Shown here: piece by piece, positions 1-32,877 of the stretch
Layout: every line of letters starts with the position of its first letter
Position numbering within the stretch: position 1 is the first letter of the stretch
DNA from: Thermoguttaceae bacterium
Lineage (GTDB): Bacteria > Planctomycetota > Planctomycetia > Pirellulales > Thermoguttaceae
Direction of reading: 5' to 3'
Length of the DNA: 32,877 bases
NCBI GenBank assembly: GCA_017466305.1
Contig: JAFTUJ010000435.1
Span: 1 to 32,877 of the forward strand
Program-made: the position numbers and the translations under genes
Notes under the pieces: model-generated
The model's database searches: none
Told to the model about the DNA's origin: nothing
Seen by the model: the letters and a program-made list of their open reading frames with translations, nothing else

Positions 1-62
1 AACGCAACGTCGCGCGACGCCGGTTTTCTTCCAACGCTAACGCTTACCAACGCTTTATTTCC

Positions 63-73
63 CAACGCTTAAC
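63..73 (+). repeat. CAACGCTTAAC leader motif, copy 1
   Basis: The same 11-bp word lies just upstream of three phage-module genes: here (before 78), at 4440-4450 (before the terminase small subunit) and at 8951-8961 (before the capsid gene). The first two genes lack a visible Shine-Dalgarno. It could be a phage regulatory or translation leader element, or only the compositional bias of intergenic DNA. Confidence 0.3.
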
Positions 74-77
74 AACG

Positions 78-857
78 ATGACGTTCCCCGGTTTTCCCTT
101 TGATTCCGCCTCTCGTTCTCCGGAGTTTTCCGGAGAGCCCCCCGCCGACGCGACGCGTCCCTTAACGCGCAACGTCGTTTCGCCGGAACGGGCGCGCGCT
201 TGGCTCCGCGACGCCGACCTTCTTCTCGTCCAAACGGGCGGTCCGATTCCTTGGCTGGGACGCGGGCTGCACGGACACGTCGCGACGGCCGCGCGTTGGG
301 GCGCCGACTGGTTCGTTCTCGAAACGCGCCCGGGCGGCGGACGCGCCGTTCCTCTCGAAGCGTTTTTGCGCCGCGCCCCCGGCCGAGTCGACGTGTTCCG
401 CCCAAACCCGGACGGACGTTGGCCCGAATACCGCCCGGAAAAATGCGTCCTTTTCCTCCGCCGCGCCCTTGCGGCTCGATACGGTTGGCGCGGCGTTTGT
501 TCCGCGGCGCTCGCGCGACTTCCGTTCGTTCGCCTCCTTTGGCGCGACGATTATTTCAACGACGGCGACATGTCGACGCAACGCAAAGTCAAAACGCTTT
601 TCGACGTCGCAACCAATTCCTTTCCAACGACTTCCGAATGCGAACAACTCGACGAAATTTGGCGTTTCGACCGCGAGCTTCAACGCCGCGCGTCGCTCCA
701 CTGCGCCGAGGCGCGCGCCTTGGCCGACCGATACGCCGGCGTCGATTCCGTTCCGTTCCTAAACGACCGTTTCGTCGAACCCGCCGACTTAGCCCGCAGC
801 CCGTTTTACCGTTACCAATGGACGTTCGGCCCGCTCGCCCGACGCGCTCCGCTTTAA
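78..857 (+). CDS. YiiX/YebB-like permuted NlpC/P60 cysteine peptidase, phage-module candidate lysin
   Basis: The 259-aa product looks like a circularly permuted NlpC/P60 (YiiX-type) papain-like hydrolase. An Asp-Leu-Leu-Leu strand near residue 47 leads to a G-x-H-G-H element (His65/His67) and then a strand with Glu82. The likely nucleophile Cys209 comes late, in an S-L-H-C-A-E context, and is followed by the P-x-D-L-x-x-S-x-F-Y-R-Y tail common in this family. Known members cleave peptide or acyl bonds, so a peptidoglycan-lytic role is possible in this phage setting, but that is inference. No signal peptide is evident. The start has no Shine-Dalgarno and an A-rich leader. The frame stays open to the window edge, so a start further upstream cannot be excluded, although the DNA before 78 looks intergenic. 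It is the first of a run of + strand phage genes. Confidence 0.6.
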   Translation: MTFPGFPFDSASRSPEFSGEPPADATRPLTRNVVSPERARAWLRDADLLLVQTGGPIPWLGRGLHGHVATAARWGADWFVLETRPGGGRAVPLEAFLRRAPGRVDVFRPNPDGRWPEYRPEKCVLFLRRALAARYGWRGVCSAALARLPFVRLLWRDDYFNDGDMSTQRKVKTLFDVATNSFPTTSECEQLDEIWRFDRELQRRASLHCAEARALADRYAGVDSVPFLNDRFVEPADLARSPFYRYQWTFGPLARRAPL

Positions 858-960
858 ACCGTTTTAAAACGCCGTTTAACACCGCGCCAAACGCCGCGTT
901 TTTCCGACTTTTCCGCGCCCCTTTCCCCCAAAAATCCGGCCAGTTTTCAAGGAAATTGCA

Positions 961-2274
961 ATGACTCGAACCGTTCGAAATCGTCTTTTTTTAGCGTTGG
1001 CGCTCGGCGTCGCGACGACGTTCCCTCGTTCCCTTCAAACGCGTTCGCTTTCCCTCGGCGACGCCGTTTCGTTCTCCGAATTCAACCGGCTTAACCGAAG
1101 CGCTGTCAACAGATTAACGCCGTTCGACGACGCCGCGCCGCTTTGGCTTTCCCGGCTCCGCGAAACAGGCGCCGAAACCGACGCTTTAAGCGCGCCGTCC
1201 AACGCTCAAACATTCGACCGCTTCTTGTTAGGCGACGCGGCGCCCCTACTTAACCCGCCGTCGTTCAACGACTTATTTTCCCCCGGTTGTCCAAGCGGAA
1301 CCTGCCCGTTCGCCGCCGCGCCCGCGCCGCCGACTCCGACGCCGCCGACTCAAACGCCGCCGACTCAAACGCCTCCGGCTCCGACGGCGCCCGAAGGCGT
1401 CGTCCGCTCCGTCGTTCGCGTTTACAACGCTTACGAAGAAACGATTTCCAACGCCGACGCGGCGCTAGGCCCGACGCGACGTCGCGTCGTTGAAAAAGGG
1501 AGCGGCGCGATCGTCGCCGACGCGGTCGGAACGCGTTACGTTCTCACCGCCGCGCATATCTTTCGCGACGGTCGCGGCCAAATCACCGCGCAGTCGCTCG
1601 ACGGACGTATCTTCTCCGCTTCTCTTGCTTTAGCGTCGGAGGAATGCGACGTCGCGCTCCTTCGCGTCGACGCGCCGACGGACGTTCCGGCCCTAACGAT
1701 TTCCGCCTCTTGGCCGCGACAAGGCGAGACCGTTTGGCGCGCCGGTTTCGGACCGAACGAAACGCTGCAAGAGCTTGCCGGCGTCGTCAAAGGTTACGTC
1801 AAAACCGACCGTTACGCGACTTACGAAACGTTAAAAATCGACGGTCCGGCGCGCCAGGGCGACTCCGGCGGCCCCGTTTACAACGCGTCGGGCGAAATCG
1901 TCGGCGTCGTTTGGGGAACGGACGGTTCCGACGCTTACGCAACCTATTGCGGCCGCGTTCTTAAGACGCTTTGCGACTATTCGCCGACCTTTAACCCCGA
2001 CGCCGTTCAAGCCGACGCGCCGTCGCAACCGTCCCGACCGACGAAACCGTCCCAACCGTCGTCCGCCGACGACGCAATCGCCGCGCTCCCCCCCGCCGAC
2101 GCGCTAACCGACGATTCGCCAACGGCTTGCGAGCCCGAGTCCGCGCCGATCGACAGCGTTGCGCCGACGTTCGCGCCGCCGTCGAAATCGGGCGATTTTT
2201 GGGACGCCGCTTTAGCTTTCACCGTCGCTTTCGCTTTCGGATATTGCGGCTTTTTCGCCGCCAAAAGCCGCTGA
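961..2274 (+). CDS. Secreted trypsin-like serine protease with C-terminal membrane helix
   Basis: 437 aa. An N-terminal hydrophobic segment (about residues 8-20) suggests export. A Pro/Thr-rich linker (about 119-143) precedes a chymotrypsin-fold domain (about 147-330). The triad is visible: His199 in T-A-A-H, Asp230 in E-E-C-D-V-A-L-L, and Ser302 in G-D-S-G-G-P. After a second Pro/Ser/Asp-rich linker, residues about 413-432 form a hydrophobic segment ending in A-K-S-R, like a C-terminal membrane anchor. The start is supported by an AAGGA ribosome site about 8 nt upstream. It lies between the YiiX-like peptidase and a small membrane protein, in the place where a lysis cassette might sit. Peptidase activity is well supported. 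The role in the phage (lysis, virion processing, cargo) is unknown. Confidence 0.8.
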   Translation: MTRTVRNRLFLALALGVATTFPRSLQTRSLSLGDAVSFSEFNRLNRSAVNRLTPFDDAAPLWLSRLRETGAETDALSAPSNAQTFDRFLLGDAAPLLNPPSFNDLFSPGCPSGTCPFAAAPAPPTPTPPTQTPPTQTPPAPTAPEGVVRSVVRVYNAYEETISNADAALGPTRRRVVEKGSGAIVADAVGTRYVLTAAHIFRDGRGQITAQSLDGRIFSASLALASEECDVALLRVDAPTDVPALTISASWPRQGETVWRAGFGPNETLQELAGVVKGYVKTDRYATYETLKIDGPARQGDSGGPVYNASGEIVGVVWGTDGSDAYATYCGRVLKTLCDYSPTFNPDAVQADAPSQPSRPTKPSQPSSADDAIAALPPADALTDDSPTACEPESAPIDSVAPTFAPPSKSGDFWDAALAFTVAFAFGYCGFFAAKSR

Positions 2275-2360
2275 CGCTCGTTTCACAACCTTTTTATTCG
2301 CAACAAGTTAACCAACGCTTTTGGGCGCGTTTGCGTCCGTTTTAAAGAAAGGAATCGCCG

Positions 2361-2621
2361 ATGGAATGGAACGCTTCGACCGGGTTGGCGCTCGGTATCG
2401 TTTCGACGCTAACCCCTTGGTTTTTCTCGGTTCACTCGAAACTCGCCGCCATCGCGGAGCAAACCGCGCAAGGCGCCCAAAAAATCGACGCGATCGCCGC
2501 CGCGACCGGGCGCGCGTTTGAAAAAGTTTACGACGCCGAGAAGCAAATCGCGGCGCAAGACCTTCGTTTAAACCAAGTTAGCGAACGTCTCGACAAACTC
2601 GCCGAATCTTTCGCCGAATAG
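2361..2621 (+). CDS. Small membrane protein with coiled coil, holin-like candidate
   Basis: 86 aa. Residues about 5-24 form one hydrophobic helix with W-F-F near its end. The rest is a charged Ala/Gln/Glu/Lys-rich amphipathic helix with coiled-coil character running to the C-terminus. The ribosome site GAAAGGA lies about 8 nt before the ATG. Its size, single N-terminal membrane segment and position beside a putative lysin resemble phage holin or lysis-accessory proteins, but no family signature is recognisable. A small structural or partition-linked protein is equally possible. Confidence 0.5.
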   Translation: MEWNASTGLALGIVSTLTPWFFSVHSKLAAIAEQTAQGAQKIDAIAAATGRAFEKVYDAEKQIAAQDLRLNQVSERLDKLAESFAE

Positions 2622-2692
2622 CCGACCGCCCGCGTTTCGCGCCCCTCGACTCGGCGCAGTTTCCAACGATTTCCCCCCCAAGGAGTTCCTCA

Positions 2693-3247
2693 ATGCGCAA
2701 CCGCGTCAAAGAATTACGTTTTGTCAAAGCGTCCGACTTAACCCCTTGCGCCGACAATTGGCGTCTTCATCCCAAGCGCCAACGCGACTTAATGCAAAGC
2801 GTCTTGCAGTCGATCGGTTACGCCGACGCGCTGATCGCTCGCGAAACGGAGGACGGTTCCCTCGCCCTGATCGACGGGCACCTCCGCGCCGACCTTTCCC
2901 CCGACGTCGAAGTTCCGGTTCTTATCGTCGACCTTAACGAACGAGAAGCCAAGGAGTTGCTCCTCGTTCACGACCCGATCGGAGCGCTCGCCGAACGCGA
3001 CGACGAAGCGCTCGCCCGCCTTCTCGACGACTTTGAAGCGACCAACGAAACGCTCGAACGCTTTATCGTCGAAGAGTTTAACGTCGCTCTTCCCAACGAC
3101 GACGCCGGGTCGCTCGAAGAGCCTAAACCGGTCGCGATTCCCAACTTATTTCAAATCATCGTCGAATGCGAAGACGAAGCCGAACAGCGCGAATGTTTCG
3201 AAGAGCTGACGCGAGCCGGTCGCAAGTGTCGCGTCGTCAACCTTTAA
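2693..3247 (+). CDS. ParB/Srx-fold protein of phage type
   Basis: 184 aa. The N-terminal half has ParB-N/sulfiredoxin features: an N-W-R-x-H-P-x-R-Q segment (residues 22-30) that fits the helix before the nucleotide-binding region, and an I-D-G-H-L-R motif (about 60-65) matching the conserved D-G-H-x-R box. The middle is acidic and helical. The C-terminus (about 151-184) forms a compact F-Q-I-I-V-E-C ... E-Q-R-E-C-F ... G-R-K-C-R-V unit, as I recall from other phage-encoded ParB-like proteins. A strong AAGGAG lies 6-8 nt before the ATG. It has no partner ParA and no helix-turn-helix DNA-binding domain, so chromosome-type partition is unlikely. The next gene encodes the ABC-GNAT fusion, which suggests a joint function, perhaps DNA modification, where ParB-fold proteins may act as CTPase/ATPase or nuclease-like factors. 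Function is inference. Confidence 0.75.
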   Translation: MRNRVKELRFVKASDLTPCADNWRLHPKRQRDLMQSVLQSIGYADALIARETEDGSLALIDGHLRADLSPDVEVPVLIVDLNEREAKELLLVHDPIGALAERDDEALARLLDDFEATNETLERFIVEEFNVALPNDDAGSLEEPKPVAIPNLFQIIVECEDEAEQRECFEELTRAGRKCRVVNL

Positions 3248-3304
3248 GTTTCGCCTTATTCCCTTTCTTATCCCCTTGTTTTTTTCCTTGGAAAGGAAAC
3301 GACG

Positions 3305-4417
3305 TTGGAAAACACCCCGCAAACGCAAACGCTCCGCCTCGCGTCGCCGGTTTACGATTCGTTCCGAGTGCGCGCGATCGCCGGCATGTTCGACGCGCCG
3401 ATCGAAGCGAAAACGGAGAAAATCGTTACGTTCGAAACGCCGCCGAGTCTCGACGAAAATTGGCGAATCGGTCTAATCGTCGGCCCCTCCGGAAGCGGCA
3501 AAAGTTCCGTCGCGGAAACGATTTACGCGTCCGAAATTTTCCGCGGCGCCGATTGGGCGACCGACAAGGCGACGATCGATAATTTCGGCGAACGCCCGAC
3601 GCAAGAAATCGTTCGGATGCTGACGACGGTCGGTTTCGGCTCGCCGCCGAGTTGGGCGCAACCGTTCGCGACGTTGAGCAACGGCGAAAAATTTCGCTGC
3701 GAACTCGCCCGCGCGCTCCTCGACTCGCCGTCGGAACTCGTTGTATTCGACGAATTTACGAGCGTTGTCGACCGAACGGTCGCGAAAACCGCCTCGGCCG
3801 CGATCGCCGACGGAATCCGCAAAAACTTCGTTCAAAAGCGTTTCGTCGCGCTCTCTTGTCATTACGACGTCGTCGACTGGCTCGAGCCCGATTGGGTTCT
3901 CGACATGGCGACCGGAAAACTGACAAGGAGGCGTCTTCGGCGCCCCCGCGTTAAGCTCGAAATCTTGCGCGGCGATAAAAAAGACTGGCCCCGTTTTGCG
4001 AAGCATCACTATTTGAGCGGTTCGCTGCATCCCTCGGCGCAGTGTTACTTAGCGTTTTGGGACGAAACGCCGGTCGCCTTTTGCGCGACGCTTCCGATTT
4101 TCGGCTCAACCGGTCGACGCCGCGTAACGCGTCTCGTCGTTCTCCCGGATTATCAAGGTTTAGGAATCGGAACGGCGTTCATCGAAACGCTCGGCGACCT
4201 TTATCGCGACCGTTCGTTCCGTTTTAGCATTACGTCGAGTCATCCGTCGATTATAAACCACTGCAAACGTTCAAGTTATTGGCGCGCGGTTTCGTTGTCG
4301 AAATTTGGGCGACACAGCAAAGTCGACGGGGCGCGTCGAACCGGTTCCTCCTTGGGCCGCGCCGTCGTTTCGTTCGAATACCTCGGTCGCGACCGGTCGA
4401 TTACCGCCGCGCGTTAA
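3305..4417 (+). CDS. ABC-type ATPase fused to Mom-like GNAT acyltransferase
   Basis: 370 aa, two domains. Residues about 50-205 are an ABC ATPase: Walker A G-P-S-G-S-G-K-S (60-67), signature L-S-N-G-E-K (124-129), Walker B L-V-V-F-D-E (145-150) and an H-loop-like S-C-H (184-186). No membrane segments are present, so it is a soluble ABC protein and not a transporter. Residues about 217-360 are a GNAT fold: an H-H-Y-L-S-G motif (234-239) like that of the phage Mu Mom group, and the acyl-CoA-binding-type loop V-L-P-D-Y-Q-G-L-G-I-G (279-289). Mu Mom modifies adenine in DNA, so a DNA base modification role coupled to ATP hydrolysis is plausible; this is inference. The start is TTG, preceded by AAAGGA at good spacing; the next in-frame ATG (about residue 28) would still leave both domains whole. 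The neighbours are the ParB-like gene and the terminase genes. Confidence 0.8.
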   Translation: MENTPQTQTLRLASPVYDSFRVRAIAGMFDAPIEAKTEKIVTFETPPSLDENWRIGLIVGPSGSGKSSVAETIYASEIFRGADWATDKATIDNFGERPTQEIVRMLTTVGFGSPPSWAQPFATLSNGEKFRCELARALLDSPSELVVFDEFTSVVDRTVAKTASAAIADGIRKNFVQKRFVALSCHYDVVDWLEPDWVLDMATGKLTRRRLRRPRVKLEILRGDKKDWPRFAKHHYLSGSLHPSAQCYLAFWDETPVAFCATLPIFGSTGRRRVTRLVVLPDYQGLGIGTAFIETLGDLYRDRSFRFSITSSHPSIINHCKRSSYWRAVSLSKFGRHSKVDGARRTGSSLGRAVVSFEYLGRDRSITAAR

Positions 4418-4439
4418 ATTCGCTTAACCGTTTTAAAAA

Positions 4440-4450
4440 CAACGCTTAAC
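4440..4450 (+). repeat. CAACGCTTAAC leader motif, copy 2
   Basis: This is the second copy of the 11-bp word, located 10 nt before the terminase small subunit ATG, in an A-rich leader without a Shine-Dalgarno. Confidence 0.3.
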
Positions 4451-4460
4451 AAACAAAACA

Positions 4461-4907
4461 ATGACGACGCCTAAACGCAAAACGAAAAAAAAAACGCTCT
4501 CCGCAACGGATAAAAACGGAATCCTCGCGGTCGTCGCGCTCGGCGCTTCGCTCGACGTCGCGGCGCGCTACTTCAAGCGAGAACCGCAAGAAATCGTCGA
4601 CGCGTTAACCGACGACGGCGATTTTCAACGCGATTTCCAACAAGCGCAAGAGCAAGCGGAAGTCTTTTTCTTAAAACAAGTTAAAACAGCCGCGCTCGAC
4701 GCGAAAAACTGGCGCGCCGCGACTTGGGCCCTCGAGCGTCTTCGACCGGATCGGTACGGTCGCGTCAAAGCCGACGCGATTTCCGTCGAAGAAATCAAAA
4801 CGCTTTTCGCCCGTCTCCGCGCGACGATCGCCGCCGAATTTACCGACGAAAGCGAGCGCCAAAAGTTAGAAGCCAAATTGGACGCGCTTCTACAAACGTT
4901 AAGCTAA
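4461..4907 (+). CDS. Phage terminase small subunit-like protein
   Basis: 148 aa. A Lys-rich N-terminus is followed by a helix-turn-helix-like stretch (about residues 15-50; G-A-S-L-D-V-A-A-R-Y-F ... I-V-D-A-L). Then comes the N-W-R-A-A-T-W-A-L-E-R-L-R-P-D-R-Y-G-R element (about 82-100) that is typical of small terminase subunits and related packaging DNA-binding proteins. The C-terminus is helical and likely oligomerises. In known phages this subunit recognises the packaging site and loads the large subunit. It sits 59 bp upstream of the large subunit. There is no clear Shine-Dalgarno; the ATG follows an A-rich leader with the CAACGCTTAAC motif. Confidence 0.75.
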   Translation: MTTPKRKTKKKTLSATDKNGILAVVALGASLDVAARYFKREPQEIVDALTDDGDFQRDFQQAQEQAEVFFLKQVKTAALDAKNWRAATWALERLRPDRYGRVKADAISVEEIKTLFARLRATIAAEFTDESERQKLEAKLDALLQTLS

Positions 4908-4966
4908 CCCCTAACCTTTTTTTTCCAACGTTTCCTCCTTTTTCCTCCGTTCGAAAGTTTCCGCCG

Positions 4967-6544
4967 ATGCAAACGCGCCGCCTCGCCCGACTCGCTCGCC
5001 AAACGTTGCGCCGAACGTCCGAAAACGACGTCTTGACGCAACGTTTCCGCAACCTCGTCGAATGGTCGCAATTCTTTTTACCGCACTATTTTACGCTTCC
5101 CGTTTCGAAAGCGCACCGTTGGTTTGCGGAAACGGTCGAAGCGAACGTTGGGCGTCGGGGAGTCAAATTGAACTTCTTAGCGCCGCGCGGCGCCGCCAAA
5201 TCGACGCTCGGCGCCTTGGCCTATCCGCTGCGCGAAGCGCTCGAAGGTCGCGAGTCGTATATTTGGCTCGTTTCCGACGTTCGCTCGCAAGCGCAAAACC
5301 ACTTAAACAACATTATTAAAGAACTTGAAGACAACCCGCGCATTCGCCGCTATTACGTCGAACCGCAAAAATTACGCTGGTCGACGCGCTCGAATCGCCT
5401 CGCGTTCAGCTCCGGCGTCGCGCTCGAGTGTTACGGAACCGGTCAAAAGTTGCGCGGTCGCCGCGAGCGCGAACGCCGTCCGACGCTAATTATCGGCGAC
5501 GACTTGCAAAACGACGACCACATCGTTTCGCAAACGCGCCGCGAACGTTCTCGACGCTGGTTTTTCGGCGCGCTCCTAAAAGCCGGCGACGTCAAGACTA
5601 ACGTCGTTCATTTGGCGACCGCGCTTCATCCGGAGGCGATCGGTTGGGAGCTCCTTTCGAACCCGGCTTGGATCGGCAAAAGCTTCCCGGCGATTCTGCG
5701 TTTCCCGGACGCGGTCGAACTTTGGAACGAATGGAAAGCGATTTATCTTTCGTCCGACGCCGACGCAAGCGCCCGCGCCGACGAGTTTTACCGCGCCCGT
5801 TTCGACGAGATGAACGCCGGCGCCGAGGTTCTTTGGCCCGAAAACGAGTCGCTCCTCGACCTGATGAAAATGCGCGTCGAAAGCGGCGAAAAAGTTTTTT
5901 TGCGCGAAAAGCAGAATTCGCCGGTCGCGACCGAGTACAACGAATTTCCGGACGAATATTTCGACGACGTTTGGGTCGACGCGTTTCCGCAAGACGTTGT
6001 CGCGACGGCGCTTGCGCTTGACCCGAGTAAAGGACGACGCGCTTCCGTCGGCGACTATTCCGCCTTCGTCGTCGCCGCGCTCGCCTCGGACGGAACGATT
6101 TTTGTCGACGCGACGCTCGGTCGCTTTCCAACGTCGGAACTCGTCGACGAAGCGTTCGAAATTTGGCGCCGTTATCGCCCCGACGTTTTCGCGGTCGAAA
6201 CGAACCAATTTCAGGAGCTTCTTCGCGACGAGTTGGAGCGTTCCTTCCGCGAACGCGGCGTTCCCGACGCGGCGTTTTTCCCCATCGAAAACCGCCTCAA
6301 CAAAAACGTTAGGATTCGTCGCTTAGGCGCGCCGCTGTCGAAGCGCAAACTGCGTTTCCTTCGCGACAACCCGTCGAACGAGCTGCTGATCGAGCAGCTT
6401 CAAGCGTTCCCTTGCGGAGCGCACGACGACGGCCCGGACGCGCTCGAAATGGCGCTGCGCGTTTTGACGGCGTTGACGGAAACGCCGGTCGAAGAAACCT
6501 TTAGCCGCGGCGATTTTGGCGCGAATCGCCCCGACTTTTATTAA
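4967..6544 (+). CDS. terL: Phage terminase large subunit
   Basis: 525 aa from the ATG at 4967. A longer open frame reaches back to 4724 but would overlap the small subunit, so this start is preferred. The N-terminal packaging ATPase has the deviant Walker A A-P-R-G-A-A-K-S-T typical of TerL (about residues 73-81) and a Walker B-like L-I-I-G-D-D. The C-terminal RNase H-like nuclease shows L-D-P-S-K-G with a following G-D-Y-S, then F-A-V-E-T-N and the closing D-D-G-P-D-A-L acidic motif. The protein translocates DNA into the procapsid and cuts concatemers. Only a weak GAAAG lies upstream. It is directly followed by the portal gene, the usual order in tailed phages. Confidence 0.93.
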   Translation: MQTRRLARLARQTLRRTSENDVLTQRFRNLVEWSQFFLPHYFTLPVSKAHRWFAETVEANVGRRGVKLNFLAPRGAAKSTLGALAYPLREALEGRESYIWLVSDVRSQAQNHLNNIIKELEDNPRIRRYYVEPQKLRWSTRSNRLAFSSGVALECYGTGQKLRGRRERERRPTLIIGDDLQNDDHIVSQTRRERSRRWFFGALLKAGDVKTNVVHLATALHPEAIGWELLSNPAWIGKSFPAILRFPDAVELWNEWKAIYLSSDADASARADEFYRARFDEMNAGAEVLWPENESLLDLMKMRVESGEKVFLREKQNSPVATEYNEFPDEYFDDVWVDAFPQDVVATALALDPSKGRRASVGDYSAFVVAALASDGTIFVDATLGRFPTSELVDEAFEIWRRYRPDVFAVETNQFQELLRDELERSFRERGVPDAAFFPIENRLNKNVRIRRLGAPLSKRKLRFLRDNPSNELLIEQLQAFPCGAHDDGPDALEMALRVLTALTETPVEETFSRGDFGANRPDFY

Positions 6545-6567
6545 ACGTTAACGTTTCAGGAGTTACA

Positions 6568-7905
6568 ATGCCTCGTTCCTTCCCCTTCAACGGCGTTTTA
6601 TCCGCCGACGCCGTCGTTTCGACGTTGGAATCGCGTTTCGCGTACGACGACCCTAACCCGTTTACTTTCGGCGCGTTATCGTATTCGCTGAACGAGTCGA
6701 CCGACACGGAGATTTTCAACGCCGCCGCGCGCCGGATTTCTCGCGAACTTTGTTTAAACAACCCGGTCGCTATCAACGCTTTAGAGAACCGCGTTAATTA
6801 CGTCGTCGGCTTCGGGCACAAATACCAAGCGACGGCGCGCGACGCCCGAGACGCGGAACTCGCTCAAAAAACGCAAGATATCGTCGTCGATTTCATCGTC
6901 GCGAACGACTGGTTCAAGCGTCAACAGGAGATTTTGCGCCGCTACGACCGCGACGGCGAGGTTTTTCTCCGCTTTTTCCGCGACGACGCCGGCAAGACGG
7001 TCGTTCGTTTCGTCGAACCGGAGCAAGTCAAGACGCCGCAAGGACATAACGCTCGTTCGGCGCGTTGCGGCGTCGTCTCAGACAAACGCGACGCCGAGAA
7101 AATTCTCGGTTATTGGATCGACGACGTTTTTGTCGACGCCTCGAAAATTCAACACCGCAAAGCGAACGTCGACGTCACCGCAAGTCGCGGCGTTCCCTTG
7201 CTTTACCCGGTCCGCGACAACCTGCGTCGCGCCGAAAAACTCCTCCGCAACATGAGCGTCGTCGCCGAAATCCAGTCGTCGATCGCGCTCATCCGCAAGC
7301 ACGCCAACGGCTCGCAGGAAACGATTCGCCGTTTCGTTCGCGATAAAAGCCAAAGCGCCAACGACTTACCGCCGCGCGAACGCTTTCGACCGGGCACGAT
7401 CGTCGACGCGACCGCCGGCGTCGATTACGAATTTCCGATCGCCGGAATCGACGCGACCCGTTACGTCCAAATTTTGCAAGCGGAGTTGCGAGCGATCGCC
7501 GCGCGGCTGACGATTCCGGAATTTATGTTGAGTTCGGACGCTTCGAACGCCAATTACTCCTCGACGAGCGTCGCGGAGGGCCCCGCCGTTCGCAATTTCG
7601 AACGAATGCAACACGAACTCATTAAAGAAGATATGAAGATCGTTTGGCGCGTCGTCGAAGACGCCGTTCTTCGAGGCGACCTTCCGGACGACGTCGGGCG
7701 GCGCGTTTCGATTCAAGCGATCCCGCCGTCGCTCGCGGTGCGCGACCGCCTCAGCGAAGCGCAAGCCGACGAAATTTTGATGAACGCCGGCGTCATTTCC
7801 CCGCAAACGGCGGCGATGCGTTACGGGCTCGACCCCAACCGAGAACGCGCGTTGCAACGTCAATTACGTCAAGAACTTGCGCAAAGCGAAAAGCGCGACG
7901 ACTAA
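6568..7905 (+). CDS. Phage portal protein
   Basis: 445 aa. Length, position right after TerL, and sequence pattern fit a portal protein: an N-terminal region with N-P-V-A-I-N-A-L-E-N-R, a basic/acidic R-R-Y-D-R-D-G-E-V-F-L-R-F-F segment, an internal V-E-P-E-Q-V-K-T-P stretch, and a C-terminal helical clip/crown region with L-T-I-P-E-F-M-L-S-S-D-A-S-N-A-N-Y-S-S, characteristic of lambda/SPP1-like portals. The portal ring forms the DNA entry vertex and docks terminase. A good AGGAG site lies 7 nt before the ATG, and the gap to TerL is 23 bp. Confidence 0.88.
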   Translation: MPRSFPFNGVLSADAVVSTLESRFAYDDPNPFTFGALSYSLNESTDTEIFNAAARRISRELCLNNPVAINALENRVNYVVGFGHKYQATARDARDAELAQKTQDIVVDFIVANDWFKRQQEILRRYDRDGEVFLRFFRDDAGKTVVRFVEPEQVKTPQGHNARSARCGVVSDKRDAEKILGYWIDDVFVDASKIQHRKANVDVTASRGVPLLYPVRDNLRRAEKLLRNMSVVAEIQSSIALIRKHANGSQETIRRFVRDKSQSANDLPPRERFRPGTIVDATAGVDYEFPIAGIDATRYVQILQAELRAIAARLTIPEFMLSSDASNANYSSTSVAEGPAVRNFERMQHELIKEDMKIVWRVVEDAVLRGDLPDDVGRRVSIQAIPPSLAVRDRLSEAQADEILMNAGVISPQTAAMRYGLDPNRERALQRQLRQELAQSEKRDD

Positions 7906-7955
7906 CCGTCGTTTTTCCTTTGCCGTCCTATTAACCTCAACATGGAAAGCGCGTT

Positions 7956-8861
7956 ATGAACAACGAAAACGTGTTGGAATTTTGCGACTTATCGTCGCCG
8001 CGACGCAAAATCGATAAAGAAAACGGCGTCGTTTCCGGCGTCAAAATTTTAGGCGTTAAAAGCCGCAACAACAGAATTTACCCGCTAGAAACGCTTCGCG
8101 ACGCGGCGCCGCTTTACGAAAACGCCAAAGTCAACGTCAATCACCCGGACGGTTCGCCGACCGAATCGCGCAAGTACCAAGATCGCGTCGGGTCGATTAA
8201 GAACGTAACGCTCCAAGAAAACGGACTTTACGGCGACTTCCATTTCAATCCGAAACATCCGCTCGCCGAGCAAATGCTTTGGGACGCGGAGAAAGCGCCG
8301 GAAAATTTCGGTTTTTCGCACAACGTCGAAGCGGTCGTTCGGCTCGAAAACGGCGCGCAGATCGTCGACAAAATCGTTCGCGTTCGCAGCGTCGACCTCG
8401 TCGCGGACCCGGCGACGACGTCCGGCCTTTTCGAATCGGAGCGCGCAACCCCGACGATTGCGCCGGTTAACGCCGCCGACGTCGACGCTTCCGCGCCGAA
8501 CGACGCGACGGGCGCCGCTCGTCTTCAAACGCTCGAAAGCGAACGCGACGCCGCGACGCAACGCTTCGAAATCGCGCGATTCCTTTTGGAAAAACTCGCG
8601 ACCGAAGAAGCGCCCGCCGTTCGCTTGGCCCTCGGCGCGCCGTCGTTCCTTGAAATCGCGTTGGAGTCTCGCGACGTCGCTTCCGCGCAACGTCTTATCA
8701 AAGGTCAACTTGCGCTCGTCCAAGAAGCGATAAAGTTCGCCGCCGAACATCGCGACGCGACGGCGCGTGAATCAAAGTTCGAGCCGATCGTTTCCAAATC
8801 GCGCGCCGAACTCAACGACGCCGCGTCGCTCGAAAATTTCGCGGCGGCGATCAAGCGTTAA
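7956..8861 (+). CDS. Capsid maturation protease with scaffold-like C-terminus
   Basis: 301 aa. The N-terminal about 155 residues resemble prohead proteases of the assemblin/U35-like group: a V-N-V-N-H-P-D-G motif carrying the likely catalytic His (about residue 63), a second block F-G-F-S-H-N-V-E with the likely Ser (about 113), and R-S-V-D-L-V-A-D-P-A-T-T closing the fold. The C-terminal half (about 180-300) is Ala/Glu-rich and helical, which is typical of a fused scaffolding domain removed during maturation. It lies between portal and major capsid genes, as expected. The start follows GGAAAG. A five-codon reading frame (7942-7959) overlaps the start out of frame, probably by chance. Confidence 0.82.
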   Translation: MNNENVLEFCDLSSPRRKIDKENGVVSGVKILGVKSRNNRIYPLETLRDAAPLYENAKVNVNHPDGSPTESRKYQDRVGSIKNVTLQENGLYGDFHFNPKHPLAEQMLWDAEKAPENFGFSHNVEAVVRLENGAQIVDKIVRVRSVDLVADPATTSGLFESERATPTIAPVNAADVDASAPNDATGAARLQTLESERDAATQRFEIARFLLEKLATEEAPAVRLALGAPSFLEIALESRDVASAQRLIKGQLALVQEAIKFAAEHRDATARESKFEPIVSKSRAELNDAASLENFAAAIKR

Positions 8862-8950
8862 CTTCGCCTATTTCGTCGGTTACCGTCGCTCGCGTCGGCG
8901 GTCGCTTTCCCAGTTCCCCCATTTTACGTTCAAATTTCACTTTCCTTACT

Positions 8951-8961
8951 CAACGCTTAAC
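8951..8961 (+). repeat. CAACGCTTAAC leader motif, copy 3
   Basis: This is the third copy of the 11-bp word, located 15 nt before the major capsid ATG and followed by a GGAAAGG ribosome site. Confidence 0.3.
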
Positions 8962-8976
8962 CCGGAAAGGCCTCCA

Positions 8977-10140
8977 ATGGCAAACATTAAATACCGCGAA
9001 TTGAAACGACGTTACGAACTCGACGGCGCGCAAAAGACCGTCGAGCATCTCTCGGAAGCCCTTGCGAAACAAGAACTTCGCGCCGACGATTTTAGTCTCC
9101 GCGACTTAGCGGAAGCGCTCGTTCCGAACGGTTCCGAATGGGTGCGCGAGTTGAACCCGAACGTCGGTTCGCTCGCCGAATCGTTCCAAGGCGTCGACGT
9201 TTCCGCGTTCGCGACGATCGCCGGGCAACTGATTTACAGTCGCATTCTCGAATCTTATCAATCGGAAGTCTTTTGCCTGTCGAAACTTATCACGACAATT
9301 CCGACGCGTCTCAACGGCGAAAAAATCCCCGGTTTTTCGTCGATCGCCGACGCCGCGGTCGAAATCGAACCGGGCGCCGCTTACCCGAACGTCGGTTTCG
9401 GCGAAGATTACATCGAGACGCCGGAAACGACGAAACGCGGCCTCATTGTTCCGGTTACGCGCGAAGCCGTCTTCTTCGACCGGACGCACGTCGTCCTGAA
9501 TCGGGCGAGCGAAGTCGGCGAAACGCTCGCGCTCAACAAGGAAAAACGCGTCGCCGACATGATTCTCGGCGTTTCCAATCTTTACCAATGGAACGGAACC
9601 GCGTACTCGACCTATTACGCCGCGTCGACCGCTTCCGCGCCTTGGGTTAACATGCTCTCCGGCAACGCTTTAGAATCGCTCGAAAACGTCGACGCCGCCG
9701 AAAATCTGCTGGCGAGCGCGCTCGACCCGAACACCGGCGAACCGATTCTTTCGGAAGCGAACGTCGCGCTCGTTTCTCCCGCTAAACGTCGAATCGCCAA
9801 CGCGTTGCTGCACGGCGCGAATTTGAGCTGCGCCGACGGAACGCTCCGTTCGATTCCGAATCCGTTCGAAAAGATTTCGGTCGTTTCGAGCCGAATCGCG
9901 CGCCGCCAACTCGCGAAAGCCAACGCGTCCGCCGACGCCGGAACGCTCGACGATTACTGGTTTTACGGCGACTTCAAAAAGGCGTTCGCCTATATGGAGA
10001 ACTGGCCGATCACCGTTTCCGTTTCGTCGGCGGGGAGCGAAGCCGACTTCAGCCAAGACGTCGTCGCGCGCTTCAAAGCGAGCGAACGCGGAACCCCGGC
10101 GGTCTTGAATCCGCGTTGCGTCGTCAAATGCGTCGGTTAA
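8977..10140 (+). CDS. Phage major capsid protein, HK97-like fold
   Basis: 387 aa from the ATG at 8977, which follows GGAAAGG; the open frame extends further upstream but without a ribosome site. Position after the protease and the overall pattern support an HK97-fold coat protein: a charged helical N-terminus (about 1-60, possible delta domain), then the core with I-P-G-F-S-S, a G-A-A-Y-P-N-V-G-F-G-E-D-Y-I-E-T-P-E-T-T-K-R-G segment (E-loop/P-domain region), and a C-terminal D-F-K-K-A-F-A-Y-M-E-N-W-P-I-T-V and R-F-K-A-S-E-R-G sequence typical of the A domain and its end. It would form the virion shell. A strong hairpin follows directly downstream. Confidence 0.88.
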   Translation: MANIKYRELKRRYELDGAQKTVEHLSEALAKQELRADDFSLRDLAEALVPNGSEWVRELNPNVGSLAESFQGVDVSAFATIAGQLIYSRILESYQSEVFCLSKLITTIPTRLNGEKIPGFSSIADAAVEIEPGAAYPNVGFGEDYIETPETTKRGLIVPVTREAVFFDRTHVVLNRASEVGETLALNKEKRVADMILGVSNLYQWNGTAYSTYYAASTASAPWVNMLSGNALESLENVDAAENLLASALDPNTGEPILSEANVALVSPAKRRIANALLHGANLSCADGTLRSIPNPFEKISVVSSRIARRQLAKANASADAGTLDDYWFYGDFKKAFAYMENWPITVSVSSAGSEADFSQDVVARFKASERGTPAVLNPRCVVKCVG

Positions 10141-10158
10141 CGCTCGTTTCTTAAACTT

Positions 10159-10197
10159 CGCTAAGAACGGCGATTTAACGACTTGCCGTTCTTAGCG
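10159..10197 (+). terminator. Perfect 13-bp hairpin after the capsid gene
   Basis: CGCTAAGAACGGC (10159-10171) and its exact reverse complement (10185-10197) flank a 13-nt loop, 18 bp after the capsid stop. No clean T-run follows. It may be a partial terminator, a processing site or an mRNA 3' stabiliser that sets capsid expression above the downstream genes. Confidence 0.6.
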
Positions 10198-10254
10198 CCA
10201 ACGTCGCCGCCGCGAAGTTTTTTCTTCTTTTCGGCGGCGCTCGGAAAGGCCGAT

Positions 10255-10479
10255 ATGGAAAATTCGCTCGACGTCGGCGTCGTTTTGCAAATTAAACGTC
10301 AAACTTTAGCGACGCTCGCCGAACTGGCGCGCGAACCGAAACCGACGTATAAAATCGACGGCGCCGTCGTCTCTTGGACGGAATATCAAGAGAGTTTGCG
10401 ACAAACGGTCGACTGGTGCGACAAACAACTTAACGCGTTATCGTCGTTTGAGTTGCGCTCAATCGCCGTCGTCGACTGA
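10255..10479 (+). CDS. Small phage protein of unknown function (74 aa)
   Basis: 74 aa from the ATG at 10255, preceded by GGAAAGG. A helical start (V-V-L-Q-I-K-R-Q-T-L-A-T-L-A-E-L) is followed by a K-P-T-Y-K-I-D-G-A-V-V-S-W-T-E-Y segment and a second helix. I recognise the Y-x-I-D-G-x-x-V-S-W-T-E-Y pattern as recurring in short proteins downstream of capsid genes, but cannot name a family. A head-completion or connector role is possible from position alone. Confidence 0.6.
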   Translation: MENSLDVGVVLQIKRQTLATLAELAREPKPTYKIDGAVVSWTEYQESLRQTVDWCDKQLNALSSFELRSIAVVD

Positions 10480-10589
10480 ACCGTCGCGACTTTCTTCTTA
10501 ACTTGCGTTCGCGCCGCGCCTTGAAATTTGATTCGCTTTCGAGTCCGGCGCGAACGCCGCCCTTTTCTTTTTTCAACAACGGAGAGGTT

Positions 10590-11246
10590 ATGTCGTTTAT
10601 CGACAAGTTTTACAAAATAGGCGACTTTAACGAACGCGTCGTCGCGCTGCAAAACCGCGACGGCGCGCTCGTCTCGTTCGAAATCGACCGCGCGGCGGCC
10701 TTTTCGCGCCAATTCTCCAACGCTAACGGCGACGGCGATTCACCGCCGCGTCTTACCGCCGTTTGGCGTTTGCCGCTCGACGAGCGAACGCTTTCGATTC
10801 GACGCGGCGACAAGATTTGCGACGCCGATTCGCAAACTTGGACGGTCGCGAAAACGTCGGTTTCGCGAACAACGCAACTCGTTTCCTGTCAATGTTTTTG
10901 CGACCAACTTTTCCCCGACGCGACCGACGGCGTCGACCTGCTTCGCCCGCTTCGTTCCGGCGGTTTCGAGACGCTCGCGACCGACGCGCCGGCGGTCGTT
11001 CGGAGTCGTAAAACGTCGAGTCAAAATTCGGACGTCTTCCCGGCGTCGACGCTCGTCGACGAAATCGTTTTTTGGATTCGACTCGCAACGCCCGCCGCGC
11101 CGCGCGACGTCGTCGTTTTGCGCGACGGAACCCGTTACGAAACGGAAAGTTACCGACGTCCGGACGCTCTTTCCGATTGGGGCGTTTTGGTCGCGCGAAA
11201 GCGGCAAGGCGTCGACGCGACTTGGACGCGACCGGCGCAAAATTAA
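10590..11246 (+). CDS. Phage-module protein of unknown function (218 aa)
   Basis: 218 aa from the ATG at 10590, preceded by GGAGAGG; a TTG-started extension to 10503 lacks such a site. The sequence is mostly predicted beta-strand with short loops (R-L-T-A-V-W-R-L-P-L-D, T-L-S-I-R-R-G-D-K-I-C-D, W-T-V-A-K-T-S-V) and has no signal peptide or membrane segment. The D-K-I-x-D-x-D-x-Q-x-W-T-V pattern resembles small beta-barrel head-closure or stopper-type proteins, but the similarity is weak. Its place downstream of the capsid gene suggests a head-tail joining or virion role. Confidence 0.6.
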   Translation: MSFIDKFYKIGDFNERVVALQNRDGALVSFEIDRAAAFSRQFSNANGDGDSPPRLTAVWRLPLDERTLSIRRGDKICDADSQTWTVAKTSVSRTTQLVSCQCFCDQLFPDATDGVDLLRPLRSGGFETLATDAPAVVRSRKTSSQNSDVFPASTLVDEIVFWIRLATPAAPRDVVVLRDGTRYETESYRRPDALSDWGVLVARKRQGVDATWTRPAQN

Positions 11247-11315
11247 CGTTTCGACGCGTCTTAACCCCAACTAACCTCTTGAAAAACCGTTATTTACCAA
11301 CGCGAAAGTTTTACG

Positions 11316-12242
11316 ATGGCGATTCAAATTCAAGAGCTTCCGGGCTCGCCGCAAGAAAAATACTCGCTCGACTCCTTTTCCGCAACTCGAACGTTTATCG
11401 TCCCTTGGGAACAGCGCGACGCGTTCGCCCGTTACTTTCTCGGCGACCGGCTTTACGCCTGCGAATCGTTGACGCCGTCCGACGAAGAAGACGAATCGCT
11501 CGTTCCGCCGTCGTCCGAAGCGCCGATTTCCGGGCCGACGACGCGACTCGCTTATCCCGGCAAACCCGGGGTTTACGTCAGTCAAATCGCGTTCGAGCCG
11601 TTCGAACCGAGTTCGCTCGACGTCTCAAAAATCGCTCGCCCCGCGTCGACGCTCGGCGAATACGGCTCGTTCGCCAAAGCGATCGTATCTTACCGCGCTG
11701 AAACGACTTCCGTTGACCGCGACAATTCGCCGCGCGTTGATTCCGGAACCAGCCTCTCTTATAAAATGGTCGCTTGCGGCGAGTCGATTCCGATTTCGAC
11801 GCGCGGTTGGCGTTGGCGTTTCGACGCGACGGCGCCGGTTCCCGACGATCTGCAGCTCGTCAAACGCGTTCCAACGATCGAACATCAGCTCGTTTGGTCG
11901 AACGTTGTAAACCCGCCTTGGGAAAAGATTAGCGCGACGCAAGGAACGGTCAACGCCAACCCGTTTCTCGGTTACGCCGCCGGAACGCTCCTCTTCGAAG
12001 GCGCGGAAGCGAACAAAATTTTCAACGGCGAAATCGACGCCGGCGCCGTCGCTTACACTTGGCAAATTCGGTTTCTCTTCCGCGAAAAACGAATCGAAGC
12101 GGGCGGAACTTACGGCTGGAACGACTTTTACCGCGAATCGACCGGAACTTGGGAACGCCTCGTCGACGCCGCCGGGGCGCCGCTTTATCGCTCCGCCGAC
12201 CACGCCGCGCTTTTCGTTCAATCGCAAACCGTTTCCGAATAA
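11316..12242 (+). CDS. Phage-module protein of unknown function (308 aa), probable structural
   Basis: 308 aa. It begins with I-Q-E-L-P-G-S-P-Q-E-K-Y-S-L-D, then alternating polar/hydrophobic segments including Y-P-G-K-P-G-V-Y-V-S-Q-I, and a C-terminal A-Y-T-W-Q-I-R-F-L-F-R-E-K-R ... Y-G-W-N-D-F-Y-R block with many aromatic residues. It is beta-rich with no signal peptide, membrane segment or enzymatic motif visible. The Gly/Trp/Tyr-rich character would fit a virion surface or neck/tail component. Only a weak GAAAG precedes the ATG. The place of this gene, where tail genes usually begin, is the reason for the structural guess. Confidence 0.6.
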   Translation: MAIQIQELPGSPQEKYSLDSFSATRTFIVPWEQRDAFARYFLGDRLYACESLTPSDEEDESLVPPSSEAPISGPTTRLAYPGKPGVYVSQIAFEPFEPSSLDVSKIARPASTLGEYGSFAKAIVSYRAETTSVDRDNSPRVDSGTSLSYKMVACGESIPISTRGWRWRFDATAPVPDDLQLVKRVPTIEHQLVWSNVVNPPWEKISATQGTVNANPFLGYAAGTLLFEGAEANKIFNGEIDAGAVAYTWQIRFLFREKRIEAGGTYGWNDFYRESTGTWERLVDAAGAPLYRSADHAALFVQSQTVSE

Positions 12243-12298
12243 CAAGTTAACGCGTCTACCGACTTATTTTGTTTATTTTAAAGCGTCGGAGTTTTATT

Positions 12299-13024
12299 AT
12301 GTCGACTATCTCTTTAGAAAGCGCGACTTCGAGTTTTACGTCGCGCGGCGTTCCGTTTCGTCGCGTCGACGCGAACGGTTCTTGGGCGTTCGAGCAAGAC
12401 GGGGCGTCGTTCCGAATTTCGGAGCCGCGACGGTTGGAAATTCGCGTTTTTCAAGCGACGAAAGCGCCCGAGTTTCTCGCCTTTACTCGCGACGGCGCAA
12501 CGTTTTACGAACCGACGCTCAGTTTCGAAGCCGCGCCGGTTTACACGCCGTTTTCCGAAATCGCGCTCGGTTCCGCCCAACCGACGCCGCGCGAAAATTT
12601 ACGTCGCGTCGCCGATTCGAGCGAATCGGTTCGCCAACGCGTTTACGACCCGACGTTCCTCGAACGATTGAACGTCGATAAAACGTTGACGCAAAACGAT
12701 TTGCCGTTTGCGTTTTACGCGCCGTATCGCGTCGGCGACCGCTTGAACGCGTTTTGGAACCGAACGAGCGGGCGTTGGGAAGTTCTCGCGCCGCCGGAAT
12801 TTAACGTCGTTCGTTTTCAATTGACGTCGACGCTCGCAAGCGGTTCGGTCGCGACCGCCGCCGCGCTTTATTTCGATTCGGCGACGCAAACCTTTGTCGA
12901 CGGCGGACTTAAAATCGACGTCGCCGATTTTCTCGGGCGCTTCCAAGGAGCGGTCGGGGCGCGCGGTTACGCTCGACGGTTCGCCGACCGCGACGCTTGG
13001 GAAATTTTCGCGCTCGACGCTTAA
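12299..13024 (+). CDS. Last gene of the phage module, unknown function (241 aa)
   Basis: 241 aa from the ATG at 12299 (GGAG 7 nt upstream; a TTG 30 nt earlier is less likely). It is beta-rich, with V-P-F-R-R-V-D-A-N-G-S-W-A-F-E-Q-D-G near the start and a mid-protein Y-A-P-Y-R-V-G-D-R-L-N-A-F-W-N-R-T-S-G-R-W-E-V-L segment that looks like a small exposed beta domain. No membrane or catalytic motif is seen. It is the final + strand gene before the shared terminator, so it marks the right end of the phage module. Structural function is inference from context. Confidence 0.6.
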   Translation: MSTISLESATSSFTSRGVPFRRVDANGSWAFEQDGASFRISEPRRLEIRVFQATKAPEFLAFTRDGATFYEPTLSFEAAPVYTPFSEIALGSAQPTPRENLRRVADSSESVRQRVYDPTFLERLNVDKTLTQNDLPFAFYAPYRVGDRLNAFWNRTSGRWEVLAPPEFNVVRFQLTSTLASGSVATAAALYFDSATQTFVDGGLKIDVADFLGRFQGAVGARGYARRFADRDAWEIFALDA

Positions 13025-13064
13025 CGTCTTTAACGCCAAAGCTTAAAACGACCGCAAGAAATAA

Positions 13065-13094
13065 AAAACGCCGAGTCGAAACGCTCGGCGTTTT
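13065..13094. terminator. Bidirectional terminator between phage module and alaS
   Basis: An 11-bp perfect stem (AAAACGCCGAG / CTCGGCGTTTT, 13065-13075 and 13084-13094) encloses an 8-nt loop with A-run on one side and T-run on the other. It can end the + strand phage transcript and the - strand alaS transcript, and it is the boundary between module and host genes. Confidence 0.88.
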
Positions 13095-13147
13095 CTTTCG
13101 TCAAGCGGCTAAACGGCGACGCTTAACCGCTTTGTCGGCAAGGTTTA

Positions 13148-15775
13148 TTAACCGAGTTTTTCGGCAAGAAACGCCTTCGCGGCTTCGAGCGCGGCCGGGA
13201 CGCCTTCCGGTTTCTTGCCGCCCGCTTGCGCCATATCCGGACGACCGCCGCCGCCCCCTTGGACGTGCGACGCGACCGCTTTAATCCATTCGACGGCGCT
13301 GAATTTGCGCTCGACCAAGTTGCGCGTCGCGGCGGCGATGAGCGAAACTTTGCCGCCCTTCGAGTCGACGTTCGCGAAGAAAATCGCGGCGTTTTCCGTC
13401 TTGCGGCGGATTTGGTCGATCGCGTCGCGCAGGCCGTTCGCGTCGGCGTCGGTCGCGACGAGCGTTACAAACTTCGTTCCGGCAACCTCTTCCGCTTTCG
13501 AAATCAGTTCGTCGACCGAAACGGCGTCCTTCTTCGACGCGGCTTCGAGTTCCTTGCGGAGCTTTTTCGTCGTCGCGAGGAGTTCTTCGACGCGACCGAC
13601 GATTTCGCTCGACGGAACGCGCAACGTCCCGGCCAACGTCGTTTCGATCGCGTCCGCTTGCGCGATTTTCGCGATCGCTTCGGCCCCGGTAACAGCGACG
13701 ATGCGGCGCGTCCCGGCCCCGACGCTTTCTTCGGCGACGATCTTGCAATACCCGACTTGCGCGGCGTTTTTCAGGTGCGTTCCGCCGCAGAACTCCAACG
13801 ACGGGCCCATCTTAACGACGCGCACAATGTCCGGATATTTTTCGCCGAAAAGCATCATCGCGCCGAGTTTGCGAGCGTCTTCGAGCGGCGTTTCTTCGCA
13901 GGAAACCGGGTGCGCTTCCAAAATCGCTTCGTTGACGTCGCGTTCGATTTGGACGAGCGTTTCGCGATCGAGGGCCTTATGGTTCGTGAAGTCGAAGCGC
14001 AGAACGTCGGCGTCGACTTTCGAACCTTGTTGTTCGGCGTGACTTCCGAGGCGAGCGCGGAGCGCGGCGTGCAGGAGGTGCGTCGCCGTGTGAGCGCGGC
14101 TAATCGCGGCGCGGCGTTTCTTGTCGACGGCGGCGGTCGCGGCTTGGCCCGCTTCGAGCGTTCCGGCGGTCAATTTGCCAACGCAAACGAGGAATTCGCC
14201 GTCGTAAACGGTCGTTTCGACGACGAAGCGAGCGCCGTTCGCGGTCGTAATTTCGCCCGAGTCGCCGACTTGACCGCCCTTTTCGCCGTAGAACGGCGTT
14301 TTGTCGAGAACGACGCGGAGCGCTTTGCCGTCGCCTTCGGCGGTCGCTTGCTCGACGAGCGTTTCGCCGTCGAGAATCGCGAGAACTTTCGCTTCCGTTT
14401 CGAGCGTTTCGTAACCGACGAATTCCGGCGGGTTGTTCGCTTTCTTGATCCCTTCGAGCGGGTCGCGTTTGAAGAGAAGGTTCTTTTCCGCGCTCCCGGA
14501 AAGTTCGCCGTGGCGTTCCATTTCTTTTTCGAAACCGGCCCAGTCGAAGCCGTATTTGCGTTCGCCGGCGAGCGTTTCGAAGAGTTCCGGCGGGAAGCCG
14601 TACGTTTGGTACATTTCAAACGCTTCGGAGCCTTGAACTTCGGCGCGTTTTTCTTCTTCCATCGTCTTGAAAACGGAATCCAAACGACGCAAACCGCCGT
14701 CGATGTTCGCCATAAAGTGTTCTTCTTCCGACGCGACGACGCCTTGGACGCGCTCGATCGTTTCGGAAAGTTCCGGATACGGAACCTTCATCAGGTCGGC
14801 GACGACCGGGACGAGGTGGAAAAGGAACGGCTTCTTCATCCCCATTTGAACGCCGTCGAGAACCGCGCGACGAAGGAGGCGGCGAATGACGTATTTTTCT
14901 TCTTTCGGGCCCGGGTAAACGTTTTCGTGAATCGCGAACGAGCAGGCGCGGATGTGGTCGGCGATGCGGCGCAGGCGGCGACCGTTTTCGTTCGTCAAAT
15001 CTTGATCGTCGTATTTTTGCGAGCAGACTTCCGCCGCCGCGTCGACCAACGGACGAAGCGAGTCGATGTGGAAGTTCGTTTCGACGCCTTGCAGAACGGA
15101 CGTAACGCGTTCGAGGCCCATCCCGGTGTCGATGTTTTTGCTCGGGAGCGGACGCAGGTTGTTCGGCGGGTTGCCGACGCGGTTGAATTGCGTGAAGACG
15201 AGGTTCCAAATTTCGACTTCGCCTTGCGGCGTTTTGTGGTAAATTTCGGAGCAGGGGCCGCAGACGCCGTCCGGGCCTTCGCTCGGCGCGGACGCCGGCC
15301 AAAAGTTTTCGTCTTCGTCGAGATATTGCAGTTTTTCCGCCGGAAGTTTGATCTCTTCGAGCCAAATTTTCGCGGCTTCATGGTCGTCTTTGTAAACCGT
15401 CGCCGAAAGCATCGCCGGGTCGATTCCGAGCCATTTCTTGTCGGTCAGGAACTCCCAAGCCCAGTGGATCGCTTCGCGCTTGAAGTAGTCGCCGAAGCTG
15501 AAGTTCCCGAGCATTTCGAAGAACGTGTGGTGGAACGCGGTGCGCCCGACGTTGTCGATGTCGCCGGTGCGGAGGCACTTTTGGCAGGTCGTGGCGCGGG
15601 TGTAGTCGAGCTTGCAACGCCCGAGGAAGTGGTCTTTGAATTGGTTCATCCCGGCCGGCGTGAAGAGAACCGACGGGTCCCAACGCGGGACGAGAACGTC
15701 GCTCGGACGGCGGACGCAACCTTTGGATTCAAAGAACGTTAAGTACTTTTCGCGGATTTCGTTTGTCGTGAACAT
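13148..15775 (-). CDS. alaS: Alanyl-tRNA synthetase
   Basis: 875 aa, full family length. It charges tRNA-Ala in the cytoplasm. The N-terminal class II catalytic core shows R-x-x-F-L/T-F-F-E-S-K-G near residue 12, F-T-P-A-G-M-N-Q-F-K-D, T-C-Q-K-C-L-R-T-G-D-I-D-N-V-G-R and H-H-T-F-F-E-M-L-G-N-F-S-F-G-D-Y-F-K. The editing domain has H-T-A-T-H-L-L-H and C-G-G-T-H-L metal-binding motifs. The C-terminal C-Ala region includes an A-S-H-V-Q-G-G-G-G-G-R-P-D-M-A-Q-A-G-G motif near the end. All key motifs are intact. No clear Shine-Dalgarno precedes the ATG. It sits downstream of proS on the same strand, separated by a hairpin. Confidence 0.97.
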   Translation of the reverse strand: MFTTNEIREKYLTFFESKGCVRRPSDVLVPRWDPSVLFTPAGMNQFKDHFLGRCKLDYTRATTCQKCLRTGDIDNVGRTAFHHTFFEMLGNFSFGDYFKREAIHWAWEFLTDKKWLGIDPAMLSATVYKDDHEAAKIWLEEIKLPAEKLQYLDEDENFWPASAPSEGPDGVCGPCSEIYHKTPQGEVEIWNLVFTQFNRVGNPPNNLRPLPSKNIDTGMGLERVTSVLQGVETNFHIDSLRPLVDAAAEVCSQKYDDQDLTNENGRRLRRIADHIRACSFAIHENVYPGPKEEKYVIRRLLRRAVLDGVQMGMKKPFLFHLVPVVADLMKVPYPELSETIERVQGVVASEEEHFMANIDGGLRRLDSVFKTMEEEKRAEVQGSEAFEMYQTYGFPPELFETLAGERKYGFDWAGFEKEMERHGELSGSAEKNLLFKRDPLEGIKKANNPPEFVGYETLETEAKVLAILDGETLVEQATAEGDGKALRVVLDKTPFYGEKGGQVGDSGEITTANGARFVVETTVYDGEFLVCVGKLTAGTLEAGQAATAAVDKKRRAAISRAHTATHLLHAALRARLGSHAEQQGSKVDADVLRFDFTNHKALDRETLVQIERDVNEAILEAHPVSCEETPLEDARKLGAMMLFGEKYPDIVRVVKMGPSLEFCGGTHLKNAAQVGYCKIVAEESVGAGTRRIVAVTGAEAIAKIAQADAIETTLAGTLRVPSSEIVGRVEELLATTKKLRKELEAASKKDAVSVDELISKAEEVAGTKFVTLVATDADANGLRDAIDQIRRKTENAAIFFANVDSKGGKVSLIAAATRNLVERKFSAVEWIKAVASHVQGGGGGRPDMAQAGGKKPEGVPAALEAAKAFLAEKLG

Positions 15776-15876
15776 CGTTATTTTCGTTTGATTTATTTCG
15801 AGCGGTTCGAGGGCGCCGCGTCGACTTAACCGCCGTCGACGCGACGAACGCCTCTTCTTTATTTATTTTAACGAAA

Positions 15877-15911
15877 TTTAAGCGTTCGGGGGTAACCGTC
15901 GAACGCTTAAA
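15877..15911 (-). terminator. Hairpin downstream of proS
   Basis: A 12-bp perfect inverted repeat (15877-15888 with 15900-15911) with an 11-nt loop lies 15 bp past the proS stop. On the - strand it is followed by a short T-rich stretch (ATTTCGTT). It is a likely weak terminator or attenuator separating proS from alaS. Confidence 0.65.
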
Positions 15912-15925
15912 CGCTTATTTTTCAC

Positions 15926-17716
15926 TTACTTCGCGGATTTTTGCGCGTCGCGAGCTTTTTTCGCTTCGGCGAAACGGGCGCCGGTTTTGCGTTCTTCGGC
16001 TAAGTCGGCGGCGAGCTTCGCGGCGACTTCCTCGACCGAAACCAACGTCGCGTCTTTTTCCCAGCGCCATTTGACTTCGACTTGACCGTCCTGCAAGCTC
16101 TTGCCGATCGTAACGCGCACCGGGAAACCGATCAGGTCGGCGTCCTTGAATTTGACGCCCGGGCGTTGGTCGCGGTCGTCGACGATCACGTCGACGCCTT
16201 GCGCTTCGAGTTCCGCGGCGATCTTTTCCGCGGCGGCCATGCTCGCTTCGTCCGTCGCCTTGATCGGGCAAACGCAAACTTCGTAAGGCGCGAGCGCGAC
16301 CGGCCAAACGATCCCGGCGTCGTCCCAACTCGTTTCGACCAAACCGGCGACGACGCGGCTGACGCCGATCCCGTAACAGCCCATAATAATCGTTTGTTGC
16401 GCCAACGAGTCGTCGAGGAATTTCGCGTTCAGCGCTTCCGTGTACTTCGTTCCAAGTTTAAAGACGTGGCCGACTTCGATCGCGTTTTGCATCGTCATCG
16501 GAGCGCCGCAGCGCGGGCAAGCGTCGCCCGGGAGCGCGTTGCGGACGTCGCCGTAAACGTCGACCGTAAAGTCGCGGTCGAGGTTGACGTTGACCAAGTG
16601 TTTCTCGGCTTTGTTCGCGCCGACGATCACGTTGACCAACTCTTTAAGCGTCGGGTCGGCGACGATCTTGATCTTTTCTTTCAAGCCGACCGGGCCCGCG
16701 AAACCGACCGGGGCGCCGGTAACGCGCTCGATCGTCGCGTCGTCGGCCAACTCGACCTTTTCGGCGCCGAGAACGCGGCGGAGTTTGTTTTCGTTGACGT
16801 CGCAATCGCCGCGAACCAAGACCGCGACCGCCGCGCCGTCAACGTTGTAAATCAACGTTTTAACGACGCGCTTCGGTTTCGCTTTCAGGAACGCGCAAAC
16901 TTGGTCGATCGTGTGCGCGCCGGGGGTGTCCAGCTCCGCGATTTCCTTCAAAACCGCGTCTTCCGGGCGGACGTAAACCGTTTCGCCGATTTCCGCCTTT
17001 TCGACGTTCGCCGCGTAACGGCAGGTCGGGCAGTAAACAACGTCGTCTTCGCCGTTCGGGGACGGAATCATGAACTCGTGCGACGCGTCGCCGCCGATCG
17101 GGCCGGACTCCGCTTCGACCGGCAAATACGGGAGGCCGCAACGTTCGAAAACGCGGCAGTAAGCGTCGTACATATCTTGGTACGTTTCGTTCAGCGACTC
17201 GATATTCGTGTGGAAGCTGTACGCGTCCTTCATCAAGAATTCGCTCGTGCGCAGGAGCCCGAACTTCGGTCGCTCTTCGTTGCGGAACTTCGTTTGGATT
17301 TGGTAAAGCGTCATCGGGAGCTGACGATAGCTCGAGACGTATTGCGAAACGATGCTCGTGATTTCCTCTTCGTGCGTCGGGCAGAAGACGACCGGCGTTT
17401 TCGCGCCGCCGCGAGTCAGCGTCGTTTTAATGAGGACGTTGCCGAACGCTTCGACGCGGTTCGTTTGTTCGTAAAGCGATTGCGGGCAGAGCGCCGACAT
17501 GAAGAGTTCCGACGCGCCGGTTCGGTTCATTTCTTCGCGAACGATGTTCGTCGCCTTGTGGAGCGCGCGCCACCCGAGCGGCAGGAACGCGTACGCGCCC
17601 GCCATCACTTGCGAAATCATCCCGGCGCGGAGCATCAAAATATGACTCGGAATCTCCGCTCCGTTCGGCGTTTCCTTCATCGTCGGAATCAGCGTTTTCG
17701 ACCATTTCATCGACAT
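15926..17716 (-). CDS. proS: Prolyl-tRNA synthetase, bacterial type with editing insertion
   Basis: 596 aa. It charges tRNA-Pro. The N-terminal class II core has G-A-Y-A-F-L-P-L-G-W-R-A-L (motif 1 region), C-P-T-H-E-E-E-I-T, and F-R-N-E-E-R-P-K-F-G-L-L-R-T-S-E-F-L-M-K-D-A-Y-S-F (motif 2). A YbaK-like editing domain is inserted at about 245-395 (K-P-K-R-V-V-K-T-L-I-Y ... V-L-V-R-G-D-C-D-V-N-E-N-K). Motif 3 G-C-Y-G-I-G-V-S-R and the anticodon-binding domain follow. Two CxxC pairs flank the insertion (Y-C-P-T-C-R and C-P-R-C-G), a feature of the bacterial form. AAGGAG lies 7 nt upstream of the start. It is the upstream partner of alaS. Confidence 0.97.
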   Translation of the reverse strand: MSMKWSKTLIPTMKETPNGAEIPSHILMLRAGMISQVMAGAYAFLPLGWRALHKATNIVREEMNRTGASELFMSALCPQSLYEQTNRVEAFGNVLIKTTLTRGGAKTPVVFCPTHEEEITSIVSQYVSSYRQLPMTLYQIQTKFRNEERPKFGLLRTSEFLMKDAYSFHTNIESLNETYQDMYDAYCRVFERCGLPYLPVEAESGPIGGDASHEFMIPSPNGEDDVVYCPTCRYAANVEKAEIGETVYVRPEDAVLKEIAELDTPGAHTIDQVCAFLKAKPKRVVKTLIYNVDGAAVAVLVRGDCDVNENKLRRVLGAEKVELADDATIERVTGAPVGFAGPVGLKEKIKIVADPTLKELVNVIVGANKAEKHLVNVNLDRDFTVDVYGDVRNALPGDACPRCGAPMTMQNAIEVGHVFKLGTKYTEALNAKFLDDSLAQQTIIMGCYGIGVSRVVAGLVETSWDDAGIVWPVALAPYEVCVCPIKATDEASMAAAEKIAAELEAQGVDVIVDDRDQRPGVKFKDADLIGFPVRVTIGKSLQDGQVEVKWRWEKDATLVSVEEVAAKLAADLAEERKTGARFAEAKKARDAQKSAK

Positions 17717-17923
17717 CGGACGTTCTCCTTCTCGGCGTCGCCCCGCCTCGGTCGCGGTTATTCGACCGCCGAACGGGTAATCTGGGTAATTTGAATCGTT
17801 CGCGGCGCGTTCTTTCGGCTTGTTTTCTCGTCAAAACTCGAAAAAACCGGCGTCGCGACGGCGAAAGAGCCGCCTCCGACCAACGCGCGAACCAACCCTT
17901 AATTTTACCCGTTTTTCCGTTCG

Positions 17924-17949
17924 TTTTAAGGGGCCCCAACCCCTCAAAA
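17924..17949 (-). terminator. Imperfect hairpin downstream of the radical SAM gene
   Basis: TTTTAAGGGG (17924-17933) pairs with CCCCTCAAAA (17940-17949) except for one position that is a G-U wobble in the - strand RNA. The loop is 6 nt. It lies 47 bp past the radical SAM stop but has no T-run after the stem, so a terminator role is tentative. Confidence 0.35.
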
Positions 17950-17995
17950 CGCGACTTTTCTAAAAAAACGTCGCGTCGCTTTCGTCGCGCCCTTA

Positions 17996-18844
17996 TTAAT
18001 AATGAAAGAAAATCCGATTCGGAACGCCGGTTCGCTCGCAATAGTCGGCGATCTCCTCTTTCAACGCCGACCAATAGCCGACGTCGCCGCGTCGGTAAAT
18101 TTTCAGATACTCGGCGTAAAATTTCGGGAAACGAGCGCGGATATACGCCAAAATATCCTCTTTGTAACCGCGACGCAACTTCAAATTCTCAAACCAAACT
18201 TCGCCGACGAACGGTCGCGCCGCCTCGACCAACGCTCGAAAATCGGTAACGAACGGGAAAATCGGCGACATAAAGAGAACCGTCGGGACGCCGGCCTCCG
18301 CCAAAACGCGCAACGTTTCGAGCCGTTCCGCAACGCTCGACGCGGCGTCCATTTCGGAGCGGAACGCGTCGTCCAACGTGTTGAGCGAAATGGAGACGCT
18401 CGCCAACCCGCGCTCGGCTCGCGCTTTCAGGAGGTCGAGGTCGCGCAAAATTAGGTTCGATTTCGTCGTGATCGCGAGGAAACAGTCGATCGGCGCCAAC
18501 TCTTCGAGAATCCGCCGCGTCGCGCCGTATTTGCGCTCCGCCGGGTTGTAAGCGTCGGTAACCGACGACATAAAGACGGTTTTGCCGGTCAGCCGTTTCG
18601 CGCCGAGCGGTTTCGAACAGCGTTTGACGTCGACGAAATCGCCCCAAAGCTCCGGACGCTCCGGTCGAAAGCGCGTCGTGAAGCGAGCGTAACAGTATCG
18701 GCAAGCGTGCGGGCAGCCGACGTAAGGATTAACGACAAAATCCGCCAACTTCGACGGCGAAACCAAGTCCGCGACGTCGACGCAACCCTCGACGACTTCC
18801 CGCTTCCAAAAGTCGGTCGACGCCGTTTTCCCGCGCGCTTCCAT
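17996..18844 (-). CDS. SplB-like radical SAM protein
   Basis: 282 aa from the ATG at 18844, preceded by GGAGGCGAAGGGGCGAA; the upstream open frame is a long Arg-rich shadow without a ribosome site. The radical SAM CxxxCxxC cluster motif is C-P-H-A-C-R-Y-C (Cys44, 48, 51), next to N-P-Y-V-G, as in the SPL/COG1533 family. Further features are T-G-K-T-V-F-M-S-S-V-T-D-A-Y-N-P and L-A-I-T-T-K-S-N-L-I-L-R-D-L-D-L-L, typical of this family of TIM-barrel proteins. The group includes spore photoproduct lyase, but most members in non-sporeformers have no known substrate. A DNA-repair-like role is only a possibility. It stands alone, with a terminator and an 8-bp tandem repeat just upstream. Confidence 0.85.
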   Translation of the reverse strand: MEARGKTASTDFWKREVVEGCVDVADLVSPSKLADFVVNPYVGCPHACRYCYARFTTRFRPERPELWGDFVDVKRCSKPLGAKRLTGKTVFMSSVTDAYNPAERKYGATRRILEELAPIDCFLAITTKSNLILRDLDLLKARAERGLASVSISLNTLDDAFRSEMDAASSVAERLETLRVLAEAGVPTVLFMSPIFPFVTDFRALVEAARPFVGEVWFENLKLRRGYKEDILAYIRARFPKFYAEYLKIYRRGDVGYWSALKEEIADYCERTGVPNRIFFHY

Positions 18845-18861
18845 TTCGCCCCTTCGCCTCC

Positions 18862-18893
18862 TTCGCCGATTCGCCGATTCGCCGATTCGCCGC
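18862..18893. repeat. 8-bp tandem repeat, 4 units
   Basis: Three exact copies of TTCGCCGA plus one with a last-base change (18862-18893) lie 18 bp upstream of the radical SAM start. A repeat in a leader may vary in copy number between strains and alter expression. Confidence 0.7.
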
Positions 18894-18908
18894 CTCGAAC
18901 GTCCCGCG

Positions 18909-18947
18909 AAAAAGGACGAACGCCGTTCGACGCCCGCCCTTCGCTCG
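18909..18947 (-). terminator. Intrinsic terminator after the MBOAT gene, repeat copy A
   Basis: On the - strand, GGGCGGGCGTC pairs over 11 positions (with G-U wobbles) with GGCGTTCGTCC around a 4-base loop, followed by five T. It is 40 bp past the MBOAT stop and so ends the SGNH-MBOAT operon. The 39-bp sequence is nearly identical (one mismatch) to 21665-21703. Confidence 0.75.
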
Positions 18948-18987
18948 CGCCTTACGCCGCTTTCGCGACGCTTTTCGCGCCGTTCCG

Positions 18988-20505
18988 CTAAAATTGCGCG
19001 TAAACGAACGCCGAGTCGCCAAAATACGCGAAACCGAACAGCAAGTAAATAAACGTCGTGAAGAGCGTCAAGTGCGAAAGTTTCGTCAAATCCAACAACG
19101 GATAAAACGCGTCGACGCCGGTCTTGCGCAACTTTTCCAGTTCCTCCGGCGACGCCGCCGCGCAACGCTTGCGGTAAACGACGTACGCGACGACGCTCGC
19201 GACGAGAAGAAACGTCGCGTAAATCGGCGTCCAAATGTAAAGCCGATAAATGCCGTCGTCCCAAACGAACATTCGCGTAAAAATGTCCCAAGCGTCGCCA
19301 AACGTCGGCGCCCGAAACGGTATCAAGGAAAGCGTCATCCAAACGAACGTTCCGAAAATCGCCGCCAACGTCGCGACCGCGCCGAACGCCTTCGAAACCG
19401 CGCTCGGATTCGCCGCCGGTTCGCGCTTGCCTCGCCAGTCTTTAAACGCTTTATGAACGCAAAGCGCCGCGCCGTGCATCGCGCCCCAAACAACGTACGT
19501 CCAACCCGCGCCGTGCCAAAGCCCGCCCAACAACATCGTCGTCGCTAAGTTCGCGTGCGCGCGGAGTTTGCCCTTGCGGTTGCCGCCAAGCGGAATATAC
19601 AGATACTCCATCAGCCAAGACGACAAACTAATGTGCCAACGCTTCCACAACTCCGACGGATTCCGCGACAAATACGGCAAATTAAAGTTGCGCGGCAAGT
19701 CGTAACCGAGCCCCTTCGCGACGCCGACCGCCATATCGGAATAACCGGAGAAGTCGAAGTAAAGTTGGAGCGCGTAAGTAACGACCGCCAACGTTACGAC
19801 CGCGCCGTGAAACGCGTTCGGCGTCGCGTACACCGTGTCGACAAACGCGCCCAAACGGTCGGCGACGACGATCTTTTTGAAAAGACCAAGCGCAAAAATT
19901 TGAACGCCGATCTCCAAATTTTTCAAGCCGACGTTGCGCTTCTCCTCCAATTGCGGGAAGAAATACGCCGCCTTAACGATCGGCCCCGAAACCAAACGCG
20001 GGAAGAACGCCAAATAAAGCGCGACCTTAACGAAATCCGAACTCGCCTCCACCTTGCCGCGATTCACGTCGACGACGTAACTAATCGCTTGGAAAACGTA
20101 AAACGAAATCCCGATCGGCAGGATGATTTTCAACGTCCCCAACGCTTCGACGTCGAGCGAAAGCGCCGACGCGACCGACGAAACGAAGAAATTAAAGTAC
20201 TTAAAAACGGCGAGCGCGACCAACGGCAAAACGACGCCGAGTCGCAACCATAACTTCGAACGCTTTCCGCGAGCGACGCCGAGCGCGCAAAAGTAAACGA
20301 CCGCCGTCGTCGCCGCCAACGCCAAGCAGAAACGCCAGTCGAACCAACCGCAGAAAACGTAACTCGCGACCAAAAGGACGCCGTGTCGCAAACGCGCCGC
20401 CGTCGCCGCGCGTTCCGGTTGGAGGAACGGTTTCGCGTTGAAAATCGCCAAAACGCAACCGACGACCAAAATAAACGCCGCGAACGCCAAACTGTTAAAA
20501 ATCAT
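18988..20505 (-). CDS. MBOAT family O-acyltransferase (AlgI-like)
   Basis: 505 aa, multi-pass membrane protein with about 10-12 hydrophobic segments. It has the MBOAT/AlgI hallmarks: P-I-G-I-S-F-Y-V-F-Q-A-I-S-Y (130-143), F-F-P-R-L-V-S-G-P-I (168-177), Q-L-Y-F-D-F-S-G-Y-S-D-M-A (247-259), R-N-P-S-E-L-W-K-R-W-H-I-S-L-S-S-W (281-297) and the catalytic G-L-W-H-G-A-G-W (His331) with a second His344. The family passes acyl groups, usually acetyl, across the membrane to a polysaccharide. It overlaps the SGNH-like gene by 4 bp (ATGA), so the two are translationally coupled and probably act together, as AlgI does with AlgJ/AlgX. The target glycan is not visible; no glycosyltransferase genes are near. 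Confidence 0.92.
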   Translation of the reverse strand: MIFNSLAFAAFILVVGCVLAIFNAKPFLQPERAATAARLRHGVLLVASYVFCGWFDWRFCLALAATTAVVYFCALGVARGKRSKLWLRLGVVLPLVALAVFKYFNFFVSSVASALSLDVEALGTLKIILPIGISFYVFQAISYVVDVNRGKVEASSDFVKVALYLAFFPRLVSGPIVKAAYFFPQLEEKRNVGLKNLEIGVQIFALGLFKKIVVADRLGAFVDTVYATPNAFHGAVVTLAVVTYALQLYFDFSGYSDMAVGVAKGLGYDLPRNFNLPYLSRNPSELWKRWHISLSSWLMEYLYIPLGGNRKGKLRAHANLATTMLLGGLWHGAGWTYVVWGAMHGAALCVHKAFKDWRGKREPAANPSAVSKAFGAVATLAAIFGTFVWMTLSLIPFRAPTFGDAWDIFTRMFVWDDGIYRLYIWTPIYATFLLVASVVAYVVYRKRCAAASPEELEKLRKTGVDAFYPLLDLTKLSHLTLFTTFIYLLFGFAYFGDSAFVYAQF

Positions 20506-21560
20506 TGCTTCGCCTTCTCTTTCGCGTCTAATTCTCGAATCGTTTCCGCCAAAACCTCCGCGAGGATACGGTGTCCGTCGGGGTTGAAATGGCCGCTAAC
20601 CAGCTCGGCGTTGCCAAATCCGTACCCCCAAACGTTGTTTTCCTCGTACTCCCGCCGCATTCGTTGCGTTGCGTCGACAAAAACGATTCCCTCGCTTTCG
20701 CAAACCGCGCGAAACGCCGCCAACTCCTCGACGTCGTAACGCGGAAAGACCGTCCCGTCTTGATTTAACCCAAAAGCGATATGAAAAAAGATAATCGGCG
20801 TAACGCCGTATTTGTCGGAAGTCGCGCGAATTTTGCGCGCTAACTTCGTCCAGCTCGCCTTTTTTTCCTCCGGCGTCGCGTCTTGCGGCGCCGGCTTTTG
20901 CGCCGTCAACCGCGGTTTGACGCAACCCTCGAAATATTTCAAATGCAACCAAGGCAGAAACCGGAACCATTTCAAAATACGTTTCGTTTTTGTCGGCAAC
21001 CCGGAAAAATTTTTCAAATCGTTATTCAACGATTTTTCAACGTCGGCGACGCTCGGAACGGCAAAACATTCGATCATCGCGTATTTTTTCGGTTTAAAAA
21101 GCTTCAACGCGTCTTCGTAACGCGCCGTCGACGTAACGAAAGTATGACTGCTTCGACCGCAAGAGTAAAACTTCAACGTTTCCGGACCGTTTTCAAACGC
21201 TTCGTTCAACCGGTAAACAAACGTTTCGTTTTCCGACGTTTGAAACGATTCCAAATAAGACGAGCCTTGCAATAACGCGTCGACGTCCGCCAAATCCCAA
21301 CCGCGCTCGCGGTAAAAGGCGTTGTTGTAACCGTTTGCGTCCAAACGCGCGAACCCCCGCCCCTCGACGCAACGCGAAACGTAAGAATTGGGCTCGGGTC
21401 GGTCGAGCGTCTCGTTCGCAATAGGCGCTTCAAAATTTTGGCCGCCGTAATAATACCAACTGCCCACTATAGAAAGAACGACTAGCGCAAAAACGTTCGC
21501 AAGGAAAAATTTCCCCGCCCAAATCGCGACGCGCCGCGCTCCTTTCCCCTTCGCGCTCAT
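20502..21560 (-). CDS. SGNH/GDSL-like partner of the MBOAT acyltransferase
   Basis: 352 aa. An N-terminal membrane anchor (about residues 14-35) puts the rest outside the cytoplasmic membrane. SGNH-like features are L-L-Q-G-S-S-Y-L-E (97-105, with Ser101 where the nucleophile of G-D-S is expected and Ser100 in place of Asp) and a C-terminal G-H-F-N-P-D-G-H-R-I-L-A-E (323-335; His324 and His330). The hydrophobic I-I-F-F-H-I-A-F core strand fits the fold. The usual D-x-x-H before the final His is not obvious, so the activity may be altered. Together with the coupled MBOAT gene it likely completes O-acylation of an exported glycan. AAAGGAAA lies well placed before the ATG. Confidence 0.75.
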   Translation of the reverse strand: MSAKGKGARRVAIWAGKFFLANVFALVVLSIVGSWYYYGGQNFEAPIANETLDRPEPNSYVSRCVEGRGFARLDANGYNNAFYRERGWDLADVDALLQGSSYLESFQTSENETFVYRLNEAFENGPETLKFYSCGRSSHTFVTSTARYEDALKLFKPKKYAMIECFAVPSVADVEKSLNNDLKNFSGLPTKTKRILKWFRFLPWLHLKYFEGCVKPRLTAQKPAPQDATPEEKKASWTKLARKIRATSDKYGVTPIIFFHIAFGLNQDGTVFPRYDVEELAAFRAVCESEGIVFVDATQRMRREYEENNVWGYGFGNAELVSGHFNPDGHRILAEVLAETIRELDAKEKAKQ

Positions 21561-21614
21561 AGGTTTCCTTTCGTTTTTTGATAAGAAGCGTTTTCAATTC
21601 CCGCAACGCGCTTT

Positions 21615-21642
21615 ATTTTACCATCGACGCTCAATTTTACAA
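21615..21642 (-). promoter_or_regulatory. Sigma70-type promoter of the SGNH-MBOAT operon
   Basis: On the - strand TTGTAA (21642-21637), a 16-nt spacer and TAAAAT (21620-21615) lie about 55 nt upstream of the SGNH start and directly after the terminator of the preceding gene. Confidence 0.6.
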
Positions 21643-21664
21643 GCGGGAACGCGACGCGACGCAA

Positions 21665-21703
21665 AAAAAGGACGAACGCCTTTCGACGCCCGCCCTTCGC
21701 TCG
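21665..21703 (-). terminator. Intrinsic terminator after the repeat-protein gene, repeat copy B
   Basis: This has the same fold as copy A: an 11-bp G-U-containing stem around a GAAA tetraloop (stem arms 21685-21695 and 21670-21680), then seven T on the - strand. It lies 24 bp past the stop of the 964-aa gene. It matches 18909-18947 at 38 of 39 bases. Confidence 0.8.
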
Positions 21704-21726
21704 TTTATTTCCGAAATCTCGACGAA

Positions 21727-24621
21727 TCACATGCCGCCGCCGAAGAGACGCCAGCCGCGCCCCATGCCGCCCTGCATTCCGCCGCTATTGTCGAAATTAT
21801 AGACCGGCTCCACCGTCGGCGGAGGCGCCGCCATCGTGCGAATCGAACCCGACGCGCTTTGGAAACCTTGCGCCGTCGACGGGCGCGCGCCCGCTTGCGG
21901 TTGCGGTTGGCCCTGCGCGTTCGCCTGCGGTTGCGGCTCGTTCGGCGCCGGACGGTCGATAATGAAACCGGTCGTCATGCCGCGCGTCGAAACGGCGTTG
22001 TTCGCGGCGCGGCAGCCGTATTGGTCGCTCCCGCCGTGATCGACGACGAAACTATAGTTCGCGCCGCAATCGCTCGGCGAGTGATACGTTAAGTGCGACG
22101 AAGCGTAACCTTGGTTGTTGCCGCGGTAAATATCCGAACCGCGATAATTCATCAAGACGCCGATACTCCCTTCGCCGCCCGCGCCTTGCGTCAAACCGCC
22201 GGTCGCTTCGAACGCGTCGTCGCCAAGGAAGTCGACGAGGAAACCGGCGCCGAGGTCCCAGCCCATCCCGAGCCCCATGATCGTGCCGTTGTACGCGTCG
22301 TCGCCAAGGTCGTCGAAGAGATAACCGACGGCGTAATGGCAGCCGAACCCGCAGCCAAAGCGTTGCCAACGCGCTTGGTCGCGATGCGAACCGTCGTAAC
22401 GCGTCGACGTGGCGGCGTAGCGGATATCGTTCCCGCCGAAGTCGCGAGCGACGCCGACGCCCATCCAGTAACCGCCGCCGTGTCCGAAGTAGTCGAACTC
22501 GTAAGCGTCGTCCCCGCCGCAGTCGAGGCAAAGCCCGATTCCGCCGCAAGCGACGCGTCGAATCCCGGCGCCGATCCCTTGGCCCCAACCGTCGTGCCCC
22601 GGGTGTTCCGGATACGAGTCGTAATAGTAGCCGCCGACGTAATAATGGTCGTTTCCGTCTTTGTCGAGAATCGCGCCGAAACCGCCCGGCGCGCCGACGC
22701 CTTGCGCCCATAACGCGGCGCGGTAATCGTCGCTTCCGGCGCGGTCGATATGGAGCCCGAGCCCGCAAAGCGCTTGGCCTTGCGCCCGCAGGAAGCCGAG
22801 GTAGCGGTCGTCGCCGCTTTCGTCGACCAAAATTCCGACGCCGCCGACGCAACTCCCTTGCGCGACGTCTTTCGCGAGGTAACGGTCGTTCCCGCCGCCG
22901 TCGTACCAAACGGAGACCCCGAGAATCGCGCCGCCTTGAATCCCGGGATTTTGCCCGACGTAATTGTCGTCGTCGCCGCCCAAGTCGAGAACGACCAAAA
23001 CCGGACGGTTGACGTTGCAAACGCCTTCGCGGTACTCGTCGCGACCGCCCAAGTCGACGACGCAGCAAACGGTCGAATATTGGTCGAGGTTCCAAACGGT
23101 CGCGTTTTTATCGCCGAAGAGGATATCGCCGGCTTCGGTCGAAACGCGCCCCATTTCTTGACCGTCGACCTTCACTTTTTCGAGCGAATCCCAGTCGACT
23201 TGCGCCAACAGCTCGAGCGTTTTTTCGTCGAGCGCGGAAAGCGCCGTTTCGGCGGCGTCGTAAAGCGCGCTCTTGTTCATTTTTTGCATCGCGTCGATCA
23301 AATATTTCGCGCGACCGCGACTCGGAACGGTGTGTCCGCTTTGAGCTTGCGCGCAAAAGATCGAATGCGCTTCCCGCGAAACCGCCGCGACGTCGTCTTT
23401 GCTCATCGGCGCGAGCGCGCGAGCGTGCAGGGCCGCCGTTTCAACGAGCGCCGTTTTCAAAACTTCGATCGCTTCTTGCGGCGTCGTCGGAGCCGGTTTC
23501 GCCGCTTGATCGTTGCGCGCCGCGACGTCCATCTTAACGCGCGCCAAGCGAACGCCGGAAACGACGTCCGCCGTCGAGCCGGAGAAGAACCCGCCCCAAG
23601 CGCGCGAGAAGAACTCGACTTCGCCCGCCGAACGCAACGGGTCGGCGTAAAGTTTCTCGTACCAACGCAAGCGGCAGCGCCCGTTCAATTCGCTCCCCGA
23701 TTCGAGCGCCGACGTTTGGCGACGCACTCCGGCGTCGTAAGCGCGCCAACGGTCGTAAAGCGACGCTCCGCCGCGAGCGTTCAACGTCGAAAGCAAGTCG
23801 TTCGACATTTCTTGCGTCGCCTTTTGCGCGTCGGCGAAACCGAGCGTCGAACCGGTCTCCGCCGTCGCCGCCGGAGCGGTCGTTTCTTCGGAAGCGGCCG
23901 CCGACTCTCCGGAAGGCGCGACCGCCGCCGCGTCGACGTCCGGCAAATCGACGCGAGCGTCCGGCGCGTTTTCTTGATCGCCGGTTAAAGCGCGCGTCTT
24001 TTCTTCGGCGGAACGCTCCGGAGCTTGTTGCGAAACCGCTTCTTGCGCCGCTTTCGCCGCCGCTTCGCGCGCTTCGGCTTCGGCTTTCGCCTTCGCTTCC
24101 GCGTCTTGCGTCGTTTCCGGCGCCTCGACGGCCTCTTGCGCGACCGTCGTTTCGGTCGTCGCCGGAGCCGGCTCCTGAACCGGAGCCGGAATCTGAACCG
24201 GGGCCGGAGCTTGCGCCGGAGCTTGCGCCGGAGCCGGGGCCGAAGCCGGGGCGTTTTGCTTCGCTCGACGTTCGTTCGCTCGCGCGTTTCGTTTGTCGCC
24301 GAGTTCGCGTTCGATTTGTTCGGTCGTTTTAAATCCGTTGGCCAATTCGCGCGTTATGCCGAACGTACGCTTCGCCGCTTGTTGCAACGGGCGACCGTTA
24401 AACTGCGTCGGCGCAATTTCCACGTCGGCGAACGTCGTCGTTTCGTTCTTCGCGTTTAACGTCGACGCCAAGAACTCCGACTTTGCGAACGTTCCGCCGA
24501 CCCGCGTTAAATACGGCGCCTCCGCGGCGAACGAGGTCGACGCGAAACTCTCGACGGTCGACCAACAAACGCCGAGCGCGGCGCAACACGCGAGGGGAAA
24601 CTCCAACAGTCTCTTCTTCAT
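21727..24621 (-). CDS. Large secreted protein with G-x-D-x-Y repeats (964 aa), function unknown
   Basis: A signal peptide is likely (about residues 1-33, ending near F-A-A). An Ala/Pro/Gln/Glu-rich low-complexity region (about 115-260) separates a short N-terminal part from a helical middle domain (about 265-510). Residues about 520-870 hold 12 repeats of the pattern D-x-G-G-x-D-x-Y (at about 521, 544, 572, 598, 624, 651, 698, 725, 768, 795, 823, 859), mostly 26-28 residues apart, with Gly-rich linkers and Q-G-x-G elements. This looks like a beta-solenoid, perhaps binding Ca2+ through the Asp residues. The tail is Pro/Gln-rich and ends in a Gly/Met-rich stretch. I do not recognise a named family. 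Its place is likely the periplasm or cell surface. Confidence 0.85.
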   Translation of the reverse strand: MKKRLLEFPLACCAALGVCWSTVESFASTSFAAEAPYLTRVGGTFAKSEFLASTLNAKNETTTFADVEIAPTQFNGRPLQQAAKRTFGITRELANGFKTTEQIERELGDKRNARANERRAKQNAPASAPAPAQAPAQAPAPVQIPAPVQEPAPATTETTVAQEAVEAPETTQDAEAKAKAEAEAREAAAKAAQEAVSQQAPERSAEEKTRALTGDQENAPDARVDLPDVDAAAVAPSGESAAASEETTAPAATAETGSTLGFADAQKATQEMSNDLLSTLNARGGASLYDRWRAYDAGVRRQTSALESGSELNGRCRLRWYEKLYADPLRSAGEVEFFSRAWGGFFSGSTADVVSGVRLARVKMDVAARNDQAAKPAPTTPQEAIEVLKTALVETAALHARALAPMSKDDVAAVSREAHSIFCAQAQSGHTVPSRGRAKYLIDAMQKMNKSALYDAAETALSALDEKTLELLAQVDWDSLEKVKVDGQEMGRVSTEAGDILFGDKNATVWNLDQYSTVCCVVDLGGRDEYREGVCNVNRPVLVVLDLGGDDDNYVGQNPGIQGGAILGVSVWYDGGGNDRYLAKDVAQGSCVGGVGILVDESGDDRYLGFLRAQGQALCGLGLHIDRAGSDDYRAALWAQGVGAPGGFGAILDKDGNDHYYVGGYYYDSYPEHPGHDGWGQGIGAGIRRVACGGIGLCLDCGGDDAYEFDYFGHGGGYWMGVGVARDFGGNDIRYAATSTRYDGSHRDQARWQRFGCGFGCHYAVGYLFDDLGDDAYNGTIMGLGMGWDLGAGFLVDFLGDDAFEATGGLTQGAGGEGSIGVLMNYRGSDIYRGNNQGYASSHLTYHSPSDCGANYSFVVDHGGSDQYGCRAANNAVSTRGMTTGFIIDRPAPNEPQPQANAQGQPQPQAGARPSTAQGFQSASGSIRTMAAPPPTVEPVYNFDNSGGMQGGMGRGWRLFGGGM

Positions 24622-24651
24622 GAGAACGATTCCATCGTTTTTCTGACAATA

Positions 24652-24680
24652 TTAATATTAATGTTTTTGCGCGGTCTCAA
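24652..24680 (-). promoter_or_regulatory. Candidate promoter of the 964-aa protein gene
   Basis: On the - strand TTGAGA (24680-24675), a 17-nt spacer and TATTAA (24657-24652) lie about 30 nt before the start codon. The -10 region overlaps a 12-bp AT palindrome (24651-24662), one of the few AT-rich tracts in the area. Confidence 0.4.
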
Positions 24681-25057
24681 CCTCGCCGAACGTCGAAATA
24701 GTCGTCTCGCCCGACGACGCGCAAAAAACGCATATCATCTTTTTCGACGAACCGCTTCGAGAACTTCACCCCAACTTACAAAGTTCTAAGATTCCTTCGG
24801 CTTTTTTCCCGTTGCGTTCGCTCTTTATTTCGAATAAAAAAAATAGTTAATTTAGGCAAAATTCCGCAATTCAATCTTCGCGCTCGCCCGACGTCGGCGC
24901 GTTTCGCCGGCGGCGCGACCGCCGCTCGCGCCGCCCCGCCCTTAAAGTCAACCCCTCTTCGCACGTTTCAACAATCGCGACGACCGTTAAAACCGGCGCG
25001 CCAAGCCGTCGAAGAAAAAAAATTTCGACAAAATAGGCGATTTTACCAAGTTATCGC

Positions 25058-25086
25058 TTGCTTAAAGAGGCCGTCGCAATTATCAT
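25058..25086 (+). promoter_or_regulatory. Candidate promoter of the DUF1598 gene
   Basis: TTGCTT (25058-25063), a 17-nt spacer and TATCAT (25081-25086) lie about 175 nt upstream of the start. The long leader leaves room for a regulatory element, but none is recognised. Confidence 0.4.
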
Positions 25087-25262
25087 TGAGAAGATAGCGG
25101 CGAAGTTTGCGTCGCCAAGAGTCGTTTCGCTCGCGCCGGCGACGAAAGCGACGCTCCGCCCCGACGCCGCGACGTTCGGTTCCGCTTGCGACGCGCAAAC
25201 GAACCGCCGTTCGCCGATCGGATTTTCACCGTCCAACCTAATCGAATTTTTAGGAGATTTTT

Positions 25263-26732
25263 ATGAGTCGGATCAGTTCCTTCCTTCGATGGAGCGCCCT
25301 TTTGGCGTTGGCGGTCTTCGTCGCCGTTCCCGCGTCGACTCCCTACTTCGTCGACGCGCCGGTCGCGTTTGCCGACGACGACGATGATAACGACAACGAC
25401 AACAACGATAACGACAACGATAACGACAACGACAACGATAATAACGGCGGGGGCGGCGACGGCTCCGGCGTCGTCGTTCGTCCGGACGGCGTTCTCGAAC
25501 GCGTTATCCTCGACGACGGAACGCTCGCCGCGATGCGCCAAGCCGCGCTTTACGGCGTTCCGAGCGATATGAAAGCCGTCAGCAAGTCGCGTAAAGTTTC
25601 CTTGACCCGTCTCGAAGCGGCGATCCAAGAAAACGGCGGCGTCGTTACCGCGGACATGGCGAACCTCGCCGGCTTGACCCGTATTGAAAACGTTTACGTT
25701 TATCCGGAATCGGGCGAAATCGTCGTCGCGGGCCCGGCCGAAGGTTGGACGATCGGAGCCGAAGGCGCGACCGTCGGCGCTAAAAGCGGTCGCCCGACGC
25801 TGAAACTCGAAGACCTCGTCGTCGCTCTCCGCGCGTTCCCGGCCGACGGCAAAGGGAACAAACTCGTCGGTTGCTCGATCGACCCGACCGCCGAAGGTCT
25901 CCGCAACATGCAAGCGTACCTCAAATCGACGCCGCATCCGAATCTCTCGGACGACGGTCAAATCGTCGATTACGCGCTCGGCATGGCGGACGCGCTCGGC
26001 CTCCAAAACGTCCAAGTTTGGGGCGTTTCGCCGAAAACGAACTTCGCCGCGACCCTCGTCGCCGCCGACTACCGCATGAAGCTGATCGGGATCGGCCTCG
26101 AAGAAGCGCCGGTCAAACTGACGACCTACGCCGAACGCTCGAACCCGCGCGGTCGCGCTAGCAACGCTCTCGTTCGCTGGTACTTCCAACCCGATTACGA
26201 TTGCGTCGTGATGACCGAAGACGGGACCGCGATGCAACTCGTCGGGAACGGCGTCAACCTCGTCGGCGAAAACGAATTGGTCGACGAAAACGGCAATCGC
26301 AGCGCGAATAAAAACGGCGGCAACCCCGCGACGAAGGCTTACGCGAAGAGCTTCACCGCGAAGTTTGAACGCATCGCCGACGCCGTTCCGGTTTACGCGA
26401 ACCTCCGCAACATGATCGACATGTCGATCGTCGCCGCGTACCTCCAAAAAGACGGCGCGTACGCCAAAACGAATTGGGACATGGCGTTCTTCGGCGACGA
26501 AGCGCAATTCAAAACCGAACGCTTGAACGCGATTCAATTCGCGCAAACCGCGACCAACGCCGTTCGTCGCAGCCCGACGCTCGTTTCGTACCCGACCGGC
26601 GGCGGCGTCGTCGTTCGTCCGGCGACCGCGCTCGACGAAGAAAACCTGAAATACGACGACAAAGGCGAAGTCGAAGCCAAACGCGACGCCGTCGAAGCGT
26701 CGATTCCGGAAGGCCAATGGTGGTGGGACTGA
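25263..26732 (+). CDS. DUF1598-like secreted protein
   Basis: 489 aa. A signal peptide (about 1-37, A-F-A end) is followed by an Asp/Asn run (about 38-60) encoded by 6-bp GAYAAC-type repeats, then a Gly stretch. The main domain starts at V-V-V-R-P-D-G-V-L and contains V-S-K-S-R-K-V-S-L-T-R-L-E-A-A-I, L-A-G-L-T-R-I-E-N-V-Y-V-Y-P-E-S-G-E-I-V-V-A-G-P-A-E-G-W and V-G-C-S-I-D-P-T-A-E-G-L. This matches my recollection of DUF1598, a family found mainly in planctomycetes with no known function. The end is W-W-W-D. AGGAG lies 7 nt before the ATG. It is convergent with the lipoprotein gene downstream; codon use suggests a well expressed protein. Confidence 0.85.
   Translation: MSRISSFLRWSALLALAVFVAVPASTPYFVDAPVAFADDDDDNDNDNNDNDNDNDNDNDNNGGGGDGSGVVVRPDGVLERVILDDGTLAAMRQAALYGVPSDMKAVSKSRKVSLTRLEAAIQENGGVVTADMANLAGLTRIENVYVYPESGEIVVAGPAEGWTIGAEGATVGAKSGRPTLKLEDLVVALRAFPADGKGNKLVGCSIDPTAEGLRNMQAYLKSTPHPNLSDDGQIVDYALGMADALGLQNVQVWGVSPKTNFAATLVAADYRMKLIGIGLEEAPVKLTTYAERSNPRGRASNALVRWYFQPDYDCVVMTEDGTAMQLVGNGVNLVGENELVDENGNRSANKNGGNPATKAYAKSFTAKFERIADAVPVYANLRNMIDMSIVAAYLQKDGAYAKTNWDMAFFGDEAQFKTERLNAIQFAQTATNAVRRSPTLVSYPTGGGVVVRPATALDEENLKYDDKGEVEAKRDAVEASIPEGQWWWD
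25373..25445 (+). repeat. In-frame GAC/AAC-GAT/AAC hexamer repeats
   Basis: Short GAYAAC-type hexamers inside the DUF1598 gene encode about 23 alternating Asp/Asn residues right after the signal peptide. They are in frame, so length change by multiples of 6 bp would keep the protein intact. Confidence 0.8.
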
Positions 26733-27020
26733 TCGAACGTCGGCGTTAGCTCGACTTCTCGTTTCCCCGACGAAAGCGCGTCGCCTTGGCGCGCTTCGTT
26801 CCGGGGGCTTAACGTCCCAACGCTTGCTAACCCAACGTTCCAACGCTCCGTCGCACGTTTTTAAAACGCGTTTTATTTTCCGTCGGAGCGTTCCTTATTT
26901 TTCGCGTCGGTTCGCGTTTAACCCGCGGCCCCGAACGTCGTCGCGCGTTTTTCCGTCGCCGACGCGTTGAGCGAACGCCGCGCTCGTCGGTTTCCGACTC
27001 GCGACGAACGCCGTCGCCAA

Positions 27021-27061
27021 TAAAAAACGCCGAAGAGTTTTTCGCTCTTCGGCGTTTTTTA
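27021..27061. terminator. Strong bidirectional terminator
   Basis: A 17-bp perfect stem (27021-27037 with 27045-27061) includes AAAAAACGCCGAAGAG and its complement, with a 7-nt loop. A- and T-runs form the base on both sides, which makes it active for either strand. Confidence 0.92.
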
Positions 27062-27064
27062 TTC

Positions 27065-27330
27065 AACGCGCGGCCAATCTTCGCGGGTTCTTAACGACGG
27101 CCCGAAAATTTTACGCGCGCTTAACGACGCGCGGCCAATTTTCGCGCGCTCTTAACGACGGCCCGAAAATTTTACGCGCTTAACGACGCGCAACCAAATT
27201 TTGCGCGCTCTTAACGACGGTCCGAAAATCTCGCGCTCTTAAAAAACGCGTCAAAATTCCCGCGCTGAAAAAATGCCCCGAAGATCTTGCGCTCTCAAAA
27301 ACGCGTCAAAATTTCCGCGCTGAAAAAACG
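27065..27330. repeat. Degenerate tandem array of alternating 28-31 bp units
   Basis: Two alternating half-units, A (AACGACGCGCGGCCAATTTT, then CGCGCGCTCTT) and B (AACGACGGCCCGAAAATTTT, then ACGCGCGCTT), make a period of about 59-61 bp. Clean unit starts are at 27093, 27123, 27154, 27182 and 27213; more diverged units follow at 27241, 27269 and 27297. GCGCG/CGCGC arms around an AT core could form small hairpins. No spacers are seen, so it is not a CRISPR array. Confidence 0.8.
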
Positions 27331-27382
27331 CGTCCTTCGAAGCGCCGCGGCGCTTTGGACGTTTCGCGCCGCTCCGCCGACT

Positions 27383-27961
27383 TCAGCGAACGACGGAATC
27401 GCTCGTTTGCCCCACCTTAACCGTTTCGCCGTCCTCTTCTTGCGCGACGGCGTTAATCTGACGCTCTTCAAAGTTGATCGCAAGCTCGCCGACGCTAAAA
27501 CCGGCGACGCGCCAAGCGCCGTCCGCGTCGGAAAGGACAAACGTCAACTCTTCAACCTGAATTTCGCCGGTTTCGGTGTAATCTTCGACGTCGACGTAAA
27601 CGCAAACGCGACCGTCGTCAAGCGCGGCTTTTTTCGTCGCTTTCCATTTAATCGTATCGCTGGCCTGCGCCGAAAACTGTTCGCGCGTCGCTTCTTGCGC
27701 TTTCGAAGTCAGCAACGCGAACGCGCCTTCGTCGTCCCCTCGAAAAAAGGAACGAAAGAACGCGTCGACGACGCCTTCGGGACTCTCCGCGTCCTCGACG
27801 TTCAACGAGCTCGTTTCTTCCCCGGCCTTGGAAGCTTCCGACTCGACGGCCGGAACGTTCGAATTCGGCGCGGCGTCGCCGTCGGTCGAAGAACCGCCGC
27901 AACCGGACAGCGCAAAACAGAAACCGAGCGCGGCGCCCAGCAAAATCGTTCGTTTCGACAT
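27383..27961 (-). CDS. Lipoprotein of unknown function, NTF2-like domain possible
   Basis: 192 aa from the ATG at 27961, which follows AAGGAG at 8 nt; an extension to 28090 is Arg-rich and unlikely. The signal peptide has a lipobox ending L-S-G-C (Cys about 20), then G-G-S-S. A Ser/Glu/Asp-rich linker follows (about 22-50). The remaining domain has G-V-V-D-A-F-F-R-S-F-F-R-G-D-D-E-G-A-F-A-L-L-T-S-K-A, then two to four beta strands (V-C-V-Y-V-D-V-E-D-Y, V-E-E-L-T-F-V-L-S-D-A-D-G-A-W-R-V-A-G-F-S-V), the layout of DUF4878/NTF2-like cone folds. It is likely anchored in a membrane of the envelope. Function unknown. Confidence 0.8.
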   Translation of the reverse strand: MSKRTILLGAALGFCFALSGCGGSSTDGDAAPNSNVPAVESEASKAGEETSSLNVEDAESPEGVVDAFFRSFFRGDDEGAFALLTSKAQEATREQFSAQASDTIKWKATKKAALDDGRVCVYVDVEDYTETGEIQVEELTFVLSDADGAWRVAGFSVGELAINFEERQINAVAQEEDGETVKVGQTSDSVVR

Positions 27962-28108
27962 TTTCAAAACTCCTTCTCCAAAACCGCCGACGCGTCGTCC
28001 CTTCCTTGGGCGACCGTTTTCGCGTCGGCGCGTCCGTTTCTTCCTTGACGGCGCCGGTTCGCGCCGTTCCGGCGACGTCGCAAACGTCAAATTCCGGAAA
28101 ACGCGTTC

Positions 28109-28137
28109 ATTTTGCCAAAAAAATCGACGCGCGTCAA
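28109..28137 (-). promoter_or_regulatory. Candidate promoter of the lipoprotein gene
   Basis: On the - strand TTGACG (28137-28132), a 17-nt spacer and CAAAAT (28114-28109) lie about 148 nt upstream of the lipoprotein start. Confidence 0.5.
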
Positions 28138-28199
28138 GAGCGATTTCGCGTCCGCCCGCTCGGCGTCCGGCAATTCGCGACCGACGCCGCGACGCAACC

Positions 28200-28388
28200 T
28201 CATTTCCGAAGCTGCGTCCCGTATAAATAAACGACCAAACCGGTGCAAATCATCGAATAAGGCAAAAAATCGGCGATCGCGACCGTTTTCCGAACGTCGG
28301 TCTCGACGACAAGCGCTTGAAAAAAGAAACATTGAACGCCAAACGCGATCGCGGCGACGCCCGACGCGACGATAAAGGAACGAATCAT
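28200..28388 (-). CDS. Small two-helix membrane protein (62 aa)
   Basis: 62 aa with two hydrophobic helices (about residues 4-26 and 40-57) joined by a short polar loop containing T-D-V-R-K-T, and a basic C-terminus (Q-L-R-K). GGAGG lies 5 nt before the ATG, which supports a real gene. No family is recognised. It precedes the lipoprotein gene on the same strand, but a separate promoter candidate lies between them. Confidence 0.65.
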   Translation of the reverse strand: MIRSFIVASGVAAIAFGVQCFFFQALVVETDVRKTVAIADFLPYSMICTGLVVYLYGTQLRK

Positions 28389-28724
28389 TGCCGCCTCCGT
28401 TCGTTAACGAAATCTCCAACGCAAATCGACGCGACCGACGCCGCGCTTCGCCTTTCAATATCGTTCGCGAAACGAACGCGGCGCCGCTTCCGTTCCAATT
28501 TGCGCGTTCCTTTTTACTCGCCGCGCAAAATTCGCCGTCGTTTTGTCGTCTCGCGCCGTCTATCCCGATTCTTTGCGCGGCGGACGACGCGACTTTTTTC
28601 CCTTTCTCCGTTTCCGAACGCTCCGCCGCCCTTGCCGAAAACTTTTCGCGACGTACAATAAAAACGGTCTCGTTTCCGTTTCCGCCCCTTTGCGTTCAAC
28701 GCAAGATTTCAACGAAAGGCCGCC
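28389..28724. other. Intergenic region between divergent genes
   Basis: About 335 bp lie between the small membrane protein gene and hemD. The only recognised element is a rightward promoter candidate at 28632-28659; the rest shows no gene or repeat. Confidence 0.5.
28632..28659 (+). promoter_or_regulatory. Candidate promoter of hemD
   Basis: TTGCCG (28632-28637), a 16-nt spacer and TACAAT (28654-28659) lie 65 nt before the hemD start. Confidence 0.45.
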
Positions 28725-29504
28725 ATGACGCTCGAACTCTCCGGCAAAACCGTTCTCGTTACCCGTCCGCGCGAGCAAGCCGCCGAACTGCGTTCGCTCC
28801 TTGAAGAACGCGGCGCCGCCGTTCTCGTTCAACCGTCGATCGCGATTTTGCCGCCGGAAAATCGGGCCGACGTCGACGCCGCGCTCCAATGCGTCGAACG
28901 ACGCGACTTCGATTGGATTCTCTTTTCCAGCGCGAACGGCGTCCGCTTTTTCCTCGAACGAGTCGACGCGAACCGCCGCGCCCGTTTTTTCGCCGACGCG
29001 CAAACTTCGGTCGCCGCCGTCGGGCCCGGCACCGCCGCCGCGCTCGACGACTTCGGCGTCGCGGTCGACCTAATCCCGGCGAAAGAGTTCAACGCGGAAG
29101 GGCTCGTCGCCGCGCTCCGCGACGCGGAAACGTCGCTCGCCGGAAAACGCCTCCTCTCCGTTCGCGCGAGTCGGGGCCGCGACGTCTTGTCGAAGGAAGC
29201 GGCGAAGCTCGGCGCGGTCGTTCGCGAAGTCGTCGCGTACCGCTCCGTCGACGTCGAAACGCCGGACGCCGCGATCCTCGACGCGCTCCGCTCCAACCAA
29301 ATCGACTTCGGAACGGTCGCCAGCTCCGCGACGGCGAAAGCGTTGGCGCGTCTCTTCGGCGACGCGTTTTCGCAAACGCGCTGGGTCGCGCTCAGTCCGT
29401 TGACGGCGGACGCGCTCCGCTCCGTCGGCGTCGAACCGGCGGCGGTCGCGGAAGAAGCGACGTTAGCGAAACTCGTCGAGGCGGTCGTTAACGCGGCGAA
29501 ATAA
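28725..29504 (+). CDS. hemD: Uroporphyrinogen-III synthase
   Basis: 259 aa, usual length for HemD. The enzyme cyclises hydroxymethylbilane to uroporphyrinogen III in tetrapyrrole synthesis, in the cytoplasm. Visible family features are the start L-S-G-K-T-V-L-V-T-R-P-R-E-Q-A (6-20), P-S-I-A-I-L-P-P (37-44), D-W-I-L-F-S-S-A-N-G-V-R-F-F (63-76), V-A-A-V-G-P-G-T-A-A-A-L (95-106), V-D-L-I-P-A-K-E-F-N-A-E-G-L and L-L-S-V-R-A-S-R-G-R-D-V-L; near the end come A-S-S-A-T-A-K-A-L and A-L-S-P-L-T-A-D-A-L. HemD sequences diverge strongly, but this set is specific enough. GAAAGG precedes the ATG. No other heme gene is adjacent. It is convergent with rhaA across a terminator. Confidence 0.92.
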   Translation: MTLELSGKTVLVTRPREQAAELRSLLEERGAAVLVQPSIAILPPENRADVDAALQCVERRDFDWILFSSANGVRFFLERVDANRRARFFADAQTSVAAVGPGTAAALDDFGVAVDLIPAKEFNAEGLVAALRDAETSLAGKRLLSVRASRGRDVLSKEAAKLGAVVREVVAYRSVDVETPDAAILDALRSNQIDFGTVASSATAKALARLFGDAFSQTRWVALSPLTADALRSVGVEPAAVAEEATLAKLVEAVVNAAK

Positions 29505-29533
29505 CGTTTTCTCAACGATTCCGCCAATAAAAA

Positions 29534-29562
29534 AACGACGCCGAGGAAACCTCGACGTCGTT
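29534..29562. terminator. Terminator between hemD and rhaA
   Basis: A stem of 7 + 5 bp with one mismatch (29534-29546 with 29550-29562) has a 3-nt loop. An A-run precedes it on the + strand, which is a T-run for rhaA transcripts on the - strand. It lies in the convergent gap. Confidence 0.75.
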
Positions 29563-29611
29563 CGCAACGCGTTTTATTCCAACGCGTTGCGTCTTAGTTC
29601 AACGCGGACGC

Positions 29612-30871
29612 TCAAACGCGCTTGCTTTGAACGGCGGCTTCGTACGCTTCGACTTCCGCGAGCCATTTTTCGCCGACCGGAACGCCGTTCTTTTCGCAAT
29701 AATAATCCCAAACGGCGGAGAACGGAAGGGTGCGCGCTTCTTCCATCAAGGCGAGACGCTTCGTGTAATTCCCGTCCAGCTCCGCTTTTTTCAGCGTCGC
29801 GATCGGGTCGAGGAACGCCGCCAGCAACGCTTTCAACGCCGAGCGCGTCCCGATCGTCCAAGCGGCGACGCGGTTGATCGTCGCGTCGAAGTAGTCGAGC
29901 GCGACGTAAGTCTTGCTAAGCAAATCGCAACGGACGAGTTCTTCGGCGATCGCCTTCATTTCGTCGTTCCAAACGACGACGTGGTCGCTGTCCCAACGGA
30001 CGCCGCGGCTGACGTGCAGGAGGAGTTCGTCGACGAAGAGCGACAAGGACGAAAGTTTGTCGGAAATCGTTTCGGTCGGGTGGAAGTGGCCCGCGTCGAG
30101 CGTGACGAGAAGATTATTCTTCATCGCGTAACCCATGCAGAATTCATGACTTCCGACGGTGTAGCTTTCGGCGCCGATCCCGAAAAGTTTGCATTCGACG
30201 CCGTCGCGAATCGTTTCGCGCGGGTGTTGGACGGAGAAAATTTCGTCGTAAGATTCGGCCAAGCGGCGGCGCGGCGCGAGGCGGTCGGCCGGAAAGTCTT
30301 TCAAACCGTCCGGCGTCCAGTGGTTGACGACGCAAGGCGAACCTTGCGCGGCGCCCATCGCGGAGGCGATCGTTCGGCAGCGTTTGTCGTGTTCGATCCA
30401 GAAATCGCGGATTCCTTTGTCCGGGTGCGAGAGCGTCAGCCCGTCGGCGGCCTTCTCGTGCGAGAAGAACGTCGGGTTGAAGTCGAGGCCGAGGCCGTTC
30501 GCTTTCGCCCAATCGATCCAGCCTTGGAAGTGCGCCGGTTCGATTTCGTCGCGGTCGACTTTTTTGCCGCCGTTTTCAAGGTAGATCGCGTGCAGGTTGA
30601 AACGGTGTTTGCCCGGAATCAACGAGAACGCTTTTTCGGCGTCGGCGCGGAGTTCGTCCGGCGTGCGCGCTTTGCCCGGATAGTTGCCGGTCGCGAGAAT
30701 CCCGCCGCCGGTCAGCCCCGCCGTCGATTCGAAACCGGCGACGTCGTCCCCTTGCCAGCAGTGGAGCGAAATTTTTACCTTCGAAACGTTTTCCATCGCC
30801 GCGTCGACGTCGACGCCGAGTTCCGCGTATCGTTCTTTCGCCAGTTCAAACGCTTGTTCGATTTTACTCAT
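29612..30871 (-). CDS. rhaA: L-rhamnose isomerase
   Basis: 419 aa from the ATG at 30871, the same length as the E. coli enzyme; an upstream in-frame TTG sits too close to the AGGAG ribosome site. It converts L-rhamnose to L-rhamnulose, the first step of rhamnose breakdown. Family motifs are K-I-S-L-H-C-W-Q-G-D-D-V-A-G-F (33-47), F-N-L-H-A-I-Y, L-D-F-N-P-T-F-F-S-H, V-N-H-W-T-P-D-G, G-S-H-E-F-C-M-G-Y (metal ligand Glu), L-D-A-G-H-F-H-P-T-E (metal Asp/His) and V-R-W-D-S-D-H-V-V. All are intact. No rhaB, rhaD or regulator lies in the window. A rhamnose-containing glycan diet would fit planctomycete habits, which is inference. Confidence 0.96.
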   Translation of the reverse strand: MSKIEQAFELAKERYAELGVDVDAAMENVSKVKISLHCWQGDDVAGFESTAGLTGGGILATGNYPGKARTPDELRADAEKAFSLIPGKHRFNLHAIYLENGGKKVDRDEIEPAHFQGWIDWAKANGLGLDFNPTFFSHEKAADGLTLSHPDKGIRDFWIEHDKRCRTIASAMGAAQGSPCVVNHWTPDGLKDFPADRLAPRRRLAESYDEIFSVQHPRETIRDGVECKLFGIGAESYTVGSHEFCMGYAMKNNLLVTLDAGHFHPTETISDKLSSLSLFVDELLLHVSRGVRWDSDHVVVWNDEMKAIAEELVRCDLLSKTYVALDYFDATINRVAAWTIGTRSALKALLAAFLDPIATLKKAELDGNYTKRLALMEEARTLPFSAVWDYYCEKNGVPVGEKWLAEVEAYEAAVQSKRV

Positions 30872-30995
30872 TTTACCCAAAACTCCTAAATCATCGTTTC
30901 GCGTTCCGTCGACCGGCGACGCGAGGGATATCGTCGACTAATTATCGACAAAAATTAGGCCGAACCGTTAAGATCCAACGTTAAAAATCCGATAT

Positions 30996-31023
30996 TTGCA
31001 ATAACGCGAACATTCGGTATAAT
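30996..31023 (+). promoter_or_regulatory. Near-consensus sigma70 promoter
   Basis: TTGCAA (30996-31001) and a perfect TATAAT (31018-31023) are separated by 16 nt, about 70 nt before the 56-aa lipoprotein ATG. It is the closest match to the sigma70 consensus I found in the window. Confidence 0.75.
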
Positions 31024-31094
31024 TCTTTAAAAGCGGCGACGACGGAACGCGCCGCGAATCGCCGAACGCAACCAACGCCGTTAAGGAGCGTTTT

Positions 31095-31265
31095 ATGCGC
31101 AGTATATTTGAAAATCGTTCTCGCCGCCGCGTCGTCGCGCTCGTTTTGCTCGTTCTTTTTTCGGCGACGTTCGCCGCGTCGGTCGGTTGCCGCTCCGGAA
31201 AGAGCAAGTCGAACCAAATCGAAACGGTCGACGATTTCCTCAGCGCCGACAAGCCCGCTTGGTAA
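31095..31265 (+). CDS. Small lipoprotein (56 aa)
   Basis: 56 aa. A basic N-terminus (R-S-R-R-R) precedes a hydrophobic helix (about 14-31) ending in a lipobox-like A-S-V-G-C (Cys32), so the mature product would be a lipid-anchored peptide of only about 25 residues: a Lys/Ser-rich start and an E-T-V-D-D-F-L-S-A-D-K-P-A-W end. AAGGAG precedes the ATG at 9 nt. Strong promoter upstream, bidirectional terminator downstream, so it is a single-gene transcript. The T-V-D-D-F-x-x-x-x-x-P tail seems familiar from small planctomycete proteins, but I cannot name a family. Confidence 0.8.
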   Translation: MRSIFENRSRRRVVALVLLVLFSATFAASVGCRSGKSKSNQIETVDDFLSADKPAW

Positions 31266-31386
31266 AGCGCGGTCGCGACGTTTCGCGTCCGAAATTGGAA
31301 AAACCGGCGACTTCAAAGCGTCGAGCGTCCGCGTTCGACGCTTTTATTTTTTCTTTTGTTACCTATTCGTTTTGGCTTATTAATAA

Positions 31387-31421
31387 CGATAACGCCGCGC
31401 GTTTGATACGCGGCGTTATCG
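31387..31421. terminator. Bidirectional terminator of the small lipoprotein and AI-2E genes
   Basis: A perfect 13-bp stem (31387-31399 with 31409-31421) with a 9-nt loop is followed by CTTTTTT on the + strand. It lies between the two convergent genes. Confidence 0.9.
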
Positions 31422-31437
31422 CTTTTTTCGCTCGACG

Positions 31438-32877
31438 TTAAGCGCGCGCGCCGATTTTTGCGCCGCTCCCCTCGTTCTTATCCGCGTCTCCGTCGTTTTT
31501 CGGCGGACGGTTCGCCATCAAGACGGCGATCCAACGCGTTTCCGGGAACGATTGGAAAATAATCTTCATAATAACGGCCAACGGCGGCGACAGGAACATC
31601 CCGATCGGGCCGAGAAGCCAACCGAAAAGAATCAACGCGAGCAAAACGATAAGCGGCGACAAATCGAGCCCGTTCCCCAAGAGGCGCGGCTCGATCGCGT
31701 ACCCGATCGTGCAGTTGATGATCGCAAAGAAAACCGCGTCGATCCCGCCGACGACGACCCCGTGTTCGACCGTCGCCAAAACGATCGGCGGAATCGCGGC
31801 GACCACGGAACCGATGTTCGGGATATAGTTCAACAAAAACGCGACGAAGCCCCACAACAGCGGATACTGCACGTCCGAAATCAACAAGAGGAACGTAACG
31901 CAAGTCCCGACGCCTAAACTCATCCAGGTCTTGATCACCATATAGTTGCGAATGTCGCCGACGATTTGTTGGATGTGCTCGTTCACAAAACTACGTTTGC
32001 CGAGCGCGGCGGTCATTTTTTTCGGCATCGTGGTCGTTTCGCAAAGCATAAAGATAACCAACAACGTTACCAGGAAGCTGTTGCTGGCTAAATAGCTCAA
32101 TTCCGACGCCAACTGCGCCAAATAGCTAAAAAGCTCGTTCGACGCGGCTTCGACGGTGTTCGTCGGCGCTTCGTCGACTTTTTTCACGACGGGTTTCGGA
32201 GCGACGCCGCCGTTTTCCGCCGCTTCTTCCTCTTCCGCGACGCCGTCGGGCGACGTTTCTTCGCTTTCTTGCGTTTCGCCCTCCAAGGCGACGACCCCAA
32301 GCTCCGCGTCTTCCGCTTCGAACAACGGCGACAGTTCGCCGCCGATCGGCGAGAAAGCTTCCGCCGGCTCTTGAATTTCGCTCGTCAATTCGGCGGTCGC
32401 TTCAAAATTCGGTTCTACGTCTTGACACGCGACTTGCATAATCGGGGAGACGTTTGTTTTCAGGTTGCGCAACGTCTCGTTCGAATCGGTCGCGTCGTTT
32501 TTCTTCTCGGACTCTTGACGCGATTGTTCCCACTTTTCCAACCACAAACGGTCGACTTCTTCGCGAACGCATTGCTTCACCGCCAACGACGGTTCTTGGT
32601 TTTCTTCCTTTTTTTCTTTATCTTCTTTTGGTTGCTCTTCTTTTTTCTCGTCTTTTAAGAAAGGAACAAAGTCGCCGATTTCCAAATTATACTTGGCCAG
32701 TTCCTCGTTAAAACGATCGCGATATTCCGGAACGTCTTGCGCGAATTGCTTCAATTGCGAACCGACGACGGTAATCGTTCCGCCGCCGATCAGCATAACG
32801 AACAGAATCACCGTCGTCAACGACGCGGTCTGCGACCACCCGCGCGACCGGAGCCAACGCATCGGCGACGTCAACAT
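31438..32877 (-). CDS. AI-2E/PerM-family membrane protein, 5' end outside the window
   Basis: 479 residues are visible; the frame reaches the window edge and the first visible Met is probably internal, since family members have one or two more N-terminal helices. Family motifs are N-Y-I-P-N-I-G-S (about 350-357), then E-P-R-L-L-G-N-G-L-D-L-S-P-L-I-V-L-L-A-L-I-L-F-G-W and G-P-I-G-M-F-L-S-P-P-L. Known members are transporters, some for Na+/H+ exchange or for the autoinducer AI-2 class; substrate cannot be told here. A Glu/Lys/Asp-rich insertion of about 150-170 residues (about 75-240) breaks the usual extracytoplasmic loop. The tail is short and polar (N-D-G-D-A-D-K-N-E-G). Convergent with the small lipoprotein gene. 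Confidence 0.88.
   Translation of the reverse strand: MLTSPMRWLRSRGWSQTASLTTVILFVMLIGGGTITVVGSQLKQFAQDVPEYRDRFNEELAKYNLEIGDFVPFLKDEKKEEQPKEDKEKKEENQEPSLAVKQCVREEVDRLWLEKWEQSRQESEKKNDATDSNETLRNLKTNVSPIMQVACQDVEPNFEATAELTSEIQEPAEAFSPIGGELSPLFEAEDAELGVVALEGETQESEETSPDGVAEEEEAAENGGVAPKPVVKKVDEAPTNTVEAASNELFSYLAQLASELSYLASNSFLVTLLVIFMLCETTTMPKKMTAALGKRSFVNEHIQQIVGDIRNYMVIKTWMSLGVGTCVTFLLLISDVQYPLLWGFVAFLLNYIPNIGSVVAAIPPIVLATVEHGVVVGGIDAVFFAIINCTIGYAIEPRLLGNGLDLSPLIVLLALILFGWLLGPIGMFLSPPLAVIMKIIFQSFPETRWIAVLMANRPPKNDGDADKNEGSGAKIGARA

What the first reader, a model, noticed from the sequence alone, without database searches (positions are those of the whole stretch)
2693..4417. ParB-like protein plus ABC ATPase-Mom-like GNAT fusion: candidate phage DNA modification system
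Seen: a ParB/Srx-fold gene (D-G-H-L-R box) is followed after 57 bp by one protein with a full ABC ATPase (Walker A, signature, Walker B) and a GNAT domain with H-H-Y-L-S-G and Q-G-L-G-I-G. Known: Mu Mom, a GNAT-like enzyme, modifies adenine in phage DNA and protects it from restriction; from memory, unverified, comparative genomics has noted Mom-like GNATs with ABC ATPases and ParB-like proteins in phages. Inference: the pair here modifies DNA before packaging, since the terminase genes follow directly. The ATPase being in the same chain as the acyltransferase is unusual and its role is open.
Basis: partly seen in the sequence, partly recalled or inferred. Interest (0 to 1): 0.8.

Follow-up and report, generated by a model that had tools for sequence, protein, structure and literature searches.

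The report
ABC-GNAT pair in domesticated phage cluster
A phage-type enzyme predicted to attach an acyl group to DNA sits, with its small partner protein, inside a set of virus-packaging genes that an entire order of planctomycete bacteria appears to have inherited as an ordinary single-copy chromosomal locus, so it may belong to an undescribed gene-transfer particle rather than to a passing virus.

Summary
In detail: a 184-aa ParB/Srx-like protein (2693-3247) is followed by a 370-aa ABC ATPase-GNAT fusion (3305-4417), then TerS, TerL, portal and capsid genes. The pairing is real: 127 of 130 loci, median gap 12 nt, also in Lactococcus P335, Gordonia, Pasteurella and Pseudoalteromonas phages. 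The family is not new (PHROG 11143); a GNAT coupled with an ABC ATPase was already predicted to acylate DNA bases. It is not Mom: hhalign probability 0.8%, Mom motifs mostly absent; closest solved folds are ordinary GNATs such as RimI.

The phage-derived block ends at 13024 and alaS-proS follow directly. Its TerL occurs in 131 of 296 genomes of the order, almost always once. The ABC-GNAT and TerL trees recover every multi-member host genus as one group, flanking host genes are shared between genera, and the genes are under purifying selection. This is a vertically inherited, domesticated packaging cluster, possibly a gene transfer agent. In some Pirellulaceae-type genomes only a 52-69 aa remnant of the ParB C-terminus precedes the enzyme, so that tail, not the ParB fold, appears to be the essential partner. 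DNA acylation remains inferred, not shown.

The parts
2693..3247 (+). ParB/Srx-like partner protein, 184 aa (D-G-H-L-R box)
   Evidence: phrog_620 1.3e-11, phrog_498 9.1e-13; upstream of ABC-GNAT in 127 of 130 loci
3110..3244 (+). C-terminal mini-domain (about residues 140-184, ending ECEDEAEQRECFEELTRAGRKCRVVNL); exists alone in some Pirellulaceae-type genomes
   Evidence: 52-69 aa stand-alone ORFs next to ABC-GNAT in family f16, genera g44 and g58; phrog_28816 matches this part
3305..4417 (+). ABC ATPase-GNAT fusion, 370 aa, TTG start
   Evidence: phrog_11143 1.9e-99; Pfam ABC_tran and Acetyltransf_1; model pLDDT 86.7
3317..3952 (+). ABC ATPase half (residues about 5-216): Walker A 60-67, signature LSNGE 124-128, Walker B DE 149-150, H-loop His186
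   Evidence: invariant residues in 28 homologues; VIA-align Z up to 15.2 to ABC ATPases
3947..4405 (+). GNAT half (residues about 215-367): W228, F231, H235-Y236, R276, QGLGIG 284-289
   Evidence: model pLDDT 87.4; VIA-align Z 14.8 to 1y9k, 13.9 to RimI
4461..4907 (+). terminase small subunit (TerS)
   Evidence: phrog_4102 2.9e-6; conserved in 55 of 61 clusters
4961..6544 (+). terminase large subunit (TerL)
   Evidence: phrog_38 1.2e-77; found in 131 of 296 genomes of the order
6568..7905 (+). portal protein, lambda family
   Evidence: PF05136 2.8e-27
7956..8861 (+). putative head protease/scaffold
   Evidence: phrog_29592 1.2e-16, weak phrog_207; 45 of 61 clusters
8956..10140 (+). major capsid protein
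   Evidence: PF25209 5.9e-15
10183..10479 (+). conserved small cluster protein (about 75 aa core)
   Evidence: family present in 43 of 61 clusters
10591..11246 (+). ORF in the position of the 216-aa putative head-completion protein
   Evidence: position and size like the family found in 37 of 61 clusters; no database name
11316..12242 (+). conserved 308-aa cluster protein of unknown function
   Evidence: family in 21 of 61 clusters
12269..13024 (+). last ORF of the phage-derived block, unknown function
   Evidence: no Pfam hit; alaS follows
2361..2621 (+). small protein with a hydrophobic N-terminal stretch upstream of ParB (holin-like position)
   Evidence: phrog_2619 0.0019
961..2274 (+). 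trypsin-like protease with C-terminal TM segment, upstream cluster gene
   Evidence: PF13365 2.3e-19; trypsin-type gene in this place in 44 of 61 clusters
78..857 (+). conserved upstream cluster protein (NlpC/P60-like appearance; family in 37 of 61 clusters)
   Evidence: shares motif EPADLARSPFYRY with the G107 and G095 proteins; relative hits phrog_1128 1.3e-14
13148..15775 (-). alaS, host housekeeping gene that ends the cluster
   Evidence: PF01411 5.3e-161; same flank in four more genomes of the genus
15926..17716 (-). proS, host housekeeping gene
   Evidence: PF00587 1.7e-28 and related domains

Best explanation
The pair is an ATP-driven acyltransferase and its targeting partner, which acts on DNA about to be packaged, and here it belongs to a vertically inherited phage-derived packaging cluster of Pirellulales. 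Proposed mechanism: two ABC halves dimerise on DNA when ATP binds and hold it as a clamp; the GNAT half transfers an acyl group from acyl-CoA to a base amino group; the partner's C-terminal tail docks on the enzyme, and its ParB/Srx domain, when present, recruits it to DNA or to the terminase. Shown here: domain content, intact ATPase and acyl-CoA motifs, conserved pairing, position beside the terminase, purifying selection, vertical inheritance and fixed locus. Inferred: DNA as substrate, dimeric clamp, tail docking, and release of gene-transfer-agent-like particles.
For: Fusion, active-site residues and fold. ParB upstream in 127 of 130 loci, 110 within 200 bp, none on the opposite strand. 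Same arrangement before terminase in phages P335, Pmp13 and Ligma, and in SL25 before TerL. Prior prediction of base acylation. Domesticated cluster: TerL in 131 of 296 genomes, 103 of 205 high-quality ones, nearly always one full-length copy; ABC-GNAT in 138 of 296. Tree: all 21 family-f7 ABC-GNATs form one clade (SH-aLRT 99), and every genus with more than one member is a single group in both trees (8 changes for 9 genera, 9 for 10, the minimum). RpoB versus TerL distances rho 0.66 (0 of 2000 permutations), versus ABC-GNAT 0.45 (1 of 2000). Shared host flanks between genera, and alaS after the cluster in five genomes of the window's genus. dN/dS 0.19 for ParB and ABC-GNAT, 0.10 TerL, 0.09 portal. 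Block ends at housekeeping genes. No listed tyrosine recombinase near TerL in the single-contig genomes (list truncated). C-terminal mini-protein alone in f16. Glycosyltransferase in the slot upstream of TerL in genus g4.
Against: No modified base has been shown. The GNAT half is structurally closest to protein and small-molecule acetyltransferases. No tape-measure gene was found in the cluster (one family tested), so infectious or transferring particles are not established. Fewer than half of the order's sampled genomes have the cluster. Locus position is not universal: G166, G006, G017 and G005 lie far from rpoB. G024 has a second ABC-GNAT elsewhere, so horizontal movement also occurs.
Confidence: 0.5

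Rival explanations
1. The ABC-GNAT acylates a protein, for example TerL, portal, capsid or a host protein, and the partner selects that protein. DNA is not the substrate.
For: Best fold matches of the GNAT half include N-terminal and lysine-type acetyltransferases: RimI Z 13.9, Naa50 13.5, Ard1 13.5. It has an ordinary acyl-CoA loop.
Against: GNAT fold matches do not fix the substrate, and these matches are nearly tied with small-molecule GNATs. Coupling to an ABC ATPase without membrane partner and to ParB-like proteins favours nucleic acid. Published family prediction is DNA.
Confidence: 0.25
2. Ordinary temperate prophage carrying a DNA-modification gene; its presence in many genomes is repeated infection.
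For: Same module is found in many true phages. PHROG families match phage head genes.
Against: One copy per genome, genus-monophyletic trees, shared host flanks, no integrase or replication genes in a block of about 11-13 kb bounded by alaS.
Confidence: 0.08
3. The pair modifies RNA (tRNA or rRNA) by ATP-dependent acetylation, as the helicase-GNAT TmcA does, to keep translation going during particle production.
For: ATPase plus GNAT in one chain has a known RNA-modifying precedent (own knowledge of TmcA).
Against: Conserved position next to terminase and a ParB-like partner point to DNA and packaging. No TmcA family appeared among the hits shown in Pfam or NCBIfam.
Confidence: 0.1
4. The cluster is a decaying ancient prophage kept by chance.
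For: Some members have broken or split genes: G079, G119 and G280 ABC-GNAT fragments. No tape measure recognised.
Against: dN/dS 0.09-0.19 in ParB, ABC-GNAT, TerS, TerL and portal among eight close relatives, and conservation across dozens of genera.
Confidence: 0.07

Closest known systems
ABC ATPase-coupled GNAT predicted DNA acylation system (Iyer et al. 2013; restated in PMC7824862) / PHROG 11143
   Same: Same domain pair, full-length PHROG match at 1.9e-99, phage terminase neighbourhood.
   Different: Here it lies in a vertically inherited chromosomal cluster, and the partner can shrink to a 52-69 aa C-terminal domain. I could not read the 2013 paper itself, so whether it noted ParB or planctomycetes is unknown to me.
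Mom of phage Mu (phrog_1384, structure 8bv8)
   Same: GNAT superfamily; shares an H-Y motif before the first long strand.
   Different: No profile similarity (hhalign 0.8%), no ELNR or SFAD motifs, has the ordinary QGLGIG loop, coupled to an ABC ATPase.
Gene transfer agents (RcGTA, CcGTA)
   Same: Vertically inherited, single-copy phage head and packaging cluster without integrase or replication genes.
   Different: Different phylum; carries ParB and ABC-GNAT genes; no recognised tape measure; particles not shown.
Phage ParB/Srx-fold proteins (phrog_620, and phrog_498, annotated DNA methyltransferase, which shares the ParB-like part)
   Same: N-terminal ParB/Srx-like domain next to DNA-modifying enzymes.
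   Different: No methyltransferase; distinct C-terminal mini-domain that also occurs alone.

Membership tests
ABC ATPase-coupled GNAT (PHROG 11143 / Iyer 2013 system) | Full-length match to the phage family with both domains | tested here: met
   phrog_11143 1.9e-99 over residues 14-365; ABC and GNAT modelled
ABC ATPase-coupled GNAT (PHROG 11143 / Iyer 2013 system) | Intact ATPase and acyl-CoA motifs | tested here: met
   Invariant Walker A, signature, Walker B, H-loop and GNAT loop residues
ABC ATPase-coupled GNAT (PHROG 11143 / Iyer 2013 system) | Acylates a DNA base | not testable with these tools
   Published prediction only
Mom family | Sequence or profile similarity to Mom | tested here: not met
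   No Mom hit for the GNAT half in PHROGs; hhalign 0.8%
Mom family | Mom-specific conserved motifs ELNR, SFAD, YQASNF | tested here: not met
   Core residues invariant in nine Moms, absent from the ABC-GNAT alignment; only H-Y is shared
Mom family | Structural match to Mom 8bv8 | tested here: inconclusive
   8bv8 not among the 50 rows shown by Foldseek or VIA-align
ParB/Srx superfamily | ParB-like profile match | tested here: met
   phrog_620 1.3e-11
ParB/Srx superfamily | Conserved GxxR-type box throughout the partners | tested here: inconclusive
   Gly invariant, but the Arg is Thr in several members; the domain is absent in f16 g44 and g58
Gene transfer agent | Vertical inheritance, single chromosomal copy | tested here: met
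Gene transfer agent | Phage-derived head and packaging genes under purifying selection | tested here: met
Gene transfer agent | Tail for delivery | tested here: inconclusive
   No tape measure recognised; PF10145 gave only weak or distant hits
Gene transfer agent | Packages random host DNA and transfers it | not testable with these tools
   Needs particles
Ordinary temperate prophage | Integrase and replication genes with the structural genes | tested here: not met
   None among annotated ORFs of the window; no listed tyrosine recombinase near TerL in the single-contig genomes (list truncated)

The most novel reading that the evidence does not exclude
Pirellulales carry an order-wide gene transfer agent that marks the DNA it packages with an acyl group through an ATP-driven ABC-GNAT enzyme, protecting transferred host DNA from restriction in the recipient; the enzyme is recruited by a roughly 45-aa docking domain that is the true partner, the ParB fold being optional.
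Probability: 0.25. Interest if true: 0.88.

Novelty: new variant of a known kind. Interest (0 to 1): 0.62.

Why it matters
The modification family was predicted years ago and I found no experiment on it. An order-wide, single-copy version in cultured, sequenced planctomycetes (contig lengths point to Adhaeretor mobilis, Lacipirellula limnantheis, Botrimarina and Bythopirellula) makes it directly testable on chromosomal and particle DNA. If the cluster makes particles, it would be a gene transfer agent in a phylum where I found none described, and one that carries its own predicted DNA-modification genes. The C-terminal mini-protein narrows the search for how these enzymes are targeted.

Tried and rejected
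Mom membership: rejected on profile and motif tests; 8bv8 did not appear among the fold matches shown, which alone excludes nothing. Ordinary prophage: rejected on distribution, trees, flanks and gene content. A ParB alignment could not be used for a collection scan because no stretch was conserved enough. A single-protein TerL scan of IMG/VR found only two near-identical contigs. A PADLOC hit of the ABC half to mad3 (2.3e-12) covers a short stretch around the ABC signature and Walker B and was taken as generic ABC similarity. A first count of shared flanking genes (up to 30) was inflated by overlapping reading frames and was redone (up to 10). Paper searches for planctomycete gene transfer agents found none, but only open-licence papers are held. 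The Iyer 2013 paper and the ABC ATPase classification were not readable.

Full report
Observation. The two ORFs are at the stated places. The first is a ParB-like protein by PHROGs; Pfam does not recognise it. The second matches PHROG 11143, a phage family of unknown function, over its whole length at 1.9e-99, with Pfam ABC_tran and Acetyltransf_1 hits. AlphaFold gives a confident two-domain model; VIA-align matches residues 5-216 to ABC ATPases and 215-367 to GNATs. In 28 divergent homologues the ATPase residues and the core of the GNAT acyl-CoA loop are invariant.

Pairing. In 135 loci from IMG/VR and from bacterial genomes, 130 have enough upstream sequence, and 127 of these have a ParB-like gene upstream on the same strand; the median gap is 12 nt, 110 lie within 200 bp, and none is on the opposite strand. 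The same order, ParB then ABC-GNAT then terminase, holds in Lactococcus phage P335 (where ABC and GNAT are two genes), Pasteurella phage Pmp13, Gordonia phage Ligma and, unannotated, Pseudoalteromonas phage SL25. At least 53 phage records carry the family.

Prior art. PMC7824862 states that Iyer and colleagues had earlier identified a GNAT coupled with an ABC ATPase, predicted to make an uncharacterised acyl modification of a DNA base, and lists it separately from Mom. So the system itself is a known predicted kind.

Not Mom. The GNAT half has no Mom hit in PHROGs. hhalign against an alignment of nine Mom proteins gives a probability of 0.8% and aligns only the H-Y region. Mom-invariant ELNR and SFAD motifs are missing, and the QGLGIG loop that Mom lacks is present. 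The best fold matches are ordinary GNATs, Z 13-15. Fold does not tell the substrate.

The setting. The contig belongs to a 3.17-Mb MAG; its closest relatives are gut Thermoguttaceae MAGs. The phage-derived block runs to 13024; alaS and proS follow. Pfam and PHROGs found no integrase, replication or tape-measure gene in the window and there is no tRNA gene. The TerL beside the pair occurs in 131 of 296 genomes of the order and in 69 of 121 genera, nearly always as one full-length copy. Outside the order, among 198 genomes of the class, only divergent relatives appear. ABC-GNAT occurs in 138 of 296.

Vertical inheritance. I fetched 60 clusters: counting the window, ABC-GNAT is present in 56 of 61 and ParB in 55-56; two of the five without them (G009, G161) are cut by contig ends. 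In the ABC-GNAT tree all 21 members from host family f7 form one clade with support 99, and all nine host genera with several members are single groups; TerL gives the same for ten genera. RpoB distances correlate with TerL (0.66, 0 of 2000 permutations) and more weakly with ABC-GNAT (0.45, 1 of 2000) and ParB (0.42, 1 of 2000), so some exchange of the pair is likely. In several f7 genomes TerL lies 138-287 kb from rpoB on the same strand (G107, G158, G150, G086, G081), but not in all. With non-overlapping ORFs, flanking host genes are shared between genera, up to ten, and eight genomes from six genera share three or more with another genus; alaS follows the cluster in five genomes of the window's genus. 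dN/dS among eight close relatives is 0.19 for ParB and ABC-GNAT, 0.10 for TerL and 0.09 for portal. G+C of the block (57.3%) is close to the flank (58.3%), with somewhat lower third-position G+C. I conclude, with about 90% confidence, that this is a domesticated, vertically inherited cluster. Whether it is a gene transfer agent is open, about 45%.

The partner's tail. In genera g44 and g58 of family f16 the gene before ABC-GNAT encodes only 52-69 aa (two ORFs are longer, 78 and 117 aa, perhaps by start choice) that align to the last 45-57 positions of the ParB family, and most overlap or abut the ABC-GNAT start. Within the ParB family the ParB box is variable while the tail (Q165, C159, E162, G176) is among the most conserved parts. 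I infer that the tail docks on the enzyme and that the ParB fold is an optional targeting module. In several of these genomes a divergent TerL lies 6-16 kb away.

Slot comparison. Two genomes of genus g4 (G054, G106) have no ParB-ABC-GNAT upstream of TerL and carry a group-1 glycosyltransferase there. This would fit exchange of one DNA-modifying enzyme for another but is only two related genomes, and the glycosyltransferase substrate is unknown; G106 keeps an ABC-GNAT elsewhere.

Mechanism. Best reading: an ATP-gated ABC dimer holds DNA while GNAT transfers an acyl group, before or during packaging. Shown: parts, motifs, pairing, location, selection, inheritance. Inferred: DNA as substrate, the dimer clamp, tail docking, particles. 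Main rival: protein acylation.

Noticed in passing
L015, L016, L018, L019, L020, L025 (e.g. L018:5805-6902 and 7962-9062): IMG/VR contigs with two tandem ABC-GNAT genes about 1 kb apart behind one ParB, as if two specificities were used.
   Followed up: no
L209 6298-7410 and L210 6137-7228 (oriented with TerL on +): Group-1 glycosyltransferase directly upstream of TerL in genus g4, in the place where ParB-ABC-GNAT sits elsewhere.
   Followed up: partly
upstream of the cluster in G107, G091, G068, G158, G131, G086, G095, G075, G081: Endonuclease/exonuclease/phosphatase-family gene (PF03372) next to the cluster in nine genomes of family f7.
   Followed up: partly
L002, L003: IMG/VR 'viral' contigs with ABC-GNATs about 93% identical to the window's are probably chromosomal pieces of the domesticated cluster, mis-called as viruses.
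   Followed up: no
L315-L319 (G138, G289, G274, G256, G197): Genomes of the window's own genus without this TerL carry a more divergent ParB-ABC-GNAT pair, possibly in ordinary prophages.
   Followed up: no
window 18988-21560 (-): MBOAT O-acyltransferase next to a GDSL-like hydrolase (weak hit), resembling a polysaccharide O-acetylation pair.
   Followed up: no
G307 and G425 (family f23, same class): A divergent relative of this TerL occurs in two or three copies per genome in another family of the class.
   Followed up: no
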